IMG/VR virus record: IMGVR_UViG_3300025816_000008
Coordinates: 1 to 64,000 of that record
Strand: one strand, 5' to 3'
From: a virus
Length of the DNA: 64,000 nt
Of this stretch, positions 1-64,000 are shown in pieces. Within the stretch, counting starts at the first letter, position 1. Each line of letters begins with the position of its first letter. The position numbers and the translations under genes were made by a program. The notes beneath the pieces are model-generated. The model had not been told where the DNA came from. It did no database searches and saw only the letters and a list, made by a program, of their open reading frames with translations.

Positions 1-1
1 T

Positions 2-535
2 GGAACAGGTTTTACATCTGCAGCTTTATCTCAAGATGTTCTTATGACAAATGCCGGCGCGGTCACAATTCAAGAACATGCTGTAACCTATGATAAGATG
101 CAAGACATTGTAACTGCAAATAGAGTGCTTGGTAAAACATCAGCTGGAACAATTGAAGAAGTGCAAATTCAAACTGCTATGATATCAAATGATCAAGTAA
201 CTAACGATAAGCTAGCTAACATGCCGGCGAATACAGTTAAAGTAAATGCTACTGGTAGTGCAGCTGGACCGACAGATTTATTAATTGACGCAGATAGAGT
301 TCTTGGAAGAGATAGCATTGGAAATTTAAGTTCACTTCAAGTGACAGCTGGGATGATAGCACCTGGTGCTGCGGTGCCACCACAAGATGGTCATGCCAAT
401 CAATCTTTAATATCAAACGGTACATCGGCTGATTGGGCGCTTGTTACATCAACTAATTTGCATTCAGCTGTTACTTTAGTGATATATAATTCTGCTGGTA
501 CTGCTGTAAAGACTTTATACGGTGCGGGATCATAA
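2..535 (+). CDS. tail fibre/baseplate-associated repeat protein, 5'-truncated by window
   Basis: The reading frame is open to the left edge, so this is the C-terminal 177 residues of a longer protein; the first Met inside the window (position 44) has no ribosome binding site. The sequence is rich in Thr, Ala, Gly and Asn and contains a twice-repeated module with the core ANRVLGKT / ADRVLGRD, each followed by a Gly-x-(I/L)-x-x-x-Q-(I/V) segment and a Met-Ile ending. Modules of this kind are common in tail fibres of T4-like marine phages. The next structural gene starts 4 nt downstream, so the two are co-transcribed. I infer a virion adhesion or baseplate role; the specific protein is not recognised. 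Confidence 0.6.
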   Translation, partial: GTGFTSAALSQDVLMTNAGAVTIQEHAVTYDKMQDIVTANRVLGKTSAGTIEEVQIQTAMISNDQVTNDKLANMPANTVKVNATGSAAGPTDLLIDADRVLGRDSIGNLSSLQVTAGMIAPGAAVPPQDGHANQSLISNGTSADWALVTSTNLHSAVTLVIYNSAGTAVKTLYGAGS

Positions 536-538
536 ATT

Positions 539-1465
539 ATGGCAGTAAGAACTCCACTTAAACTTGATGGGAGTAATAATCTTATTGAGATGTCTACCGC
601 TGATATTGATAATATTAAATCTCAAATAATGTATTTGTATGGAACCAATCCGTCAGTTACATTATCTCAAGTTGCTACCGATGGTAGTTTAGATGCTATT
701 ACTGATACGAGGTTGCAAGCCGGGGCTATGAGTACTCATCCGGTTTCTACTCCAACAGAAGCAACCACGGCTGAACCGTCAACAGTAACTGTTACATATG
801 ATAGAATAGATGAGGCAACTGATGATACTACTGCATCAGTTGATACTAATAGTGTAGCATTTCCAATTTTTAATAATGGCGGAAATATTCAAGCGATGAC
901 TTTAACAGATATGTATGACACATTTATAAATCCAACCATTGATTTATTAATAGATGGCACTGATAGACCTGGAACATATAGAATTCATACCGCAACTACA
1001 TTAACTGATCATACTATTGTAAGCACAACGCCAGTTTATACCGATACTAGAGCTGACACAAGTTTGTACACGGCTGCAGGAATAACTGAAACATTAGATC
1101 AGCCAATTACTATTACAAACTTTTATTTATTTAAAACTAATTCTGGAGATGCAGTTGTACATCCGAAGCCAATATATATTAGAAATGCAGATGCTAATTT
1201 ACAAGAATATACTACAGCACAATCCGATGCGATATTATTAAATTGTATTCGTCACACTGCATCGGAAATAACAGGAAATAAAATACGATATAGAATGAAT
1301 GGAGCTGGGAATGCGCGAGGTTCAGGTATGACAAATACTATTTTAAATGGTTCTGGAGATTATCAAACTCGTTTTGTGAATGCTAATGACTATAGGGCAC
1401 AGGAATTTCCAGATGGTACTGCAGTAACAGCCGCGACGCACTATTTAAGAATTTATAAGGCATAA
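539..1465 (+). CDS. putative virion structural protein (tail fibre/baseplate region)
   Basis: A 308-residue protein beginning MAVRTPLKLDGSNNL, an N-terminus typical of structural proteins of T4-like marine phages. It is rich in Thr, Asp, Asn and Ile, has only one Cys (in the LNCIRHT segment near residue 236), and shows no signal peptide, membrane segment or catalytic motif. Its central region (about residues 110-270) has alternating hydrophobic and polar strands consistent with a beta-structured virion protein. It starts 4 nt after the preceding fibre-like gene. Function inferred from context and composition only. Confidence 0.55.
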   Translation: MAVRTPLKLDGSNNLIEMSTADIDNIKSQIMYLYGTNPSVTLSQVATDGSLDAITDTRLQAGAMSTHPVSTPTEATTAEPSTVTVTYDRIDEATDDTTASVDTNSVAFPIFNNGGNIQAMTLTDMYDTFINPTIDLLIDGTDRPGTYRIHTATTLTDHTIVSTTPVYTDTRADTSLYTAAGITETLDQPITITNFYLFKTNSGDAVVHPKPIYIRNADANLQEYTTAQSDAILLNCIRHTASEITGNKIRYRMNGAGNARGSGMTNTILNGSGDYQTRFVNANDYRAQEFPDGTAVTAATHYLRIYKA

Positions 1466-1469
1466 CGAT

Positions 1470-2087
1470 ATGTTTAAAAAAGAAAATATAGTTGAAGTAA
1501 GATGGACAAATGAGCAACAGGACACTATTTTAGTATTAATAAAAGATGGTGACAATAACTATGAAACTTTTATTGAAACAAATTCTGTTCAACATAAACA
1601 ACTAATAGATGTCGGATGGGACAATGAAAAAATTACAGAGGCTAGTGCTGAATGGAAAAAAGAACAATCTAGGGCTTTACATGAAGCCTTAACATATAAC
1701 ACTAGAGTAAAAGTAAGAGAAGAGCTCGATAAAATAGAAAAAGAGCATGATAGAAATAAAGCTGAGCTCGATGCTAAAAGCCAGGATATCATTAATTCAT
1801 GGAACGAAAAAATTGAAAAACTTCAATTAGAATTTATTACAAAATATACTGGTGTTAAATTAATGCATGAAAAACAGTTAAAAGACGTAGAAAAAATTAA
1901 TGCATCTAAAAATTCAGGTGATAGTGTAATAGAATTTATAATGAAAAATAATAAAAATACAAGTATTGTTAAAACACAAATAGAAAAAATTAGTGAATTA
2001 CCACACGTTGCTGAAAATAAAACTCTTTTAAATAAAGTTAAAAAATCAAAAACTCTTCTAACGGTATTATCTCATATAGCAAAATGA
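1470..2087 (+). CDS. coiled-coil protein of unknown function
   Basis: A 205-residue charged protein. Residues about 55-140 are dominated by Lys and Glu heptad-like segments (for example REELDKIEKEHDRNKAELDA), predicting a long coiled coil. The N-terminal 50 residues look like a small beta domain and the C-terminus is basic (KKSKTLLTVLSHIAK). It overlaps the next gene by 4 nt (ATGA), indicating translational coupling. It follows two structural genes and precedes a glycosyltransferase-like gene, so it may be a tail-associated or fibre-assembly factor, but no family is recognised. Confidence 0.5.
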   Translation: MFKKENIVEVRWTNEQQDTILVLIKDGDNNYETFIETNSVQHKQLIDVGWDNEKITEASAEWKKEQSRALHEALTYNTRVKVREELDKIEKEHDRNKAELDAKSQDIINSWNEKIEKLQLEFITKYTGVKLMHEKQLKDVEKINASKNSGDSVIEFIMKNNKNTSIVKTQIEKISELPHVAENKTLLNKVKKSKTLLTVLSHIAK

Positions 2088-2659
2088 ATATAATTTTTGT
2101 GAAGTGGGGTACTAAATACTCTAGTGATGATGTAAATAAATTATACCAATCTTTAAATCAGTATGCAGATAATGCCTTTTATTGCTATACCGAAGATTCA
2201 TCTAATATCAATTCAAATATTAATATTATAGATATTCCACCTAAACCAGCTTTAAAAAAATGGTGGAATAAACTAGCAATGTTTAATAAAGACTTTCCTA
2301 TTCAAGGAAATAACATGTTTTTTGATTTAGATTTAAATATCAATTCAAATCCATTCTACGTATTAGATAAAGTGAATTGGGATACTTTGACTATGGTTAG
2401 TCGAGAAGATAAAATTGATATGCTAAATCATTCACATCATCATTTTAACGTTTCTGTTAATTCATCAGTTCTTTGTTGGAATAGCAATAACAAAAAAATA
2501 CATGAAATTTGGAATAAATTTATTAGTTCTGGTTTAAAGGATTATTATTTAAGAAAATACGTAGGAATAGATAGATATATTGTTCATGAAGAATTTGAGC
2601 ATTCTACATTTCCATTTGATTATATAAGAGATGAAGTGATTACACATGCAAAACGTTGA
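2084..2659 (+). CDS. putative small glycosyltransferase (GT-A/GT8-like)
   Basis: A 191-residue protein. A KWWNKLAMF segment (residues 59-67) is followed by MFFDLDLNI with a DxD motif at D81-L-D83. This spacing is seen in GT-A nucleotide-sugar transferases, where the acceptor-side K-W/F-x-K segment precedes the metal-binding DxD. A later HxEF-like segment (EEFEHSTFPFDYIRDE) near the C-terminus also fits this phage family. It is shorter than a typical GT8 enzyme, so donor and acceptor cannot be predicted. It overlaps the methyltransferase-like gene downstream by 14 nt. Role in fibre or host-surface glycan modification is inferred. Confidence 0.6.
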   Translation: MNIIFVKWGTKYSSDDVNKLYQSLNQYADNAFYCYTEDSSNINSNINIIDIPPKPALKKWWNKLAMFNKDFPIQGNNMFFDLDLNINSNPFYVLDKVNWDTLTMVSREDKIDMLNHSHHHFNVSVNSSVLCWNSNNKKIHEIWNKFISSGLKDYYLRKYVGIDRYIVHEEFEHSTFPFDYIRDEVITHAKR

Positions 2660-3263
2660 AATATTAAGTAACGGTCTTTCAGCCGTCGAAAAACTTTATG
2701 ATCAATCGATGTACGGCCATGTCGATTTGTTCAGAATAAAAGATTTAGTTCATTCACTTAAGCCTAATCATTGGATTGGTAAACAATGGTTAGTTGATGA
2801 GCTTTTAAAAGTTTACGATGGAGATGGAATTATACATTGCGCAGGTGGATGGTATGGTTTAATAGCGTATTTAATAAAGCAAAAGTTTCAAAACAATACA
2901 GTTATTTCTTCAGATATTGATGAATATTGTTCAACTTTAGGTAAAGTATTATTTAAAGACAAGGGTATTAATTTTTATGATATGGACATGGCTATAGCCA
3001 GTATTAAAGGCGGAGATGTTTTCATTACTACAAGTGGAGAGCACATTGACAAAGAAGATTTAGTTAGTATAATCAATATGTGTAGTTATAAATACATCGT
3101 AATACAATCGAATGATTATTTTGAAGTGGATTCTCATATTAACTGTTCAGAAAACTTAGAAGAATTTAAGAATTATCTACAACCAACACTATCTAAAATT
3201 TATTACTGCGGTGAATTAAACTTAGGTAAATATAATAGATTTATGATAATAGGAGAAAAATAA
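2646..3263 (+). CDS. putative SAM-dependent methyltransferase
   Basis: A 205-residue protein with a Rossmann-like start: a strand IIHCAGGWYGL (residues 62-72) with the glycine-rich motif I, then VISSDID (residues 86-92) supplying the acidic residue expected to bind the SAM ribose, and GGDVFITTSGEHID further on. These fit a class I methyltransferase of the small kind found in phage accessory cassettes. The substrate is unknown. The gene overlaps the glycosyltransferase upstream by 14 nt and the unknown gene downstream by 1 nt, so the three are a translationally coupled set. Confidence 0.6.
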   Translation: MQNVEILSNGLSAVEKLYDQSMYGHVDLFRIKDLVHSLKPNHWIGKQWLVDELLKVYDGDGIIHCAGGWYGLIAYLIKQKFQNNTVISSDIDEYCSTLGKVLFKDKGINFYDMDMAIASIKGGDVFITTSGEHIDKEDLVSIINMCSYKYIVIQSNDYFEVDSHINCSENLEEFKNYLQPTLSKIYYCGELNLGKYNRFMIIGEK

Positions 3264-3754
3264 TGAAAGACCATAAATTTGTAACAGCTCATTTTATTGA
3301 TGAGCAAAGAATGAATGTACAATCATATTGGCTCAATGAGGAGACTTCTGATATTATTGAAAACATCACCGAAGTGAAAAAATGCAATGCGGCTTGGAAC
3401 GAGTTATTAACTCATATTACTATCGATAAAATACATGAGAATACATATGAAAATATTAGAGCTTCAGATCTTGCCTTTAAAGATCTAGTAGTAGATATTG
3501 CAAAAGAGAGAAATCTAGTTTATGACAAGGCTGATATAATGTCAGCTGACGTGTGGAAAGTAATTGCTGGTGTATTTGTTAAATTTAATCCAGAGAAAAA
3601 AGAAGAATTGTTTTTCTTAAAAATGGAATTATTTGAAAATGAAATTATAAAACAATGTACTGATCGAGAACTGAAAAAAGATTTAAGAAAAGCTACGGAT
3701 TTTGTTTCTGCGATTGAAGTTGCTTGTAAAATGTATAGATTAGTCGAAGGATAA
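3263..3754 (+). CDS. hypothetical protein in methyltransferase/glycosyltransferase cassette
   Basis: A 163-residue mostly helical protein (MKDHKFVTAHFIDEQRMNV start) with good ribosome binding (aggagaaaaata before ATG). The first half looks beta plus helix; the second half is amphipathic helix with many Lys and Glu. No catalytic motif is recognised. It starts on the last base of the methyltransferase stop codon and ends 15 nt inside the 3' end of the convergent glycosyltransferase gene, with no visible terminator between them. Confidence 0.5.
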   Translation: MKDHKFVTAHFIDEQRMNVQSYWLNEETSDIIENITEVKKCNAAWNELLTHITIDKIHENTYENIRASDLAFKDLVVDIAKERNLVYDKADIMSADVWKVIAGVFVKFNPEKKEELFFLKMELFENEIIKQCTDRELKKDLRKATDFVSAIEVACKMYRLVEG

Positions 3755-4534
3755 ACCAAATTCTTTATTGACATGATGAATAAAATATGCCGCTTCGTTT
3801 ACATTTGGATATAAAGGATCTAATATAAAATTCCACTGTATTTCTAAATCGTTATGCGGAACGTTATATCTTTCAAGGAGATAGCTAATAAAGACTTCGT
3901 TGTTATGAAAAAAGTATTTAGATATTTCTTCTGGAAACATACAATCAGTTTGAGCTTCATTTAGCATAATTTTCATTTCTTCTAAGTGTCTAGAAAATTC
4001 TAGTTTTTTTATAGACTGAGAATCTCCAATTATCACTCCAGTATTATAAAGTTTATTATGTCCAGATATCCCATCTAATAATAACATAGAATTTTTTGCA
4101 GCTGTTTTACAAAAAACGCTATGTTGATCAAACAAGTGTAGATGATCTTTATTATTTTTATTTCGAATTTCCCATGCAATTTCTTTTTTAGTTAATTCTC
4201 TTTTTAAAGGATGCATTGATATTTTAGTTAAATCTACTGATTGAAAAATATCTTTAAAGATATGTGGAACAATATCAAAATCTAAGTATAATATCTCATC
4301 ATACTCTTCAGCATATTTTTCAAGTAGAAATATTTTTTCAAACTGAATTGAATCATAATTAGTAATGTCTGTTTCATGCAAAACGTATTCAGCATTACAT
4401 TTTTCAGCATATGCGCGTTGAGTTTCTTTAAGGTTATCTTTATATTTTATAAATTGAGATAACTTATATTTGTTCGTACTTATTGCTGTCTGCTCAACAC
4501 AGCCGTTATATATGCTATAAACAATTCTTTTCAT
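3740..4534 (-). CDS. putative glycosyltransferase (GT8-like, DxD)
   Basis: A 264-residue protein starting MKRIVYSIYNG, a typical first beta strand of GT-A enzymes. The segment EEYDEILYLDFDIVP carries the DxD at D85-F-D87, and YNTGVIIG (about residue 162) matches the conserved N-T-G strand of GT8-like transferases. The C-terminal AAYFIHHVNKEF resembles the HxxxKEF ending of its upstream paralogue. It overlaps that paralogue by 20 nt and has an AAAGG site before its ATG. Donor sugar and acceptor unknown. Together with the upstream gene it is probably a tandem duplication. Confidence 0.7.
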   Translation of the reverse strand: MKRIVYSIYNGCVEQTAISTNKYKLSQFIKYKDNLKETQRAYAEKCNAEYVLHETDITNYDSIQFEKIFLLEKYAEEYDEILYLDFDIVPHIFKDIFQSVDLTKISMHPLKRELTKKEIAWEIRNKNNKDHLHLFDQHSVFCKTAAKNSMLLLDGISGHNKLYNTGVIIGDSQSIKKLEFSRHLEEMKIMLNEAQTDCMFPEEISKYFFHNNEVFISYLLERYNVPHNDLEIQWNFILDPLYPNVNEAAYFIHHVNKEFGLSFD

Positions 4535-5438
4535 ACCAAACCTTTGCCCACTTAAATTCTTTATTGATTATATGTATGAATGCAGTTTTCTCAGGAACAA
4601 AATTAAAATTGTCCATGAACCAATGCCACTTTCTATTTATTTTATTAATTTTAACATTATTTTCATAGCATTTTACTGCAAACAATGTTTCATTATCCCA
4701 TCCAAATATTTCTTGAATATACTTAGGCCATAATGAAAATTCGTCTTCTCTTAATTCCGTCATTATCTCTAAGTACTCATCAAACTTATCAAAATAATTT
4801 AACTCTTCTAGTTGTGTTTTTGTTATGCCAACGATACCGGTATTAAACACACATATTTCTTTCGGAGCTTGAAATGTTAATTCTTGCATCATTGCCCTTG
4901 AATTCCAGTATTTAGCAGTAGGACTTCTTACACTTGCATATTTTCTTCCATCTAAACGATCAGCTTCTAATCTGCGTATAGTATCCGGATTATCTAATTC
5001 ATCCTGCACGCCTATAGCATAAGGTCTTTCGGCTCTAATAACTATTCCGGCTGTTAAATTCCATGCATCAAAAAAATTCTCTTTCGTAATAGGAAGAACA
5101 TCAAGATCTAAATATAATATTTCTTCAAATTCTTCTTTAAGAACGTACATAAGATGAATTTTATAAAAATTAACAATGTTATACGTAGTTAAGAATGGAT
5201 ATTTTCGTTTATATTCACTATCAAATGCTTTCCATTGATCATCATATTGATATAATCTATATTCTATTCCAATAGAATCGGCGTATGATCTTTGTCTTTC
5301 AGCTAACCAGTTTTTATATAGAGCAAATTCTCTTTTTGATTTATCATTTTTAGATTCGGTTTCTCCTTTAAACGGAGGCTGCCAATCTAATTCTTTTTCT
5401 GGTATATCAATATATATGCTAAAGATAATTCTTTTCAT
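4515..5438 (-). CDS. putative glycosyltransferase (GT8-like, DxD), paralogue of downstream gene
   Basis: A 307-residue protein starting MKRIIFSIYID. The metal-binding DxD is at D111-L-D113 in EEILYLDLDVLP; CVFNTGIVGI gives the N-T-G strand, and the C-terminus has AFIHIINKEFKWAK, matching the HxxNKEF of the next gene. Residues 12-50 are an insertion not found in the shorter paralogue. It is the first gene of a two-gene minus-strand unit. A TGATATAAT extended -10 sits just upstream at 5455-5463, and a GAGG site precedes the ATG. It likely transfers a sugar to a phage fibre or host glycan (inference). Confidence 0.7.
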   Translation of the reverse strand: MKRIIFSIYIDIPEKELDWQPPFKGETESKNDKSKREFALYKNWLAERQRSYADSIGIEYRLYQYDDQWKAFDSEYKRKYPFLTTYNIVNFYKIHLMYVLKEEFEEILYLDLDVLPITKENFFDAWNLTAGIVIRAERPYAIGVQDELDNPDTIRRLEADRLDGRKYASVRSPTAKYWNSRAMMQELTFQAPKEICVFNTGIVGITKTQLEELNYFDKFDEYLEIMTELREDEFSLWPKYIQEIFGWDNETLFAVKCYENNVKINKINRKWHWFMDNFNFVPEKTAFIHIINKEFKWAKVWYEKNCL

Positions 5439-5454
5439 TATTATTCCTCGTAAT

Positions 5455-5463
5455 ATTATATCA
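5455..5463 (-). promoter_or_regulatory. candidate extended -10 promoter for the glycosyltransferase pair
   Basis: On the minus strand the spacer between the divergent genes reads TGATATAAT, an extended -10 element. The expected -35 position holds only a poor match. The predicted transcript starts roughly 10 nt before the GAGG site of the gene beginning at 5438. The same TGATATAAT occurs in the candidate gene 55 promoter at 63734-63742. Confidence 0.4.
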
Positions 5464-5492
5464 TATATATATGAATGACAGAAGGACTTAGT

Positions 5493-6146
5493 TTGGAAAA
5501 TTATAATAACACCGTTGTAATAACTGCTGATAGAAATGGAAGTACTGCTTTTATTGAAAGCATAAAAAGAAATAACTATAATAGCACAGTTGAAATAAAT
5601 TTAGGAGAATGTTTTAGTCAAGATTATGGAAACCCAAGTCCCAAATTTTGGAATGAGCAAATATATAAGCCACCCCAAGTTATTGATGCTATTAATATTG
5701 GTACCGGAAAACGAGTGATAGTGAAATGTTTAATAACTTGGAAAAATTTTAATGAGTCTTATTTTGATATAAAATCTAAAAGAAAAATATTTTTATATCG
5801 AAATATGTTTGACAGCTCTTTGAGTAATTGTTTGGGCCAAAAAATTGGAACTTGGCACAATGATATGAGTACTGATACGCATACTATATCCAAAGAATTT
5901 TTTATTACAGTATTAGAATATCGAATAAAAAAATATAATAAGTTTTTAGATAAAATTTTAGATTGGACGAATGAAATTGTATTATACGAGGAATATAATT
6001 TTAAAAGAAATATACCACTAAGAAAACATCCAGACAGAAAGAAAATTGTTAGTAACTATGATGATCTAAAAGAAATATACAATGAATATGCGCATACTAT
6101 TAATACTATAGAAAATGATATATTGCTTGCTAAAGCAACACTTTAG
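5493..6146 (+). CDS. putative sulfotransferase-like protein
   Basis: A 217-residue protein. The N-terminal strand-loop VVITADRNGSTAF matches the 5'-phosphosulfate-binding loop (xxxRxGSTxL) of Stf0/LPS-type PAPS sulfotransferases, and KIFLYRNMFDSSLSNCL matches the 3'-phosphate-binding strand-helix (hhRxxxxxxxxS). I choose the TTG at 5493 because GAAGGA lies 6 nt upstream; the in-frame ATG at 5475 (six codons earlier) has only AT sequence before it. It lies alone between minus-strand units and is followed 15 nt later by another plus-strand gene. Acceptor unknown; a second sulfotransferase-like gene lies at 13126-13821. Confidence 0.6.
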   Translation: MENYNNTVVITADRNGSTAFIESIKRNNYNSTVEINLGECFSQDYGNPSPKFWNEQIYKPPQVIDAINIGTGKRVIVKCLITWKNFNESYFDIKSKRKIFLYRNMFDSSLSNCLGQKIGTWHNDMSTDTHTISKEFFITVLEYRIKKYNKFLDKILDWTNEIVLYEEYNFKRNIPLRKHPDRKKIVSNYDDLKEIYNEYAHTINTIENDILLAKATL

Positions 6147-6161
6147 CGAAAGGATATAAAA

Positions 6162-6701
6162 ATGGTTAACAAAAAATTTACAACTGCATTATATGGCAGT
6201 TTAAAAAGACTAGTATGGGCAGATCATTTTTATGAAGGAGATTTATCCTTTTTAAATAACAGCTTTGATTCACCAGGAAAAGTTCTAGAATATTTACCGG
6301 TGTACGAATATATGTTTAATCAAAATAATAAATTCTATGTTGGCGATTTAGACCCTGAAGATATAAACGATTATCAATACAATCATTCATATGATTTAGT
6401 ACAAAAATATTTAAAACCTAATCCATATTACCGTGAAAAATATATAACTTCTTCTTGGATATTAGCAAGTGATAATAAAAATAATAAAGATCCTGCATAT
6501 TTAAAAAAAGTTCTTCAAGTTAAAGCAGAATTAGTTGATGTAATTGATTTAGGTGATAGTCGGAATTTTGACAATGTAAGTGAAATAATTAGGAAAATTA
6601 AAATTATTCAACAATCAAAATGCTATATCGGATCCTATGGATCTTGGGAAAATATTACGCGAATATACAATAAGCCGATTGCAGTATTATACCCCACGTG
6701 A
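6162..6701 (+). CDS. GT-B/heptosyltransferase-like fragment or small glycan-related protein
   Basis: A 179-residue protein with a good site (GAAAGGATATAAAA before ATG). The C-terminal segment CYIGSYGSWENITRIYNKPI resembles the donor-binding loop of family 9-type glycosyltransferases (C-h-I-G-s-x-S-x-x-x-H-h-A-x-h-x-x-x-P). The N-terminal half (ALYGSLKRLVWADHFYEGDL) also resembles the start of phage GT9-like proteins. It is too short for a full GT-B enzyme, so it may be a truncated or single-domain relative. It converges on the radical-SAM gene with a 15-nt overlap. Confidence 0.45.
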   Translation: MVNKKFTTALYGSLKRLVWADHFYEGDLSFLNNSFDSPGKVLEYLPVYEYMFNQNNKFYVGDLDPEDINDYQYNHSYDLVQKYLKPNPYYREKYITSSWILASDNKNNKDPAYLKKVLQVKAELVDVIDLGDSRNFDNVSEIIRKIKIIQQSKCYIGSYGSWENITRIYNKPIAVLYPT

Positions 6702-7721
6702 TATCGTTGTTCCATCAACTGAATCTAAATACCAAACTTCTATTAAATTAATTAAATTTTCGGCTTCACTATAGTTACGATAACCTTTAACTTTTTTAAT
6801 CTCTTTATTTAAATATAAAATAATTTTTTGTAAATCCTTAGAAGAAGAATGTTTTATCGTGACATGCGTTGGATATAGAACTGTGTTATACCATAAAGTG
6901 CAATTATGTTTTTCAGTGAATCGTACAAATTCAATCATTTCTTCCCAATTCATGTTCATTGGATTTACCATAATTGAAAGATTTCTTTTGTTACTATGAC
7001 AATATTCTTTAAATATTTTAAAATATTTCATTAGTGTATCAAAAGAACCGTTTATACGAATTTCTTCATATCTTCGAGGTATTAAACTGTCTATACTAAT
7101 GTTTAAATGGATATTGCATTTATCAAGAATACCTTGAACTCTTTTGTTATAAACCGTTCCATTTGTCGCAATGTTAACCTTCAATTCCGGTTTTAATTCT
7201 CCAACAATATCAAGAAGATCGAGCAATATTTTTTGCGCAAAAGGTTCACCGCCGTTTACTCTCAACTCTGTGAGGTGTGGTATAAATTCTTTCATTTGTT
7301 CTAAAAACGTATTATCAAAGATTTGCGGTAATGGTGGAAGCTTATCTCTGTTCTTTCGAATACCACTACTTAAAATTCCACTACACATAATACATTCTAG
7401 ATTGCATTGATTGCTTAATTCAATTTCCATCATGGAAGGCATATTATTTACTGGATAATTCTGATATGCTTTTGCAAGAGGCCATACGCCGTCATCAATA
7501 TCTTTTTTACATTCAATACATCTATTTAAAAATTTATTTTCCTGTAAAGCATCTCGATATTTCTGGAACTTATCACCTTTCCATATATCCATTAGTGATC
7601 TGTCTTTGCCCCACATATCACACGATCCTGGAAGTTTCCAACAAGGAGCTACTCTACCAGTAAGTTGAATATACATGTTATTGAAAGGTGCATTACATGG
7701 TGTTGTTTGACCGTAACTCAT
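6687..7721 (-). CDS. radical SAM protein with N-terminal twitch/SPASM-like [Fe-S] domain
   Basis: A 344-residue protein. Residues 1-90 form a twitch/SPASM-like domain with Cys at 9, 27, 68 and 71 for an auxiliary cluster. The radical SAM core follows, with the CxxxCxxC motif at C106-C110-C113 (CNLECIMC), the GGEP motif at 157-160 (ELRVNGGEPF), and the NIATNGT and ISIDS strands of the TIM barrel. Known members generate a 5'-deoxyadenosyl radical; the auxiliary cluster usually binds a substrate or relays electrons. It is the last gene of the long minus-strand operon and starts 29 nt inside the preceding radical-SAM gene. Substrate unknown. Confidence 0.85.
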   Translation of the reverse strand: MSYGQTTPCNAPFNNMYIQLTGRVAPCWKLPGSCDMWGKDRSLMDIWKGDKFQKYRDALQENKFLNRCIECKKDIDDGVWPLAKAYQNYPVNNMPSMMEIELSNQCNLECIMCSGILSSGIRKNRDKLPPLPQIFDNTFLEQMKEFIPHLTELRVNGGEPFAQKILLDLLDIVGELKPELKVNIATNGTVYNKRVQGILDKCNIHLNISIDSLIPRRYEEIRINGSFDTLMKYFKIFKEYCHSNKRNLSIMVNPMNMNWEEMIEFVRFTEKHNCTLWYNTVLYPTHVTIKHSSSKDLQKIILYLNKEIKKVKGYRNYSEAENLINLIEVWYLDSVDGTTISRGV

Positions 7722-8814
7722 TTTCTAATATCTCATTCCATTTAGGAAACGCTGTTGCAAAATCATTGTTTCTCATTTTATCATATTTAGTTATATGAGC
7801 ATAAAACTTATTTATGTGGTTTTCTCCGTCAAGCATCATGCGTCTCATGATTTTTTTTATTCTTTCATCTTGAGTATCTTTAAATTTATTGCAAATAATT
7901 TCTTTTACATCTATTGGTAAATTAGCTATGTTTAAATATGAAGGACTTTCTACATATTGAATTGATACCGGTGTGTTGAAATCATCTGCATATTCTAAAA
8001 ATTCATCGATGTAATATATATTATACCAATTCATGGTGCAGTTAAACATGATTTTACCATAAAAGTTTTTTGTAAATTTGATAAAGTTTTTTTCAATAAT
8101 ATTAAAATCAGATCCTTCTCTTTGATAATCATTTCTTTCGTAAATATCATCTAAACTAATTCGAATATCTAAATTAGATAAAGATTTTAATTGATTTACA
8201 AACTTATCATTCCAATGCGTGCCATTTGTTACCATTAAAGTTTTAATTTTATTAAGACCATGTTTATCAATATAAGTCATAATCTTTTTAATTTCTTCGT
8301 TTACAAAAGGTTCTCCACCCGCAAAAAGAATATATTTAGCGTCATTCAACCATTCATTTACGATTGGCTCATGATGTGTATCTATGATTTTGTGTTTTAG
8401 AAAATGTTTACGTACTTCAATTGTTTCAGTTTCTTTTGCTATTTGACTTGAATTAAATGATCCGCACATCCTACATTTTAAATTGCAAACATTTGTAGTT
8501 TTAAATTCAAAATATATTGGATTATCTTCTACTATAGGAGAGTTAAATTTTTTATCTTTGGCCCATCCATTAATTACACTTCTTAAACTTTCATTGCCTG
8601 ATTCTTCAGCAGTCCAACAGTCAGAACATGCTGCAGGTTTTTCATCATTTAAAAATTGAGTTCTTAAATCTTGAAAGTTTTGATTGTTCCAGCCTTCATC
8701 TATTCTTTCATTATCTAAATTTGATAAAGGTGTTTTATATCGACAACACGGGAGTAGTACCCCTCTTGGATCTATAGAAATATGAGTGAACGGAGCAGCG
8801 CAGAAATTTTTCAT
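7693..8814 (-). CDS. radical SAM protein with N-terminal twitch/SPASM-like [Fe-S] domain
   Basis: A 373-residue protein. I start it at 8814 because that ATG forms an ATGA overlap with the upstream stop and the auxiliary-cluster Cys begin right after it; the frame is open 16 codons further. Cys 5, 23, 24, 63 and 66 form the N-terminal twitch/SPASM-like site (CAAPF ... LPCCRYK ... CSDCW). The radical SAM motif is CNLKCRMC (C110, C114, C117), followed by ILFAGGEPF and LMVTNGTHW. It shares domain order with the downstream gene, so the two are paralogues. It may act on a peptide, sugar or small molecule; nothing in the sequence decides this. Confidence 0.85.
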   Translation of the reverse strand: MKNFCAAPFTHISIDPRGVLLPCCRYKTPLSNLDNERIDEGWNNQNFQDLRTQFLNDEKPAACSDCWTAEESGNESLRSVINGWAKDKKFNSPIVEDNPIYFEFKTTNVCNLKCRMCGSFNSSQIAKETETIEVRKHFLKHKIIDTHHEPIVNEWLNDAKYILFAGGEPFVNEEIKKIMTYIDKHGLNKIKTLMVTNGTHWNDKFVNQLKSLSNLDIRISLDDIYERNDYQREGSDFNIIEKNFIKFTKNFYGKIMFNCTMNWYNIYYIDEFLEYADDFNTPVSIQYVESPSYLNIANLPIDVKEIICNKFKDTQDERIKKIMRRMMLDGENHINKFYAHITKYDKMRNNDFATAFPKWNEILENELRSNNTM

Positions 8815-9203
8815 CTTTCGACAGTACAATGCTTTTTGCAAACATGTGGAGCGGTGTTCCAATCTTCTCTTAATTCTTCTAATTCATTATACCAATCAGA
8901 ATTTAAAATTTGTAAAATACTTTTATTATCTAGATTATATTCATCTTCATTTTCTATATATGTTTTATACATTGGATTACGATCTTCAACTCCAGTAGCA
9001 ATAGCTTCAGAATTTTGTAAACCGTTTTGTATAGATTCTTGATCGGTATTTCTAGGATCAATAGTTCCTTTCTTAGGATAACCAAATTGTTTTGCAACAT
9101 ATATTGTATTTGCAAAAAAACAACAAGGATAGACTTGACCATCTGGGTTTACGTTATATTCATTATTATTAAAGAAAGAACATCTTATTTCTTTAGTTTT
9201 CAT
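8811..9203 (-). CDS. free-standing SPASM-like iron-sulfur domain protein
   Basis: A 130-residue protein with no radical SAM motif. It contains C8, then PDGQVYPCCFF with C27-C28, and ends in C122-x3-C126 (HVCKKHC). The pattern C-x(n)-G-x-(V/I)-x-P-C-C-x(n)-C-x3-C is the signature of SPASM/twitch auxiliary cluster domains, which are normally fused to a radical SAM core. Here it is a separate gene, coupled by ATGA overlaps on both sides to radical-SAM genes. I infer that it works in trans with the core encoded immediately upstream (9200-9946). Confidence 0.65.
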   Translation of the reverse strand: MKTKEIRCSFFNNNEYNVNPDGQVYPCCFFANTIYVAKQFGYPKKGTIDPRNTDQESIQNGLQNSEAIATGVEDRNPMYKTYIENEDEYNLDNKSILQILNSDWYNELEELREDWNTAPHVCKKHCTVER

Positions 9204-9946
9204 ACTAGTATCCTTTTTGCTTCAAGCAAATTGTCTGTTTCTTTTGTTAGAAGCAATTCAGTAAATTTTGTAATTTTTTCTGGAGCGTATAAAGTTTCTA
9301 CTTTATCTTCGTACACGAATTTAAATGGGTCTAAGTTTCTATTGAATCTATTTGACGGACAAATATACATGTAGCAAGCACCATTGTCGTATGCTAATTT
9401 TGCTATTTTTTTAATATCATTTTCATTATGTTTAAATACCACAGTATATACTTTTGCCTCTGAGCCTGATTCAGTAAAAGCTTTCATATGAAGTAGAACT
9501 TTATCGAGTTCAGTTTTTCTTCTATAAGTGGCATGCTGTTCTTGAGTAGCTCCATCTATAGCAAAGACTACAGTTAGTCTGAGATTATATTTATAATTTA
9601 AGGTTCCTAAATTCCACCAAAATTCTTCATTTCTCATACTGCCATTTGTATTAATTAAAATTTTAACTCGTCTTGAACTTTCTAAAATATATGTAATTAT
9701 TTCTAAAATATCTTTATTCATCATTGGATCACCCCATGTACCACATAGGATAATTTGTTTGTACAAATAAAAATCTCGTGTAGGGAATCTTTTTTGAAAG
9801 GTTTCCAATGACCATTGTACAAGAGGAAGCCAATAGTTTTTCTTAGAAATATCTTCTTGATCTGTTCTATGGCATTGTGGACATGCAGCATTACAATAAG
9901 TAGATAAATCGACCATTGGTTTTAGTCTCTTTATTTTATAAGGCAT
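9200..9946 (-). CDS. radical SAM core protein (lacks fused SPASM domain)
   Basis: A 248-residue protein. The radical SAM motif CNAACPQC is at C18-C22-C25, unusually close to the N-terminus. The expected GGEP position reads IILCGTWGDPMMN, the C-G-x-x-x-D-P-x-M-N variant shared with the paralogue at 10213-10827. Further shared segments are VVFKHNENDI and PSNRF. There is no C-terminal Cys-rich region; the SPASM-like domain is supplied by the next gene, with a 4-nt ATGA overlap. Likely an adenosyl-radical enzyme of unknown substrate. Confidence 0.8.
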   Translation of the reverse strand: MPYKIKRLKPMVDLSTYCNAACPQCHRTDQEDISKKNYWLPLVQWSLETFQKRFPTRDFYLYKQIILCGTWGDPMMNKDILEIITYILESSRRVKILINTNGSMRNEEFWWNLGTLNYKYNLRLTVVFAIDGATQEQHATYRRKTELDKVLLHMKAFTESGSEAKVYTVVFKHNENDIKKIAKLAYDNGACYMYICPSNRFNRNLDPFKFVYEDKVETLYAPEKITKFTELLLTKETDNLLEAKRILV

Positions 9947-9947
9947 A

Positions 9948-10241
9948 TCATTTCTTTCTTTTAAGTCTGGTGATTTCTTTTATTTTATCACCATTACAAT
10001 AAATATAACAAATCTTTGCACCATTGCCATGTTTTAATTTATTATAAAAATTAATCCATTCTTTTGATTCTATTACATCTTCAATCTTTTCAATGTTAGT
10101 TAACTTAAACTTTTCTTTGACAAGATCTTTCATATCACCTTCAAAAAGTTCAGGACGGTCGGCCCAACAACACGGTAATATATATCCACGAGCAGTGTGA
10201 CCTAATTGATGATCAGCATTTAGACATTTTGGAACTACCAT
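9948..10241 (-). CDS. free-standing SPASM-like iron-sulfur domain protein
   Basis: A 97-residue protein with C6, a Gly-Tyr-Ile-Leu-Pro-Cys-Cys segment (C24-C25) and a C78-x3-C82 pair near the C-terminus, before a basic tail. This is the same C ... PCC ... C-x3-C pattern as the 130-residue protein at 8811-9203, and no radical SAM motif is present. It begins 29 nt inside the upstream radical-SAM core gene and ends 1 nt before the next core gene. The order core-SPASM-core-SPASM implies one pair for each core. Partnership is inferred from order and coupling. Confidence 0.6.
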   Translation of the reverse strand: MVVPKCLNADHQLGHTARGYILPCCWADRPELFEGDMKDLVKEKFKLTNIEKIEDVIESKEWINFYNKLKHGNGAKICYIYCNGDKIKEITRLKRKK

Positions 10242-10827
10242 AATTTCTTTCTATATAATACTTAGTTGGTTTATAAGAATCATTTTTAACAAACCGACTA
10301 GATTTTACTAATTCAAATTTAATATTATAATGTTTAGCTATATTTTCGCAATTTTCTATATCATTTTCATTGTACTTAAATACTATATATCTCCATGTAG
10401 AGTTGAGTCCCATCGATGCACATAACTTCATTGCTTCGAATAATGCTTCTCCGTCTTGGTTAATACGATATTTGTGACTATCTTCGGGGTATCCATCTAA
10501 ACCAAATATCCATGTTGCATTTTTATTTGCGTTAAATGCCTTTTCATACCATGATATTTTTTTACCTGTTGCTGCATTATGCACTTCACAGAAAATATTT
10601 TTTTCATAATTTAATTTTAGAAAATTAATAAGGTTTGGATTCATTACAGGATCAGAAGCATTGCCACAAAAAATTATAGAATCAAAGTAATTAATGATTT
10701 TTTTATATTCGTGTAAAGATAAATCACAACCTGGAACTTTTAAATTATTAGTTCTATAAGTTTTTCTTAAACACTTAGAGCATTCTAAAGTACACTTATG
10801 ACTTATACACAAATTAATTGATTTCAT
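10213..10827 (-). CDS. radical SAM core protein (lacks fused SPASM domain)
   Basis: A 204-residue protein when started at the ATG at 10827, which begins MKSINLCISHKCTLECSKC and lies 4 nt after the nitroreductase stop; a start 20 codons earlier would overlap that gene. The cluster motif is C12-x3-C16-x2-C19. The GGEP position is IIFCGNASDPVMN, and IVFKYNENDI and KSSRF match the paralogue at 9200-9946. It is small for a radical SAM enzyme and has no auxiliary-cluster Cys of its own. It pairs with the SPASM-like gene overlapping its 3' end. Confidence 0.8.
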   Translation of the reverse strand: MKSINLCISHKCTLECSKCLRKTYRTNNLKVPGCDLSLHEYKKIINYFDSIIFCGNASDPVMNPNLINFLKLNYEKNIFCEVHNAATGKKISWYEKAFNANKNATWIFGLDGYPEDSHKYRINQDGEALFEAMKLCASMGLNSTWRYIVFKYNENDIENCENIAKHYNIKFELVKSSRFVKNDSYKPTKYYIERNYGSSKMSKC

Positions 10828-10831
10828 AAGA

Positions 10832-11512
10832 TTAAATAACTTTTGAAATATCAACGGACAAGATATGTTTTCGCATACTATTTCCATCTTTAACTATTAT
10901 TTTTTTAGACATTTTTGGAAATATAAAACTTGAATCAAAATGATGTTCACGACTATTTCTTGCATGATCTTCGAATCCTACTCCTACCATAAGTAATACT
11001 TCTTCTCCAAACATTTCTTTTATTTCTGGCATACTATGTTGTGCGTTATAAAAACCTGTTTTATAACCAAGAAGATGTGCAGTAAGTGTAAGGTATGCAG
11101 AAGCTATCCCCACTGCTCTACCTTCATCAAGTAAAGCTCCAGGATTTAATTTAATATTTTTACCATCAGTAATCCCCATAGCGTATTCAACTTCTGTTCT
11201 AGGTTTTTCTGAATAATCTCTATCGCGAATAAACACTACAAGCAAATTAGCCATGATTTGAGAATTAGTAACAGCTAAGCGAGGGTCGAATTGATAAACA
11301 AAAGACTTAGTAGTTTCTAATATATATTCTATAACATCGCTGTCTGTAATAAACACAGGACTATAGAACACTCTGTTTTGTTTAGAAGGACATTCTTTAA
11401 CAGCGGTTTTTAATATATCAATATGTTCTGCTGGAATTTTTTTTGTTAAATCCCAATTTCTTTGACAGTGTTGAGATTCTTTAATTATCCTCTTTAAATC
11501 TAGATTGTTCAT
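10832..11512 (-). CDS. nitroreductase-family flavoprotein
   Basis: A 226-residue protein. The N-terminus (ESQHCQRNWDLTKKIPAEHI ... AVKECPSKQN) has the R-N/S-x-R-x-F-like and P-S-x-x-N pattern of FMN-binding nitroreductases, and AVGIASAYLTLTAHLLGYKT is the conserved helix of the family, followed by G-F-Y. Members are FMN enzymes using NAD(P)H to reduce nitro groups, quinones, enones or flavins. The ATG at 11512 is preferred over the upstream TTG because it overlaps the desaturase stop as ATGA and has GGAT upstream. It may supply reduced flavin or act on an intermediate in the operon pathway (inference). Confidence 0.75.
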   Translation of the reverse strand: MNNLDLKRIIKESQHCQRNWDLTKKIPAEHIDILKTAVKECPSKQNRVFYSPVFITDSDVIEYILETTKSFVYQFDPRLAVTNSQIMANLLVVFIRDRDYSEKPRTEVEYAMGITDGKNIKLNPGALLDEGRAVGIASAYLTLTAHLLGYKTGFYNAQHSMPEIKEMFGEEVLLMVGVGFEDHARNSREHHFDSSFIFPKMSKKIIVKDGNSMRKHILSVDISKVI

Positions 11513-12249
11513 ATTTTTATCCAATTTATGATTTTAGCTTGCAAGTCGAATTCCCACCATTGTTCACCATGAGTATATTTTTTTTGATTTGCGTGATGGT
11601 TATTATGCCAACCATCGCCTAATGTTAAAATGCTAACTAAAAAAGAATTATATGAATGATCTAACGTATCGTGATTTCTATATCCCCATTTATGAACAAT
11701 TATGCTACCTAACATTGTATTAGTAAAAACAACTGTTATTGGTATACAGAAGAATATTATTAATCCAATTAAACCACTGATGCTGGTAATAATAAAGCCC
11801 CATAGTAATAATAAATATATGTAGTTGTTATGAACAAATATTTGAATTTTATCGTGTATTAAATCTCTTAATGTTTTAAATCCTACTGGTTTTTTCCCTA
11901 AATATGTACAAAGCCATATGCTCAATATAGAATGATGATGTGGACTTTGTGAATCTTCTAAAGTGTCTGAAGTTTTATGATGGTGTCTATGTAATGCAAC
12001 CCATGATAGTGGAGAACCTAAAGCACACGGAATACTTATAAAAATTAACACGATTTCAGTAATTCTGGACACAGTAAAGCCTCGATGAGCAAAATATCTA
12101 TGTAAAGAAACACCTTGTCCAATAACATGAAAAAATAATCCGACGATTAATCCATATATTAAATATTTAAAATCAAATGTAAATAATGCAAATGCAGTAG
12201 CGACATGGGATACTAACCATATTAGTCTTAAAACATATAAAGAAATCAT
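11509..12249 (-). CDS. membrane fatty-acid desaturase (delta-9/acyl-lipid type)
   Basis: A 246-residue protein with all three His boxes of membrane diiron desaturases: HRYFAH at 50-55, HRHHH at 87-91 and HNNHH at 215-219 (LGDGWHNNHH). Hydrophobic segments at about 8-45, 65-85 and 142-185 give four membrane spans. Known enzymes of this class insert a cis double bond into acyl chains using O2 and electrons from ferredoxin or cytochrome b5; no b5 domain is fused, so a separate carrier is needed. It is paralogous to the protein at 13821-14600 (shared HRY-x-x-HR, LGSP, CTYLGK/STYLGK). ATGA overlaps couple it to the peroxiredoxin upstream and the nitroreductase downstream. Confidence 0.9.
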   Translation of the reverse strand: MISLYVLRLIWLVSHVATAFALFTFDFKYLIYGLIVGLFFHVIGQGVSLHRYFAHRGFTVSRITEIVLIFISIPCALGSPLSWVALHRHHHKTSDTLEDSQSPHHHSILSIWLCTYLGKKPVGFKTLRDLIHDKIQIFVHNNYIYLLLLWGFIITSISGLIGLIIFFCIPITVVFTNTMLGSIIVHKWGYRNHDTLDHSYNSFLVSILTLGDGWHNNHHANQKKYTHGEQWWEFDLQAKIINWIKI

Positions 12250-12656
12250 AATTTTAATTTTTTTAATGTTAAAAGAACATCATTGACATGGCCATCAACA
12301 TTTACGTTTCTCCATTCGTATGCTATTTCTGATTTTTCATTTATTAAAAATGTAGATCGGTTTTCTACTTTAAATGCCTCTTTAGCAATTTTATTACTAT
12401 CGCATAAAAGTGGTATAGTTAATGAATATTTTTTTGCAAAATCATTATGACTTTCAATACTATCTTTAGATACACCAACAACTATAGTGTCGAGTTTTTT
12501 AAAATCATCTAAAGAATTTTCAAATTCTATGCTTTCACGTGTGCAGTGCGGCGTATCATCTTTAGGATAGAAAAATAAAACTAACCATGAAGGCCTTATA
12601 TCTTTAAGATATAAGTACTGGCCATGATTACTTAATAGCTTAATATCAGATATCAT
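12246..12656 (-). CDS. peroxiredoxin (Bcp/PrxQ-like)
   Basis: A 136-residue thioredoxin-fold protein. The active site FFYPKDDTPHCTRES has the peroxidatic Cys in the Bcp/PrxQ context (PxxxTxxCT, with His in place of the usual Gly before Cys). The resolving Cys often found five residues later is absent, so it may be a 1-Cys type or use the Cys in LLCDSN. VVGVSKDSIESHNDFAKKY and RSTFLINEKSEI are the usual family segments. It probably removes H2O2 or lipid peroxides made during O2-dependent desaturation and hydroxylation, as suggested by its place among desaturase and oxygenase genes. Confidence 0.85.
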   Translation of the reverse strand: MISDIKLLSNHGQYLYLKDIRPSWLVLFFYPKDDTPHCTRESIEFENSLDDFKKLDTIVVGVSKDSIESHNDFAKKYSLTIPLLCDSNKIAKEAFKVENRSTFLINEKSEIAYEWRNVNVDGHVNDVLLTLKKLKL

Positions 12657-12664
12657 AATTAATC

Positions 12665-13126
12665 CTATTCAGTTTCTGCAGATTCAAATATTGTGATTGC
12701 AATTCTAGTTTCTGTTATATCGTATATATTATGAAACTTGCTTAGGTCTAAAAAATACCATTGTTTTTCAGGTAATACAACTCTTTCAATTTCGTTTTTA
12801 TCATCGTCAAACCAAACTGTACTAACATTTTCTCCGCCGCTTTTAATAATATAATTAAAAGCTGCAGCTCTACCCTTATCTTTATGTATTAATAATTCTC
12901 TAGTAATAAGTTGTATTTTTATTTTCATATTATTTGCAAAATGTGGAGACAAATAATCTATAATTGCAGAGCTAGGTTGATGTAAAGAATACCATGGAAT
13001 TTCGTAATTTTCTCCATCTCTAGCTTCAAAAGTATTAATAGTCGTTCTAACATTTTCTTCGGTTATTTGATTTACAAGATTTTGTGGAAGATCCGGTAAG
13101 TCTGGATAATGTGTGTATAATCCCAT
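12665..13126 (-). CDS. putative 2OG/Fe(II) oxygenase-like cupin protein (short)
   Basis: A 153-residue protein. The C-terminal half has a double-stranded beta-helix pattern: H81-K-D83 (ELLIHKDKGR), a proximal NYII strand, then LDLSKFHNIY with H132 and R141 (TETRIAITIF). H-x-D ... H ... R is the metal and 2-oxoglutarate ligand set of Fe(II)/2OG dioxygenases. It is shorter than most, as seen for phage versions. It starts on the last base of the sulfotransferase stop (TAATG) with AAAGGA upstream. Substrate unknown. Confidence 0.55.
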   Translation of the reverse strand: MGLYTHYPDLPDLPQNLVNQITEENVRTTINTFEARDGENYEIPWYSLHQPSSAIIDYLSPHFANNMKIKIQLITRELLIHKDKGRAAAFNYIIKSGGENVSTVWFDDDKNEIERVVLPEKQWYFLDLSKFHNIYDITETRIAITIFESAETE

Positions 13127-13821
13127 TATAATATCCTTTTTTTAAAAATTTCTTTGATTTCATTTATATTTTTTATATAGTATTCTTTAGAAAATTCTAA
13201 ATTTAATTTATGAATATGTTCGTAATAGATACTAAACTTTCTAGTATTTATTCCATTTATTTCTAAATACTGTATTGGATCAATAGATAATTTTTCATAA
13301 TTAAGTATTATTGGATTTGATATGCTCAATATATAATTTTTATCTTTTTGCCATTGCTCTTCTATTTGAAAAAAGTTTAATGCATATTCAATTGGACATA
13401 CAAACGGTGGTATAATGTGTTTTTCATTATTTTTTTTATTCCATACATCACTGTGAAATGCTAAAATATAAGAGAGATATTGATCGTATTTGTTTTCTCT
13501 ATCAAGAAGAATTATATCATAATTCTTGACTATAAATTTTATTATTCTAAGATTTAAATGAGTAGAAATAATTTTAATAGTATTTTTACAATTATATTTT
13601 TTTAATAAATTTATTCTATATTCAATTTCTTCATTTAATGGAAAATATTCTCTATTACTTTTTAATAATCTTTCGCCGTTATCAATAGAACTCCAACCTG
13701 GATATACAGTATTAAAAAATTCATCATTTAATTTAATATTATAATCAGACGAAAAATCACGTAGCATCCTGAAAAGAAAAGTACTACCTGATCTCATTGG
13801 TGAAATTATAGCATAAGTCAT
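13126..13821 (-). CDS. putative sulfotransferase
   Basis: A 231-residue protein. The N-terminal IISPMRSGSTFLFRML (residues 5-20) is the PAPS 5'-phosphosulfate loop of Stf0/LPS-type sulfotransferases, and IILLDRENKYDQYLSYILAF is the 3'-phosphate-binding strand and helix. The rest is Lys-, Ile- and Asn-rich helices. It overlaps both neighbours by 1 nt (TAATG). Sulfation of a lipid, glycan or protein is possible; lying between a desaturase and an oxygenase, it may act on the same product (inference). Confidence 0.7.
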   Translation of the reverse strand: MTYAIISPMRSGSTFLFRMLRDFSSDYNIKLNDEFFNTVYPGWSSIDNGERLLKSNREYFPLNEEIEYRINLLKKYNCKNTIKIISTHLNLRIIKFIVKNYDIILLDRENKYDQYLSYILAFHSDVWNKKNNEKHIIPPFVCPIEYALNFFQIEEQWQKDKNYILSISNPIILNYEKLSIDPIQYLEINGINTRKFSIYYEHIHKLNLEFSKEYYIKNINEIKEIFKKRIL

Positions 13822-14600
13822 TAATCTGATTTTATTAATTTAACAAAATATTTTCCTAAATCGAATTCTCCAGGTTTATGATCCATATGCCATGAATTAG
13901 GATAGTGATGATGGTTGTTATGCAAAAACCCTCCCCAACTATACCAGCATAGTAGATAAGACATTAATCGTCTATTAGTAGAATTATCTTTTCTTTCAAA
14001 ATTCTTATACCCTTTGTCATGTTTGTCTGTGTGGTGTACTAATACTACGTTTAGCAAACTAAAACTATGAATAGTTATTACAGTTCCATAAATCATTCCA
14101 AACACAGCAATAGGCCACCAGATAATTAGTAATGTAATAAATGTTGTCCAATAGATTTTATAGAAGTTTCTATCTAGCCACATAACATACGAATCACGCA
14201 TCACATCTCTTGCTTGAAAAACGTTTATTTGTTCAAGCTTTCCCAAATATGTGCTATATAAACTAGATTTTATCAATCCGCTATTAGGGCTATGTGGGTC
14301 ATCATCAGTATCAGCGTGTGCGTGATGTTTTCGGTGCATGCATACAAAAAATATAGGAGATCCCAAGCCAGAAATAGAACCAAGGTATAATACAATCCTC
14401 TTTGTCCATTCTTTCATTTTAAATGATCGATGTGTTAAATACCTATGAAATCCAAGTTCAAAACCAAACTGGGAAGTTAATAAGTAGAAAAAAATTCCAA
14501 AACTTATGTAATGCCAATTATCGAATAATACTGGTAATGTGGAAAGCATTATAAGATGAACTGGAAAAAATATCTTTTTAGCATATTGCGTAAATTTCAT
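13821..14600 (-). CDS. membrane fatty-acid desaturase (delta-9/acyl-lipid type)
   Basis: A 259-residue protein when started at the ATG at 14600, which has GAGG 9 nt upstream; a second in-frame ATG at 14606 is only 3 nt from that site. His boxes HRYLTH, HRKHH and HNNHH are at 54-59, 91-95 and 229-233 (numbered from 14606). Hydrophobic spans at about 15-48, 72-90 and 152-188 fit a four-helix desaturase. FKMKEWTKRI, LGSP and STYLGK align with the paralogue at 11509-12249. It uses O2 and an external electron donor. The start lies inside the preceding oxygenase gene. Confidence 0.9.
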   Translation of the reverse strand: MKFTQYAKKIFFPVHLIMLSTLPVLFDNWHYISFGIFFYLLTSQFGFELGFHRYLTHRSFKMKEWTKRIVLYLGSISGLGSPIFFVCMHRKHHAHADTDDDPHSPNSGLIKSSLYSTYLGKLEQINVFQARDVMRDSYVMWLDRNFYKIYWTTFITLLIIWWPIAVFGMIYGTVITIHSFSLLNVVLVHHTDKHDKGYKNFERKDNSTNRRLMSYLLCWYSWGGFLHNNHHHYPNSWHMDHKPGEFDLGKYFVKLIKSD

Positions 14601-15288
14601 TTTCATTTTCCTCGTCTTCTAGTTGTCTTATATTAAACATCTTATCGCCATTTTGGATGAGTTTATCTGACGCTAATTGAAAAGATAAATTCACACGAGT
14701 TTCGTCATAAGGATTTGCAACAAAATGCGGTAAACAACTATTTAAATAATATGCATATCCTGGTTCTAACACATACACACCAAATTTTTCATTGATACTA
14801 TTTTTAACAAACACGTGATATTTTGTACTAATAGGTATATGGATTTTAAATCCATGAACTTCACAATTTAAATTATCTATATGTGGTTTAAGTCGTTTTT
14901 TCGGAGCAGCGCACATATATTGTTGCCTAAATGTTGGTCCAAAAGATTCAAGCACAGATTTAGTATTTTTCATTACTTCATCTTTTAAAATATTTGTGCC
15001 AAATTTACGTAATGAATACGAAATATAGTCGTTGCCATTCCAGCCTAATTTCACTAGATGTTTTTTTACTTCTTTTGGTGTAGCATCTATTAATATATCT
15101 TCAAGAGAATTTAAGAAATTATTTTCCAAGCTTTTAAAGGTATTGATGTATTCCTCAAAAAGTATGGCGGTGTTAAACGGCCCAGCGATACTAACTACTG
15201 CTGGATACTTTAAGTAATCACCAGTCACATTAACTGGAATTGTCTCGAAATCACCAATCGGCACAATATCATTTTTTAAGGTATCCAT
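14578..15288 (-). CDS. aspartyl/asparaginyl beta-hydroxylase-like 2OG/Fe(II) oxygenase
   Basis: A 236-residue protein. The catalytic fold starts with KKRLKPHIDNLN (H136-x-D138), continues HGFKIHIPI and PGYAYYLNSCLPHFVANP (H188), and closes with DETRVNLSFQL (R198). This H-x-D ... H ... R order, together with the PGxxxxxN-x-x-x-H segment, is typical of the aspartyl/asparaginyl beta-hydroxylase family, which hydroxylates Asp/Asn side chains or free amino acids. The first 120 residues are family-specific. GGAG lies 10 nt before its ATG. Confidence 0.75.
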   Translation of the reverse strand: MDTLKNDIVPIGDFETIPVNVTGDYLKYPAVVSIAGPFNTAILFEEYINTFKSLENNFLNSLEDILIDATPKEVKKHLVKLGWNGNDYISYSLRKFGTNILKDEVMKNTKSVLESFGPTFRQQYMCAAPKKRLKPHIDNLNCEVHGFKIHIPISTKYHVFVKNSINEKFGVYVLEPGYAYYLNSCLPHFVANPYDETRVNLSFQLASDKLIQNGDKMFNIRQLEDEENENEIYAIC

Positions 15289-15884
15289 ATTATGTGATCT
15301 CCGTATTTTTTATAACTTCTTTCTAATAAATCAAAGTGTTGTTTTTTATCTAGCCATATATGTAAAAACATAATGTATCTATTTGGATCATATATACTAT
15401 TCCAATGCCATATGTTTGTGTGCCCCATGACATACCAGTCAGTATCTTCAGGCAGTTCTGGATGAAAAACATTTTCACCTACTTCAATAGCTAAAGGATT
15501 TTTCACTTCTCCTTGTAAAATCATTCTGTATCCACATGGCTCACATTCAAGATTATGTTTATATAGATCAGGATTAACTTCAGGGTAAAAGAAATCTAAA
15601 TGTCTATGTTGTGGTCCTGCAGAATCCATTCTGTGAATTTTTACATTTACTAATTCTTTAATGGGTATATGTTGTTTTAAGTATTCCTTGAGCTTAAGTT
15701 GATTAACAGACATAGAATCTATCCATTTTGATTTACCATAATCTTTGCGTTTTTCAGTAAATCGCTGTAAACCATGAGCAAAAGGAATAGATTGTTCAAC
15801 ATATTCGTCGACAATAAACTTACTAAATTTAAATTTTGGGATGTCTACTGGCATCCATGCTATTTTAGAAAAATCAATATTCAC
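15276..15884 (-). CDS. 2OG/Fe(II) oxygenase-like protein (paralogue of 17198-17830)
   Basis: A 202-residue protein with a GTG start supported by AGGA 7 nt upstream. Metal ligands are H95-L-D97 (PQHRHLDFFYPE) and H160 (GHTNIWHWNS), with R169 (DPNRYIMFLHIW) for 2OG. It is paralogous to the protein at 17198-17830: both begin with an IDFxxIAxxPxDxP segment and end with a KYGD segment (LLERSYKKYGD here, LLTRSLEKYGD there). Substrate unknown. It overlaps the downstream gene start by 13 nt. Confidence 0.65.
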   Translation of the reverse strand: MNIDFSKIAWMPVDIPKFKFSKFIVDEYVEQSIPFAHGLQRFTEKRKDYGKSKWIDSMSVNQLKLKEYLKQHIPIKELVNVKIHRMDSAGPQHRHLDFFYPEVNPDLYKHNLECEPCGYRMILQGEVKNPLAIEVGENVFHPELPEDTDWYVMGHTNIWHWNSIYDPNRYIMFLHIWLDKKQHFDLLERSYKKYGDHIIWIP

Positions 15885-16608
15885 CGGTTAATCCTGTCTC
15901 TGATCTAAATTTGTCACTAAATGTTCCCCAAATTTTCATGCTAACTGCTAGATGGTTTATAGCATCGGCGCCGTGATAATCTCGCTCATTAAAAAAACAT
16001 GATGTGGAGGTAATATTAATTTTTTTATTTGTATCAGTATCGTATATAAAGAATGATTTTTCTGGAGTTATTTTAAACCATAGAAATTCTGACTTATGAA
16101 ACTGATCATCTGGCGTATGTTTATCAGCGTGAATCACTGTAGGATTCATTGATTCCACTATATAAAATACAACTTTTTTAATAGTTTTAAATGGCAAACA
16201 TTTAGACCATTCTACTAATTCAGGAAACAATTTTGCGTTTTCTGTCCAGTCACCCTTTTCCCATAATACTAATGTACTAAACGGCTGGCTTCCGCCCATT
16301 AATTTAAGAAATATTCGTTGTTGTTCTGGCTCTAGTTTGGTGTATATATTTTTACATTCTGATGAATCATCCATACTTATAATTTCGTTATTCTTAGGAA
16401 AAAGAGGAACTAATGGCTTTCCAACATAATTTACTATATTATGCAAGTCATTGGGATCAAGAAACTCAAACTCTGAATTAAAATATTCAGAAACGTACGG
16501 CTTACTTTTTGCAATACCTTCGTATATTTTAAGTCTAAGGGAATCTAATTTTGTTGCGTTAGTATATTCATCAGCGTTAAAGTATGACTTGCCTAAAATA
16601 CCTTTCAT
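15874..16608 (-). CDS. 2OG/Fe(II) oxygenase-like protein, unusual 2OG site
   Basis: A 244-residue protein. NPTVIHADKHTP gives H160-A-D162, a middle strand KSEFLWFKIT follows, and FFNERDYHGAD gives H212. The strand where an Arg normally binds 2-oxoglutarate reads NHLAVSMKIWG, with no Arg; Lys225 or another residue may substitute, or activity may differ. The AAGGAG site is well placed. Coupled overlaps join it to the GNAT-like gene upstream and the oxygenase downstream. Call rests on fold-like pattern and neighbours. Confidence 0.55.
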   Translation of the reverse strand: MKGILGKSYFNADEYTNATKLDSLRLKIYEGIAKSKPYVSEYFNSEFEFLDPNDLHNIVNYVGKPLVPLFPKNNEIISMDDSSECKNIYTKLEPEQQRIFLKLMGGSQPFSTLVLWEKGDWTENAKLFPELVEWSKCLPFKTIKKVVFYIVESMNPTVIHADKHTPDDQFHKSEFLWFKITPEKSFFIYDTDTNKKINITSTSCFFNERDYHGADAINHLAVSMKIWGTFSDKFRSETGLTGEY

Positions 16609-17201
16609 AATATCTCCTTCAATGCAAAATTATAATTGCTGTTAATTTTATAATAGAAAATAGTTTGTAGCGTATTGTTAAATAATACTGGCTTATTAAA
16701 ATATTCAAACTTTCCTAATAGAGGTTTGTTTTTATTTGATTTGCGTTTTTTTAAATAATTACTAAACACTTTAAGAGTTTTATTATGTTCATATATTGTA
16801 AAAAATATAGCTTGTTTGTTTATATTTTTAGCATAATCAAGATGCTGATCTATTACTCCATCTTTATGCCATGTATAATTGTTTGCTATCTGCCGGAATT
16901 CAAACAAAGAATACCGATGCATTAAGATTCTAACGCTATTATTGTGTATTGCAGCGCCAGATATACCAACGATCTGATCGTTAATCTTAATAGCTTCTAT
17001 ACAATCAAAATAAGTTTTATCCCATTTCTTGTTACTAAACTTATAGATCTCCTCGATAAACTTGTTATTATAAAACTTGTTAACAAGTTCGTTATAAGAA
17101 AAATCTATGCTAGCCGATGCGCCTAGTTCATTATAAACCTTATGTCTAAAATGTGTTAGGTCAAAATCCCATTTATCATAATATCTCTCTATTGTTATCA
17201 C
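16605..17201 (-). CDS. GNAT-like acyltransferase (weak)
   Basis: A 198-residue protein with a GTG start that overlaps the upstream TGA as GTGA. CIEAIKINDQIVGISGAAIHNNSVRILMH resembles the beta4-beta5 region of GNAT N-acyltransferases, and FFTIYEHNKTLKVFSNYLKK looks like the later helix, but the acetyl-CoA loop (Q/R-x-x-G-x-G/A) is not clear. The C-terminus is rich in Lys, Asn and Phe. It could be an acyl or acetyl transferase acting with the oxygenases around it, or an unrelated alpha-beta protein. Confidence 0.4.
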   Translation of the reverse strand: MITIERYYDKWDFDLTHFRHKVYNELGASASIDFSYNELVNKFYNNKFIEEIYKFSNKKWDKTYFDCIEAIKINDQIVGISGAAIHNNSVRILMHRYSLFEFRQIANNYTWHKDGVIDQHLDYAKNINKQAIFFTIYEHNKTLKVFSNYLKKRKSNKNKPLLGKFEYFNKPVLFNNTLQTIFYYKINSNYNFALKEIL

Positions 17202-17830
17202 TTTAAATCAGATCTTTTAACTAAGTAATCTCCGTATTTTTCTAAACTTCTTGTTAAAAGATTTTGATGTTTTTCTATATCTATATATCCATTTGTAATT
17301 ATAATAATTCTATCGGATTGAAAATCAACACCATGAACTTGATCAGTGTATGGCATTGCATAGACGTCAGTAGTTTCTGGTAAAATTGGATAAATCCTAT
17401 CTTCGATTTTACTATCTACGCTTTTTGAAACGTATACAGTATTTTTTCTTTCTCCTGATATAACTAGTCTATATGAACTTGGTTCATTTTTCTTTAAATG
17501 ATCAAAAACATCGGGTCTTCTATTTGGATCTTGATAATCGACATGAGGATGAACTACGTCTTTTGATTTCATCATTTTTGCATGGATATAATCAGTAAAA
17601 GGTATATGGTCAATCATCCATTGTTTAAGTTCAGGATATTTTTCTATTATTTCTTGTGTCCATTTATCAGTAGGTTCAAAGTTTTTTGTTTTTTCAAACA
17701 ACCGGATCGCATCCCACCAGCCATAGACAAACTCGGTTTCAAAATTCTTAATTATAGAATGTTTATTAGGAATTAAAGGTAAATCTATCGGAAGAAATGC
17801 AATATCTAAAAAATCTATGTTGTTAGTCAT
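17198..17830 (-). CDS. 2OG/Fe(II) oxygenase-like protein (paralogue of 15276-15884)
   Basis: A 210-residue protein. Predicted ligands are H96-V-D98 in VVHPHVDYQDP, H166 in QVHGVDF and R174 in SDRIIIITNG, the order of Fe(II)/2OG dioxygenases. The N-terminal IDFLDIAFLPIDLP and C-terminal LLTRSLEKYGD match the paralogue two genes downstream, so an ancestral gene was duplicated and then separated by the GNAT-like and oxygenase genes. AAGGA lies 10 nt before the ATG. Confidence 0.65.
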   Translation of the reverse strand: MTNNIDFLDIAFLPIDLPLIPNKHSIIKNFETEFVYGWWDAIRLFEKTKNFEPTDKWTQEIIEKYPELKQWMIDHIPFTDYIHAKMMKSKDVVHPHVDYQDPNRRPDVFDHLKKNEPSSYRLVISGERKNTVYVSKSVDSKIEDRIYPILPETTDVYAMPYTDQVHGVDFQSDRIIIITNGYIDIEKHQNLLTRSLEKYGDYLVKRSDLK

Positions 17831-17836
17831 TTTCGA

Positions 17837-18568
17837 TTAGTCCTTTATATCTAAAACTTCACTAATTACTTCTTGACTATCAATACTAATAATTAAATGA
17901 TCACGCGCTGTCGGCCCGTTATTTACTGCGTAATGTTTATAACCAGGATTAATAAACCACACTGATCCGTCTGCAGGAATATGATATTTTATTTCATTTC
18001 CATCTTTATCAAATCCACCATTATAACACTCTTTATTAGTATCAACTGCGATGTGCAATCTAATGCCGTATTGAGTATCGTAATCGATGTGAGGTTTAAT
18101 ATTGCTTCCAGCTTGTAAACGTGCAAATCGTGTTCTATGTGCTCCATTAAACATGCCGAAAATCTCGCGCATGTATTCAGGAACGTCATCTTTCATTTTA
18201 CGATACCAGCGCTCATCTGCTACAGGGTCACCTTTTGCAATTCTATTGTCCCATACGGTGTTTGATTTTTCTTCGCGCTGGGATAAGTCATACGACTTGT
18301 CAAATTCAACAAGACTTAATTGTTGATAACTAGCATCTTCCCAATTAAGCTCTGTAATACAATCGACGCTTTTTAATTCGTCTTCATTAAAAAACATTTT
18401 TGGTAGTTTAGTATGGGTTTCACACATATGTTGATAATCAAATCCAAGGCCATCCCAGGTTTTACCTTCTGAAAATTGAGCTAACTCATCTTTAAGTCTT
18501 TTAATGTCAATTTGTATATCCAGTTTCTTAAGCACCGGTAATTCATTTCTTTTTTTCCACTTTTTCAT
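17837..18568 (-). CDS. aspartyl/asparaginyl beta-hydroxylase-like 2OG/Fe(II) oxygenase
   Basis: A 243-residue protein with the clearest hydroxylase pattern in the cluster. FARLQAGSNIKPHIDYDTQ gives H160-I-D162, GIRLHIAVDTN is the next strand, DGSVWFINPGYKHYAVNNG gives H212, and TARDHLIISID gives R222. This matches the aspartyl/asparaginyl beta-hydroxylase family (PF05118-type): known members hydroxylate Asp/Asn in proteins or small amino-acid derivatives. The N-terminal 140 residues are charged and of unknown role. GGAG precedes the ATG. It follows the desaturase gene after 21 nt. Confidence 0.8.
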   Translation of the reverse strand: MKKWKKRNELPVLKKLDIQIDIKRLKDELAQFSEGKTWDGLGFDYQHMCETHTKLPKMFFNEDELKSVDCITELNWEDASYQQLSLVEFDKSYDLSQREEKSNTVWDNRIAKGDPVADERWYRKMKDDVPEYMREIFGMFNGAHRTRFARLQAGSNIKPHIDYDTQYGIRLHIAVDTNKECYNGGFDKDGNEIKYHIPADGSVWFINPGYKHYAVNNGPTARDHLIISIDSQEVISEVLDIKD

Positions 18569-18589
18569 TATACATCTCCTATGCGTACG

Positions 18590-19219
18590 TTATTTATTAA
18601 ATAGTTTCTCAGCAAGCCAACCGCCAGTATCAAATTTATGCAGTCTAATTCTTTTCCAATTATCGTGATGGTTTTTATGGTAACCTTCACCCGCAATAAA
18701 TAAATTTAACCAAGGAACGTTTAAAGGACCATTTCCATGTCCAAAAGTGTTTAATAATCCAAAACCAATTTTAGCAAAAATAAAAGGAATTAACGCAAAA
18801 GCAATAAAAAAATACGGAGATATTATATAACTGACTATCCATACTATACACACTATTTTAAACCAATGGTTATGACAAAAAACCAGCTTAGGATTTTTAT
18901 ATAAATCTCGAGCATATTTCGAAGGAATTTTAGGAAGATTCCAAGTAGTAGTTAAAACTTTCCAAAAGCCTACGTATTTTGGAGCATGAGGATCTTTGGG
19001 GCCATCACTATGCTGATGATGCATTCTATGAGATGCTATCCAACCAATAGGAGATTTTATAACTACTATCATTAACATAGCTAATCCAATTGTTTCAAAC
19101 CATCCTGGTACTTTAAATTGTTTATGACAATAGTGACGATGTAGCAGTATACTTGCTGCTAAGTGAGAAATTATTTCACTCCATATTAAACCAATTAATA
19201 TTGCTAATGTTAATTCCAT
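18590..19219 (-). CDS. membrane fatty-acid desaturase, short form
   Basis: A 209-residue protein with His boxes HRHYCH (27-32), HRMHH (64-68) and HKNHH (181-185, GEGYHKNHH). The first hydrophobic segment begins at residue 2, so the usual N-terminal extension is missing; other spans lie at about 42-62 and 122-155. It is more distant from the two other desaturases in this operon and may have a different regiospecificity or substrate. An AAGGA site is present. It is the second gene of the operon, 12 nt after the first. Confidence 0.85.
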   Translation of the reverse strand: MELTLAILIGLIWSEIISHLAASILLHRHYCHKQFKVPGWFETIGLAMLMIVVIKSPIGWIASHRMHHQHSDGPKDPHAPKYVGFWKVLTTTWNLPKIPSKYARDLYKNPKLVFCHNHWFKIVCIVWIVSYIISPYFFIAFALIPFIFAKIGFGLLNTFGHGNGPLNVPWLNLFIAGEGYHKNHHDNWKRIRLHKFDTGGWLAEKLFNK

Positions 19220-19231
19220 TAGTTTATCCTT

Positions 19232-19852
19232 TTAACATCTTTTTAAGTTTTCTAAAATAGAAGTTATGCTATCTTCATTTAGAATAACGTTAAATACTAT
19301 CCAATAACTAGATAATGAAGATGCATTAAATAAAGTATGTTCTTTTAATGTATTTATAAAGTATAAATTACCATGATTCCAGTGTAAGGTTTTGTCACCT
19401 ATCATAAATCTAGTATCAGGCGGGTTACAATTTTCTAAAGGAACTATTAATCTGAATACTTTAACATTTAGTTTGTTTGAATCTCTATGTGCTGGAAAAT
19501 AGCCGCCAGATTCTATTTTTAATACATGAGACCGAAAAATTTTATTTTTCCATGGATCTACGATTAGTTTTAATTCAGGCCATTCAAAAACTGGGGTGGG
19601 AACATTAAAACTAGTTTCTTCCCATGATGTAGAATTTTCAAAGTTATATTCATGAATACTATCTAAATCGGGAATTCCTGTTACGCCACCATCTAAACTA
19701 GTTATGCTTAATCCAAATCTATTATTCTTTTTTCTAGGATTGTATTTAACATAATTAAAATTTTCTTCAGTCCAATTGATAAATTTTTTAGGATTCATTT
19801 TTAATTTAAGTTCTAATTGGTTAGATCCAAATGCTAATAATTTTTCAATCAT
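19232..19852 (-). CDS. 2OG/Fe(II) oxygenase-like protein, first gene of minus-strand operon
   Basis: A 206-residue protein. KIESGGYFPAHRDSNK gives H122-R-D124, KVFRLIVPLENC is the next strand, HWNHGNLYFINTLKEHTLFN gives H172, and SSYWIVFNVI is the final strand, where an Arg would be expected but none is present. The arrangement resembles phage 2OG dioxygenases related to proline/Asp hydroxylases. The predicted sigma70-like promoter lies about 45 nt upstream. The site before its ATG is weak: a GGAG motif lies about 20-25 nt upstream, so the start is less certain; a second Met is at residue 19. Confidence 0.6.
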   Translation of the reverse strand: MIEKLLAFGSNQLELKLKMNPKKFINWTEENFNYVKYNPRKKNNRFGLSITSLDGGVTGIPDLDSIHEYNFENSTSWEETSFNVPTPVFEWPELKLIVDPWKNKIFRSHVLKIESGGYFPAHRDSNKLNVKVFRLIVPLENCNPPDTRFMIGDKTLHWNHGNLYFINTLKEHTLFNASSLSSYWIVFNVILNEDSITSILENLKRC

Positions 19853-19895
19853 TTATATTATTATACCCCCATCTCTCCTTTAAAGAACACTCTTT

Positions 19896-19924
19896 ATTAT
19901 ACCATGATTTTACAGTAATGTAAA
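19896..19924 (-). promoter_or_regulatory. sigma70-like promoter for the minus-strand accessory operon
   Basis: On the minus strand TTTACA (19924-19919), a 17-nt spacer and TATAAT (19901-19896) with a TGG extended -10 just upstream of it. This is the only strong promoter found upstream of the twenty-gene run ending at 6687. The sequence from extended -10 to about +5 (TGGTATAATAAAGAGTG) is nearly the same as the one at 63643-63659. Confidence 0.7.
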
Positions 19925-19927
19925 TAG

Positions 19928-19935
19928 TATAAATA
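19928..19935 (+). promoter_or_regulatory. T4-type late promoter (TATAAATA)
   Basis: An exact TATAAATA in the divergent intergenic region, oriented toward the adhesion module. It lies 82 nt before the first gene, and a second copy lies 47 nt further on, so one of the two may be the main start. Confidence 0.55.
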
Positions 19936-19982
19936 GCATAAACATATTTATCTATAGTTTATGTTAAGTGAGGGCAAAAGGC

Positions 19983-19990
19983 TATAAATA
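19983..19990 (+). promoter_or_regulatory. T4-type late promoter (TATAAATA)
   Basis: An exact TATAAATA 26 nt before the gene at 20017, with the extended GTATAAAC context downstream seen at several sites here. Expected to be read by host polymerase with phage gp55. Confidence 0.75.
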
Positions 19991-20016
19991 GTATAAACCA
20001 ATATTGAGGGGCGGTT

Positions 20017-20406
20017 ATGGCACACTACGAAGATTTATCAATTGACCAGGGAACAGATGTAGTAATTCAGCTTGAACTGTTTAATCCTGATGGTAGTAGA
20101 AAGCAGCTAATTAACTGGGATTCTGACGCTGGCCAATTTGGTGCATTTTATGACATGCGTGGAAAAATCAAAAAAAGTTATAACTCTACTGATTCAGCTG
20201 AAGTATTTTCTTGTACAGCTTTTAATCCAGCTAATCAAGAAAATATTTTACAAATATCATTAACAAATGTACAAACAACCCGTATGAAAGCCGGTAGATA
20301 TGTCTATGATGTCGAATTAGAAGGAATTGATAGTTCAACTGGAATAGGTGTAGTTGAAAGAATATTAGAAGGGAAATTAACACTTTCTCCTCAAGTAACA
20401 ACATAG
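20017..20406 (+). CDS. small virion structural protein, baseplate/fibre adaptor-like
   Basis: A 129-residue protein with GAGGGG before its ATG. The pattern SIDQGTDVVIQLELFNPDGS ... GRYVYDVELEG ... VERILEGKLTLSPQVTT is an immunoglobulin-like beta sandwich seen in small tail proteins of T4-like marine phages, similar to receptor-binding upper-baseplate N-terminal domains. It opens the late adhesion module directly under a late promoter. Exact place in the virion not known. Confidence 0.6.
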   Translation: MAHYEDLSIDQGTDVVIQLELFNPDGSRKQLINWDSDAGQFGAFYDMRGKIKKSYNSTDSAEVFSCTAFNPANQENILQISLTNVQTTRMKAGRYVYDVELEGIDSSTGIGVVERILEGKLTLSPQVTT

Positions 20407-20415
20407 GATAACGAT

Positions 20416-20652
20416 ATGGCAATTAAAATAACATCAAATCGTACAATCGTTAAAAACATTAAAGTTGGAACTCCTCTTCCAGCTATTAAAGAAATTAGAA
20501 TTAGAAATAGCCTTAGAGATGTAAGTGATACTGCAATTGCAGCCGGTCAAATACCAGAAGGAACAATGATTGCATTTGATGCCGCCACTGAATTCTGGAC
20601 CGCAACAAGCCACTTAAAGGCACAAATAATAGATGGTGGAGATACCTTCTAA
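20416..20652 (+). CDS. small virion-associated protein, unknown
   Basis: A 78-residue protein starting MAIKITSNRTIVKNI with a plausible site. It has no recognised domain, but small proteins of this type sit beside the preceding adaptor-like protein in related phages. It ends with AQIIDGGDTF and is followed by a late promoter and the giant fibre gene. Co-transcribed with the gene 9 nt upstream. Confidence 0.5.
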   Translation: MAIKITSNRTIVKNIKVGTPLPAIKEIRIRNSLRDVSDTAIAAGQIPEGTMIAFDAATEFWTATSHLKAQIIDGGDTF

Positions 20653-20656
20653 ACAA

Positions 20657-20664
20657 TATAAATA
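20657..20664 (+). promoter_or_regulatory. T4-type late promoter (TATAAATA) of giant fibre gene
   Basis: An exact TATAAATA 39 nt before the start of the 4427-residue fibre gene and 4 nt after the preceding stop codon. Confidence 0.75.
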
Positions 20665-20703
20665 AGATTAAATAATAAAGCATTTAGATAGGTTGTTTAT
20701 TTC

Positions 20704-23700
20704 ATGGCATCTATAATCCAGATTAAAAGATCAGGCACGGCAACTGCACCGTCAAGTTTAGCACTAGGTGAATTAGCATATTCATATTATGATAGTATCG
20801 CAGGTGGAACATTATATGTTGGTGTGGGACCAGCCGTTGACTCGACTGCAGTTCCGCAAATAGCAACTCGAGTAGCTGCGGTAGGCGGTGAAAAATATAT
20901 GTCTCTCTTGCAGGCGGCAGGAAATCCTGGTATTGCGGTTGGAAATAAATTTCTTCTTCTTGACTCAGAAAAAGCAGTTGATCTATTATACGTTCATGGA
21001 CTAACTGCTGACTCATCTTATATTAAAGATTTAGATGTTGATAGCGCACATTTAAAACGTTTAACTGCAGACTCAGCGTTCATATGGAAATTAGATGTAG
21101 ATAGCGCTCATATTAGAACATTTACAGCTGACTCAGCATACATATTTGATTTAGACGTAGACTCCGCACATATTTCAAGGCTAACGGCTGATTCTGCATA
21201 CATTTCTCAACTCGATGTCGATAGTGCATATATCTCAAGACTTGATGTTGATAGCGGTTATATTAGTCAACTTGATGTAGATTCTGCATTTATTTCTAGA
21301 TTAAAAGGCGATAGTGCGTACATTTCTCAACTTGATGTTGATAGTGCTTATATTTCAAGACTAATGGTTGACTCTGCATATATTAGTCAACTCGACGTAG
21401 ACTCTGCATATATCTCAAGACTAATGGGTGATTCTGCATACATTTCTCAGTTAGATGTTGATAGTGCCTATATTTCTAGATTAAAAGGCGATAGCGCTTA
21501 TATTAGTCAACTCGACGTAGACTCTGCATATATCTCAAGATTAAAAAGTAATAGTGCCTACATCAGTCAACTTGATGTAGATAGCGGGCATTCTTTATAT
21601 CATAGTTTTGGTATTGCACATAGCCCAGAATATCGTGGTCCAGCTACTATTAAAATCGATCCGTATCCGTTTGGTGATATTGCAGGTGATGTTAATATTG
21701 TTGGTAATCTTAATGTGCAAGGTACGACAACATCAATTAATTCAACATCTGTTACGATCGTAGATAAAAACATTGTTGTGGCTGATAATGCCGCTGACTC
21801 TGCATTTGCATCAGGAGCAGGCATTACAGTAGGTGGTCCTGTCCAAGCATCTTTTACCTGGCAGGCTGGAGCTGCCGGAACACAATATGAAAATTATTGG
21901 ACAACAAATAGACTTTTCTATAATAAAGATTTACAAGCCGATTCAGCATATTTTAAATACCTTAAAGCAGATTCTGCTTATGTTGAGTATTTAAAAGTTG
22001 ATAAACTAGATTTAAATGTTCCGGGCGGCGGATTAAAAATAGGCGCTGTTGCACATGTAGGACCTGATTTTTCTTTACAGGGTGATTCTGACTTTTTATA
22101 TGATTCAACTAATGGATTACAGATTGGAGCAACACAAGGAGTAAATAAAGGATTAACTATTTTACCAACCGGTGAAGTTATATCATATGCACCAGCTGTG
22201 TTTGATAAACTCAGAGTTAACTCTTTAGTTCCAGGTTCACTTTTAACTGTAGGATTAAATGACTCAATTCAAGGCGGCGAATTACATTTTGGCGAACATC
22301 AATCTCACTATTACTTTTTAGGTGCCGGCGGTTCTTTTGATGGTCTTATGTCAGCAAGGCAAGTTGCGCAAGACTCTGGATGGAATAGATTTATTGTTCA
22401 TAAATCAACTGGTAATGTTGATGCATCCGGAGTAAAAATTGGATCTTACAAATATAGACCTGAATTAAGAAATAAATTTGATGCTAACTCAGTATATTTC
22501 CCCGATTCAGCTCAAACAAGAGATTTTTATGGTTTAAAAATAAGTGCTTCTCACGCTGAAAAAGACTCACAGGGTAGACACTATTTACAATCTACTTTAC
22601 CTATCAACTATTTTAAAAGTGATATATCAAAAGCAGACGGGGCATCGATTAGAAGATTTCCTGGAGACGGTGTTAATGCTGCAAACGATTCAGATGTATC
22701 GGTTCTGATAAGAGCAATGTCTCTTGAAGATAGCTCTTTATTTGAAGTTCATAAAGATGGTACTATTAACTTCACCGGTTCTCTTATGCAAAACGGAATT
22801 CCGTTTACTGGCGGCGGGCTATTTACGGCTGATAATATAGATAATGCTTATTTTGAGCCAAGAAATTTTACTGCTACATATCAAGCCGGAGGATTTGGTA
22901 GAATAGGTGTAGGAACTACTAGATCTAAAGCACGATTTGAAGTACATGGTGGCCCATTCCAAGTTAAAGGTCCACTTAATACAGAAGCTGGTTATTCTCC
23001 CCAAACTTCAGGCGAGATATCAATGACCAAAGATGCAAGTACTATATATGGTGCTTTAGCTAATTATGATGAAGCTGATATAGATTCAGATAAAGGCTCA
23101 AGGTTTTCATTTATTCCGGGTAAAGCTGCAACTCGCGGTGGACATTTTACAAATCATAATGATTACAGCTGGAATAATATTGGTACTTATTCCGCGGCAT
23201 TTGGCAAAAATGTTAAAGCTGCAGCTGATTTTAGTTTTGTTGTAGGTGATAGTAGTAGCGTTTTCTCCGGTGCTACTAATTCAATTGCTATGGGTCAACG
23301 TAATGTAGTTAAAGGCGGAAATAATGTATTAATAGGAATTGAAAACTCAGATCGAAGTGGCGGCATTGCAACAACAATTGCTATTAATAGTGTTTTGATT
23401 GGCCATAATAATACTACTGCTGGAAACGCAAGCTATATGTTTGGTAAAAACAATATGGCTTTACCATCTGGTAATAGCACATTATTAATTGGCGAAGGAA
23501 ATAAGTCGCTTGGTGGTAATTTTAATAATATAATTGGTATTGATAATACAGCTGACGGAAATTCTTCATTCATATTTGGTTATCAGGATTCGGTCAGCGG
23601 TCTTTTAGCGTTTGCTCTTGGTTATGATAATAAAGTTTCTGGTAATCAATCTTTTGCTATTGGCCATGATCAAATTATTCAGGGAGCTAACTCGTTTGCT

Positions 23701-26700
23701 ATTGGCGGTGGTGGTAAAGTTGTTGCTAATAACAGCATAAATATTAGTTTAAGACCATCAACAGCAACTCCAGGCGCTGGTCAAGATCCGGCTAATACAC
23801 TTCGAAATATTGTAGGCCAAGTTGATGATGAAAATCTTTTAGCTATTCAAGGTGGTAACGTATCGATTGGTAGAGAATCTGATATGTTTAATCCAGCCAC
23901 TCAAGGTGCTGGTAATTTATTTGTTGGTGGCAGTATTCTTTACGGCGGTGAAGTATTTAAATTAAATCCGTTTGGTGGAGCTCCAATCGCCGGCAATCCA
24001 TTTGAAGACGATGGACAATTTATTCTTATGGAAACACCAAGAAATGTTGGTGTTGGAAAAACGGCTCCTAATACAGAGTTTGATATTAGAGGTGATTTCC
24101 AAGTTGATGGAACTACACTATTAACTTATGCATCCACAGATTCTGCTATATTTGATTCTGCTGGGACCTTCCCAGGTAACACATATAATAATATGTTTAT
24201 GTATAGTTCAAGAGCTGGACTTATTAGAGCTGGTAAGGTTTTACTTGATGAGCATGTGAATTCTGACTTAGGAGTCTTCTCTATAGGTATGGGTGAAGAA
24301 CCTTATGCTAGAGGTAAAAACTCTATATCTCTTGGCGAAAAAAATAAAGTTGGACAAAGAAGAAGTCAAGGAAATATAGTACTTAGAGGCACTGCTACCA
24401 CTACACAAGGTAGAAACAGTATTGCTATCGGTAAAGAAAATATTATTTTAACAGATAATAATCTATTCCTTGGCCAAAATAATATTCAAGACTCAATTAA
24501 TAGTGGAACAGATCTTTATACTATAGGTAGAGATAATTTGTTCGGATTAGCAAATGCTTCTACAGTAAGAAGTACAAATAAATCTTATGTAATAGGAACA
24601 AGTAATACTCTTTATACAAATGGAAATCAAAATTTCATATTTGGTGAAAGTAACGAAGTTTTTCATGATAATTTTACTAACAATTATATTATTGGTGCTG
24701 GCTGGAAAGATTCGCATTCAGTTCATAATGTAAATCCACAATATGGTGGGATAACTGGTGGTGGCGCTAAAAATACAACTTTCATCGGTGGAAATGCGTT
24801 TATTCCTACAGGATTAGAAAACGGCATTGTAATTATGAAGCCGGCAATTTTCAACGATTCTGGAACAAGTCTTTTTGATAGTGCTCTTGTTAATAAAGGT
24901 TTAAATAATACCAATATTATGATTGGTAAAACGGCGCAGGTGGCACATGGTAATTCTACAATTTATAATTCTGGCTTTAATAGAAATTATACATTAGATA
25001 TTCACGGTGATGTAAATATTGATAGTGGTGCTACACTTCATATCGGCGGTCTTAATATTAAAGACTTTATTGCTGGAACTGCTCCAACAGTTGTTGTTAC
25101 CGGTGTAATAAAAACTACCCCGGTTAGTACACCCTCTACACAAACATCAGCATTTTCTGTTTCTCAAGCCCTAGCCGCGGTTGTAAACGTACCTGCTGGC
25201 GGGCATTTACTTGGATCACCCGGTGGGGGTGGTACTGCAGCTACGCATCCTGGTGGAGGTGGACCCGGCACTGGATTAGCTGTTAAATTTAGTAATCTTA
25301 CTAATGGATCTAGTGGACCTTCTAGTAGCTTTAATTATACATCTGCTGCCGATAATGTATATTTTGTTCAGGCAGTTGACGCTATTAATTTTAATTTATT
25401 TACTGATAGAGCATGTACTACTGCACTCGATACTCAAAGTGAAAACATATTTGTTCCAAGTGCTGCACCTGCCGGATCATATGAAGTTGTAACAGTTGTA
25501 GCACCCATCTCAGGCGCCGGTGCGGCGTGGGCATTCGATACTACCGGAACAAATTTAACAATTACTACAACAGCACCACATGGATTAACAGTAGGTGATG
25601 GTGTTAGATTATCAGGTATTACTGGTGGAACATTTACAGATCATAATGGAAAAACATATTTTGTTGGACCTGATGCAAATGCTGATGGATTACTAGATGC
25701 TGGTTATACTAATAAATTTGAATTATTTACAGATGATGTATTAACAGTTCCAGTTTTAAGCGCAGATTATACCGGAACTCCAGTTACTACCTCAGCAAAT
25801 TATATTCATGTCATACCTCAACAACAAACTACTTCAAGTGCTAATTTAAATGTTCTAGGTAAATTAACTGTTGGCGATAGCGCTACTGTAGAAGGCTCAG
25901 TTCATTTTAGACAGTCTGTTTCAGGTAGTGTATTTACGATTGGTGATAATCCTGGTACTGGCGAAAGAATGTCATTTGATAGTTTTGTTGTAAGACCAAC
26001 TGGTGGACTTATTCCAATTCTAGAAAATCATTTAGATTCTGCATATGTTCAAGAAAGAGTTTCTATTGATAACTTCTGGGCATTAAAAGGTGGCAATCAG
26101 CTTATTAATCACCAAAGCCCTAGAACAAATCCAATCGTAATTAATAAAAATAATATAGATGCTGATGCTGGTTATGAAGATATCGACGCGGCTGGTAATG
26201 CAAGATGGAAATTCCAGCTTGATATGGATGGTATAGCTAGAATAGATATTCCAGCTGCTTATGCTTCTAGACCAATTGAAGACGTGGCTTCACGTCAAGC
26301 TGCAGTTGATCATAAATCTCCTATTATTACTACATCTAATAATGATAATCCGGTTGCTTGGCCAACTGAAGAATATCTTGCAACGATTGTTACTAATGAT
26401 TATGTAAAAAAGAGAATGAATATTGACTCGGCAGTTATTTCTTCTGTTATTGATTCTGGTTATATGAAAACTATTATTAGTCCTAACTATATTCTTCATC
26501 ATGCTAATGATAGTTCACATTGGAGAAGATCCGCTGATGGTCATACTCTTTATTTTGGTGGCCTTGGATTTAATGCTGATACTCAAGTCGCAATTGGTGC
26601 AGATAGCGCTCCTATTGATCGTCCAGGATCTAGATTATATGTTAGAGGTGATGTAAGAGTTGATTCTGGATTTAGTGCTGGTGGACATAGTATTATTGAA

Positions 26701-29700
26701 GGATCTAAGGTAACAGTAGATTCAGAATACATATTTAATTTTACTGTAAATGCAGCTGATAGCTATTTCATCACACATCCTAATTCAATAATTTATGATC
26801 AAACAGGAATTACTAATGCATTTGTAAACAATACTGATGTTGGTATGGCATATGGTGAATCCGCAGCTGTGTTTTCTATCAGTGGAACGCCAACTCTAGA
26901 CTCAGATTTTATGAGTGTGATGTTAGTTACTCCTAAAGACGTCAATAACCCATTAACTAGTGGGTTCGATTCTACACCTTTAACAAAAGGAACGTATAAC
27001 GCTGTTGGAAATGGAATAGCTACCGGCGATTGGGTTTGGCAGAATGGCACTCAAATTCAAATACGTGAGCAATCTGTTCCTGGATATGACAGTATAGGTC
27101 AAGGGGCTCCGTTGACACATACTCATTCTATTGACATTATTAATAGAGGTTTACATACTACAAACTTAACTACAAGTGGTAATACACTCAGCGTATTAAG
27201 ACTTCAAGATACTGATAATTCAACTCCACGCAATGTTCTTGAATATATTAAAAATGGTTTAACACAAATATTTATTAATAGCGGATCGGGATTTATTGAA
27301 CTTGACTCTGGTGGAGAGAAATGGGAAGAAGTAACTAACTCTCTCATACACATTTATGATTCAGAAGCTAATACAAGATTGGCAGTCGGCGATCAGATTA
27401 AAGTTAAAACAAGAAGCAGAAAGAATGATGCATCTCTTACAGTTAAAGGTCCTCTTTCTGTTATTGCTGATAGAAATCTTCGCAATCCACCAATTTTATT
27501 AAGTGGTAATTTAAATATTGCTAGCGAAGGTGATAGTGGATCAGCAAAAGCTACTACACGGTTTACATTTGAAGATAGCGCTATATTTAAAATTGGATTT
27601 ACATTAGACAGCGGTATTGGTAAAATCCAAAATGGCGGATTGTTATTTAGTTACAAAGAGCGCAGGGCCGATGAAGCTTGGCGAACATTATATGGTGGAG
27701 CTGTTTGGGATTCTATTGGACAAACCATGACATCTGGCGAATCTGCTGAATTCTATTTTGGTCCATATTATCCTGCATCTTATGATTCAGCAAAAGGTTT
27801 TAATTTGGTTAATCCTTATGTTGGAAGATCTTTTGATTCTAATATTATAAGAATTGTCAATGATGATTATATTGGATCAAGAATTACTGATCCTTGGAAT
27901 AGAATAGGCACATCTCCATATCAACAAATATACTATGATGAAGAAGGCGGCGTGATTATCGGTAAAAAAGATATGATCGATCCATTTGATCAAACTAGAT
28001 TTGCCGTAGATTCTGGTAATGTATTATTCTTAAGCTCAATCCTAATTGATAGCTCTGAGCATCCAAAAGCAGGCGTAGTTCCAAGAACAGGCACTGGCGA
28101 ACAGCTTGATTCTGGTGCAAGATTAATGTGGATTCCTGGATATGGATCCTTTAGAGCTGGTTATGCCGATGGTACAAATGTAACTTGGGATAGTGGAGAA
28201 GTTGGTATATTCTCACAAGGTATTGGTGCAAATGTTTTAGCTACTGATCATTCAACAGCTATCGGCTATAATGTATCTGCTGGTAACGTTGATTATGCTG
28301 CTAATGGCCGTACAAAACAACCATTACACACTACTAGAGTTGTTTCAATAGGACATACAATTACCAATCCTGGACAATTTAGTGTTGCGGTAGGTAAAGA
28401 TATTACAAATAGCAATAAGCAAAATTCGCTATCTCTTGGTATTGGTATCACTAACGTAGGAGCAAAGGGTACATCTAAAACAGATGAAGGTGGAGTTGCA
28501 ATTGGTAAAACACTTGAAACTGGCCGTGGAGTTGTAATTGGTAGAGATATTACTGGCGATGATGGCAATGTTGCTTCTTATGTAAATAATACTGCTATTG
28601 GATCTTTACTTGTTAATACAAATAAAAATGCTGTATCAATTGGATATAATTTAACAGGCGGAGAAGCAGGATTAAATATTGGTAGAGATAATTATCCTAC
28701 CAGCTCAAGCGCAGCACCCGGTAAAAACTCTATTTTAATAGGTCAAAATAATACTACTGGTGCTGGTGGTATGGCAATAGGTCATAGTTCGGCTGCAGGA
28801 AAAACCGCAGTAGCAGTAGGTTCAAGTGTGGTAGCAAGTGGTTCCACATCTACCGCGATTGGTATTGGAAGTAAATCGTCTGGTAATAACTCAGTTGCAA
28901 TTGGTATTAATACTCAAGCAACTGGAAGAAGTTCTATATCTTACGGTGTATCTAATAAAGCAAATGGCAACACCTCCACTGTCTTTGGTAAAGATAATGT
29001 TGGATCTGGTAATGGATCAGTTACATTTGGAGTTAGTAATACTACTGGTAAAAATTCTCAGATCTTTGGTAGCAATAATACTAGTATCTCTGAAACAAAG
29101 GTGTTTGGTTCTGCTAATTTATCTACATTTAAAAATGCTAAAATTTATGGTGATGCAAATGAGACTGTAAACAACGCGGCTAAAGTTTATGGCAATGAAA
29201 ATAAAAATATTGTATATAATTCAGAAGTATATGGCTCTTCTAATGAGAATTGGTATGGAACAAGGGTATATGGTTCAGACAACGTAAATCTTACTGGTAG
29301 AAACAGTTCCGCAAATGGGGGACAAGGTAACTATATATTTGGTGGTCAAAATATACAAACCAAAGGCGGGAATATTTACGGTACTCGTAATAACATTACT
29401 GGATTTGGTGATGCTTACGGTAAAGACAATATAATTACTGATTTTGGTTGGGCTTATGGCGATCTAAATACTATTGTTAATGGAGGTCACGCTTATGGTT
29501 ACGAGAATACAGTCGACGGTGGCACATCTAATCTTGCTTATGCATTTGGTAGTAAAAATAATGTAGGCGAAAATGGGTTTGGATTTGGTAAAGAAAATAC
29601 TGTCAGTAATGGTGGTATGGCTTTAGGTTCATATGCTCAAGCTTCGGGTAACGGTGCAATATCGATAGGTTCCGGTGTATCTGTAACTGGAACAAATTCT

Positions 29701-32700
29701 GTTGCAATTGGTTCATATACAAGTAGTTCTGTACAAGCAACTGTTGCAGATAATAATGTCATAGCTCTGATGGGTGGAACAGTAGGGATTAATAAAGTAA
29801 GTCCTAATACGACTTATATGGTAGATATTGACGGAAGCATAAATTGGTCGGGTGATGCATATCATCAAGGTCAAACTCTTTATCATTACATTAGAAACAA
29901 TGTTGCTAATCAATCTTGGATAAGATTTAATGCTGATGCTGCGTGGGTACAATCACATATTGATCCTACACACTATCGGGCAACCATGCCAACATCAATG
30001 TATTTTTACAATGATGCAACCACTAATTATCTTTATACAACTGCTCCAAGAGTCGGGATTAAAACTACATCACCTAGTTACGATTTGGATGTTAATGGTA
30101 GTGTTAACGTACAATCGCTGTATTGGCAAGGTGATAAGATTCTTGATTCACATCAAGGAAATCAAGTTTATCTCACTCATCAAACTGCACAATTTTATAT
30201 TGGTCCAGATTCTGCTACAGATTATTTTGATTCTGACTACGTATATGAAAGACAACAAAATCATGGATTTTCAAAAGGTCAAACCTATCAACAGGCGATT
30301 GATCAAAACTATATTATGTCAAATCTTGATGATACCGCATTTTTAAATTCGGATGAAGGAATTGGTTTAGTCAATCAAATATTAACCACTAACAATTATA
30401 TGAGGCGTGAACTTAGTGGTGTATTTAATGGTAATCTTCCTGGCTTTAAAATGGGTATAGGCGCAATTGCTGATCCTAATTATCATTTACTAGTTTCCGG
30501 CAATGCAAAAATTCAGCCTGGTAATGGTAAAGCAGGAAATTTAGAAATTGGGAATATCGGAGATAACTCTCAAATAATATTAAATGGTGTGGCTCTAAAT
30601 ACATCAAATGTTTTATCACAAGAAATTGGTGGCTATATAATTGACCCACTCGCTACAACGACTCGGTTACCAATACTTTATGATCTAACTTCTTCACCTG
30701 GCAATTATGCAATTGACATAGGCACAGATTATTCGGGTCCAGGTCCTGCAAAATCCGGTATTAATATCGCTCAAGATATGAAATATTACATTAATGGTGT
30801 TGATATTGTTGACGGCATTATGGATTCAGCCTTTATTAACAGAAGAGTGCAATTGCCAGATTTAACTGCTGATGGTAAACTCGACTCAGATCATTTTAAA
30901 TTTATTATTAATTCTGAATATATTAAATCAATTGCTGATAGCGATTATGTTAAAACAGTAGCTGATAGTGATTATATTAGATCAATAGCTGATAGCGATT
31001 ATATTAAAACGGTAGCTGACAGTGATTACATTAAATTTATTGCTAATGATGTTTATATTAAATCAATAGCTGATAGTGATTACATTAAATCAGTAGCAGA
31101 TTCAGATTATGTAAAATCAATAGCTGACAGCGATTACATTAAATCAGTAGCAGATTCAGATTATGTAAAATCAATAGCTGATAGTGACTATATTAAAGGA
31201 ATCATTGATAGCGATTATGTTAAAGCAATTGCAGATTCAGATTATGTAAAATCAATTGTAGATTCAGATTATGTAAAATCAATTGTAGATAGCGATTATA
31301 TTAAGTTTGTAGCTGATAGTGATTATATTAAATCAATAGCTGATAGCGCTCATGTTAATCTAATAACTGGAATAGGCAGTAGACCAGTTGATTTTGGTAG
31401 CCATAATATTACATTTAAATCGAGTGCATCCAATACTGGTGCATTACCTAATGCCGCTACGCATACTGGTATGGTTGCAGTTACTACAGGTGATAATACT
31501 GCAAGAATAGCAAAAGGTGGAAATTGGCAAGGAATTCCATTAGAAAATACTGACGTAACATTTAACACTATTCTTCCGGCCGGAGATAAATTATTTGATC
31601 TCGGTAGTTCAACTGCTGCATGGAGAGATTTATATTTAAGTGGTTCAACTATCCATCTTGGTGGAATAAGAATTAAAGAAAGTAATGGTGTATTTACTAC
31701 TACTGATTCTTTAGGTGTGGCTCTTCCAATTGATCTAAGTGGAGCAACTACAAAGAATCTTACTGAAGATTCAAATCTATATTATACAGATTTACGAGTT
31801 GATAGCAATATTACCGGTAAAGATCTGGATATGGGCACGAATAAAATCCTATATTCTAATGTTTATTCAGCGCTAAGTGATCTTCCAAGTGCTTCATCTT
31901 ATCACGGTATGTTTGCTCATGTACATGCAACTGGTAAAGCATATTTTGCTCATGCTGGTTCTTGGGTAGATCTTGCTTCTGGCGCTGATATTACAACCGC
32001 TATTAATAATTTAATTGATGGCGCTCCAGCTGCAATGGATACTTTAAATGAGTTTGCAACTGCACTTGGAAATGATGCTAATTTCTCAACTACCATTACA
32101 GCTCTTATTGGAGAAAAATATGATTCTGTCGGCGTAAGAACATTAGTCGATTCAGCATATGTTCAAGCAAGAGTTGTTCCACAGGGAATTGATAGTTCAG
32201 CCGTAAGCGGGATGGTTGATTCAGCATATGTTCAAGCAAGGCAAACATTATCATCATTTGATTCTGCTGAAGTTCTTCAGTTAATTGATAGTGATTATAT
32301 CCTTGCAAGATCTTCAGCTGGAGTAACAACGCTCGGCGCTCTTACAGATGTTAATGCCCCATCTCCAACAGATGGTCAGGCATTAGTATATAATACCGCA
32401 TCAAGTAAATGGATTCCAGGTGCTGCTTCAGGCGGTGGTGGTTCTGCCGATAGTGCGACAATACTAGCTTTAATTGATAGTGATTATATTATCGCGCGGA
32501 CAGGGCAATCTGAGTATTCTAACTTTAGATTTACTGCAACTGCCAATCAAACATCATTTACTGGAAATGATGTTGCTGGTAATACACTTGCTATAAATTC
32601 TACGGGAGTGCAAGCATATCTAAATGGTTTCCACTTATTAAAAGGTATTGATTATACTGTATCTGGAACAACTACGCTAGTTCTTACTACAGGAGCCGCC

Positions 32701-33987
32701 ATAGGAGATGACTTAGTTATTACTAATCTTAGTGCTATAATTGGCACAGGAGGTCTCAGTAGTAGTGATGTTGTTAATATAGTCGATTCAGCAGTTACTG
32801 CTCTAGTAGATGCTGCTCCTGCTACATTAAATACTTTAAATGAATTAGCTGCCGCTCTTGGCGATGATGCGAATTATGCTGCTACTACAGCAACAGCTCT
32901 TGGAACAAAATTAGATAATACATCTTCAATTACTTCATTAGCTGATGTTCATACAACTGCGCCAACTGAAGGTCAGATATTAATTTGGGATAATGGAAAT
33001 AGTTATTGGGCTCCAGGTGTGTTACCGGCAGGAACAGACTCAGCTGCAGTAACTGGAATGATTGATAGTGCATACGTTGCAGCTCGAGCATCTGCTAATA
33101 CATTTACCAATGCTGTTAACTTTGCTAATTATTATTATGTAGCAGATTCTGGTCAAACAGTATTCTCTGGAAATGATGCTAATGGATTACCTCTAGCAAT
33201 TGATACTGCTAATTATCAAGTATTTAATAATGGTATTCGATTAGTATCTGGTGTAGATTATACAGTTAATGCTGCAGCAAATTCAGTAACATTAAATGGA
33301 TTTACTGCTGACTCAGGTGATGATCTTGTAATTAATACTTTATCACAAACTGTTACACAATCGCATATAGTTGTTGGCGATACATTTATGAACACCTTTA
33401 AGTTTATCGCTACAAACGGTCAAACAGCGTTTACTGGTGCTGATGCTAATTCTAAAACATTAGGAATTGATTCAAGTAACTTTAATGTATTCCAAAATGG
33501 TATTAAACTTATGGATTCAGATGACTTTACATCTAATCCAATAACAAATACTATAACACTTACTTCTGCTGCTGATTCATCTGATGAAATTGTAATCACT
33601 ACAATTGAAAATAAAGCAGGTAATGTTACTGTTAATGAACAAGCATTACAGGGATTAGTTGATAGTGCATATATTGCAGCAAGAGTTAATCTTCCTGCAG
33701 CATGGGCAGAGATTACTACAACACCGATTACTGCGGTCGCTGGGCAAAGATTAATTATTGATACAAGCACTACTAAAACAGTTAATCTTCCAGTAGCCGC
33801 ATCGCTTGGAGATGAAATTAGAATTATTGATGGAACTGGTCAGGCTGCTACAAACGCTATCACAATTGGAAGAAATGGTCATAAAATTGAAGGCGGTGAT
33901 TCTGATTTAACAATTGATGTTAATAGAGCAGCATTTGGATTGGTATATTATAACGTAGCTAATGGTTGGTTATTCACAGAGAAATAA
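20704..33987 (+). CDS. giant tail fibre / adhesin (4427 residues)
   Basis: One uninterrupted frame of 13.3 kb. Residues 1-60 (ASIIQIKRSGTATAPSSLAL..GELAYSYYDS) resemble the N-terminal attachment domain found in tropism-determinant fibres. Residues 101-300 are twenty decapeptide repeats with the D-S-A-Y-I-S core. About 820-1090 and 1200-1330, and again 2500-3005, carry NSIAMGxxN / SFAIGHD / NSVAIGS units like YadA-head left-handed beta-rolls. A Gly/Pro-rich insert lies at about 1495-1520. Residues 3404-3547 hold a second, nine-residue repeat array. The last 900 residues contain a duplicated DxAPAxxxTLNExAxALGxDAN segment and three copies of a (V/A)NGQTxFTGxDANG-type beta domain. It likely forms a long trimeric receptor-binding fibre on the tail. 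Confidence 0.85.
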   Translation: MASIIQIKRSGTATAPSSLALGELAYSYYDSIAGGTLYVGVGPAVDSTAVPQIATRVAAVGGEKYMSLLQAAGNPGIAVGNKFLLLDSEKAVDLLYVHGLTADSSYIKDLDVDSAHLKRLTADSAFIWKLDVDSAHIRTFTADSAYIFDLDVDSAHISRLTADSAYISQLDVDSAYISRLDVDSGYISQLDVDSAFISRLKGDSAYISQLDVDSAYISRLMVDSAYISQLDVDSAYISRLMGDSAYISQLDVDSAYISRLKGDSAYISQLDVDSAYISRLKSNSAYISQLDVDSGHSLYHSFGIAHSPEYRGPATIKIDPYPFGDIAGDVNIVGNLNVQGTTTSINSTSVTIVDKNIVVADNAADSAFASGAGITVGGPVQASFTWQAGAAGTQYENYWTTNRLFYNKDLQADSAYFKYLKADSAYVEYLKVDKLDLNVPGGGLKIGAVAHVGPDFSLQGDSDFLYDSTNGLQIGATQGVNKGLTILPTGEVISYAPAVFDKLRVNSLVPGSLLTVGLNDSIQGGELHFGEHQSHYYFLGAGGSFDGLMSARQVAQDSGWNRFIVHKSTGNVDASGVKIGSYKYRPELRNKFDANSVYFPDSAQTRDFYGLKISASHAEKDSQGRHYLQSTLPINYFKSDISKADGASIRRFPGDGVNAANDSDVSVLIRAMSLEDSSLFEVHKDGTINFTGSLMQNGIPFTGGGLFTADNIDNAYFEPRNFTATYQAGGFGRIGVGTTRSKARFEVHGGPFQVKGPLNTEAGYSPQTSGEISMTKDASTIYGALANYDEADIDSDKGSRFSFIPGKAATRGGHFTNHNDYSWNNIGTYSAAFGKNVKAAADFSFVVGDSSSVFSGATNSIAMGQRNVVKGGNNVLIGIENSDRSGGIATTIAINSVLIGHNNTTAGNASYMFGKNNMALPSGNSTLLIGEGNKSLGGNFNNIIGIDNTADGNSSFIFGYQDSVSGLLAFALGYDNKVSGNQSFAIGHDQIIQGANSFAIGGGGKVVANNSINISLRPSTATPGAGQDPANTLRNIVGQVDDENLLAIQGGNVSIGRESDMFNPATQGAGNLFVGGSILYGGEVFKLNPFGGAPIAGNPFEDDGQFILMETPRNVGVGKTAPNTEFDIRGDFQVDGTTLLTYASTDSAIFDSAGTFPGNTYNNMFMYSSRAGLIRAGKVLLDEHVNSDLGVFSIGMGEEPYARGKNSISLGEKNKVGQRRSQGNIVLRGTATTTQGRNSIAIGKENIILTDNNLFLGQNNIQDSINSGTDLYTIGRDNLFGLANASTVRSTNKSYVIGTSNTLYTNGNQNFIFGESNEVFHDNFTNNYIIGAGWKDSHSVHNVNPQYGGITGGGAKNTTFIGGNAFIPTGLENGIVIMKPAIFNDSGTSLFDSALVNKGLNNTNIMIGKTAQVAHGNSTIYNSGFNRNYTLDIHGDVNIDSGATLHIGGLNIKDFIAGTAPTVVVTGVIKTTPVSTPSTQTSAFSVSQALAAVVNVPAGGHLLGSPGGGGTAATHPGGGGPGTGLAVKFSNLTNGSSGPSSSFNYTSAADNVYFVQAVDAINFNLFTDRACTTALDTQSENIFVPSAAPAGSYEVVTVVAPISGAGAAWAFDTTGTNLTITTTAPHGLTVGDGVRLSGITGGTFTDHNGKTYFVGPDANADGLLDAGYTNKFELFTDDVLTVPVLSADYTGTPVTTSANYIHVIPQQQTTSSANLNVLGKLTVGDSATVEGSVHFRQSVSGSVFTIGDNPGTGERMSFDSFVVRPTGGLIPILENHLDSAYVQERVSIDNFWALKGGNQLINHQSPRTNPIVINKNNIDADAGYEDIDAAGNARWKFQLDMDGIARIDIPAAYASRPIEDVASRQAAVDHKSPIITTSNNDNPVAWPTEEYLATIVTNDYVKKRMNIDSAVISSVIDSGYMKTIISPNYILHHANDSSHWRRSADGHTLYFGGLGFNADTQVAIGADSAPIDRPGSRLYVRGDVRVDSGFSAGGHSIIEGSKVTVDSEYIFNFTVNAADSYFITHPNSIIYDQTGITNAFVNNTDVGMAYGESAAVFSISGTPTLDSDFMSVMLVTPKDVNNPLTSGFDSTPLTKGTYNAVGNGIATGDWVWQNGTQIQIREQSVPGYDSIGQGAPLTHTHSIDIINRGLHTTNLTTSGNTLSVLRLQDTDNSTPRNVLEYIKNGLTQIFINSGSGFIELDSGGEKWEEVTNSLIHIYDSEANTRLAVGDQIKVKTRSRKNDASLTVKGPLSVIADRNLRNPPILLSGNLNIASEGDSGSAKATTRFTFEDSAIFKIGFTLDSGIGKIQNGGLLFSYKERRADEAWRTLYGGAVWDSIGQTMTSGESAEFYFGPYYPASYDSAKGFNLVNPYVGRSFDSNIIRIVNDDYIGSRITDPWNRIGTSPYQQIYYDEEGGVIIGKKDMIDPFDQTRFAVDSGNVLFLSSILIDSSEHPKAGVVPRTGTGEQLDSGARLMWIPGYGSFRAGYADGTNVTWDSGEVGIFSQGIGANVLATDHSTAIGYNVSAGNVDYAANGRTKQPLHTTRVVSIGHTITNPGQFSVAVGKDITNSNKQNSLSLGIGITNVGAKGTSKTDEGGVAIGKTLETGRGVVIGRDITGDDGNVASYVNNTAIGSLLVNTNKNAVSIGYNLTGGEAGLNIGRDNYPTSSSAAPGKNSILIGQNNTTGAGGMAIGHSSAAGKTAVAVGSSVVASGSTSTAIGIGSKSSGNNSVAIGINTQATGRSSISYGVSNKANGNTSTVFGKDNVGSGNGSVTFGVSNTTGKNSQIFGSNNTSISETKVFGSANLSTFKNAKIYGDANETVNNAAKVYGNENKNIVYNSEVYGSSNENWYGTRVYGSDNVNLTGRNSSANGGQGNYIFGGQNIQTKGGNIYGTRNNITGFGDAYGKDNIITDFGWAYGDLNTIVNGGHAYGYENTVDGGTSNLAYAFGSKNNVGENGFGFGKENTVSNGGMALGSYAQASGNGAISIGSGVSVTGTNSVAIGSYTSSSVQATVADNNVIALMGGTVGINKVSPNTTYMVDIDGSINWSGDAYHQGQTLYHYIRNNVANQSWIRFNADAAWVQSHIDPTHYRATMPTSMYFYNDATTNYLYTTAPRVGIKTTSPSYDLDVNGSVNVQSLYWQGDKILDSHQGNQVYLTHQTAQFYIGPDSATDYFDSDYVYERQQNHGFSKGQTYQQAIDQNYIMSNLDDTAFLNSDEGIGLVNQILTTNNYMRRELSGVFNGNLPGFKMGIGAIADPNYHLLVSGNAKIQPGNGKAGNLEIGNIGDNSQIILNGVALNTSNVLSQEIGGYIIDPLATTTRLPILYDLTSSPGNYAIDIGTDYSGPGPAKSGINIAQDMKYYINGVDIVDGIMDSAFINRRVQLPDLTADGKLDSDHFKFIINSEYIKSIADSDYVKTVADSDYIRSIADSDYIKTVADSDYIKFIANDVYIKSIADSDYIKSVADSDYVKSIADSDYIKSVADSDYVKSIADSDYIKGIIDSDYVKAIADSDYVKSIVDSDYVKSIVDSDYIKFVADSDYIKSIADSAHVNLITGIGSRPVDFGSHNITFKSSASNTGALPNAATHTGMVAVTTGDNTARIAKGGNWQGIPLENTDVTFNTILPAGDKLFDLGSSTAAWRDLYLSGSTIHLGGIRIKESNGVFTTTDSLGVALPIDLSGATTKNLTEDSNLYYTDLRVDSNITGKDLDMGTNKILYSNVYSALSDLPSASSYHGMFAHVHATGKAYFAHAGSWVDLASGADITTAINNLIDGAPAAMDTLNEFATALGNDANFSTTITALIGEKYDSVGVRTLVDSAYVQARVVPQGIDSSAVSGMVDSAYVQARQTLSSFDSAEVLQLIDSDYILARSSAGVTTLGALTDVNAPSPTDGQALVYNTASSKWIPGAASGGGGSADSATILALIDSDYIIARTGQSEYSNFRFTATANQTSFTGNDVAGNTLAINSTGVQAYLNGFHLLKGIDYTVSGTTTLVLTTGAAIGDDLVITNLSAIIGTGGLSSSDVVNIVDSAVTALVDAAPATLNTLNELAAALGDDANYAATTATALGTKLDNTSSITSLADVHTTAPTEGQILIWDNGNSYWAPGVLPAGTDSAAVTGMIDSAYVAARASANTFTNAVNFANYYYVADSGQTVFSGNDANGLPLAIDTANYQVFNNGIRLVSGVDYTVNAAANSVTLNGFTADSGDDLVINTLSQTVTQSHIVVGDTFMNTFKFIATNGQTAFTGADANSKTLGIDSSNFNVFQNGIKLMDSDDFTSNPITNTITLTSAADSSDEIVITTIENKAGNVTVNEQALQGLVDSAYIAARVNLPAAWAEITTTPITAVAGQRLIIDTSTTKTVNLPVAASLGDEIRIIDGTGQAATNAITIGRNGHKIEGGDSDLTIDVNRAAFGLVYYNVANGWLFTEK
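21004..21603 (+). repeat. 30-bp (10-residue) tandem repeat array in fibre gene
   Basis: Twenty consecutive decapeptides, alternating between DVDSAYISRL and (T/K/M)-x-DSAYISQL types, residues 101-300 of the giant fibre. The early units vary (SSYIKDL, AHLKRL, AFIWKL); the middle ones are nearly identical, with many synonymous differences (for example both gatagtgc and gactctgc for Asp-Ser-Ala). The invariant residues are Asp, Ser, an aromatic or His, and Leu. A regular beta-solenoid or coiled rod is likely. Confidence 0.9.
30913..31344 (+). repeat. 27-bp (9-residue) tandem repeat array in fibre gene
   Basis: Sixteen units of nine residues with the consensus SDY(I/V)K(S/T)(I/V)AD, residues 3404-3547. 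One unit is degenerate (DVYIKSIAD). It shares the Asp-Ser-x-Tyr core with the ten-residue array near the N-terminus but has a different period. Confidence 0.9.
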
Positions 33988-33999
33988 AGGACGAAAGTA

Positions 34000-35616
34000 A
34001 TGGTATCGAAAGCAGCTCTTGTTTCAAAGGCATTTGGTAAAACTGGCGCATTAGCATCAATAGCTGATGAGTCATTAACTGCAGAAAATAGAAAAATAAC
34101 AGCTGATTCTATGGCAGAAGGTGCTACTGGGATGAGAACTGTCACTGCATTTAGTGAATTATCATCATTAACAGGAATGAAAGCTGGTGATAATGTTCTT
34201 GTAACTAATACTGATAAATTATATATTTTTGATGGTGTTGGTTGGTATTTAATTGCTACTATTACAAATGCATCTCCATCCGCAATTTCAGGAGTTGACG
34301 CAACATATGATTTAGCATCTGATGGTACAGCAACTACTATTACTGCAGTTTCTACTGATCCAGAAGGATTCCCGCTTACATGGTCCTATGCAGTTACAAC
34401 AGGATCGCTCGGTTCTACAGCAACAGTATCTCAAGCTGATAACGTATTTACTATTACACCTTCAACAACTGAAGCTCATGCTGGAACTTTTAGTTTAACA
34501 TTTAGTGTGACTGATGGAGTTAATGGATCGGTAAGTGCAGTAAGTGGATTTACATTAGCATTTGCAAGTTGGGCAACACCAACTACTGCTTTAGAAACGA
34601 CGGCTGGTGCCCATAATGGCACCACTTTTTCTCTCAGTACTGATGGTAATAAATTTTGTATTGGAGGCCAAAGCGGAACTTCCTACCCTGCTACAAAATT
34701 TTTCATATATGAACGTGCAAATTCTGGGACAAATCACTCATTAGCGCACACCGTTTCATCTACTCATTATGGAGCCCGGCAAGCAGATATGAGTGCAAAT
34801 GGATTATATGCTGCTGCTATGCATGAGGATAATCAATATCTTGAAATATGGTATTACAATGGTTCGTCATGGACTCAACAATTTAATGCAGACATTTCAT
34901 CATATACTAATTACGCACAGAGAGCAGCTATTTCTGGTGATGGTTCAACAGTTATGGTAGTAGATCACCAAAGTAGTACTTTTGGAAACAGAGCAGGAGC
35001 AATTATAGTTTATAAAAGAACTGGTACTAATTGGGCATATGAGGCAAAATTTGGACCTCATAGTTTTGTTGATAATGCACAAATGGGCGGTGATAATTCC
35101 TTTTCCTATTTTAACTCTGGAATAAGTTTTGACGGTAATGTAATTCATAGTGCATATATGTATCAGGCTCGTGCAGGAGAACACACTATTGCAACTCGCA
35201 GTGGATCAACTTGGACGACCAGAGCCGCCATTTATAATTCTGGGACAGGATTAAACGGTGCTATTTCTGGTGATGGTAACACATTTGCGTATGGCAATAA
35301 AATTTATGTAACAACAGACAATTGGGTTACCAACTCTTTACAAGCAACTCTTACTCTTAACCAAACAACAGAAATTCGTCCAGATTTAAGTAATGATGGA
35401 AATGTCGCTGCATTTGGCCAACAGGGTGGTGGCGCATCATCAAATGGTATAGTAGAATTTTTTAGGCGATCCGGATCAACTTGGACTAAAGAAGGCACTT
35501 ATACGGGTCCAGCAAACACACAAATGGGGAGAGATGTGCGATTAAGTGGAGATGGATTGACTGCTTGTGTTTATGGAATTGGATCAGGAGATCTTATGAA
35601 AGTGTTAGTTCAATAG
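34000..35616 (+). CDS. virion protein with Ig/cadherin-like and beta-propeller-like domains
   Basis: A 538-residue protein with AAAGGA upstream. Residues 1-90 resemble an attachment domain also seen in other fibre proteins here (DNVLVTNTDKLYIFDGVGWY). Residues 93-190 look like a cadherin/Ig-like module (ATYDLASDGTATTITAVSTD ... GTFSLTFSVTDG). The remainder contains repeated DGN/DGS segments (LSTDGNKFCIGG, ISGDGSTVMVVD, ISGDGNTFAYGN, LSGDGLTACVYG), consistent with blades of a beta-propeller. Probably an adhesin or fibre tip partner of the giant fibre, 12 nt downstream of it. Confidence 0.65.
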   Translation: MVSKAALVSKAFGKTGALASIADESLTAENRKITADSMAEGATGMRTVTAFSELSSLTGMKAGDNVLVTNTDKLYIFDGVGWYLIATITNASPSAISGVDATYDLASDGTATTITAVSTDPEGFPLTWSYAVTTGSLGSTATVSQADNVFTITPSTTEAHAGTFSLTFSVTDGVNGSVSAVSGFTLAFASWATPTTALETTAGAHNGTTFSLSTDGNKFCIGGQSGTSYPATKFFIYERANSGTNHSLAHTVSSTHYGARQADMSANGLYAAAMHEDNQYLEIWYYNGSSWTQQFNADISSYTNYAQRAAISGDGSTVMVVDHQSSTFGNRAGAIIVYKRTGTNWAYEAKFGPHSFVDNAQMGGDNSFSYFNSGISFDGNVIHSAYMYQARAGEHTIATRSGSTWTTRAAIYNSGTGLNGAISGDGNTFAYGNKIYVTTDNWVTNSLQATLTLNQTTEIRPDLSNDGNVAAFGQQGGGASSNGIVEFFRRSGSTWTKEGTYTGPANTQMGRDVRLSGDGLTACVYGIGSGDLMKVLVQ

Positions 35617-35647
35617 CTAAACCTTAATATATTATCCATTCTAAGTA

Positions 35648-35655
35648 TATAAATA
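35648..35655 (+). promoter_or_regulatory. T4-type late promoter (TATAAATA)
   Basis: An exact TATAAATA 28 nt before the TTG start of the next gene. An AATAGTA/TACTATT inverted repeat (35652-35670) overlaps its downstream end and would form a hairpin at the start of the transcript. Confidence 0.75.
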
Positions 35656-35683
35656 GTAGAAAATACTATTAAGGAATGTATGA

Positions 35684-38600
35684 TTGGTTAATTATATTAA
35701 AAATTTAATAAGTGATTTATCGCTTCCATCAGATCCGGCTGATATCGATACAGTAGCGTTTGTTAAAGAAGATGGATCTATTAGAACTAAATTAAATTTA
35801 AACATACTTCCTAGTAGGAGTATGTTCTTTTCTGGTCATGATTTGGCCAATCCAATTGGTGCTCACTTAAGAATTGATAGTGCATTTAAAGTTCCAATTA
35901 CTGGTTACGATCAAATTACTGATAATTTTAGTATAGATTTTTGGCAATTTACTACTTTAGATACACAAGATCACGCAGCAGTTATTTTTGATATTGTAGA
36001 AAATGATTCAAGTCTTGGTGAGCCAATAAATTTAATTCCAGATAGAAGTCATTCAATTGAAATAGCGGGTGGTGAAGTACAAATTGATAGAGGAGTTAAT
36101 CCTTACAGCGATTCTTGGGGAGGAAGCTCATATTTATTTGGAAAAAGTTTACACGCCACCACATCACATCCTTCAGGTATATATACAACCCCTTCAATTT
36201 CTCCTATAACAGATGTTGTTCATGAAAGAGCATCTCCGGATGGAAAAGACTCTGGGATGTATGCCATATTTTCATCTGATGCACTAAGTTCATCTAAATC
36301 AACTCACACTACAATGGGTGCTTGGTATAGAAAAAATGATAATTCAATATCAAATACAACAGTTGGCGATAATAAACATACTTATAATACTTCTAATTTT
36401 TCTTATCAAAGTCTAGACGACGGCTTAGATAATATTGCAATGGTACATACAAATGGTATTCGTATTAGAGGTTTAGACTGGTCTTATCACGATAGCGCAC
36501 CATATGAATATAGAATTGGAAATAATTTAAAATGGGAGCAAATTACTACTGATATAGATATGGCAGCTCCAAAAATGGGTTATCTTTCTGTTAGCGATCC
36601 TGTTAAAACATATGATTATCTCAGTGGCGGGTATTTGGTTCCTGACAGTGATAGACTATATGCCACAAATGATGTTATGAATAGTTCTTATCTTACCGGT
36701 AAACGCAATATTATTACTAACAATTTTGATGTTTATAACGATGCAACTTTTGCTGGGTATTTTTGGATCGACAGTTCACCTATTAATGATAAACTTTTAT
36801 TTAAAGCTGGAGGTGATACTGAGGCTTTAGAGCTAAAAGTAATCAATTCTGGTGGCGCATCTAAATTAAATCTTTCTGCTGGAAACGGGGCTTTAGCATG
36901 TGAGTTACCTTTACCAACTACTTCAGGTAATAATAATATTGAAATAGATTCTGATTACACTGGATATCCAGTTCCGGCCGGAACTTCTAAAAGAAAAAGA
37001 GGAAATAGATGGCATGAAGTAAGATTTTCTGTTAAGTTATTCCCAGCAGAAGTAACTTTAATGACTAAAAAAATTGGTAATTTGCCAAGTCAACTAGGCT
37101 CAAAAAAATATTATCCGAATGGCGGAGACGATATAAGAATATCTAGCCACCGACCTAATAGTTCTTCAGGATTATTAAGATGGGCTAATAATAATGCTGG
37201 AATAAGTGAATTTAAAGTTTTAACAAATCAAGCAAATATGGGTGTTAAACATGAAGGAGATAAAAGAACATATACATCTGGAACTGATGCACTATTAGAG
37301 ATACACACTGGTCTTCCAGGACGAGATCCCTTTAGAACAGATAATGTTGGTAATTTATTTTTAAGGCTATTTGAAAAAACCAATTTTGGATATTCTATTT
37401 TAAAAAGTGATGGCGGAGGCAACGATAAAATATTATTAAGTGATTGCGGAACAACATCTAGCCCAAATTCAACTGGTAGAATAATTTATTTTGAAATACA
37501 TAATAAAAATAGTGCAGGTGATCAAGGAGTAACCGTAACTGGTATTTCAGATATAATGCGTTTTATACCGTTTATTGCTTCTACTAATATGGTACATCAA
37601 GATACTCCATCTAATGCAGCCGATACTGTTAATGTAAGAAATCCGAATTCAGCTGGACACTTTGGGGCAGAAATATTAGATAACACATCTGCTCCAAATT
37701 CATATTTATTTCCTTATACTAATACCGTTACTAAATCTCTAAAAGAATCGTTAAGTAGTTTTATAATTGATGAACAAACTGGACAGTTACATACCTTTAA
37801 AGACGGGGCTTATGTAGGAAGTAAAGATTTTAATCTAAATCCAGGAACTGATACCGCTATGGAATTAGGATTTCAATTTAGAAATACATGGTTTTCCTCA
37901 CGTTATCATATAAATCCTATTGGTAGTCTTACAAGTGCGATTCAAAGTGTAATTGGCACTAGCTATCATCCAGATCCTGCAGTAGTGTTTGATCCTCCAA
38001 TATCATATAATAGTGGATATAAAAGTTCAAGTGGAAACCCTGCTCCAAACGGCTATAGAAATTTTTTTGCTGATGAAGGAGGAAGATATGAAGCAAAAGT
38101 TGCACTTTTAGCAAGGGATTGGGTTTATGATCCAGCTAAATTAATTAACGCGGCGAGAACAGCTACTGGTACTCCAGCTTTTGTTAATGATGGAATATTT
38201 AATTCTACTACCGGTAATACAAATCCCAATGATATTAATCCATTCATAGATCCTAGCGTAGCGCCAAATACAAATGTAAGAGATTTTTATTTAAAAAATA
38301 GCATATGGGGAACTGGTAAATTTTCTTGGCCACTAGCTGATCACTTAATATACTATAAAGAAGCATATAATCCAGCTATTAGCACAGGAACAATTACCAA
38401 TTTAACAGGTGAAACTGATGAATATAAAAATGCTCGAGCTAGTTGGGCCGGAAGAGTAGCAACACATAAAGGAACTGATCATGGAATTAATAAAGCTAGG
38501 GCATATATTTTAAGAACTGGTGGAAGTATAGTAAATCATTCTACACCTGGAGATATAACTTCTGTTATATCAGGATTAGCGGATGGTAATTGTTTATTAT

Positions 38601-40888
38601 TAGAACCAGGTAATTATAGCATTACCGCGTCTCCAGGTGGAGCTTTTGGTATGACCACTAGTGTGGCCGACACATCTCAACCTAGAGGTACAGAAAGTTT
38701 ATCTACGCCGTTTGGTATAAAAAATATTATGATATGTGGTAATACTAATGATATTGCGGGCGTACATATTAATTATGTAGCGAGTGGAAATAATTATGAT
38801 GGAATTTCTCCTATATTTGGTCCAAATCAAGACGAAAATACAGAATTAGCATTTTTAACATTTAAGAAATTTATACAGACAAAGAAAAATGAAGCCGTTG
38901 GTGAAACAGCATTATGTTATGCTTCAACTGGATCAAAAGCATATAAAGTACATTTTGATTTTTCTGGTGCTGATCTTTTCAGTTGGTCATGGGCTTTAAT
39001 AAATAATAAGTTTAAACCAGGTACTCAAAATGTATTTGAAAAATGTGTGTTTTCAAACTATAAGAATGTAAAAGATGAAGAAGATTATTATACTGGCAAA
39101 CCATATACGAACGCTAAAGTTATAGATCCAATATTTTCTAAGGGAAGCGGCATTTCTAATCAGATTCTTGATGGTGTAGATCAGCCAAAATTTGACCATA
39201 CCGAGCTAGAACCTTGGTGGAATACTAATGATTTTAGTTCAATTAATGATTCAAATTTTGTAACGTCGCCATTTAAAGGCCATATGAAAGATTTTCATTT
39301 ATTTAATGATATTGCTGATAATAGAATTTCTAGTGGTAAAGCTGGTGGTTGGAATGTAGTGAATTCAGGAATTAATTTTCATCAACAACTTGACTCATAT
39401 GTAGTTTATTCATACATTAGATCTCCTAATAGCGGCTCAGAAATTGGACTTTCAGATGATAGTTATGCCTCTTTTCATATTAATAACTGGAATAATGATT
39501 TATCTGGTATCGCTTCAAAGGATTCTTCATTACAAATAATGGGTGGAATCCAAGCGAAAGGTGGAGGAGAATTTAAAGGTGGGCCATTACTTTCTTTTGA
39601 CACATTAGGTCAGATAGTTGTAGCTAGAAACATAAACTATAATTATACTGTAGATCAGCGCGAATTGCTGACGATTCATGCTCAAGATTCTACTTCAACG
39701 GCATATGGAGCAGGAGCAAAATGGTGTCATAATGCAATAGTAGTTGAGCAGGATAAAATAAGATTATGGAAAGACGGTGTGCAATTTGACAGTGCTAATG
39801 GCCGAGCTCCATATGGACCATTTATGACTACACACGTTCCAATAAAAAATTCTAGATTATTTATTGGAGCCGGAAATCAAGTTAAAGGCCGACCGTTTAA
39901 TAGTGTACCTAAAATAGCCGGAAATGAACCTAATTTATTTAGAACATATCAAGGTAATATAAAAGATTTTAGAATACAAACCGGAATACAATTTACTGGT
40001 GATAGTTTCGATCTACCTATTACTGATCAAATCACAGCAGTAGGTAATACATTTGCTTTTAATACTACTGTAAATATACCGGGCATTATACCAAATTCGG
40101 GTGTAAGTATTTTTAATCCTACTAGTAATATAAAAAGAGATACTACTACAGGTGATATAGTAAGAGGGATGGACTGGAGTCCATTTGGTGATGGGGGTTC
40201 AACAATAGACTGGTTTAAGATTGGGGTTATTAATAAAAATAATATAGATTTTAATGCTGCTGGTGTAGTGTCTAAAACTGATAATCCATTAGATGGTTTT
40301 GGTTTAGATGTACCAGATGACTCATATGGTTATTTACATATTACAAGATCTGATAGCGATTATCCAAGCTGGGAAGAGCTAAAAGAATCTGGAGAAATTG
40401 GATATATACCAGGTTTACAATTAAAGCTCAGTATGTATAATAAAGATGATAATCAACAACGGATTGATTGGCAGATACAAACCTCACAGCTTTTTGAACC
40501 AATAGTTGAAACTATTCGAGATAGCATAACTGATTATACTAATTTCTATTTTAATGATTATTTTAGCTCGACTGATTCATTTGCCTCTAGACCTATAGAC
40601 GCATTTTCAGCTATTACTGGAAAGAATAAAAGTACAGGTGAAATGCCAGTATTATATGTAGATACTTTCGGCACAAAAATGGCAGGCGAAGAAGTAATAA
40701 TCAATACCGCATATAATAGAAATGAGTTTAAAATAGTAAGCACTCCAAGCCAATATACATTAAAACTTATGTCTATGGATCAAATATCTCAAGGAGGATT
40801 TGTTGCAGAAGGAATTAGTGGTTTTGACGCTTATGAAGAAGGCGGCGCATTCTTTGGTATTGCAGATAGTTTTGGAGATCTATTATGA
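35684..40888 (+). CDS. large virion adhesin with LamG/lectin-like domains (1734 residues)
   Basis: The gene starts with TTG after AAGGA 7 nt upstream; the ATG at 35680 is out of frame and stops after three codons. NFSIDFWQFTTLDTQDHAAV, FAGYFWIDSSPIND, SFIIDEQTGQLHTFKDGAYV and NAIVVEQDKIRLWKDGVQFD look like repeated concanavalin-type/LamG strands that bind sugars in known families. The central part (about 1000-1100) includes GDITSVISGLADGNCLLLEP, a parallel beta-helix-like start. No enzymatic motif is seen. Likely a fibre or baseplate adhesin recognising host glycans (inference). Confidence 0.65.
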   Translation: MVNYIKNLISDLSLPSDPADIDTVAFVKEDGSIRTKLNLNILPSRSMFFSGHDLANPIGAHLRIDSAFKVPITGYDQITDNFSIDFWQFTTLDTQDHAAVIFDIVENDSSLGEPINLIPDRSHSIEIAGGEVQIDRGVNPYSDSWGGSSYLFGKSLHATTSHPSGIYTTPSISPITDVVHERASPDGKDSGMYAIFSSDALSSSKSTHTTMGAWYRKNDNSISNTTVGDNKHTYNTSNFSYQSLDDGLDNIAMVHTNGIRIRGLDWSYHDSAPYEYRIGNNLKWEQITTDIDMAAPKMGYLSVSDPVKTYDYLSGGYLVPDSDRLYATNDVMNSSYLTGKRNIITNNFDVYNDATFAGYFWIDSSPINDKLLFKAGGDTEALELKVINSGGASKLNLSAGNGALACELPLPTTSGNNNIEIDSDYTGYPVPAGTSKRKRGNRWHEVRFSVKLFPAEVTLMTKKIGNLPSQLGSKKYYPNGGDDIRISSHRPNSSSGLLRWANNNAGISEFKVLTNQANMGVKHEGDKRTYTSGTDALLEIHTGLPGRDPFRTDNVGNLFLRLFEKTNFGYSILKSDGGGNDKILLSDCGTTSSPNSTGRIIYFEIHNKNSAGDQGVTVTGISDIMRFIPFIASTNMVHQDTPSNAADTVNVRNPNSAGHFGAEILDNTSAPNSYLFPYTNTVTKSLKESLSSFIIDEQTGQLHTFKDGAYVGSKDFNLNPGTDTAMELGFQFRNTWFSSRYHINPIGSLTSAIQSVIGTSYHPDPAVVFDPPISYNSGYKSSSGNPAPNGYRNFFADEGGRYEAKVALLARDWVYDPAKLINAARTATGTPAFVNDGIFNSTTGNTNPNDINPFIDPSVAPNTNVRDFYLKNSIWGTGKFSWPLADHLIYYKEAYNPAISTGTITNLTGETDEYKNARASWAGRVATHKGTDHGINKARAYILRTGGSIVNHSTPGDITSVISGLADGNCLLLEPGNYSITASPGGAFGMTTSVADTSQPRGTESLSTPFGIKNIMICGNTNDIAGVHINYVASGNNYDGISPIFGPNQDENTELAFLTFKKFIQTKKNEAVGETALCYASTGSKAYKVHFDFSGADLFSWSWALINNKFKPGTQNVFEKCVFSNYKNVKDEEDYYTGKPYTNAKVIDPIFSKGSGISNQILDGVDQPKFDHTELEPWWNTNDFSSINDSNFVTSPFKGHMKDFHLFNDIADNRISSGKAGGWNVVNSGINFHQQLDSYVVYSYIRSPNSGSEIGLSDDSYASFHINNWNNDLSGIASKDSSLQIMGGIQAKGGGEFKGGPLLSFDTLGQIVVARNINYNYTVDQRELLTIHAQDSTSTAYGAGAKWCHNAIVVEQDKIRLWKDGVQFDSANGRAPYGPFMTTHVPIKNSRLFIGAGNQVKGRPFNSVPKIAGNEPNLFRTYQGNIKDFRIQTGIQFTGDSFDLPITDQITAVGNTFAFNTTVNIPGIIPNSGVSIFNPTSNIKRDTTTGDIVRGMDWSPFGDGGSTIDWFKIGVINKNNIDFNAAGVVSKTDNPLDGFGLDVPDDSYGYLHITRSDSDYPSWEELKESGEIGYIPGLQLKLSMYNKDDNQQRIDWQIQTSQLFEPIVETIRDSITDYTNFYFNDYFSSTDSFASRPIDAFSAITGKNKSTGEMPVLYVDTFGTKMAGEEVIINTAYNRNEFKIVSTPSQYTLKLMSMDQISQGGFVAEGISGFDAYEEGGAFFGIADSFGDLL

Positions 40889-43467
40889 GTATCATTGATA
40901 TAGCAAAAGTAAAAGAAAATGGTGGAATAGTTTTTTCTAAAAAAGAAAAACAAATTTATCAATATAACGAATTATCTAATAGCTGGGTTTCAGTGGGGAT
41001 AATTAATCCACAGCATATAAGTAGTAGTGTAGGACCTAATGGTTTAAATTTTGGTTACGATTCAAATTTTGATGCTTTAAAAAGATCAATGTCATCTGGA
41101 ATAAATTTGATTGGTGTTGATAGCGACGGAAATACTATTACTTGGACGCCTACTATTATAGATGATCCAGCTAATGTTATAGTAGATATTAGTGGAACTT
41201 CTCCAAGTTTTGATTTGGTGCCGAAAAAAAATCTTGGTGATACTTCATTATCGAATCAAATTGTATTTAATGGTGTAATTAATGTGTCTGGAGTAGATTC
41301 AGCTCCTAGATTTAAAGAAATTAATTTTTTACCACTTTTTGATAGTGCATTTACCGCAGATTCATTAGGATTAAGAAGTAATTTTATAGATAAACTTGAA
41401 ATACAATATTTTTATAATTGGGAACAAACAAGCATTTCTGGTTTTAATCATGATAAAGCCATAGAGCTTTCTACATTTACAGTTCCAGATGTACAATTTT
41501 TAGAAATTAAAGATGCGCCAAGAACTACTGATCAATATGTTGATATGCAAATTGCAACAGGAAGTTCTGCTGGGTCAATTATCTTTTTATTGGATGATAA
41601 TCAAAATAGGCTATTATCTTATCCAATGACTAATCCATATTCTTTAAGAGAAATTGATTATACACAAGAAAAAACATTAAATTTAAAGAATGATAGCTGG
41701 AATGCTGAAAATCCATCGGCATTTAAATTTAATAATACTGGTTATAGATTATTTATTTTAGACAAAACATTAAATCAAATAGCAGAATATTGGTTACTTA
41801 CACCATGGGATATACACACTGCTATTAGAAAAGACAATTTTAAAACTAATACCACTGAGTTAAAAAATATTGAAGATACTTACGTAAGTCCTGATGGAAA
41901 GTATTATTATACATTAGAAACACCAGTCATATCTCTTGAGCCTGATGGAACGATTAATAGCTTCGAAGGTAGTAGAGGTATGCCTAAATCTGTTAATGCT
42001 GGTACAATCAAAAGATATACTTTATACGATTCTGGTCAAATACATACGCTATCAGTTGACTCAAATGCTATAACAAAATCTTTTGAAACAGGATTTTACA
42101 CACATACGTTTGCCGAAGATGAAGTGATGTTGAGTTCTGCTGGGATAGCTAGCAAAGCTCAAGCCGGCGCACGTATAAGAAGTATCTTTAATTATTCCGG
42201 ACGTACCTACATAGCTACATTTGAACATTATGGTTTGCCTCAATCTATGTGTTTTAATTATGATGGAACTAAAATGTATACCGGTGAAGCTATAGCAGCA
42301 ATGGATGGAAAATTTAGACAATATACTCTAACATCACCGTGGGATGTTAGTACTGCAGTTGCATTTGATTCTGCAACACATGAAATAGGCACTAAAATGA
42401 ACAGTCTATCTATAGAAGATCCAAGTCCTGATTTTGGATTAGATATATCACAGCCAGATGGATTTGCAACTAGAAGACCTCACGGACCAGAGTCTATAAG
42501 ATTTAATCCAGATGGAAATAAATTTTATGTATTAAATAAAAAACTAAATCAAATTTATCAATATAATTTAAACATAACAACTGATTCTGATTTATTTAAT
42601 ATATCACAATTAACTCAGCCTATTACATCTTTAAGTAAAGAAATTAGTGATGGAGGATGGGATTTAAAAATAGAATTAAATTCTTTAGGTTCTTCTACAT
42701 CTAAAATTGGACAAGATCTTGGAACATTTAATACTATTAATATTATAGACTCAAATAAAATGATAGTATCCGGAGATAAGTATTTACATACAGTTCAATT
42801 GAATCAATTTAATTTAGTATCCAGTCTCATACAATCTGATTCTAACGTAAGTATGGATTCTTCAAATTCTATTTTTGGGGTTAATATTGTTGGCGACAAA
42901 ATATTAGTTCATGACGATAGTGGAACAATTAATCAGTGGAAGATGACGACAGTAAATGATCCATCAACTGCTGTAAGAGAACATACAAATAAAATTAAAA
43001 CATTAAATGTAGGAACTGGTGGGTATATTATTGGAGCAAGTGGTTTAGCAATCGATAGCGATCGTTCTAAATTTTACATCGGCGCAAATTTTGGATTTGA
43101 AATACACAAGTATAGCTTCAATGCTAATGCTGGTGTTTCTAGCATGTCTCTTGATAGTATGTGGGAAGAAGACTCTTTAGGTATTGTTGGTATATCAGCC
43201 CTAAATTTAAGAAATAACACTTTAAATTTTTCTAGTGAAAATAAAATACGTGAAATAGATATTAATCATAATATACTTAATAGTAGTGTGTTAGATTCTG
43301 CTATTTTAACTCTTGCCTCTCCATCTCAAGCAGCAGCATTTGGTGTTGATTGGAACGGTAATGGTTCTGAATTAATTACTACTGGAAGATCCGATTTATC
43401 TTCTACTGCAACAAGTTCAGTTCAAAGCTTTGGTGTTAAAAATAATTATAGTATTAAAAGTGTATAA
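40885..43467 (+). CDS. virion adhesin with beta-propeller-like repeats (860 residues)
   Basis: Starts as ATGA overlap with the preceding gene. Three clear repeats of the type F(K/N/R)(F/Y)(N/D)xxGxx(M/L/F)(F/Y) followed by LNQIxxYxL or FRQYTLTxPWDVxTA (about residues 280-320, 450-490 and 535-570) are characteristic of beta-propeller-like phage proteins. The N-terminus (SIIDIAKVKENGGIVFSKKE) reads like an attachment domain with a KQIYQYNELSNSWVSVG strand. It probably functions with the 1734-residue neighbour through translational coupling. Confidence 0.6.
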   Translation: MSIIDIAKVKENGGIVFSKKEKQIYQYNELSNSWVSVGIINPQHISSSVGPNGLNFGYDSNFDALKRSMSSGINLIGVDSDGNTITWTPTIIDDPANVIVDISGTSPSFDLVPKKNLGDTSLSNQIVFNGVINVSGVDSAPRFKEINFLPLFDSAFTADSLGLRSNFIDKLEIQYFYNWEQTSISGFNHDKAIELSTFTVPDVQFLEIKDAPRTTDQYVDMQIATGSSAGSIIFLLDDNQNRLLSYPMTNPYSLREIDYTQEKTLNLKNDSWNAENPSAFKFNNTGYRLFILDKTLNQIAEYWLLTPWDIHTAIRKDNFKTNTTELKNIEDTYVSPDGKYYYTLETPVISLEPDGTINSFEGSRGMPKSVNAGTIKRYTLYDSGQIHTLSVDSNAITKSFETGFYTHTFAEDEVMLSSAGIASKAQAGARIRSIFNYSGRTYIATFEHYGLPQSMCFNYDGTKMYTGEAIAAMDGKFRQYTLTSPWDVSTAVAFDSATHEIGTKMNSLSIEDPSPDFGLDISQPDGFATRRPHGPESIRFNPDGNKFYVLNKKLNQIYQYNLNITTDSDLFNISQLTQPITSLSKEISDGGWDLKIELNSLGSSTSKIGQDLGTFNTINIIDSNKMIVSGDKYLHTVQLNQFNLVSSLIQSDSNVSMDSSNSIFGVNIVGDKILVHDDSGTINQWKMTTVNDPSTAVREHTNKIKTLNVGTGGYIIGASGLAIDSDRSKFYIGANFGFEIHKYSFNANAGVSSMSLDSMWEEDSLGIVGISALNLRNNTLNFSSENKIREIDINHNILNSSVLDSAILTLASPSQAAAFGVDWNGNGSELITTGRSDLSSTATSSVQSFGVKNNYSIKSV

Positions 43468-43470
43468 ATA
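43463..43470 (+). promoter_or_regulatory. T4-type late promoter (TATAAATA) overlapping a stop codon
   Basis: The exact TATAAATA includes the TAA stop of the preceding gene and lies 30 nt before the next start. Confidence 0.7.
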
Positions 43471-43500
43471 GAGTTAACTAAGTAAAATAGGATTTAAAGT

Positions 43501-44082
43501 ATGTCAACTAGAGGTAGGTTATTAGCTAATTTAACACTGCATGGATCATTAATTCCAGATGCAGATTCTGCATATGATTTAGGATCGCCTTCAAAAAAAT
43601 TTAGATCTCTTTACTTAAGTCCTAATACTTTACACTTAGGTGATGCAAGTTTAAGTTCGGATGGTACTGGTATCATTATTCCTGCTGGGTCAAAAGTTGG
43701 CGATGATTCTGTTATTGTTGGCAACGACTTAACAAATAAAGTTAAAGGAGATACTCCATATAATATCACTTTGAATCAATCAGGAGACTTAAAACTTTTA
43801 ACCGGAACCCAAAGATGGTATTCGCCATTTAACGCACAAATCAGTGGTATTACATCTAGATTAGGTACAGCACCTACAGGTTCATCTGTAGGAATCAGAG
43901 TTAATATAAATGATTCAGCTGAAACAACTTGGACTTTTGCAGCTGGATCGGCAACTGCGTCAATTGCTGATCAAACAATAAATTTAAGTACTGGTGATTA
44001 TCTTACAGTCGATATTACAAGTATTGGTAGTGGAACCGCCGGGGCGGATTTATATACACAATTTGTCTATAAACAAACATAA
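43501..44082 (+). CDS. virion structural protein (fibre-like)
   Basis: A 193-residue protein. LIPDADSAYDLGSPSKKFRSLYLS is the classical D-x-x-Y-D-L-G-S-x-x-x-x-F-R-x-L-Y strand-turn of phage tail-fibre proteins; a related segment occurs in the giant fibre (GDKLFDLGSSTAAWRDLYLS). The C-terminal half (TQRWYSPFNAQISGITSRLG ... GDYLTVDITSIGSG) is a jelly-roll-like beta domain. Probably a short fibre or fibre-associated protein, with its own late promoter. Confidence 0.6.
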   Translation: MSTRGRLLANLTLHGSLIPDADSAYDLGSPSKKFRSLYLSPNTLHLGDASLSSDGTGIIIPAGSKVGDDSVIVGNDLTNKVKGDTPYNITLNQSGDLKLLTGTQRWYSPFNAQISGITSRLGTAPTGSSVGIRVNINDSAETTWTFAAGSATASIADQTINLSTGDYLTVDITSIGSGTAGADLYTQFVYKQT

Positions 44083-44087
44083 ACATT

Positions 44088-44095
44088 TATAAATA
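44088..44095 (+). promoter_or_regulatory. T4-type late promoter (TATAAATA)
   Basis: An exact TATAAATA 17 nt before a small gene, with GGAG of that gene's binding site directly downstream. Confidence 0.7.
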
Positions 44096-44112
44096 GAATA
44101 AACGGAGTTAAA

Positions 44113-44340
44113 ATGCAATTTACAAAAACATATGAAGATTTTGATGATAGTGACAATGCAATAACAATAACTCGCACATTTGATGCGGTTCTTAATGGAA
44201 CAACATTGGAAATTTCAGAAACTGTGGATGGTACAAAAAAACCTTGTCTAACTCAACCTTGGAAAACAAATCCAGATGGAAGTAGAAGTGATTGGGTTGA
44301 TATAAATGAAGCAATTGAATGGTATAAACTTCAAGCATAA
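44113..44340 (+). CDS. small tail-module protein, unknown
   Basis: A 75-residue acidic protein (MQFTKTYEDFDDSDNAITIT) with CGGAG 7-8 nt before its ATG. The Trp-rich end (CLTQPWKT ... WVDINEAIEWYKLQA) fits small proteins encoded next to fibre genes in T4-like marine phages. No function recognised. It is followed after 14 nt by a large adhesin gene. Confidence 0.5.
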   Translation: MQFTKTYEDFDDSDNAITITRTFDAVLNGTTLEISETVDGTKKPCLTQPWKTNPDGSRSDWVDINEAIEWYKLQA

Positions 44341-44354
44341 AGTAGGATAAAGAT

Positions 44355-46217
44355 ATGGCACTAATTAAAAAGGGATACCAAGCACATAAATTTGCTGTAG
44401 TGGAGAGTCCACATGCAGGAAGTACTATGATCTATCTGTATCAACAACCCCATGATAAAAACACGCTTGCTCCTATAATGGCTGAAGAAGCAGTATTACA
44501 ACAGACCCACAGTTATCCACAAATGGCGTTTGGTGTAACAGGTTGGCATGTGGATGCTTATGGCCTTAGTGGTTTAAATGTAGTAAATAATAATGAATCT
44601 TCAATAAGTACTTCTACTTTCAGGGCTGGTGGAGGTTTTACAATATTCCTTCCAAAAATGACAGCAGGAACTAATTATGGCGCAGTCGTAGGTGGGCATA
44701 ATGACTCTTATTGGTCAAATGTGGACCCTTGCCCATTTATGAGTATGGATGAAACTGTTGAAAATGCTAGAATGCGTAGAATAGTTGATGGTAGTGATGA
44801 ATTAGTGGTAATGTTAGGAAATGAGGGCTGGAATTCAAACTATCATTGTAATGTTAGTTGGTATAATAAAGGTTCTAATTACAATTTAAATGATTCACCA
44901 CCTTCAAATGATTATTACTTTGTCAATCACAGCAGTAGTTATATTCCGATTCCTTATATGTCAACTGTAAAAGTCGGAAATTATGTTTCTGGAATATACG
45001 GTTATTATCGCTACTCTTATGCATATCAATATGTCCAGATTGGAAGAACCTTGTTTTCTGATCATCATTACGCTAATCAAGAAATGATTACAGCATCACG
45101 TAGGAATTATTATACTTTACAATATATAGGTAATGCAAGTGATGGAAATCCGCTATACTTATATAATTTAAGCACAGATGATCATCAACAATATATTACA
45201 AAACATAATGTTGCTTCAAATACTATAACTGACTTGCATACTTTTACTGCTGCACCTGGTGCAACAGGAACAAGTGCGGGTGGAACAAGAGCAACAACTG
45301 CATTTGAGACAATTTCAAAAATGGCAAGTCATGTATTTGATGATCCAGCAAGTTCGGGAAATAAAGCATTTTATGTACCATATTTTGATACTAGTATGAA
45401 TTATCATCCTTTTTGTTTTAAATGGAATACTTCATCTGATACTTTTACCAGAGATCAATGTTCAACTATTACTGGAACTTTAAGTAGTGGAATGTTAAAT
45501 AATATGGATGGCACTGCGGCTTATAGAGCCAGGCTTAAAGGAATTGCAATAAATGAAACCTTTGTTAATAGCGGAAATAGGTATTTAACGGTATTTCCTT
45601 TACAAGGCCAAAAAGACGTAACTACTAGTGATGCGACTAAAAGAACATTTGTAACTTATGCTGTAAGTGGTTCCGACGCTACAGCATTAACATATCATAG
45701 TAACGTAATATCATCTACTCAAATATACCAAATTATATGGTTAAATGATACTAGAACTAAATTAGGAACTTTTAGTGAAAATGCATTTAAAATTTATGCT
45801 TGGGATAATACTAATGGATGGGTGCTAACTGCTACAGTTAATGAATCATTTAATGCGGTGGGAAGAGATTCAACAGATAGAATTTGGGCTGTTGGTGCAG
45901 ATCAAGATGATGTTCCAGTTAATATTCATTTACTATCTAATGCAACTCCAGTGAGAGTGACAGTAACACCTGCTTCTAGTAGTTATAACTATTCTGGTTC
46001 AGATATAAATTCTACTGTTGGAATTAGTGCATATGATATGGATGGTGCTAGAATGGCAGTAAGTGTTAATCTAACTATTCAAGGAAGTACAATGACTTTC
46101 AGTGGCGGTGGGGCAACAGCAACGGTAACTACTAGCACATCAGCTGATGTGAACCAAGCAATTGTTATAACTGGATCTGGTACAAGTGATATATTAACAA
46201 ACGTGCAACTGTCATAG
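44355..46217 (+). CDS. virion structural protein / adhesin (620 residues)
   Basis: AGGATAAAG precedes the ATG. Rich in Tyr, Ser, Asn and Thr, with no membrane or catalytic motif. The segments around residues 450-550 (TYHSNVISSTQIYQIIWLND ... RIWAVGADQDDVPVNIHLLS) look like propeller blades, and the last 80 residues (PVRVTVTPASSSYNYSGSDI ... ATVTTSTSADVNQAIVITGS) form an Ig-like module. A role as a receptor-binding or fibre component is inferred from composition and place. Confidence 0.55.
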   Translation: MALIKKGYQAHKFAVVESPHAGSTMIYLYQQPHDKNTLAPIMAEEAVLQQTHSYPQMAFGVTGWHVDAYGLSGLNVVNNNESSISTSTFRAGGGFTIFLPKMTAGTNYGAVVGGHNDSYWSNVDPCPFMSMDETVENARMRRIVDGSDELVVMLGNEGWNSNYHCNVSWYNKGSNYNLNDSPPSNDYYFVNHSSSYIPIPYMSTVKVGNYVSGIYGYYRYSYAYQYVQIGRTLFSDHHYANQEMITASRRNYYTLQYIGNASDGNPLYLYNLSTDDHQQYITKHNVASNTITDLHTFTAAPGATGTSAGGTRATTAFETISKMASHVFDDPASSGNKAFYVPYFDTSMNYHPFCFKWNTSSDTFTRDQCSTITGTLSSGMLNNMDGTAAYRARLKGIAINETFVNSGNRYLTVFPLQGQKDVTTSDATKRTFVTYAVSGSDATALTYHSNVISSTQIYQIIWLNDTRTKLGTFSENAFKIYAWDNTNGWVLTATVNESFNAVGRDSTDRIWAVGADQDDVPVNIHLLSNATPVRVTVTPASSSYNYSGSDINSTVGISAYDMDGARMAVSVNLTIQGSTMTFSGGGATATVTTSTSADVNQAIVITGSGTSDILTNVQLS

Positions 46218-46226
46218 GTAATTGTA

Positions 46227-46586
46227 ATGTCATCTATTGTTAATCAACTCACTAGAATAAGCGTAAGTCAAAAACCAGATATTAAAGCATTTAGTGATAG
46301 GTTTAATATTAAAGTTAATGATACAAATTCTAGTTGGGCATATTCTGCGAATAATACGATATTACAAATAAACGGTGATAGTCATACAATTAATAGTGCT
46401 GGTGGTAGTAATGTAAATAATGTTAGTCTTAATACAACATTTGTTTCTCGCGATTCTGATTTTTTCTCAGACTCTGCTGGAAAATATACTCCTGATTTAA
46501 TAGGACATAATATAATTAAAGTGAGTTCTATATTTCCATCATCAGTAATTTCTGAAGGTGGTGGCCCGGATCAAAGTTGGTATTAA
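46227..46586 (+). CDS. small tail-module protein, unknown
   Basis: A 119-residue protein (MSSIVNQLTRISVSQKPDIK). Beta-rich, Ser/Asn-rich, without recognised domain. It is the last gene of the adhesion transcript before the neck promoter, and starts 9 nt after the preceding adhesin. Confidence 0.5.
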   Translation: MSSIVNQLTRISVSQKPDIKAFSDRFNIKVNDTNSSWAYSANNTILQINGDSHTINSAGGSNVNNVSLNTTFVSRDSDFFSDSAGKYTPDLIGHNIIKVSSIFPSSVISEGGGPDQSWY

Positions 46587-46609
46587 ATATTTTTTGTAGT
46601 TTAAAACTA

Positions 46610-46617
46610 TATAAATA
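46610..46617 (+). promoter_or_regulatory. T4-type late promoter (TATAAATA) of neck/terminase genes
   Basis: An exact TATAAATA 30 nt before gene 13. An AAATAGT/ACTATTT inverted repeat (46613-46632) overlaps it, a hairpin like that at 35652-35670. Confidence 0.75.
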
Positions 46618-46647
46618 GTACAAAGACTATTTAAATAGGATGTCAAT

Positions 46648-47412
46648 ATGGCTATAGTAACCACACGAACTGAATTAGAGGAATATTGTTTACGTAAATT
46701 AGGGGCTCCTGTAATTGATATTAATGTTGCTGATGAGCAAATTGATGATAGAATCGATGAAGCTCTTGAAGTATATCAAGAATATCATTCTGATGCTACT
46801 GTTAAAACATACTTTAAACATTTAGTTACTGCAGCTGATGTTACAAATAAATATATTCCAGTTCCAGATAATATTATTTTTGTAACTCATTTATTCCCAT
46901 TAAGACCAGGAAGTTCTAGTTCAGCGGGTATGTTTGATATTAAATATCAAATGATGCTAAATGATATGATTAATATGAATAATTTTTCAGGTGGGCTAAA
47001 CTACTATACTCAGATGCAGCAATATTTAGAACTATTAAATATGGCATTATCTGGAACTCCTCAAGTTGCTTATCAACGAAGACAGAATAGATTACATATT
47101 TTTGGTGATTTTGGAACAGGAGATATTATAGCTGGAAGTTATCTTGTAGCTGAAGCTTATGCTTTAGTCGATCCGTCAAGTACATCTGGAACAAAATCTA
47201 TTTTTAATGATCTTTGGTTAAAGGCTTATGCAACTGCTCTTATTAAAAAGCAGTGGGGTTCTAACCTTATGAAGTTTGAAGGTATGACTCTTCCGGGTGG
47301 AGTGATGTTAAACGGGAGACAGATATATGATGATGCTACTGTTGAGATACAAGCATTAGATGAAAAACTTAGGCTAGAATATGAGTTACCGATTGACTTT
47401 TGTATAGGATAA
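46648..47412 (+). CDS. gp13: neck protein gp13
   Basis: A 254-residue T4 gp13-type protein: TRTELEEYCLRKLGAPVIDI and VADEQIDDRIDEALEVYQEY form the conserved N-terminal helical part, and LWLKAYATALIKKQWGSNLMKFEGMTLPGG the conserved C-terminal core. In T4, gp13 forms the neck ring that lets the packaged head join the tail. It lies directly before genes 14 and 15, the T4 order. Start well supported by AGGATG upstream. Confidence 0.9.
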   Translation: MAIVTTRTELEEYCLRKLGAPVIDINVADEQIDDRIDEALEVYQEYHSDATVKTYFKHLVTAADVTNKYIPVPDNIIFVTHLFPLRPGSSSSAGMFDIKYQMMLNDMINMNNFSGGLNYYTQMQQYLELLNMALSGTPQVAYQRRQNRLHIFGDFGTGDIIAGSYLVAEAYALVDPSSTSGTKSIFNDLWLKAYATALIKKQWGSNLMKFEGMTLPGGVMLNGRQIYDDATVEIQALDEKLRLEYELPIDFCIG

Positions 47413-47415
47413 TCC

Positions 47416-48474
47416 ATGGCAAAGAATCATTTTTTTGCTGATAAGCCGGCAAATGAGCAAAATTTATATGAAGATATTATCATAGAATCTTTAAAGATCT
47501 ATGGTCAAGATGTTTATTACATGCCGCGTGAAATCGTCAATGAAGATAAAATTTTTGGTGAAGATGTTCCATCTAAATTTTCAACCGCTTATAAAATTGA
47601 AATGTATATTGAGAATCAACAGGGATTTGATGGAGAAGGAGACCTCTTTACAAAGTTCGGCGTTGAGATTAGAGATGCTGCAACATTTGTAGTTTCTAGA
47701 AGACGCTGGCGGCACACTATTCAGCAAAATAATAATACTATTAGTTCTGTACGCCCTCGAGAGGGTGATGTACTATATCTCCCTTTATCTAATTCAATGT
47801 TTGAGATTATGCATGTTGAACACGAAATGCCATTTTATCAATTGAACAATGTTCCAACATATAATTTGCGGTGTGAGTTGTTTGTATATAGTGATGAAGA
47901 TCTTGATACTGGAATAGAAATAATTGATGGTATTGAAAATGATGCAGCAAATGTAACGATTGTTCTTGATTCCGCAAGAGACCAAAATGGTGTACTAAAA
48001 TCAGATACTCTATCCGATGAGGGTGGCGTTGATTTTTGGGTTGGTGAAACTGTGTATCAAATTGATTCGTCACTTAGATCTATTACTGGAAAACATCCTA
48101 GAATATTGGGTGAAGTTATTGAATATAGACCCGATATTAAAACACTAACACTCGGCCATATTAGTGTGGATAGTGCACTTGATTCTACCGGCACTGGCGT
48201 GACTGGATTAATTGGATTTACTGTTGGTAAGAAAATTATAAATGATAGGGTGAGTGATCAACATATATTCCCATTCAATGCATTCTACGGAAGAAACGTA
48301 GATTCAAATGCGTTCTTATATGCTAGAGTTAGAACTATTTTATCAATTGACGATGATACTGGGTATATTTCAAGTCAAAACGATACGTTTGATGCTAATA
48401 ACCAAACTGGTACTCTTGTGGACTTTTTAGACTTCTCCGAAGGTAATCCGTTTGGCGATGCGGAGGACAATTAA
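47416..48474 (+). CDS. gp14: neck protein gp14
   Basis: A 352-residue protein beginning MAKNHFFADKPANEQNLYED, with YYMPREIVNEDKIFGEDVPS, VVSRRRWRH and REGDVLYLPLSNSMFEI segments typical of T4-type gp14. Known role: neck connector that works with gp13 during head-tail joining. It is longer than the T4 protein; extra residues lie about 155-260 in a DSTGTGVTGL-containing region. Its last base is shared with the start of gene 15. Confidence 0.9.
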   Translation: MAKNHFFADKPANEQNLYEDIIIESLKIYGQDVYYMPREIVNEDKIFGEDVPSKFSTAYKIEMYIENQQGFDGEGDLFTKFGVEIRDAATFVVSRRRWRHTIQQNNNTISSVRPREGDVLYLPLSNSMFEIMHVEHEMPFYQLNNVPTYNLRCELFVYSDEDLDTGIEIIDGIENDAANVTIVLDSARDQNGVLKSDTLSDEGGVDFWVGETVYQIDSSLRSITGKHPRILGEVIEYRPDIKTLTLGHISVDSALDSTGTGVTGLIGFTVGKKIINDRVSDQHIFPFNAFYGRNVDSNAFLYARVRTILSIDDDTGYISSQNDTFDANNQTGTLVDFLDFSEGNPFGDAEDN

Positions 48475-49271
48475 TGTTTCAATATTTTTATCACGAAAGA
48501 ATTAGAAAAGCTGTAGCAACGTTCGGTACAATATTTAATGATATCCATGTTCAAAGAACTAATAAAAATGGCGCTATCATTGATCAAGTAAAAGTTCCAT
48601 TGGCTTACGCTCCTAGAGCAAAATATTTAGAAAGAATTAGAGAAAATCCAACTCTTACTGAGGATACAAAGGTTGCGTTAAAGCTTCCTAGAATGTCATT
48701 TGAAATTACTTCGTTAGCATATGATGTAGAAAGAGTTTTGCCAAAAAATAATCATTATAATAAAGTACATGGGTCAAGTATTACTGAAGCAAATAAAATA
48801 TATTCCCCAGCGCCTTATTCAATATTTTTCCAGTTAAACGTTTATGCTAAGTTACAGGATGATGCTCTACAGATTGTAGAGCAAATAGTTCCGTATTTTA
48901 ATCCACAATATACTTTAACAATAAAACCATTTAATAATTTAAGTGACGTAAAAGAAGATGTACCAATTACTTTGCAGTCAATAGCGTTTACTGACGATTT
49001 TGAAGGATCTTTAGAACAAAGACGCACAATTATATACACCTTAGATTTTGGAATGAAAATTAATTTTCATGGACCATTTAGACAAACTAAGATTATTAAT
49101 AAAGCTATTACTAATATGCATATAGATAAAACTTCGTTGACCTCTACCGGAGCTGATTCTGATGGATTATACACAAGAGCTACTATCGTACCAAAACCTT
49201 TAAATGCGTCACCATTTAGTGATTTTGGATTTACAACTAATATGGAATATTTTGGCGACTCGTCACAATAA
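48474..49271 (+). CDS. gp15: tail sheath stabiliser/tail completion gp15
   Basis: A 265-residue protein. MFQYFYHERIRKAVATFGTI, KVPLAYAPRAKYLERIRENP, LPRMSFEITSLAYDVERVLP and PYFNPQYTLTIKPF are conserved segments of T4 gp15-type proteins, which cap the contractile tail and stabilise the sheath at the neck. Coupled to gene 14 by a 1-nt overlap. Confidence 0.9.
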   Translation: MFQYFYHERIRKAVATFGTIFNDIHVQRTNKNGAIIDQVKVPLAYAPRAKYLERIRENPTLTEDTKVALKLPRMSFEITSLAYDVERVLPKNNHYNKVHGSSITEANKIYSPAPYSIFFQLNVYAKLQDDALQIVEQIVPYFNPQYTLTIKPFNNLSDVKEDVPITLQSIAFTDDFEGSLEQRRTIIYTLDFGMKINFHGPFRQTKIINKAITNMHIDKTSLTSTGADSDGLYTRATIVPKPLNASPFSDFGFTTNMEYFGDSSQ

Positions 49272-49288
49272 TTTTAAAGGAAAATAAA

Positions 49289-49828
49289 ATGTTAACATTT
49301 AAAGCATATACTACGGCATTAGATGAAGGTAAAGTAGCTAATTTTGCCGGAAGAGCAGCAACAACAGCTGGTGGTTCATATGCGGGTGGTGTAGCCGGAT
49401 CCTATGTTGGCGGTAAAATCGGCGGGCATTTAGCTAGATCTATGAGTCCAACTAGATATATTATGACTAAAGAATTTGATCCTGCATATAAGGCTGGAAA
49501 AGCAGTAGGTTCAACTTTAGGCGGATATGTTGGTAATGCAGTAGGCGGACTAGCCGGCGATAAATTAGCAAAAAAAGTTATTCACCATAAAAAGAAACAT
49601 ATGAAAAAAGAAGATATTAATATGAGTACTGAATCATTTGGAGTTGGAGGTGTTTCAATGATGTCTCCATATGGGCCAAACCATAAACCTGGAGAAGAAA
49701 CTCCAAAGCCAAGAAAATCAAAAGATATGGTTATACTGTCACCTCAGGCAAAAGCTGCAATGGCAGCACAACAAAGAGCCGCAACGTCAAGTCCTCAAGC
49801 TATGGCAAAAAGGATTGGGAAAAGATAA
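49289..49828 (+). CDS. glycine-zipper protein with putative capsid-targeting N-terminus
   Basis: A 179-residue protein with AAAGGA upstream. The first 13 residues (MLTFKAYTTALDE) followed by Gly match the short head-targeting peptides of T4 internal proteins ending at a protease site (L/I)-x-E|(A/G). Residues 28-50 and 66-92 are Gly-zipper segments (GGVAGSYVGGKIGGHLA, GSTLGGYVGNAVGGLAGDKL) of a kind that can insert in membranes, followed by basic, Lys-rich and Gln/Ala regions. A 1-nt overlap couples it to gene 16. It may be a head-internal or ejected protein; no homologue function is known to me. Confidence 0.55.
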   Translation: MLTFKAYTTALDEGKVANFAGRAATTAGGSYAGGVAGSYVGGKIGGHLARSMSPTRYIMTKEFDPAYKAGKAVGSTLGGYVGNAVGGLAGDKLAKKVIHHKKKHMKKEDINMSTESFGVGGVSMMSPYGPNHKPGEETPKPRKSKDMVILSPQAKAAMAAQQRAATSSPQAMAKRIGKR

Positions 49829-50220
49829 TGTCCGATTGGAAAAAGTCAGACAATTTACCGGATGATGACTTTGATTATTCTCGTAGAACTTATTACGATT
49901 TAATCGAAAAAGGTAATGCTGCACTTGAAGATATGATTGAAGTAGCTAGAGCTTTAGAACACCCTCGAGCTTTTGAAGTTGTGTCTGGTATGATTAAAAA
50001 TGTTTCAGATGTAAACGATAGACTTATGGATTTACATAAGAAAAAGAAAGAATTTGAAAAGAAAGATGTTTTGCAGGTGACAGCTCCTGAGGGAACCACA
50101 AATAATTTATTTGTAGGATCTACAGTAGATTTGCAAAGAATGTTACAAGATATGAATAACTCTGTTAAGAATGATAACGTAATTGATATTACAGATAGAT
50201 TAGATGATGGAAAAGAATGA
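49828..50220 (+). CDS. gp16: small terminase subunit gp16
   Basis: A 130-residue protein with DDDFDYSRRTYYDLIEKGNA, ALEHPRAFEVVSGMIKNVSD and VNDRLMDLHKKKKEF, the helical core of T4 gp16-type small terminases. The C-terminus holds a VGSTVDLQRMLQD motif. Known role: regulates DNA recognition and stimulates the gp17 ATPase. Its start shares one base with the preceding stop, and its end overlaps gene 17 by 17 nt. Confidence 0.85.
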   Translation: MSDWKKSDNLPDDDFDYSRRTYYDLIEKGNAALEDMIEVARALEHPRAFEVVSGMIKNVSDVNDRLMDLHKKKKEFEKKDVLQVTAPEGTTNNLFVGSTVDLQRMLQDMNNSVKNDNVIDITDRLDDGKE

Positions 50221-51826
50221 TTCTTATTTAGGCAACCCAAGTGTTAAACGTGATGGTGTTGTTACTAATTGGACAAATGATGAAGTTAAAGAATATGCTA
50301 AATGCATGCAAGATCCTGCATATTTTGCGAGAACATATTGTAAAGTAATTCACCTTGATAAAGGTTTAGTTCCATTTGATCTATACCCGTATCAAGAAAA
50401 AATGTTTAATCATTTTAATACAAATAGATTTAATATTGTTTTAGCATGCCGGCAATCTGGTAAATCTATTTCATCAGTGGCATATCTACTTTGGTTTGCA
50501 CTTTTTAATAGCGAAAAAGTTATTGCCGTTATGGCAAACAAAGGTGCTACCGCTCGTGAGATGCTTGGAAGAGTTACACTCATGCTAGAAAACTTACCAT
50601 TCTTTTTACAGCCTGGATGCAAAGCTCTTAATAAAGGATCTATTGAATTTAGTAATAATTCAAGGATTGTTGCTGCTGCGACATCGGGATCATCTATTCG
50701 TGGTATGTCTGTTAACCTACTCTATCTCGATGAGTTTGCATTTGTTGAACGAGCAGCAGAGTTTTATACATCAACTTATCCAGTTGTATCATCTGGTAAA
50801 GATACAAAAGTTATTATTACATCTACAGCAAACGGTTTAGGTAATGTTTTTCATAAATTATGGGAAGGTGCAATACAAGAAACAAATGAATTTATTCCAT
50901 TTAGAGTTGACTGGTGGGACGTTCCAGGAAGAGACGAAGAATGGAAAAAAGCTACAGTAGCTAATACTTCGCCTGTACAATTTGATCAAGAGTTTGGAAA
51001 CACATTCTTTGGTACTGGTGATACTCTTATTAATGCTAATACTCTGCTTGAATTAAGAAGACACGCCCCGCTAAGAATTTCTAAAGATGAAGTAAAAGTT
51101 TATAATGATCCAATTAAAGATCACAATTACGTGATGTTAGTTGATGTTGCTAAAGGAAGAGGACAGGACTATAGTACTTTTAGTGTAATCGATATTAGCG
51201 CGGAGCCGTTTAAGCAGGTTGCTGTATATCGCAATAATCTTATCTCTCCCCTCCTCTTCCCTAATATTATATATAAGTATGCAAATTCCTATAATCAAGC
51301 GATGGTTGTAATAGAATCAAATGATGCTGGAATGGTTGTGTGTAATGGTTTATATCATGATTTAGAATATGAAAATATGTTTGTTGAATCATCTATTAAA
51401 GCAGATGCACTTGGTATTCTTATGACTCGTAAAGTAAAACGAATTGGATGTTCTTCATTTAAAGATTTACTAGAAAATAATAAACTTGAAATTGTAGATG
51501 AAGATACAATCATAGAAATTTCTACATTTACTGCAAGAGGCCAGTCGTATGAAGCATCAGATGGTAATCATGATGATATTGTTATGAATTTAGTTATGTT
51601 TGGATATTTTGCCGGTACTAGTGCATTTGGTGAATTAACTGATATTAGTATACGAGATCTTATGTTTCAACAGAGAATGAAAGAAATAGAAGATGATGTT
51701 TTGGATTGGGGATTCGTCGACGATGGATTAGGACCAGCTCCTATAACAACTCCAGCTGATACACCTTGGGCACTAGATCCGTTAGATCGAGGCATTCAAA
51801 TTGAAGAATGGGGTAATAAGTGGTAG
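50204..51826 (+). CDS. gp17: large terminase subunit gp17 (packaging ATPase-nuclease)
   Basis: A 540-residue protein. N-terminal ATPase: Walker A ACRQSGKS (81-88), Walker B LLYLDE (172-177), and the coupling segment ITSTANG (205-211). C-terminal RNase H-like nuclease: acidic residues D314 (MLVDVAKGRGQDYS), E371 (VVIESNDAG) and D457/D458 (DGNHDDIVM). In known T4-type phages it drives DNA into the prohead and cuts the concatemer. The frame starts inside gene 16; a second ATG is at 50207. Late-expressed with the neck genes. Confidence 0.95.
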   Translation: MMEKNDSYLGNPSVKRDGVVTNWTNDEVKEYAKCMQDPAYFARTYCKVIHLDKGLVPFDLYPYQEKMFNHFNTNRFNIVLACRQSGKSISSVAYLLWFALFNSEKVIAVMANKGATAREMLGRVTLMLENLPFFLQPGCKALNKGSIEFSNNSRIVAAATSGSSIRGMSVNLLYLDEFAFVERAAEFYTSTYPVVSSGKDTKVIITSTANGLGNVFHKLWEGAIQETNEFIPFRVDWWDVPGRDEEWKKATVANTSPVQFDQEFGNTFFGTGDTLINANTLLELRRHAPLRISKDEVKVYNDPIKDHNYVMLVDVAKGRGQDYSTFSVIDISAEPFKQVAVYRNNLISPLLFPNIIYKYANSYNQAMVVIESNDAGMVVCNGLYHDLEYENMFVESSIKADALGILMTRKVKRIGCSSFKDLLENNKLEIVDEDTIIEISTFTARGQSYEASDGNHDDIVMNLVMFGYFAGTSAFGELTDISIRDLMFQQRMKEIEDDVLDWGFVDDGLGPAPITTPADTPWALDPLDRGIQIEEWGNKW

Positions 51827-51845
51827 GCTTCTAAAATCAAATGTA

Positions 51846-51853
51846 TATAAATA
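51846..51853 (+). promoter_or_regulatory. T4-type late promoter (TATAAATA) of tail sheath gene
   Basis: An exact TATAAATA 65 nt before gene 18; the sequence TATAAATATAACTAA is repeated at the promoter of the 67-like gene (55975). Leader contains AAAAGGAAA before the start. Confidence 0.7.
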
Positions 51854-51918
51854 TAACTAATTGAACATAACCGTATTATGAAACTTATAATTTCTATTAG
51901 ATTGGAAAAGGAAACGAC

Positions 51919-53667
51919 ATGGCAATATACACACCATCAGAGTCTCCGGCAGTAGTTACAAGAGAAATTGACTTAACAAATGGCGTACCCAACGTACCTA
52001 CTTCTACAGGTGTTATTGTGGGCGATTTTCGTTGGGGTCCATGTAACGAACCGATTCTCGTAAACAATGAAGGAACACTAGTAGCCACATTTGGAACACC
52101 AGATGACACAACTACAGTCGACTTTCATAGTGCCGCTTATTATTTGAGATACTCTAATGATCTTCTGGTCATAAGAGCTATGGACTCAGATACAGGCAAA
52201 AACGCGTTTGAAACTGGCGGGACTAGAACAGCACCAACAGTTGAAAATCAAGCAGAATTTGAAGCCACAGAGGGTGCTCTAGATTCTGATACTCATACAT
52301 TTATAGCTAAATATCCGGGTGCCTTGGGCAATAGTATATCAATAGAAGTAGTTGGATCAAATCAAAATACTCCCGCTACTGTAGGATATCACTTAGATTT
52401 TGATGCTTGGGCATATAAAAATAATTTTGATACCGGACCAGGTACATCAGCGCATACCGCTAGTATTGGTGGTACAAATGATGAAGTTCATGTAATTGTT
52501 AAAGATACAACCGGAGAGCTTAGCGGAACTAAAAATACAGTTCTAGAAACATATCCATATGTTTCACAAGCTAAAGGTGCTCAAAATGCTGATGGAACTA
52601 ATAACTATATTGTAGATGTTATTAATCAAAGATCACAGTATATTAAAATGATAAACTTTGCATCTGGATTTGGTACTGGTGCTGGTGCTGCAGCTACTTC
52701 AACATCAAATATGAAACTAGCAGCAAAGATTACAACTAACTTAACTGGTGGAGCTAACTCTGGTATTCCTGGAACTGATGACTGGATAAATGGATATAAT
52801 ACGGTTGAAGATACTGCTCAGTATTTAATCGATTTTCTTATCGCACCAAGTCTAAATAGTTCTACTGATCATACGACTTTAGTCAATCATTTAGTTACTA
52901 TTGCTGGATCGACTAGAAAAGATTGTATGGTATTTGCATCTCCAAATAGATCTGCGGTTGTTAATAGCCCAGCAACAGCAAATGCTAATATTCTTACCGG
53001 AGTTGCTAACTTTACACGAAGTTCATATCTATCTGTAGATAACAACTTCTTGAAAGTATATGACAAATATAACGATAAATATATCTTTATTCCAGCGGCT
53101 TCATCTACTGCTGGCTTATGCGCAGCTACTGATAACAATTTTGCTCCTTGGGTGTCACCAGCCGGTACTCGAAGGGGTCAATATTTTGGCGTAACTGGAC
53201 TAGCTTATTCACCAAACAAATCTCAAAGAGATCAGCTTTATAGAGCTGGTATTAACCCGGTTACTAATATACCAGGAAATGGGATTCTGTTATTTGGTGA
53301 TAAAACACACTTAGACAGGCCATCAGCATTTGACAGAATTAATGTTCGTAGACTCTTCTTGGTTATCGAAAGAGCCATTGCAGAAGCTGCTAAAAATATT
53401 CTGTTCGAATTCAATGATGAATTTACGAGGGCAGAATTCGTAAATATTGTTGAACCACTTTTGAGAGATATAAAGGGTCGAAGAGGTATTACAGATTTTA
53501 GGCTAGTTGCCGACGAAACTAATAACACCCCATCGATTATTGATACAAATCAATTTGTAGCAAGTCTCTTTATTAAACCAGCACGGTCCATTAACTTCAT
53601 CACTCTTAACTTCGTTGCAGTTCGCACGGGCGTTTCGTTTGAAGAAGTTGTTGGTCAGGCTACATAA
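51919..53667 (+). CDS. gp18: tail sheath protein gp18
   Basis: A 582-residue protein. The N-terminal SPAVVTREIDLTNGVPNVPT and GDFRWGPCNEP segments are the diagnostic start of T4-type sheath proteins, and the C-terminus (VRRLFLVIERAIAEAAKNIL, FEFNDEFTRAEFVNIVEPLL, GITDFRLVADETNNT, FVAVRTGVSFEEVVG) is the conserved sheath core. It polymerises around the tube and contracts on infection. Shorter than T4 gp18, with the variable middle domain reduced. Confidence 0.95.
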   Translation: MAIYTPSESPAVVTREIDLTNGVPNVPTSTGVIVGDFRWGPCNEPILVNNEGTLVATFGTPDDTTTVDFHSAAYYLRYSNDLLVIRAMDSDTGKNAFETGGTRTAPTVENQAEFEATEGALDSDTHTFIAKYPGALGNSISIEVVGSNQNTPATVGYHLDFDAWAYKNNFDTGPGTSAHTASIGGTNDEVHVIVKDTTGELSGTKNTVLETYPYVSQAKGAQNADGTNNYIVDVINQRSQYIKMINFASGFGTGAGAAATSTSNMKLAAKITTNLTGGANSGIPGTDDWINGYNTVEDTAQYLIDFLIAPSLNSSTDHTTLVNHLVTIAGSTRKDCMVFASPNRSAVVNSPATANANILTGVANFTRSSYLSVDNNFLKVYDKYNDKYIFIPAASSTAGLCAATDNNFAPWVSPAGTRRGQYFGVTGLAYSPNKSQRDQLYRAGINPVTNIPGNGILLFGDKTHLDRPSAFDRINVRRLFLVIERAIAEAAKNILFEFNDEFTRAEFVNIVEPLLRDIKGRRGITDFRLVADETNNTPSIIDTNQFVASLFIKPARSINFITLNFVAVRTGVSFEEVVGQAT

Positions 53668-53684
53668 GGGGATAGGAGAATAAA

Positions 53685-54239
53685 ATGGCAATTTTAGGTG
53701 TAGACCAATTTAAAGCAAAATTAGCAGGTGGAGGCGCTCGCCCGAATCTGTTTAAAATCACTCTCGCTTATCCAAGAATCATGACTGGTGATGTTGAACT
53801 AACATCGTTTATGTGTAATGCCGGACAACTACCGGCATCAACCATGGCGACGGTTTTAATTCCGTACAGAGGTAGACAAACGTTTATGGCTGGTGACAGA
53901 ACATTTGATCCTTGGAGCGTTAACGTAATCAACGATACTAACTTTGAAGTAAGACGTAGTATGGAAACTTGGATGAACTCCATGAATGCGCACCAGTCAA
54001 ACACTGGTGTAACTTCTCCATTAGATTATACTGCTGATCTTACAGTAGATCAATTAGATAAGAATGAAACAATACTTTATACTTATAAATTTAGAGGTTG
54101 TTTCCCAACTAACGTTTCAGCTATTCAGCTTTCTTATGCAACTAATGATCAAATCGAAGAGTTTTCAGTTGATTTTAGGATTGATTACTGGGAGAGTTTC
54201 TCTGGCGGAGAAGCTAGTGGTGCAAAAGTTACTTCTTAA
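53685..54239 (+). CDS. gp19: tail tube protein gp19
   Basis: A 184-residue protein. GGGARPNLFKITLAYP, FMCNAGQLPASTMATVLIPY, FDPWSVNVINDTNFEVRRSM and RGCFPTNVSAIQLSYATNDQ are the conserved core of T4-type tube proteins, which form the inner tube inside the sheath. GGAG lies before its ATG, 17 nt after the sheath gene. A more distant tube-fold protein is encoded at 60712-61215. Confidence 0.95.
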   Translation: MAILGVDQFKAKLAGGGARPNLFKITLAYPRIMTGDVELTSFMCNAGQLPASTMATVLIPYRGRQTFMAGDRTFDPWSVNVINDTNFEVRRSMETWMNSMNAHQSNTGVTSPLDYTADLTVDQLDKNETILYTYKFRGCFPTNVSAIQLSYATNDQIEEFSVDFRIDYWESFSGGEASGAKVTS

Positions 54240-54245
54240 TTGAGT

Positions 54246-54253
54246 AATAAATA
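54246..54253 (+). promoter_or_regulatory. candidate late promoter, one mismatch (AATAAATA)
   Basis: AATAAATAGTAC lies between genes 19 and 20, one base from TATAAATA and sharing the AGTAC that follows the gene 13 promoter. It is 65 nt before gene 20. A weaker site than the exact matches. Confidence 0.35.
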
Positions 54254-54272
54254 GTACTAATTGAAAGGGTAC

Positions 54273-54293
54273 AGGGGGGAATTGATCCCCCCT
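54273..54293 (+). terminator. strong hairpin between genes 19 and 20
   Basis: AGGGGGGA and TCCCCCCT pair perfectly across a five-base loop. The following sequence (TACTATAGTTATT) has no long T-run, so it may act as a weak terminator, an mRNA processing or stability element rather than a classical terminator. Confidence 0.5.
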
Positions 54294-54318
54294 TACTATA
54301 GTTATTAAAGGATTAATT

Positions 54319-55950
54319 ATGGCAGACAATAATAACACGATAAAGCTTTTTGGTTTTGAAATCAAAAGAGCTGGATCGAAAGATAAAGATGAAAAGCTTA
54401 AATCAGTTGTCACCGCAAAAGATGATGACGGTGCAGGTTACGTAACTGCGTCAGGGGCTGGACATTATGGTCAGTATGTTGATATTGATGGAACTGGAGC
54501 CAAAGATAATTATCAATTAATAATGAAATATCGTGGAGTTTCTGAGCATCCAGAATGTGATGCAGCTATTGAAGATATTGTTAATGAATCAATCGTTATT
54601 GACGATGAGACACCAGGTGTTAGTCTTGTATTAGATGATATTGAAGCTAGTGGGAAAATTAAAAACGAGATTACAGAAGAATTTTCTAATATTTTAAGAA
54701 TGTTAAATTTTGCAGAAGATGGCCATGATATCTTCCGAAGATGGTATATTGATGGAAAAATTTATCATCACTTAGTGGTAGATCCAAGTAATGAAAAAGT
54801 CGGTATTCAAGATATTCGATTTATTGATGCTCCAAAAATGCGTAAAGTAAAAGAGATTAAGAAGAAAAAAGATCAGCTAACAAATGCTGATATTATTGAA
54901 AATGTAAAAGAATATTATGTATATCAAGAAGCTCCTGGAGGACAGCATAAACAGGCAGTAAAATTTACTGAAGATTCTATTAGTTATCTTACTTCAGGAT
55001 TACTTGATCATCAAAGAAAGAAGGTTCTTTCGCATTTACAAAAGGCTATTAAGCCAGTTAATCAATTAAGAATGATGGAAGACTCGCTTGTCATTTATAG
55101 ACTAGCTCGAGCACCGGAGAGAAGAATTTTTTATATTGATGTTGGCAACCTTCCGAAGGGTAAAGCCGAAGAATACATGAAAAATATTATGGCTAAATAT
55201 CGTAATAAACTAGTATACGATGCTAATACAGGTGACTTACGAGATGATCGTAAACATATGTCAATGCTTGAGGATTTTTGGTTACCACGCCGAGAAGGTA
55301 ATAGAAGTACTGAGATTTCAAGTCTTCCAGGTGGCGATAACCTAGGACAGATTGATGACATCATTTACTTTCAAAAACGTTTATATAAGTCTCTTAATGT
55401 TCCAATCGCACGGTTAGAACAAGAAAGTCAGTTTTCATTAGGACGATCAACTGAAATCAGTAGAGACGAAGTAAAATTTCAAAAGTTTATTGATAGACTT
55501 CGCAATAGGTTTTCTCAATTGTTTCTTCGAATTCTTGCTAAACAGCTTGTACTTAAGAAAGTTATAACTGAAGCTGATTGGTCTAAGTGGGAAAGAGATA
55601 TTAAAATTGATTATAATAAAGATAATCATTTTGCCGAATTAAAAGAGACAGAAATTCTAAAAGAAAGACTTGGTACACTTGACATGGTTAACCCATATGT
55701 TGGAGACTATTTCACTAAAGATTGGATTATGAAAAAAGTTCTTAAATTAAGTGAAGAAGAAATGAAAGACTTAGAGGACGAAGTAGAAAAAGAAAACGAA
55801 GAAAATGCAAATCAAATGGCTCAACAGCAGCCAGAGATGGATCCTAACCAGCAGATGCCACAAGAAGATCCAAATCAAATGGCTCAACAGCAGCCACAGG
55901 CACCGCCTCAAGGTCAAAATGTAGTTGCTGCGCGTAAACAATCTAAATAA
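54319..55950 (+). CDS. gp20: portal vertex protein gp20
   Basis: A 543-residue protein. ELIMKYRGVSEHPECDAAIE-like text (here YQLIMKYRGVSEHPECDAAI), FRRWYIDGKIYHHLV, RMMEDSLVIYRLARAPERRI, PREGNRSTEISSLPGG (following WL) and KDWIMKKVLKLSEEE are hallmark T4 portal segments. It forms the dodecameric ring through which DNA enters. The C-terminal 50 residues are Gln/Pro/Asn-rich with repeated ANQMAQQQP. AAAGGA precedes the start. Confidence 0.95.
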   Translation: MADNNNTIKLFGFEIKRAGSKDKDEKLKSVVTAKDDDGAGYVTASGAGHYGQYVDIDGTGAKDNYQLIMKYRGVSEHPECDAAIEDIVNESIVIDDETPGVSLVLDDIEASGKIKNEITEEFSNILRMLNFAEDGHDIFRRWYIDGKIYHHLVVDPSNEKVGIQDIRFIDAPKMRKVKEIKKKKDQLTNADIIENVKEYYVYQEAPGGQHKQAVKFTEDSISYLTSGLLDHQRKKVLSHLQKAIKPVNQLRMMEDSLVIYRLARAPERRIFYIDVGNLPKGKAEEYMKNIMAKYRNKLVYDANTGDLRDDRKHMSMLEDFWLPRREGNRSTEISSLPGGDNLGQIDDIIYFQKRLYKSLNVPIARLEQESQFSLGRSTEISRDEVKFQKFIDRLRNRFSQLFLRILAKQLVLKKVITEADWSKWERDIKIDYNKDNHFAELKETEILKERLGTLDMVNPYVGDYFTKDWIMKKVLKLSEEEMKDLEDEVEKENEENANQMAQQQPEMDPNQQMPQEDPNQMAQQQPQAPPQGQNVVAARKQSK

Positions 55951-55974
55951 AATGATAACTCAAAGATTAAAAAG

Positions 55975-55982
55975 TATAAATA
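55975..55982 (+). promoter_or_regulatory. T4-type late promoter (TATAAATA) of head-core genes
   Basis: An exact TATAAATA 24 nt before the core gene start, in the same TATAAATATAACTAA context as the sheath promoter. Confidence 0.7.
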
Positions 55983-56006
55983 TAACTAAAGCAATTGGAG
56001 AATAAC

Positions 56007-56264
56007 ATGGATCCCGAACTTGAAATTGATGATGAAATTGAAACTACAGCAGAAGAAGATATGGATATTGATGAAACAGAAGAAGAACAAAATCCAATAT
56101 TAGATATGGTAAATGCTATTGGTGAAGAGGATTATAGTTCGGCTGCAGATATATTTTCTTCATCATTAAATGATAGATTAAATGATGCAATTGAGCAATC
56201 TAGAGTTAATATAGCTTCAAGTATGTATGGGAACGAACAGGAAACAGTAGATGCAGACATTTAA
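56007..56264 (+). CDS. gp67: prohead core protein gp67-like
   Basis: An 85-residue acidic protein. I start it at the ATG at 56007 because GGAG sits 6 nt upstream; an in-frame TTG at 55995 overlaps that site. ILDMVNAIGEEDYSSAADIF and LNDRLNDAIEQSRVNIASSM resemble the helical part of T4 gp67, and the Glu/Asp-rich stretch is N-terminal here rather than C-terminal. Gene order (20-67-68-21) supports the call. In T4 it is an essential core protein of the prohead, later cleaved. Confidence 0.65.
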   Translation: MDPELEIDDEIETTAEEDMDIDETEEEQNPILDMVNAIGEEDYSSAADIFSSSLNDRLNDAIEQSRVNIASSMYGNEQETVDADI

Positions 56265-56463
56265 AGATCTAAAAGGTAAACTTTTACTTGGATCTACAAT
56301 TGTTAAAAAAGTAAAGATTGACCGCAAAAATGTAGTCATTCATAAACTTGCACATAATAAATTTAAAACAATGATTGACGGCGATGAATTAGACACATAT
56401 CCAAATGAAAAAGAAGCTATGGCAATGGCTAAAGAATTCATTAAGCAGTATAAAGGAAGATAA
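56251..56463 (+). CDS. gp68: prohead core protein gp68-like
   Basis: A 70-residue basic protein (MQTFKDLKGKLLLGSTIVKK). It overlaps the gp67-like gene by 14 nt and occupies the T4 gene 68 position. The C-terminus EKEAMAMAKEFIKQYKGR is a helix. Shorter than T4 gp68; the call relies on position and size, and it could instead be an unrelated small head protein. Confidence 0.45.
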   Translation: MQTFKDLKGKLLLGSTIVKKVKIDRKNVVIHKLAHNKFKTMIDGDELDTYPNEKEAMAMAKEFIKQYKGR

Positions 56464-56464
56464 T

Positions 56465-56734
56465 ATGACAATGGTTACACTCATGGGTTCAGAAGTAAAT
56501 GCGGCTATTACGCATGGAGCTGCAACCAATCTTTCCAGCGCAAAATGTGTAAGGGTATTCAATAGCCATACTGCTAGTCTTTTAGTAACACGTTGTACAG
56601 CAGCGGGTGTTACTATTGGAACTGCTACTATTGGACCAAAAGAAGTAATTTACTTATATAAAAATTCTGACGAGAAAATATTCGCGGCAGCAACAACAGT
56701 TAAATTAGTGCCAGTTGGATATCTTGGAGGATAA
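56465..56734 (+). CDS. small head-associated protein, unknown
   Basis: An 89-residue protein started at the ATG at 56465 because AAAGGAAG lies just upstream. It is beta-rich and hydrophobic (CVRVFNSHTASLLVTRCTAA, ATIGPKEVIYLYKNSDEKIF), a pattern common in small head or completion proteins found at this place in marine T4-like phages. It lies 2 nt before the protease gene. No function recognised. Confidence 0.55.
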   Translation: MTMVTLMGSEVNAAITHGAATNLSSAKCVRVFNSHTASLLVTRCTAAGVTIGTATIGPKEVIYLYKNSDEKIFAAATTVKLVPVGYLGG

Positions 56735-56736
56735 AA

Positions 56737-57387
56737 ATGAAATTAATTGCAGAATACCAAGATCAAGAAATATCTTATATGACAGAAGCTACCGAAGCCG
56801 GTGGAAAAAATCATGTGATTAAAGGTATTTTTGCGCAAGCTGAAAGCAAGAACCGTAATGGTAGGATTTATCCAAGACCGGTTATGGAAAAAGCAGTAGC
56901 AAAGTATAATAAGGAACAAATAATTCCTAAGAGAGCAGTCGGTGAATTGAACCATCCAGATGGTCCCACTGTAAACTTAGACAAAGTATCCCATCGCATT
57001 ACCGAACTAAATTGGGACGGTAATAACGTGATGGGTAAGGCACTTATATTAGACACTCCGATGGGGCAGATCGTTAAAGGTTTACTCGATGGTGGCGTTC
57101 AACTAGGTGTATCAACTCGTGGTATGGGAAGTCTAGAGAATCGTAATGGAACCAACTATGTAAAAGATGATTTTATGTTAGCAACGGTTGACATTGTTCA
57201 AGATCCATCCGCCCCAGAAGCTTTTGTTAATGGCATTATGGAGGGGGTCGATTGGGTATGGAACAATGGTGTGATAGAAGCTCAAGACATTGAAAAGATT
57301 GAGACTGAAATTAAGAAAGCTCCACGATCGGGATTGTATGAAGTACAAACTCGTGAGTTTAAGAATTTCCTCTCGTTGCTTAAATAA
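56737..57387 (+). CDS. gp21: prohead core protease gp21
   Basis: A 216-residue protein. Catalytic motifs of the T4/herpesvirus-type prohead protease are visible: H73 in GELNHPDGPTVN and S126 in LGVSTRGMGSL, with the preceding SKNRNGRIYPRPVM segment. In T4-type phages it cleaves core and capsid proteins at (L/I)-x-E|(A/G) and then itself. It lies directly before the scaffold. Confidence 0.9.
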   Translation: MKLIAEYQDQEISYMTEATEAGGKNHVIKGIFAQAESKNRNGRIYPRPVMEKAVAKYNKEQIIPKRAVGELNHPDGPTVNLDKVSHRITELNWDGNNVMGKALILDTPMGQIVKGLLDGGVQLGVSTRGMGSLENRNGTNYVKDDFMLATVDIVQDPSAPEAFVNGIMEGVDWVWNNGVIEAQDIEKIETEIKKAPRSGLYEVQTREFKNFLSLLK

Positions 57388-57402
57388 TAGAGGAGTCAAA
57401 AC

Positions 57403-58560
57403 ATGACTGATCAAAATTACGAACAGGATGTCGACCTCGATGAAGCAACGGAAGTTGTGGACGAGGCTAAGGCACCAACTACAAAAGGTAAGGCACCAGA
57501 GCCTGATCATACCGAAAACGATGGTATGAAAAAGACTAAACCTGATGTCGAAACTAAAAAAGGCGCAGGCGGAACTAAAGCTAAACAAGCAAAAGTTGGC
57601 GATACTTCCGGTCAAGACCCGATGCAAAAACTGAATGCTAGTTACGGAAACAAAATGGAAAATATGACTAAGTTGGCAGCTTTGCCGGCCGATGTTATTA
57701 ATACATTGTATCAAGAAGCATTTGGCGCTGACTTGGATCTAGATGAGTCCGATGAAGAATTGGTAGAGTATAACTTTGATGACGATCTGGAAGCTTTGGT
57801 TGAATCCGAAGCAACTCTTTCAGACGACTTTAAAGGTAAAGCTTCTACAATTTTTGAAGCTGCTGTTAATTCCAAAATTATGGAAAAAGCTGCAGATATG
57901 GAACTTGTCACTGCAACCCTTATCGCCGAAAAAGTTGAAGAGCTAGAAGAGCAATATACCTCCGAAATCTCTGAAGCTGTCACAGAAGCACGTGAAGAGC
58001 TTGTCGAAAAAGTCGATAGTTACTTAAATTACGTTGTTGAAACATGGATGGAAGAAAATAGACTGGCGGTTGAAACCGGTCTTAGAACTGAAATCGCTGA
58101 GACATTTATGAGCAGTTTGAAAGATCTGTTCACCGAGTCTTATATTGAAGTTCCAGAGTCCAAAGTTGATCTTGTCGATGATCTTGCCGAGCAAGTTGTT
58201 GCTCTGGAAGAAAAACTCAATAAAGAAACAGCTACTATCATTGAAATGAGAGCTGGCATGCAGCAAATGGAACGTCAGGCGATTATCGCTAATGCGTCTT
58301 ATGGTCTTGCCGGAACTCAAGCCGATAAACTAACCAAACTTGCAGAATCGATTGATTTCGAATCAGCTGAAGCATTTGCAAATAAAGTAGATACGCTAGT
58401 CGAATCTTACTTTTCAGAAACCACTCCAGTAGAAGCTCCTATGGCTGCTACAATGACTTCTATTACTGAAGAAGTTCACAGTGAAGATGGTGATGATCTT
58501 GTAGAAGCTACAACTGGTCGTATGGAACAATATCTGACTGCAATCAGATCAAATAACTAA
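57403..58560 (+). CDS. gp22: prohead scaffold protein gp22
   Basis: A 385-residue acidic coiled-coil protein. DPMQKLNASYGNKMENMTKL is followed by long Glu/Leu helices (EKVEELEEQYTSEISEAVTE, EKVDSYLNYVVETWMEENRL, YGLAGTQADKLTKLAESIDF), which match T4-type scaffold proteins; VETWMEENRLAVETGLRTEI is diagnostic. It is longer than T4 gp22 because of the N-terminal 80 residues. Better codons and higher GC than the accessory genes fit high expression. Confidence 0.9.
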   Translation: MTDQNYEQDVDLDEATEVVDEAKAPTTKGKAPEPDHTENDGMKKTKPDVETKKGAGGTKAKQAKVGDTSGQDPMQKLNASYGNKMENMTKLAALPADVINTLYQEAFGADLDLDESDEELVEYNFDDDLEALVESEATLSDDFKGKASTIFEAAVNSKIMEKAADMELVTATLIAEKVEELEEQYTSEISEAVTEAREELVEKVDSYLNYVVETWMEENRLAVETGLRTEIAETFMSSLKDLFTESYIEVPESKVDLVDDLAEQVVALEEKLNKETATIIEMRAGMQQMERQAIIANASYGLAGTQADKLTKLAESIDFESAEAFANKVDTLVESYFSETTPVEAPMAATMTSITEEVHSEDGDDLVEATTGRMEQYLTAIRSNN

Positions 58561-58571
58561 GGAGACAAAAG

Positions 58572-59912
58572 ATGTCTAACGCATACAAATCGCTTACTGA
58601 AAAGTGGGCACCGGTTCTGAACGAAGAATCAGCCGGTACAATTCATGATCAATATAGAAAGTCGGTAACGGCTGTTGTTCTTGAAAACCAAGAAAAAGCT
58701 CTTCAAGAAGCCCGTGCTGCTCAGGCAGGTTACTTGACAGAAGATGCACCTGGTGGTGCAAATACTGGTTCGATCGATAAATGGGATCCAATCCTTATTT
58801 CGCTCGTACGTCGTGCAATGCCTAACATGATGGCATATGACGTCTGTGGTGTTCAGCCAATGACTGGTCCAACTGGCCTGATCTTTGCGATGAAATCACG
58901 TTTCAATGGTGGTAAAACAACTAACGACGAAGCACTGTTTAACGAAGCAAATAGCGCGTTCTCTGGTGATTCTGCTGCAGCAAATGCTCAAACCGGTGAT
59001 ACTTCTGGTTTAGGTTCAGTAGGCGCAGGCGGAGCTGTTGACTCAGCTGGTACTGCAGCTCAACATGGTATCGGTATGGATACAGCAAACGGTGAAGGTC
59101 TTGGTACTACTGGTACTGGTCCAAACTCCGCATTCGCTGAAATGGGTTTCACTATTGAGAAATCAACCGTGTCAGCCAAAACACGTGCATTGAAAGCAGA
59201 ATATTCGCTTGAACTCGCACAGGATCTGAAAGCAATCCACGGTCTGGACGCTGAAAGCGAACTAGCTAACATTCTTTCGACTGAAATCCTTGCTGAAATC
59301 AACCGGGAAGTAATTCGTACCATTAACGCTCAAGCGAAAACTGGTGCTTCTACATCTCAAACAGCTCTTAATGGTATTTTTGATCTGAAAAATGATGCTG
59401 ATGGTCGTTGGAGTGTTGAGAAGTTTAAAGGTCTCATGGTTCAAGTCGAGCGTGAAGCAAACCAAATTGCAAAAGATACTCGTAGAGGTCGTGGTAACTT
59501 CATCATTACTTCTTCTGATGTTGCTTCCTGCTTGTCTGCTACTGGAATGTTGGACTATGCTCCAGCTCTGAAAGATAGCCTGACAGTTGATGATACTGGT
59601 AATACTTTTGCTGGTGTTCTTAATGGTCGTACCAAAGTATACATCGATCCGTATGCAACTGTAGACTATATTAACGTTGGATACAAAGGTACCAATGCTT
59701 ATGATGCAGGTCTCTTCTATTGCCCATACGTACCGCTGACCATGGTCCGTGCCGTAGGTGAGAATGACTTCCAGCCACGTATCGGGTTCAAAACTCGTTA
59801 TGGTATGGTGTCAAACCCATTTGTTGGAAACAATCCAGCAAACGGTCTTGCTACTTCAAGAACTAACCAGTACTACAGAATCTTCCGCGTAGACAATATC
59901 CTCGACACATAA
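58572..59912 (+). CDS. gp23: major capsid protein gp23
   Basis: A 446-residue protein. The N-terminal part (NAYKSLTEKWAPVLNEESAG) ends in a likely processing site near L55-T-E57 (GYLTEDAP). Diagnostic segments are GSIDKWDPILISLVRRAMPN, AYDVCGVQPMTGPTGLIFAM, LKAEYSLELAQDLKAIHGLD, RRGRGNFIITSSDVASCLSA and YDAGLFYCPYVPLTMVRAVG. It forms the hexameric capsid lattice. A strong terminator follows. Confidence 0.97.
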   Translation: MSNAYKSLTEKWAPVLNEESAGTIHDQYRKSVTAVVLENQEKALQEARAAQAGYLTEDAPGGANTGSIDKWDPILISLVRRAMPNMMAYDVCGVQPMTGPTGLIFAMKSRFNGGKTTNDEALFNEANSAFSGDSAAANAQTGDTSGLGSVGAGGAVDSAGTAAQHGIGMDTANGEGLGTTGTGPNSAFAEMGFTIEKSTVSAKTRALKAEYSLELAQDLKAIHGLDAESELANILSTEILAEINREVIRTINAQAKTGASTSQTALNGIFDLKNDADGRWSVEKFKGLMVQVEREANQIAKDTRRGRGNFIITSSDVASCLSATGMLDYAPALKDSLTVDDTGNTFAGVLNGRTKVYIDPYATVDYINVGYKGTNAYDAGLFYCPYVPLTMVRAVGENDFQPRIGFKTRYGMVSNPFVGNNPANGLATSRTNQYYRIFRVDNILDT

Positions 59913-59918
59913 GAAAAA

Positions 59919-59938
59919 AGAGAGGAACCAACCTCTCT
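59919..59938 (+). terminator. hairpin after capsid gene
   Basis: AGAGAGG and CCTCTCT pair across the AACCAA loop, starting 7 nt after the gene 23 stop. It has no T-run and may protect the 3' end or work together with the terminator 16 nt further on. Confidence 0.5.
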
Positions 59939-59953
59939 CTAAGAATAACTAAC

Positions 59954-59986
59954 AAGGGCGCTTTCGGGCGCCCTTTATTTTTTTTA
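59954..59986 (+). terminator. rho-independent terminator after gene 23
   Basis: AAGGGCGC, a TTTCGG loop and GCGCCCTT form an 8-bp GC-rich stem, followed by TATTTTTTTTTA. This is the strongest intrinsic terminator in the window. Confidence 0.9.
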
Positions 59987-60006
59987 TTATAAACCGCATT
60001 TAACTG

Positions 60007-60035
60007 TGTACATTGCTTTAGAACTGTGTTATAAA
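60007..60035 (+). promoter_or_regulatory. sigma70-like promoter (TGTACA-17-TATAAA)
   Basis: TGTACA, a 17-nt spacer and TATAAA with a TGT extended -10, right after the capsid terminator and 23 nt before the gene at 60059. The -35 is identical to both elements at 63674-63719. Confidence 0.65.
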
Positions 60036-60058
60036 GAATATAACAAAAGGAGAATATC

Positions 60059-60406
60059 ATGACTAAGTTCAACAAAAAAGACTTTACATACCATGGCGGC
60101 TATTTGCACTACACTGGCGACTATGAGGGTCGTCCCGTTTGGCCATCAGTTACAAAAAATGGTGTAAATGTTTATCCTAGTCTTGTTGGTAAAGGAAAAG
60201 ACCTTTTTATAGCTCGTTTCAAGTATGGTGGTCCTTTCACTAAAGCAAAGTTTATGAAAGAATTGATGAAATCTTTCACAGTTGAAGAATATGTTACAGA
60301 GCAGAATAAAGAGGGTCTTAATAGTTCTCCCTTGCAGATACTAAAAAATAAAAATGAAGATTGGTACAACACAATAATTCAAACCTGGAAAATGAAAAGG
60401 ATATAA
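60059..60406 (+). CDS. hypothetical protein of the small interstitial unit
   Basis: A 115-residue basic protein with AAAAGGAG upstream. FTYHGGYLHYTGDYEGRPVW and KDLFIARFKYGGPFTKAKFM are beta strands with many aromatics; VEEYVTEQNKE is helical. No known family. It and the next gene have their own sigma70-like promoter and lie between two terminators, so they are regulated apart from the late head genes. Confidence 0.55.
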   Translation: MTKFNKKDFTYHGGYLHYTGDYEGRPVWPSVTKNGVNVYPSLVGKGKDLFIARFKYGGPFTKAKFMKELMKSFTVEEYVTEQNKEGLNSSPLQILKNKNEDWYNTIIQTWKMKRI

Positions 60407-60408
60407 TT

Positions 60409-60627
60409 ATGTGGGAACTCAGAGGACAATTCAGCGTTAGGCAATTCGATGAAACTACAGGAAAACCTAGAACTGAAGGTCCTCTTGAGTGGTCTGCAAT
60501 AACAGTTAACACTCAAGAAGAAGCGGAAGAGTGGTGGAAATGTAGAACTAGTACTGATTGCAAAGTAAATAGAGTTAGTACTATGTTTGATCCAAATGGT
60601 AATGTTGTTAAAGTAGCATTTAACTAA
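60409..60627 (+). CDS. small hypothetical protein
   Basis: A 72-residue protein started at the ATG at 60409, which has AAAAGGAT upstream; the in-frame TTG sixteen codons earlier lies inside the preceding gene. MWELRGQFSVRQFDETTGKP and ITVNTQEEAEEWWKCRTS suggest a small alpha-beta fold. Two-nucleotide gap to the preceding gene. No function recognised. Confidence 0.55.
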   Translation: MWELRGQFSVRQFDETTGKPRTEGPLEWSAITVNTQEEAEEWWKCRTSTDCKVNRVSTMFDPNGNVVKVAFN

Positions 60628-60653
60628 TAAGATTAATATTTTACTAATATAAT

Positions 60654-60682
60654 AAAGGGTCCTTTTTAGGATCCTTTTTTTT
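60654..60682 (+). terminator. rho-independent terminator
   Basis: AAAGGGTCC and GGATCCTTT pair (one G-T wobble) across TTTTTA and are followed by eight T. It ends the small unit and lies just before a late promoter. Confidence 0.85.
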
Positions 60683-60683
60683 A

Positions 60684-60691
60684 TATAAATA
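60684..60691 (+). promoter_or_regulatory. T4-type late promoter (TATAAATA)
   Basis: An exact TATAAATA 20 nt before the tail-tube-fold gene, directly after the terminator T-run. Confidence 0.75.
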
Positions 60692-60711
60692 CTAGTAACA
60701 GGGAGTTTAAC

Positions 60712-61215
60712 ATGGCAAAATTAACATCTAATATAAATTATCTCCAGAGTACACAGTTTAAAGTTATAATTGATAGAAAGCAGTTTGCAAATCTAGAATT
60801 TTTTGCTCAAAGCTTTTCACATCCTGGAGTTACTCTAACTTCTGCACCAATGGCTTATAAACGAATTGCATCTGTCGGATTACCAGGTGATACGTTGACT
60901 ATAGATGAGTTACAATTGCAAATTATTGTAGATGAAAATATGCAATCGTATATTGAAATGTATAACTGGGCGGAACTACTTACTCAGGAGAGAACTAATC
61001 TTGGTCCTGATGTAGTGCCTATACCAAAAGTAAGTCACGAGGCTGATATAAGTATTTTACTTATGACAAACTCAAATAAACTTGTCAAAACAATCAGATA
61101 TATAGATTGTGTACCGACAGGACTTGGTAATTTAAATTTTGCTTCATCTACAAATGAACCGCAAATGGTTACGTTTAATGCTTCGTTTAGATCGGAGTAT
61201 TTTATTATAACTTAA
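60712..61215 (+). CDS. tail-tube-fold protein (gp19-like; tail terminator gp3 candidate)
   Basis: A 167-residue protein. The arrangement FKVIIDRKQFANLEFFAQSF, SHPGVTLTSAP, VGLPGDTLTIDELQLQIIVD and the closing TFNASFRSEYF resembles gp19 and other tube-fold proteins (tube, tube cap, tail terminator). The head-to-uvsY position and size are compatible with the tail-completion protein gp3, but I cannot prove which. Late promoter and GGGAG site upstream. Confidence 0.6.
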   Translation: MAKLTSNINYLQSTQFKVIIDRKQFANLEFFAQSFSHPGVTLTSAPMAYKRIASVGLPGDTLTIDELQLQIIVDENMQSYIEMYNWAELLTQERTNLGPDVVPIPKVSHEADISILLMTNSNKLVKTIRYIDCVPTGLGNLNFASSTNEPQMVTFNASFRSEYFIIT

Positions 61216-61249
61216 CGTATATATATTTTTTATATTATGGAGAAATGAT

Positions 61250-61696
61250 TTGTTAACACTTGAAAATATACTTGAACAATGGAAAAATGACAGTGAAATT
61301 GACGAGCATAATTTAGATAGGAGCTCAATCGATATTGTCAAGCTTCATGCAAAATATCTAGAAATGCTTTCTATCACAAAACTTAAGTTGAAAAAAACTG
61401 AGTTAAATCAAAAAATCTTACTGAAAGACAAGTGGCTTTACTACAATGGGAAGCTAACTGAAGACGAGCTAATTGAAAAAGGGTGGGAATACGATCCTTT
61501 TCGCGGTATGAAAATCATGAAAGGTGATATGAATAAGTACTATGATTCTGATATAGATATACAACAGAGTGAAGAAAAGGTAACATACTATAAAACTATA
61601 GTTGAGACTTTATCTGAAATAGTTGATACACTTCGATGGAGACATCAAACAATTAGTAATATTATAAAATGGAAGCAGTTTCAAGCCGGTGGATAG
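61250..61696 (+). CDS. uvsY: recombination mediator UvsY
   Basis: A 148-residue helical protein with a TTG start preceded by GGAG; the ATG at 61245 is out of frame. LTLENILEQWKNDSEIDEHN, HAKYLEMLSITKLKLKKTEL and TVVETLSEIVDTL-like text (here YKTIVETLSEIVDTLRWRHQ) are hallmark UvsY segments. UvsY loads the UvsX recombinase onto gp32-coated ssDNA. It overlaps uvsW by 8 nt. Confidence 0.9.
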   Translation: MLTLENILEQWKNDSEIDEHNLDRSSIDIVKLHAKYLEMLSITKLKLKKTELNQKILLKDKWLYYNGKLTEDELIEKGWEYDPFRGMKIMKGDMNKYYDSDIDIQQSEEKVTYYKTIVETLSEIVDTLRWRHQTISNIIKWKQFQAGG

Positions 61697-63194
61697 AATA
61701 ATAATACAGAAGAAAAACGAAGCATTTCTATTACTAGGATGTGATAGTGGCATAGCAATGGAATTAAGTGATTTCTTTTCATTCTTTGTTCCAGGCTATA
61801 AGTATATGCCGCTCTATCGTAATAAAGTATGGGATGGCAAAGTTAGATTGTTTAATCCAGCAAACTACGAGCTACCGGTAGGTTTGTTATCGTATGTAAA
61901 AGAGTTTGCAGAAAAAAGAAATTATGATGTAGAATATGAAGACGGGCCGTACGGAGCTCCAGAATCGTTTAACAAAGTTGATGCGCGAGATATTATGGAT
62001 TTTATAAAATCACTTAATATCCATAGTAAAGGCACGCCAATTGAAGTAAGAGATTATCAGTTTAATGCTATATGTGAAGGTATTCGAAAGAAAAGAACTA
62101 TCATGTTATCTCCCACGGGCTCGGGAAAGTCTTTAATAATTTATATTTTAATGCGATGGTATATGGCTAATCATGATGATAAAGTCCTTGTAATTGTACC
62201 TACTACTTCTTTAGTCCAACAGATGATGTCTGACTTTGGTGATTATTCATCTAATGATGATGAATTTTCAAGTGAACATGATTGTCATGCGATATTCTCA
62301 GGACAAGCTAAAATGAATATATCTGAGAATGTTTTTATTAGTACTTGGCAATCAATATATAAGTTACCTCCGACATGGTTTGGTCAATTTGGAATTATAT
62401 TTGGTGATGAGGTTCATGGATTTAAATCAAAGTCGTTATCAAATATCATGAATAAGTCAAAAAATACTGCATATCGATTTGGAACTACCGGTACATTGGA
62501 TGGAACTCAGACACACAAATTAGTATTAGAAGGCTTATTTGGCAAAGTGATGAAAGTCACTACTACTAAAGAATTACAGGAAAAGGATACGTTAGCTGCT
62601 CTTGATATTTTTATTTTAAGATTGGAGCATGGTGATGATGTAAGACAATTAATAAGTGGAAGCACATACCAACAAGAAATAAATTTTATAATAGGAAATG
62701 AAAAAAGAAATCAGTTTATAAGAAATCTGGCTGTTGATCAAAAGGGCAATTCCCTTGTATTATTCCAATATGTTGAAAAACATGGTAAGATATTATATGA
62801 TTTAATTAAGTCTAAGGCAGATATAAATAGAAAAGTATTCTTTGTTAGTGGTGCAACAGAAGCTACTGATAGAGAAGCTATTAGAAAAATAACAGAGAAT
62901 CAAAAAGATGCTATTATCGTGGCAAGTCTGGGAACTTTTAGTACAGGGATTAATATACGGAATTTACACAACATCATTTTTGCGAGTCCGTCAAAATCAC
63001 AAATCAAAGTTTTACAAAGTATAGGAAGAGGTTTAAGAAAAAGTGATAATGGTGTAACAACCAAACTATATGATATATCTGATGATATTCAGCATAAGTC
63101 AAAGAAAAATTATACTTTGCTTCACTCTGAAGAAAGAATCAAAATTTATAGACGAGAGAGATTTAATTTTAAGATTTATAAAATAAAGGTTTAA
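61689..63194 (+). CDS. uvsW: RNA-DNA and Holliday junction helicase UvsW
   Basis: A 501-residue SF2 helicase with a GTG start inside uvsY. Walker A SPTGSGKS (141-148), DEVH box (240-243), FGTTGTLDGT motif III region, and the C-terminal motifs (SLGTFSTGINIRNLHNIIFA, QSIGRGLRKSD). The N-terminal 90 residues match the small UvsW nucleic-acid-binding domain. In T4 it unwinds R-loops, shifts origin to recombination-dependent replication and branch-migrates junctions. Confidence 0.93.
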   Translation: MDRIIIQKKNEAFLLLGCDSGIAMELSDFFSFFVPGYKYMPLYRNKVWDGKVRLFNPANYELPVGLLSYVKEFAEKRNYDVEYEDGPYGAPESFNKVDARDIMDFIKSLNIHSKGTPIEVRDYQFNAICEGIRKKRTIMLSPTGSGKSLIIYILMRWYMANHDDKVLVIVPTTSLVQQMMSDFGDYSSNDDEFSSEHDCHAIFSGQAKMNISENVFISTWQSIYKLPPTWFGQFGIIFGDEVHGFKSKSLSNIMNKSKNTAYRFGTTGTLDGTQTHKLVLEGLFGKVMKVTTTKELQEKDTLAALDIFILRLEHGDDVRQLISGSTYQQEINFIIGNEKRNQFIRNLAVDQKGNSLVLFQYVEKHGKILYDLIKSKADINRKVFFVSGATEATDREAIRKITENQKDAIIVASLGTFSTGINIRNLHNIIFASPSKSQIKVLQSIGRGLRKSDNGVTTKLYDISDDIQHKSKKNYTLLHSEERIKIYRRERFNFKIYKIKV

Positions 63195-63198
63195 GTCA

Positions 63199-63618
63199 AT
63201 GGTCGAAGATAATATAAAACAGATTAAAATGGTAAATGGTGATGAATTATTATGCGAGGTTTTAGAAGAGCTTGATGAAGACCTGATTATAAGATATTGC
63301 CTTATTATCGATAGATTAAATCCGTCGACTATAGATGATATTAAAGAAGAAATGCACTCCTATTATACGCTAAGACCATGGATGACGTATATTGAACATC
63401 ATGATGAAGTAGTAACTTTATCAAAATATCATTGTATGGCCTTCACTATGCCTCACTCTGATCTATTAAACCAGTATGGTTTAGCATTAAAAAAACTAAT
63501 CGAACTTTCAGAAGAAGAAATTTTAGACAAAAAAATAAGTAATATTTTGGAAGCAACAGAAGAAAAAGAAGAAAACGTGGTATCAATTTTCGAGAAGTCA
63601 AAGAATAAACTTCATTAG
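63199..63618 (+). CDS. small Lsm/Sm-like acidic protein, unknown
   Basis: A 139-residue protein with AAAGG before its ATG. IKMVNGDELLCEVLEELDED then a strand and YTLRPWMTYIEHHDEVVTLS look like a small bent beta-barrel of the Sm/Lsm kind that recurs beside uvsW in marine T4-like phages, followed by acidic helices. No function is established. It ends the uvsY-uvsW unit; 152 nt of intergenic DNA follow. Confidence 0.5.
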   Translation: MVEDNIKQIKMVNGDELLCEVLEELDEDLIIRYCLIIDRLNPSTIDDIKEEMHSYYTLRPWMTYIEHHDEVVTLSKYHCMAFTMPHSDLLNQYGLALKKLIELSEEEILDKKISNILEATEEKEENVVSIFEKSKNKLH

Positions 63619-63650
63619 GTACTATCCCCCCTGTTAAGAGGTACTCTCTT

Positions 63651-63679
63651 ATTATACCACGGTTTGAGGTGGTTGTACA
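63651..63679 (-). promoter_or_regulatory. sigma70-like promoter reading minus strand (TGTACA-17-TATAAT)
   Basis: On the minus strand, TGTACA (63679-63674), a 17-nt spacer and TATAAT (63656-63651) with TGG extended -10. It points toward the 3' end of the plus-strand gene at 63199-63618, where no minus-strand gene is visible, so any transcript would be antisense or a small RNA. Confidence 0.5.
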
Positions 63680-63694
63680 CAGCTAATTTAGCTG
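63680..63694. promoter_or_regulatory. inverted repeat between divergent promoters (operator candidate)
   Basis: CAGCTAA and TTAGCTG flank a single T: a perfect 7-bp dyad located directly between two divergent promoters that share the TGTACA -35. Such a position is typical for a regulator binding site, but the binding protein is unknown. Confidence 0.4.
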
Positions 63695-63713
63695 CGTATC
63701 AATTATTATTTTG

Positions 63714-63742
63714 TGTACATCTCCTTGAAAATATGATATAAT
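63714..63742 (+). promoter_or_regulatory. gp55: sigma70-like promoter of gene 55 (TGTACA-17-TATAAT)
   Basis: TGTACA, 17-nt spacer and TATAAT with TGA extended -10, 28 nt before the gene 55 start. It uses the same -35 as the promoter at 60007, so the late sigma factor is itself made from host-type transcription. Confidence 0.7.
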
Positions 63743-63770
63743 TGTTAATATAAAGTGGAGACAATACTAT

Positions 63771-64000
63771 ATGGCTAAGAAATCTAAAAATGTACATTAT
63801 GTAAATAATGCAGAATTTTCACAATCAGTTGTCAAATATGTAGAAACAGTAGCAAAAGCAAAGGCTGAAAAAAGTGAACTTCCAATAGTTCCTGATGATA
63901 TTGCTATATCTTTTTTAAAAATTGCTGAAAATCTTTCACATAAATCTAATTTTATTCGATACACTTATCGTGAAGAGATGGTTATGGACGCAGTTGAAAA
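63771..64000 (+). CDS. gp55: late transcription sigma factor gp55, N-terminal part (cut by window)
   Basis: The first 76 codons of a gene running off the right edge, with GGAG upstream. NVHYVNNAEFSQSVVKYVET aligns with the T4 gp55 YVNNKEL start, and PDDIAISFLKIAENLSHKSN then FIRYTYREEMVMDAVE with the IAEGLS...F...Y...EMI-D-I core. In T4 gp55 directs RNA polymerase to TATAAATA late promoters, which matches the many such sites in this window. Confidence 0.85.
   Translation, partial: MAKKSKNVHYVNNAEFSQSVVKYVETVAKAKAEKSELPIVPDDIAISFLKIAENLSHKSNFIRYTYREEMVMDAVE

Follow-up and report, generated by a model that had tools for sequence, protein, structure and literature searches.

Among marine life forms, SAR11 bacteria and the phages infecting them rank with the most abundant. 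In T4-like pelagimyophages, the region between VrlC and gp13/gp14 is referred to as the host recognition cluster, from which a 2020 study (Zaragoza-Solas et al., PMC7029224) described radical-SAM cassettes as well as GT8 glycosyltransferases; the available part of that paper further names LPS genes and, only in a freshwater group, a desaturase, and describes neither an ordered oxidative module nor a bacterial counterpart. A related arrangement is the radical-SAM cluster of Campylobacter phages CP220/CPt10, where the accessible portion of the source (PMC2853527) shows an interchangeable radical-SAM run, nucleotide-sugar transferase-like genes and an amidinotransferase, with no desaturases or AspH genes annotated; one member is 27% identical to gene g15 of the island described here. 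The cultured SAR11 phage Mosig (Pelagibacter phage Mosig EXVC030M, MT647606) carries both cassettes discussed below back to back in genes 00072-00094, with flanks as in the island.

A nearly gapless enzyme island in the host recognition cluster

The locus lies in the window, i.e. the 64,000-nt stretch of IMGVR_UViG_3300025816_000008 analysed here (full viral record 89,975 nt). Positions 6687-19852 hold 20 minus-strand ORFs (g1-g20) with a coding fraction of 0.996 and inter-gene distances of -56 to +21 nt, in agreement with the initial annotation, which had described a nearly gapless 20-gene run. The island and its neighbours comprise the following genes:

2084..2659, plus: cassette protein, cluster 32 / Mosig_00094 family; 32% to L128 member
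2646..3263, plus: methyltransferase-annotated family (cluster 18), radical-SAM cassette; 28% to Mosig_00090, 39% to L028 member
3740..4534, minus: GT8-like glycosyltransferase, radical-SAM cassette; 27% to Mosig_00091, weak Glyco_transf_8
4515..5438, minus: GT8-like glycosyltransferase, radical-SAM cassette; 36% to Mosig_00091, 7.7e-65
6687..7721, minus: g20, second radical-SAM protein of g19 type; NF033640 1.6e-40, below cut-off; PF04055 1.3e-10
7693..8862, minus: g19, radical-SAM protein with N-terminal SPASM/twitch domain; NF033640 1.9e-84 and PF04055, both above cut-off
8811..9203, minus: g18, stand-alone SPASM subunit, 4-nt overlap with g17; PF13186 4.4e-7
9200..9946, minus: g17, radical-SAM core protein; PF04055 2.9e-8
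9948..10241, minus: g16, stand-alone SPASM subunit, 29-nt overlap with g15; PF13186 19.1 bits, just under 21.5
10213..10887, minus: g15, radical-SAM core protein; CTLECSKC, 41% to Mosig_00084, under Pfam cut-off
10832..11524, minus: g14, nitroreductase-like flavoprotein; family profile A8 to PDB nitroreductase/NADH oxidase 2e-5, 23% to Mosig_00093
11509..12249, minus: g13, third membrane desaturase; FA_desaturase 2.7e-12, His boxes
12246..12656, minus: g12, peroxiredoxin; AhpC-TSA 1.3e-28
12665..13126, minus: g11, possible 2OG oxygenase; HKD...H pattern only, poor single-sequence AF2 model (pLDDT 48)
13126..13821, minus: g10, probable sulfotransferase; Stf0 18.9 bits, under cut-off 22; N-terminal RSGSTFL-type motif
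13821..14606, minus: g9, second membrane desaturase; FA_desaturase 2e-13, His boxes
14578..15288, minus: g8, AspH-type 2OG oxygenase; PF05118 21.4 bits, just under 22.6; 96.8% profile match to AspH4
15276..15884, minus: g7, 2OG oxygenase, g4 paralogue; family alignment A5, profile 100%
15874..16608, minus: g6, probable AspH-type 2OG oxygenase; 91% profile match to AspH50 family
16605..17201, minus: g5, no assigned function; no Pfam match, weak profile match (19%) to family c29
17198..17830, minus: g4, 2OG oxygenase (2OG14 family, no Pfam model); AF2 fold; H96, D98 and H166 invariant
17837..18568, minus: g3, AspH-type 2OG oxygenase (AspH4 family); PF05118 4.4e-9, AspH4 profile match 100%
18590..19219, minus: g2, membrane desaturase, oxidative-module marker; FA_desaturase 1.8e-9, 76% to Mosig_00080, three His boxes
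19232..19852, minus: g1, AspH-type 2OG oxygenase (AspH17 family), first in the run; PF05118 1e-4, at cut-off; 53% to Mosig_00081; HRD at 122
20017..20406, plus: tail-fibre assembly gene at the island's border; 44% to C48C1 'L-shaped tail fiber protein assembly'
from 20704, right flank: repeat-rich tail-fibre ORF of 4427 aa

Most enzyme classes proposed initially were recovered. The three desaturases match Pfam FA_desaturase at 2e-9 to 2e-13 with all three His boxes in each, and the peroxiredoxin (g12) is confirmed. From the seven proposed 2OG/Fe(II) genes, six hold up (g1, g3, g4, g6, g7 and g8), whereas g11 offers only an HxD...H pattern and a low-confidence model. The assignment of g6 draws on the AspH50 family, a member of which in another locus (L009) matches PF05118 at 1.3e-15. 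No match emerged when the g4 family was compared with AspH4 by profile, and g4 was then taken as a 2OG oxygenase because of its predicted fold (pLDDT 88), for which Foldseek returned the nucleoside-antibiotic hydroxylase 7v4f as top PDB match (E 6.6e-6). A PHROG search of the 2OG genes gave almost no matches. The sulfotransferase call (g10) is weak, and the supposed GNAT-like gene, g5, could not be upheld.

In the second half of the run, the CxxxCxxC motif is intact in all four proposed radical-SAM genes; g17, g19 and g20 exceed the Pfam cut-off, and g15 resembles a radical-SAM gene of Mosig. Both SPASM-like genes were found, g18 above and g16 slightly below the cut-off, as was the nitroreductase, which lacks a Pfam match but is recognised by its family profile. 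Overlapping radical-SAM/SPASM pairs like g15/g16 also occur in other viral loci. A programmed frameshift fusing the two is not needed, as the overlaps are short, differ from one another in length and frame, and fit ordinary overlapping genes. A RiPP gene cluster of the radical-SAM/2OG type was likewise discarded, since the run, being 99.6% coding with a largest gap of 21 nt, leaves no room for a precursor peptide gene, an argument limited to the run itself.

By its gene neighbourhood, the island occupies the pelagimyophage host recognition cluster, i.e. the stretch from VrlC to gp13/gp14 in these T4-like phages. As to its proposed position between tail-fibre modules, the fibre-assembly gene and the 4427-aa fibre follow on the right side, and the left end matches Mosig_00097/98, i.e. 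VrlC-adjacent genes in Mosig. It was also regarded as an insertion; the site is instead this already named hypervariable region (PMC7029224) rather than a new insertion site. As far as the available part of that paper describes it, the cluster and the island share position (VrlC side to gp13/gp14), T4-like backbone, fibre genes, GT8-like transferases, radical-SAM cassettes and the large hypervariable region. The corresponding traits of the record are a T4-like TerL (71% to Kyanoviridae C48C1, 44% to Mosig), gp13- and gp14-like genes at 46648-48474, the fibre genes at 20017 and 20704, and the GT8-like genes at 3740-5438; VrlC itself lies beyond the window. The record is metagenomic, and SAR11 would be the host to judge solely from Mosig.

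Two recurrent cassettes in marine viruses

In 43 non-redundant marine viral loci, the surroundings of the desaturase form an oxidative module that comprises, in order, a desaturase, PLP aminotransferase (PLP-AT), TauD, methyltransferase (MT), flavin reductase, peroxiredoxin, GNAT and AspH. Within these loci, AspH4 was found in 36, TauD in 35, PLP-AT in 34, MT in 30 and FMN reductase in 20, raw counts that are inflated because the loci were recruited by the module's own genes. The most frequent same-strand neighbours were desaturase followed by PLP-AT (22), PLP-AT by TauD (20) and TauD by MT (19). A second cassette consists of radical-SAM/SPASM, nitroreductase, methyltransferase and glycosyltransferase genes; in relatives, GT8-like genes, MT, epimerase, DegT aminotransferase and carbamoyltransferase genes lie within or adjoin it. 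Control loci recruited by radical SAM (n=42) almost never carry the oxidative module (AspH4 3, PLP-AT 1, TauD, MT and FMN reductase 0 each), which argues for two separable cassettes instead of one pathway. Single-protein scans of the viral collection recovered one near-identical contig only, and two-member alignments were required for more.

Hence, the single joint operon pathway envisaged at the outset stands in part: in related phages, the genes for desaturase, 2OG enzyme, aminotransferase, methyltransferase and flavin reductase occur together in a set order, rather than scattered over unlinked loci, and a bacterial contig shows linkage of most of them as well, but the whole resolves into two cassettes. 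No prior description of this division into two recurrent cassettes was found in the open-access literature searched. The same holds for the ordered oxidative module; Roitman 2018, on cyanophage desaturases, lay outside that search.

The adjacent g2 and g3 preserve the desaturase-AspH4 linkage of the oxidative module. PLP-AT, TauD, MT and FMN reductase gave no match anywhere in the 89,975-nt record, and the island is thus a variant of the module without these four genes, with a pathway that would be either decayed or unlike the common one. Mosig possesses all four, together with homologues of g1, g2, g14, g15 and g16, whereas the island has three desaturases and more 2OG genes. Since g2 is 76% identical to its Mosig counterpart (g1 53%) although TerL reaches only 44%, the oxidative cassette moves laterally. 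C48C1, which has the closest TerL found, lacks such an island at the corresponding place.

A bacterial counterpart, in a bacterium of predatory type, occurs on a Bacteriovoracaceae MAG contig (JAFMBV010000002.1; L165, L184), with identities of 60-61% for the desaturase, 51% for PLP-AT, 59% and 48% for TauD, 64% for AspH4, 60% for MT and 43% for FMN reductase. The contig is chromosomal, with recognisable aroC, aroB, aroA and RND pump genes and no phage fibres nearby. Like the island, it harbors radical-SAM and N-twitch radical-SAM genes; unlike the island, it has a single gene that joins radical SAM and SPASM, along with an extra B12-type radical-SAM, AsnB-like and membrane proteins. The desaturase family was present in only 2 of about 85,000 species genomes scanned, and the chemistry may therefore be mainly viral. 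A desaturase match in 'Acinetobacter phage MD-2021a' was discarded, as this record is annotated with bacterial chromosomal genes.

Possible products of the island

Our tentative preference is for a biosynthetic gene cluster that is exchanged laterally and resides in the host recognition cluster of a T4-like, pelagiphage-type virus; it may provide an oxidised building block, which would probably serve a surface glycan. The island merges two cassettes found separately elsewhere. The oxidative cassette, with its membrane desaturases, 2OG/Fe oxygenases and peroxiredoxin, would probably hydroxylate and desaturate a small substrate. The radical-SAM cassette, consisting of two split radical-SAM/SPASM pairs, two N-twitch radical-SAM enzymes, a nitroreductase, the adjacent methyltransferase and GT8 transferases, would probably synthesize and attach a modified unit. 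The most likely outcome would be an unusual building block attached to a glycan on the surface of the infected cell or virion, which would alter receptor recognition. One joint product remains conjectural because the two cassettes usually occur apart; we likewise infer a small molecule as product and a surface glycan as its final site, a glycan link being suggested by the GT8-like, MT, epimerase, DegT aminotransferase and carbamoyltransferase genes in or next to the radical-SAM cassette of relatives. The oxygenases match free-amino-acid, nucleoside-pathway and protein hydroxylases alike, and no enzyme reveals the substrate.

Membrane desaturases usually act on lipids, which counts against a glycan building block, and the PF05118 family also includes the lipid A hydroxylase LpxO. 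Conceivably, desaturases and LpxO-like hydroxylases could edit the infected cell's fatty acids or lipid A; the desaturase profile matches acyl-CoA desaturases at 2e-15, and cyanophage lipid desaturases are known (Roitman 2018, cited in PMC11480375). Yet, the 20 genes include no acyl carrier, acyltransferase or lipid synthase gene, the closest AspH relatives are small-molecule hydroxylases, and the PLP-AT, TauD, nitroreductase and radical-SAM partners would be left unexplained, which makes host-lipid editing quite unlikely. Modification of virion proteins, for example by hydroxylated or crosslinked residues of the neighbouring giant tail fibre that change binding or stability, we regard as unlikely. 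The island does adjoin the fibre-assembly gene and the repeat-rich fibre, modifiers of proteins and peptides are known among AspH-family and radical-SAM/SPASM enzymes, and of the 35 loci that have three or more module genes, 13 lie beside fibre genes. A fibre target is weakened, however, because the ordered module also adjoins replication/nuclease-type genes, in two contexts that account for 12 of these loci, and recurs in the bacterial contig; moreover, PLP aminotransferase, FMN reductase and glycosyltransferases suit metabolites better.

Pathways for base hypermodification in phages also include radical-SAM, aminotransferase, glycosyl- and carbamoyltransferase genes, and one genomic context of the module includes a thymidylate synthase gene. 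Nevertheless, the Pfam/PHROG matches of the 20 genes contain no base hydroxymethylase, TET/JBP-like oxygenase or base kinase, the 2OG members are AspH-like, and membrane desaturases serve no purpose in base chemistry, so that modified phage DNA bases are highly improbable as the product. Hardly more credible is a loose collection of independent accessory genes without any pathway. This would accord with a variant that mixes cassettes and lacks several core genes, and with the known hypervariability of the region (PMC7029224), but it conflicts with the strong conservation of pairwise order in several contexts and with the bacterial counterpart.

Such maintenance of module order in different phage backgrounds implies that one product is selected for. 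Beyond the preferred glycan building block, it is possible, albeit doubtful, that marine phages, especially those of SAR11, share a viral natural-product pathway, i.e. a mobile oxidative/radical cluster nearly absent from sequenced bacteria, whose compound would remodel the infected-cell surface or the virion. With the cultured phage Mosig and the bacterial counterpart, the module is directly testable.

Gene content and position of the island

The island (6687-19852, minus strand) consists of 20 genuine open frames, numbered from g1 at the 19852 end to g20 at the 6687 end, most of which overlap their neighbours; 99.6% of it is coding. Domain searches bore out the peroxiredoxin listed in the initial annotation and its three desaturases, which are membrane proteins. 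They also confirmed its two SPASM genes, both stand-alone, and its four radical-SAM proteins, of which two carry a SPASM/twitch domain at the N-terminus. The desaturases and the radical-SAM proteins retain intact motifs for metal binding. A profile match likewise backs the nitroreductase. Of the seven 2OG genes claimed, six could be upheld. Pfam or profile matches support g1, g3 and g8, and a profile match supports g6; for g4 and g7 the evidence is the confidently predicted fold of their common family, for which the closest solved structure is a nucleoside-antibiotic hydroxylase. The remaining gene, g11, is a possible 2OG oxygenase. The sulfotransferase is a tentative assignment, and no support was found for the GNAT-like gene proposed within the island.

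The virus record containing the window comprises 89,975 nt, and its terminase is closer to the one in phage C48C1 (Kyanoviridae; 71% identity) than to the one in the cultured Pelagibacter phage Mosig (44%). The left end of the window resembles the Mosig genes adjoining VrlC, while gp13- and gp14-like genes are found at 46.6-48.5 kb. The location of the island is the host recognition cluster (HRC) of pelagimyophages, from which GT8 transferases and radical-SAM cassettes have been reported previously (PMC7029224). Between the same flanks, Mosig harbors homologues of g1, g2, g14, g15 and g16; C48C1 lacks a comparable island in the corresponding region. A Mosig region adjoining the neck genes (L185, MT647606.1 39650-44735) encodes four 2OG oxygenases in addition to a heme oxygenase, a bilin reductase and a ferrochelatase.

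Two cassettes in marine viral loci

The initial annotation had read the gene combination as a single pathway. A neighbourhood search in marine viral genomes sustains this in part: a linked and ordered oxidative module recurs, but the radical-SAM loci are almost devoid of this module. About 155 marine viral loci were gathered by scans with g2, g15 and their Mosig homologues, followed by clustering of the encoded proteins; genes were called mechanically, and numerous contigs are fragments. The ordered oxidative module comprises a desaturase, a HisC-like PLP aminotransferase, one or two TauD enzymes, AspH, a methyltransferase, an FMN reductase, a peroxiredoxin, another HxD...H protein and a GNAT protein. 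The radical-SAM cassette is instead composed of a SPASM gene, further radical-SAM genes, a DegT aminotransferase, a carbamoyltransferase, nitroreductases, a methyltransferase and glycosyltransferases. Of 43 non-redundant desaturase loci, 36 encode a member of the protein family AspH4, 35 encode TauD, 34 the aminotransferase and 30 the methyltransferase; these counts are biased upward since the loci were recruited using module genes. A partial control for this bias is provided by 42 radical-SAM loci, in which AspH4 is present three times and the aminotransferase once, with TauD and the methyltransferase in none.

In Mosig, both cassettes are present back to back. Unlike this arrangement, the window has portions of both fused into one run, with additional desaturases and oxygenases compared to Mosig; the PLP aminotransferase, TauD, methyltransferase and FMN reductase of the oxidative module are absent from the window variant. 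Across the 35 loci carrying at least three module genes, the oxidative module adjoins fibre genes in 13; in 12 others, which fall into two further contexts, its neighbours are genes of replication or nuclease type.

In the window (9948-10887) and in the viral loci L083-L161, the radical-SAM and SPASM portions reside on two overlapping genes, with about 40 distinct viral pairs, whereas a Bacteriovoracaceae contig carries both in a single fused gene.

Lateral transfer and bacterial counterparts

The g2 desaturase is 76% identical to its Mosig copy, while the terminases of the two viruses share only 44% identity, which points to lateral transfer. Outside the viral loci, desaturases of the g2 family matched only two genomes among about 85,000 species genomes scanned. 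The 20-kb contig L163 (DGBH01000176.1) from a Bacteroidetes MAG gives close matches to the viral clusters (up to 89% identity), including the desaturase and a B12-type radical-SAM protein, and is probably a phage contig within a Bacteroidetes bin. A Bacteriovoracaceae MAG harbors the oxidative module on a 118-kb contig, most module genes being 43-64% identical to the viral ones. This module may be a mis-binned or integrated element; the same contig also carries genes that we take, from their sequences, to be aroC, aroB, aroA and those of an RND pump. One related genome of the same order has TauD, AspH4, PLP aminotransferase and GNAT genes grouped together, and in other genomes of that order an N-twitch radical-SAM gene adjoins the PLP aminotransferase gene.

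Several Bacteriovoracales genomes (L178-L183) contain clusters of multiple N-twitch radical-SAM genes, PLP aminotransferases and small proteins with RR-type N-termini, with a radical-SAM gene 60-66% identical to its viral counterpart. In the record of 'Acinetobacter phage MD-2021a' (L186, CAKLQH020000002.1), the bacterial chromosomal genes trpA, accD and btuB are annotated in the stretch examined.

Proposed pathway and targets

While the analysis establishes the enzyme classes, their linkage, order and recurrence as well as lateral movement, the pathway itself can be sketched as follows. A small substrate could be hydroxylated and desaturated by the oxygen-dependent enzymes, alongside which the peroxiredoxin would serve for protection, and further steps may be added by the radical-SAM enzymes. 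Alternative targets would be, with decreasing likelihood, a protein, a lipid or DNA. The window encodes a fibre-like ORF of 4427 aa (20704-33987) with 18 DSAY and 17 DSDY motifs; this ORF is a possible candidate substrate for hydroxylation. In the case of the small substrate, the neighbouring glycosyltransferases would put the product onto a surface glycan, in line with the role in surface glycans that the literature proposes for glycosyltransferases of the HRC (PMC7029224).

Follow-up and report, generated by a model that had tools for sequence, protein, structure and literature searches.

Two radical-SAM cores, each with a separately encoded SPASM/twitch partner, in a probably marine phage

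The window, the whole stretch of 64,000 nucleotides analysed from IMG/VR virus record IMGVR_UViG_3300025816_000008, carries four reading frames on the minus strand in which a radical-SAM core gene is followed by a small gene, twice over, at the coordinates that the first-pass annotation had assigned:

10213..10827, minus strand: radical-SAM core 1, 204 aa, with CxxxCxxC and CGNASDPVMN
9948..10241, minus strand: free-standing SPASM/twitch protein 1 (small 1), 97 aa, with C6, C24, C25, C78 and C82
9200..9946, minus strand: radical-SAM core 2, 248 aa, with CxxxCxxC and CGTWGDPMMN
8811..9203, minus strand: free-standing SPASM/twitch protein 2 (small 2), 130 aa, with C8, C27, C28, C122 and C126

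The longest frame of core 1 begins at 10887, and a start at 10827 agrees, by eye, with its homologues. The end of core 1 overlaps small 1 by 29 nt and core 2 overlaps small 2 by 4 nt (ATGA), each time in a different frame. Against Pfam Radical_SAM (PF04055), core 2 scored 34.5 bits (cut-off 29.5) and core 1 18.4 bits (E 0.0025), under the cut-off. Against the SPASM profile (PF13186), small 2 lay above the cut-off (30.5 bits, cut-off 21.5) and small 1 below it (19.1 bits, E 0.0017). Neither core exceeded a curated NCBIfam cut-off (W_rSAM_matur TIGR04317, BlsE TIGR04466 and others); the best score was 47 bits against 380, with the scores for core 2 taken from the best 25 of 34 families. Neither small protein matched PHROGs better than E 0.015, and no match to small 2 was found among PDB sequences or cultured phages.

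The relatives of the two cores were collected, mostly from viral contigs, as the best matches per search and not as a random sample. After dereplication, 118 cores remained, comprising 81 split from their small partner, 30 C-terminal fusions, two N-terminal fusions (both of core-1 type) and five lacking an adjacent downstream partner; three of these five have no small gene in the available stretch, two of them with little downstream sequence. Within this sample of best matches the split state is thus commoner than the fused one in viral contigs. The small partner starts at most 100 nt from the core end in 80 of the 81 split pairs, the exception (L071) being the second of two tandem copies. The core-1 pair is also split in the cultured Pelagibacter phage Mosig, whose genome is deposited as complete. 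Among the 150 PF13186 matches listed from a cellular sample of 60 genomes, no complete short PF13186 gene was found. The original proposal that separate core and SPASM-like genes stand for what is one fused enzyme elsewhere is supported, and the split is conserved.

Both window cores carry the CGxxxDPxMN segment attributed to them at the outset. A pattern search recovered D at the E position of GGEP in 118/118 dereplicated cores, and the strict ten-letter form in 41 (1/54 of core-1 type and 40/64 of core-2 type). CGxxxDPxMN is the family form of the GGEP segment with D replacing E. Both window cores and every dereplicated core contain CxxxCxxC. The C...GxxxPCC...CxxxC pattern of the small proteins likewise proved to exceed chance: in the fetched loci, counted without dereplication, 136 of the 1036 ORFs of 80-190 aa had it; 128 of these were assigned core partners, and the remaining eight were additional or displaced copies within those loci. 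All five listed cysteines of small 1 are kept in 30/30 split homologues examined; for small 2, C8 is kept in 47/48 and the other four in 48/48. The small proteins mostly have five or six cysteines in total, five being conserved in both families. According to excerpts of the literature, a full SPASM domain, with two auxiliary clusters, has seven or eight cysteines (PMC10352776) and the twitch domain is a truncated SPASM domain with one auxiliary cluster (PMC9012708). The small proteins thus have too few conserved cysteines for a full SPASM domain and, judging from cysteine number, are better called twitch-type, with a predicted cluster content.

The small proteins match their cores by type. Profiles made exclusively from split small proteins picked the cognate fused enzyme in 19/19 cases (type 1) and 13/13 cases (type 2). 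Pairing small 1 with core 2, in the order of an N-terminal twitch enzyme, was considered and rejected, since small-1-type profiles scored 54-87 bits on core-1 fusions and 12-22 bits on core-2 fusions; the same profiles gave no score on the two N-twitch enzymes of the window. In split pairs, distances between cores are correlated with distances between small proteins (r 0.78, n=30; r 0.59, n=48), more strongly than in any of 2000 permutations, and the nearest neighbour is common to core and small protein in only 20/30 and 19/48 split pairs. Such correlation is also expected from neighbours that are merely co-inherited.

Structure was predicted for natural fused homologues of both families, the proposed docking being read from homologues with 49% (core 1) and 40% (core 2) identity to the window cores. 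The predicted folds (pLDDT 94.1, pTM 0.92 and pLDDT 91.5, pTM 0.90) contain the radical-SAM barrel in both families and aligned over near full length with SuiB (Z 20.1, 18.9), BlsE (19.8, 18.4) and BtrN (15.5, 15.8). With plain Foldseek, these PDB entries aligned more loosely (BlsE TM 0.51, 0.64 by query length). The substrate cannot be deduced from the similarity in fold.

We therefore consider it probable, with good confidence, that the two polypeptides of each core/small pair together make up a single twitch-type radical-SAM enzyme, probably a glycan-acting enzyme of a host-recognition island. Core and small protein likely act jointly as a predicted heterodimer, between whose parts we infer electron transfer. 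The core would hold SAM and the catalytic [4Fe-4S] cluster, and the small subunit would hold one auxiliary [4Fe-4S] cluster through four or five cysteines and, in the model, dock on the core at the site that the fused domain occupies in BlsE, SuiB or BtrN. Translation of the two would probably be coupled through the overlapping frames. The window would thus encode two of these enzymes, each from a different old family.

That the pair had been duplicated as a unit, as first suggested, is not supported as a local or recent event. On the tree the two window cores fall in two separate old families (SH-aLRT 100), both with split and fused members and each with at least four changes between these states. 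The nearest relatives of the window cores lie on other contigs, at 63% and 56% identity, against 26% (E 2.6e-11) between the two cores; the two small families are related by hhalign (probability 97.2, E 4.3e-11). A fused cellular homologue adjoins the core-2 family (support 100/92), and a single clade of both phage families was not rejected (p-AU 0.27). These results are compatible with, but do not demonstrate, an ancient duplication of a split pair.

Genes near the two pairs include:

3740..4534, minus strand: second glycosyltransferase-like gene, same type as 4515..5438 (alignment only)
4515..5438, minus strand: glycosyltransferase-like gene with DxD (motif only; without Pfam or PDB match; type found in 41/101 related loci)
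6687..7721, minus strand: another radical-SAM enzyme, whose SPASM/twitch domain is N-terminal (NF033640, 139.4 bits, under cut-off 170)
7693..8820, minus strand: fused radical-SAM enzyme with N-terminal twitch domain in the same putative island (NF033640, 284.3 bits, cut-off 170)
10832..11512, minus strand: nitroreductase-like gene (by eye only; best NCBIfam match E 0.086)

A nitroreductase as a neighbour in common with Mosig was discarded, as BLASTP showed no similarity to the Mosig nitroreductase. Glycosyltransferase-like ORFs occur in 51/101 loci, in 12 of them directly after the ORF bearing the small domain (nine fused enzymes, three split), and in two related loci of one lineage (L065, L069) the glycosyltransferase-like domain is fused to the small protein. 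The glycosyltransferase assignment of these ORFs is weak, with a best PDB match of E 0.14 and a match to Pfam Nucleotid_trans (E 0.038) in 1/11 members; the other glycosyltransferase-like family (A5) gave no match against PDB. Related loci also carry genes for carbamoyltransferase (23), epimerase (8) and DegT aminotransferase (6). The best PDB sequence match is BlsE, a cytosylglucuronate decarboxylase. The glycosyltransferase-like neighbours and fusion are a weak hint of glycan modification, and sugars or glycans are the most likely substrates of both enzymes. The two pairs lie in what would be the host-recognition island of a virus that probably resembles pelagimyophages; the source phage is probably marine. 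Around the closest cellular homologue, housekeeping genes were seen among ten proteins scanned, giving no functional clue.

Fused relatives exist and the overlaps are mostly short, as they would be if sequencing or assembly frameshifts had broken single genes. This has a negligible probability given how many relatives are split, the split pair of the cultured phage, the purifying selection on the small frame (median dN/dS 0.154 over 175 non-independent pairs of small ORFs) and the many overlap lengths; the census and Mosig together establish the split as genuine. The overlaps fall into two main frame classes (43/81 and 36/81), so there is no conserved site and no single programmed frameshift, which was discarded. 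Decay of the split enzymes into remnants would fit the at least eight changes between split and fused states on the tree. Pseudogenes are nevertheless disfavoured by the nearly invariant cysteines of the small proteins, the universal CxxxCxxC of the cores and a dN/dS that is well below 1 in most pairs (maximum 0.67), which makes decay highly improbable as well.

Two further explanations accept intact genes. It is unlikely that the small proteins serve several cores as free carriers of an auxiliary cluster, or act as electron carriers, in place of being fixed subunits of one core. Their varied placement speaks for this: the small gene may lie upstream of the core (L011 lineage), occur in tandem copies (L105, L106, L071), be separated from the core by a B12-binding radical-SAM gene (L088 lineage) or be joined to the glycosyltransferase-like domain with the core separate, and PapB can exchange electrons with an unrelated radical-SAM enzyme, as reported in PMC10470005. 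Weighing against it, small type matches core type in 32/32 fused enzymes, within-type distances correlate and split partners almost always start close to the core end. A less distant possibility, still a minority view and overlapping with the preferred explanation, keeps the same heterodimer with a peptide or protein substrate, such as a protein of the tail or surface, in place of a sugar. The best structural neighbours include the peptide-modifying SuiB, SkfB and anSME, the window has three Asp/Arg-hydroxylase-like genes (one under the Pfam cut-off), and a nearby 4427-aa open frame has a YadA-head match just under cut-off. The BlsE sequence match and the sugar-related genes of the related loci, listed above, argue against it.

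In the portions of open-access literature consulted, we found no account of these phage genes, or of a SPASM/twitch domain that is split off or stands alone. The role of SPASM/twitch auxiliary clusters is only partly known, as an excerpt of PMC9012708 states. A naturally separate auxiliary subunit would allow the cluster to be added, removed or swapped with the core unchanged, and a two-gene enzyme would let parts be tested, swapped and combined. More speculatively, phages may possess a modular class of radical-SAM enzymes whose auxiliary-cluster domain has a free gene of its own. This gene would undergo duplication, relocation, fusion to either terminus of the core or joining to a glycosyltransferase, so that cores and clusters would be combinable in trans on glycans of host-recognition islands.

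Like the SPASM/twitch enzymes SuiB, BlsE, SkfB, anSME, MoaA, BtrN and PqqE, with which natural fused homologues of both families align almost from end to end, the window pairs combine a radical-SAM core with an auxiliary-cluster domain. In those enzymes a single chain carries the domain as an extension at the C terminus of the core (PMC9012708), whereas here it is a separate gene, in the window as in 81 of the 118 relatives, and the cores have the D substitution in GGEP. The NF033640 enzymes, of which the same island holds one member above and one below cut-off, are fused in the reverse domain order; an N-terminal small domain also occurs in the two core-1 relatives mentioned above, and the split-small-protein profiles score nothing on the window's two members. 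LipS1/LipS2 lipoyl synthase, like the pairs here, divides between two gene products what is done by a single one elsewhere, but LipS1 and LipS2 each have their own SAM cluster and auxiliary cluster and perform one step (PMC9585515, in part), which is not a core/auxiliary-domain split. Campylobacter phage CP220 has related radical-SAM cores in a gene cluster that includes nucleotide-diphospho-sugar transferase annotations; these are longer single genes (326-342 aa) and fall outside both window families on the tree. The searches made did not find a core-2 pair in Pelagibacter phage Mosig EXVC030M, whose genes 84 and 85 are a split core-1 pair annotated as a molybdenum cofactor enzyme and a hypothetical protein, so that the deposited label of the small gene is corrected here.

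The IMG/VR virus record is 90 kb long, and the 64 kb window carries four minus-strand frames in the order core, small, core, small, as the first-pass annotation had placed them. These are followed by two radical-SAM genes with a fused N-terminal SPASM/twitch domain (N-twitch enzymes).

Radical-SAM and SPASM/twitch genes of the window
10827-10213, minus strand: core 1, Pfam Radical_SAM below the curated cut-off
10241-9948, minus strand: small 1, Pfam SPASM below the curated cut-off
9946-9200, minus strand: core 2, Pfam Radical_SAM above the curated cut-off
9203-8811, minus strand: small 2, Pfam SPASM above the curated cut-off
7693-8820: radical-SAM gene with fused N-terminal SPASM/twitch domain, NF033640 284.3 bits (cut-off 170)
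6687-7721: radical-SAM gene with fused N-terminal SPASM/twitch domain, NF033640 139.4 bits (cut-off 170)

The HMM comparison proposed for the small proteins gave a Pfam SPASM match for both, sub-cut-off for small 1. A PF13186 search across the entire record, with E values as high as 1 admitted, returned the four SPASM/twitch domains listed here and no further one. A dense block of oxidative genes lies at 11509-19852 (minus strand): fatty-acid-desaturase-like and Asp/Arg-hydroxylase-like genes number three each, and the block also has a peroxiredoxin gene and a weak match to Stf0 sulphotransferase. An open frame of 4427 aa at 20704-33987 (plus strand) matches the YadA head, narrowly missing the Pfam cut-off, and may encode a protein of the tail-fibre type.

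Relatives of both cores were gathered from viral contigs, genome contigs and cultured phages, filtered and dereplicated at 90% identity; each viral-contig search contributed its best 80 loci at most, so the set is not random. Among the 118 dereplicated cores, the core-2 family comprises 49 split (small domain in its own gene), 13 C-terminally fused and two without an adjacent downstream partner; the core-1 family comprises 32 split, 17 C-terminally fused, two N-terminally fused and three without such a partner. Core-1-type enzymes with an N-terminal small domain lie at 5080-6234 in locus L115 and 5044-6132 in L129. The separate core and SPASM-like genes were rightly observed, and the split is more general than the first-pass annotation stated. 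Sequencing error, which could have made two frames out of one, is excluded by this census of 118 cores (81 split). The small gene lies in two different frames relative to the core in 43/81 and 36/81 pairs, and in the core's own frame in 2/81, one being the second of two tandem copies. The same two frame classes argue against a single programmed frameshift. The commonest overlap is 4 nt (27/81). Mosig, the cultured Pelagibacter phage EXVC030M, whose genome is recorded as complete, has its core-1 pair split likewise (genes 84 and 85); its small gene matched one of 50,697 phage records, Mosig itself, and small 2 had no match among them. The annotated neighbours of the Mosig pair include genes for a desaturase, a peroxiredoxin and an Asp/Arg hydroxylase. 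Both families co-occur in 21 of the 87 core-2-bearing loci (not dereplicated).

Cellular homologues served as a control. At E <= 0.001, a core-2-type profile had matches in 35 of 299 genomes of one phylum, including the MAG used as centre. Eleven of the genomes other than that MAG were examined (L176-L186). In ten, the match is one gene of 349-376 aa with, by eye, cysteines in SPASM-like spacing beyond the core; the frame of the eleventh contains a stop. Most are distant, since the small-protein profiles score clearly on L176 only. Among at least 150 PF13186 matches listed in 60 genomes, 148 lie in frames of at least 309 aa; because the other two listed (frames of 116 and 152 aa) are both ended by the contig edge, there is no complete free-standing SPASM gene among the 150 listed from these genomes. 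The genome-contig scan gave three core-2 relatives. One of their contigs, L169 from a Parcubacteria MAG, and the IMG/VR record L118 both have 11,572 bases and a core-2 gene equally far from the start, so L169 is possibly phage DNA that was binned into this MAG.

To match small proteins with cores, profiles made from the split small proteins alone were scored on fused enzymes. The type-1 profile scored 54-87 bits on 19/19 core-1-type fusions (17 C-terminal, 2 N-terminal), and the type-2 profile 0-15 bits on these 19 enzymes; on core-2-type fusions the type-2 profile scored 72-113 bits in 13/13 and the type-1 profile 12-22. The window's two N-twitch enzymes gave no score with either. A comparison by hhalign shows the two small families to be homologous (97.2%, E 4.3e-11), and BLASTP between the window proteins small 1 and small 2 gave nothing significant (best E 2.2). 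Pairwise distances of core and small protein correlate across split pairs (r 0.78 in one set of 30 pairs, highest permuted value 0.30, and 0.59 in the other set of 48, highest permuted value 0.18), with a common nearest neighbour in only 20/30 and 19/48. The small frames have a median dN/dS of 0.154 (maximum 0.67; 175 pairs, many non-independent), and the cores of the same pairs 0.214. Conserved cysteines are C6, C24, C25, C78 and C82 in type 1 (30/30 split homologues), and C8 (47/48), C27, C28, C122 and C126 (48/48) in type 2; these five positions suggest a twitch-type domain with one auxiliary cluster.

Folding was carried out on single chains, namely natural fused relatives, and the split proteins were included in the alignments used. 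L142 (core-2 type, 354 aa, 40% identical to the window core) gave pLDDT 94.1 and pTM 0.92, and L046 (core-1 type, 301 aa, 49%) gave 91.5 and 0.90. Both models align over nearly their full length with SPASM/twitch enzymes, Z values differing by 1 or less counting as ties.

Structural alignment of the models: Z (rmsd, residues aligned)
SuiB: L142 20.1 (3.6, 280); L046 18.9 (3.6, 255)
BlsE: L142 19.8 (3.6, 263); L046 18.4 (3.6, 255)
MoaA: L142 17.9 (3.5, 257); L046 17.9 (3.6, 250)
BtrN: L142 15.5 (3.3, 222); L046 15.8 (3.5, 223)

Plain Foldseek gives looser alignments (BlsE TM 0.51 for L142 and 0.64 for L046, by query length). BlsE is also the best PDB sequence match of the core-2 alignment (E 9.8e-7, over the core only). 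Each core/small pair is best read as a predicted heterodimer.

The small gene is also found displaced or fused to another domain. In L011-L013 and L146, which are near-identical at the small gene, it lies upstream of a core. L105, L106 and L071 (together with L072, a near copy of L071) have it in tandem copies. In L088 and L089 it follows a B12-binding radical-SAM gene of 540 aa; in L088 that gene (4573-6195) stands between a core and the locus's only small SPASM/twitch gene. In L065 (4638-5723) and L069 (4618-5676) the small domain is fused to a glycosyltransferase-like (GT-like) domain, with the core separate (73% identity between the two fusions).

The core tree was built by a quick method, with 37/115 inner branches unresolved and rows without a partner left out of state counts. 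It separates the two families (SH-aLRT 100) and implies at least eight changes between split and fused, four per family. The first-pass annotation had the pair duplicated as a unit; as a recent tandem copy this does not hold, since the window pairs belong to separate families and, in a tree with outgroups, the core-2 family is joined by L176, a fused cellular gene with a long branch and odd composition (support 100/92). The data do not reject a single clade of both phage families (p-AU 0.27). The older history may have been the duplication of an ancient split pair or the repeated splitting of fused genes.

The pelagimyophage host-recognition island is described as lying between the VrlC gene and the neck gene gp14 and holding tail fibres and glycosyltransferases, and two pelagimyophages differ there by radical-SAM cassettes (PMC7029224); a second survey records 12 radical-SAM genes in the genome of a T4-like marine virus (PMC5332604). 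We infer that the window lies in an island of this type. T4-type neck, sheath-stabiliser or terminase genes occur in 13-20 of 101 related loci, a carbamoyltransferase in 23 and, by eye, a methyltransferase-like gene in 37 and an SGNH-like gene in 20. GT-like ORFs of two types, putative glycosyltransferases from an invariant DxD and weak matches, occur in 51/101 loci as a raw count. They stand immediately after the small-domain-bearing ORF in 12 loci (a fused enzyme in 9, split in 3) and immediately before a core in 15. A 571-aa frame in L119 (2905-4620) has, by eye, two tandem copies of the GT-like domain. We give a sugar or glycan substrate about an even chance, with a peptide as an open alternative.

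Our searches of open-access literature brought up no paper describing a SPASM/twitch subunit that stands free; one paper describes the usual fusion of this domain to the core (PMC7159879). PapB is able to exchange electrons between molecules (PMC10470005), and the two-protein form of lipoyl synthase represents another kind of split than that between core and small protein (PMC9585515).
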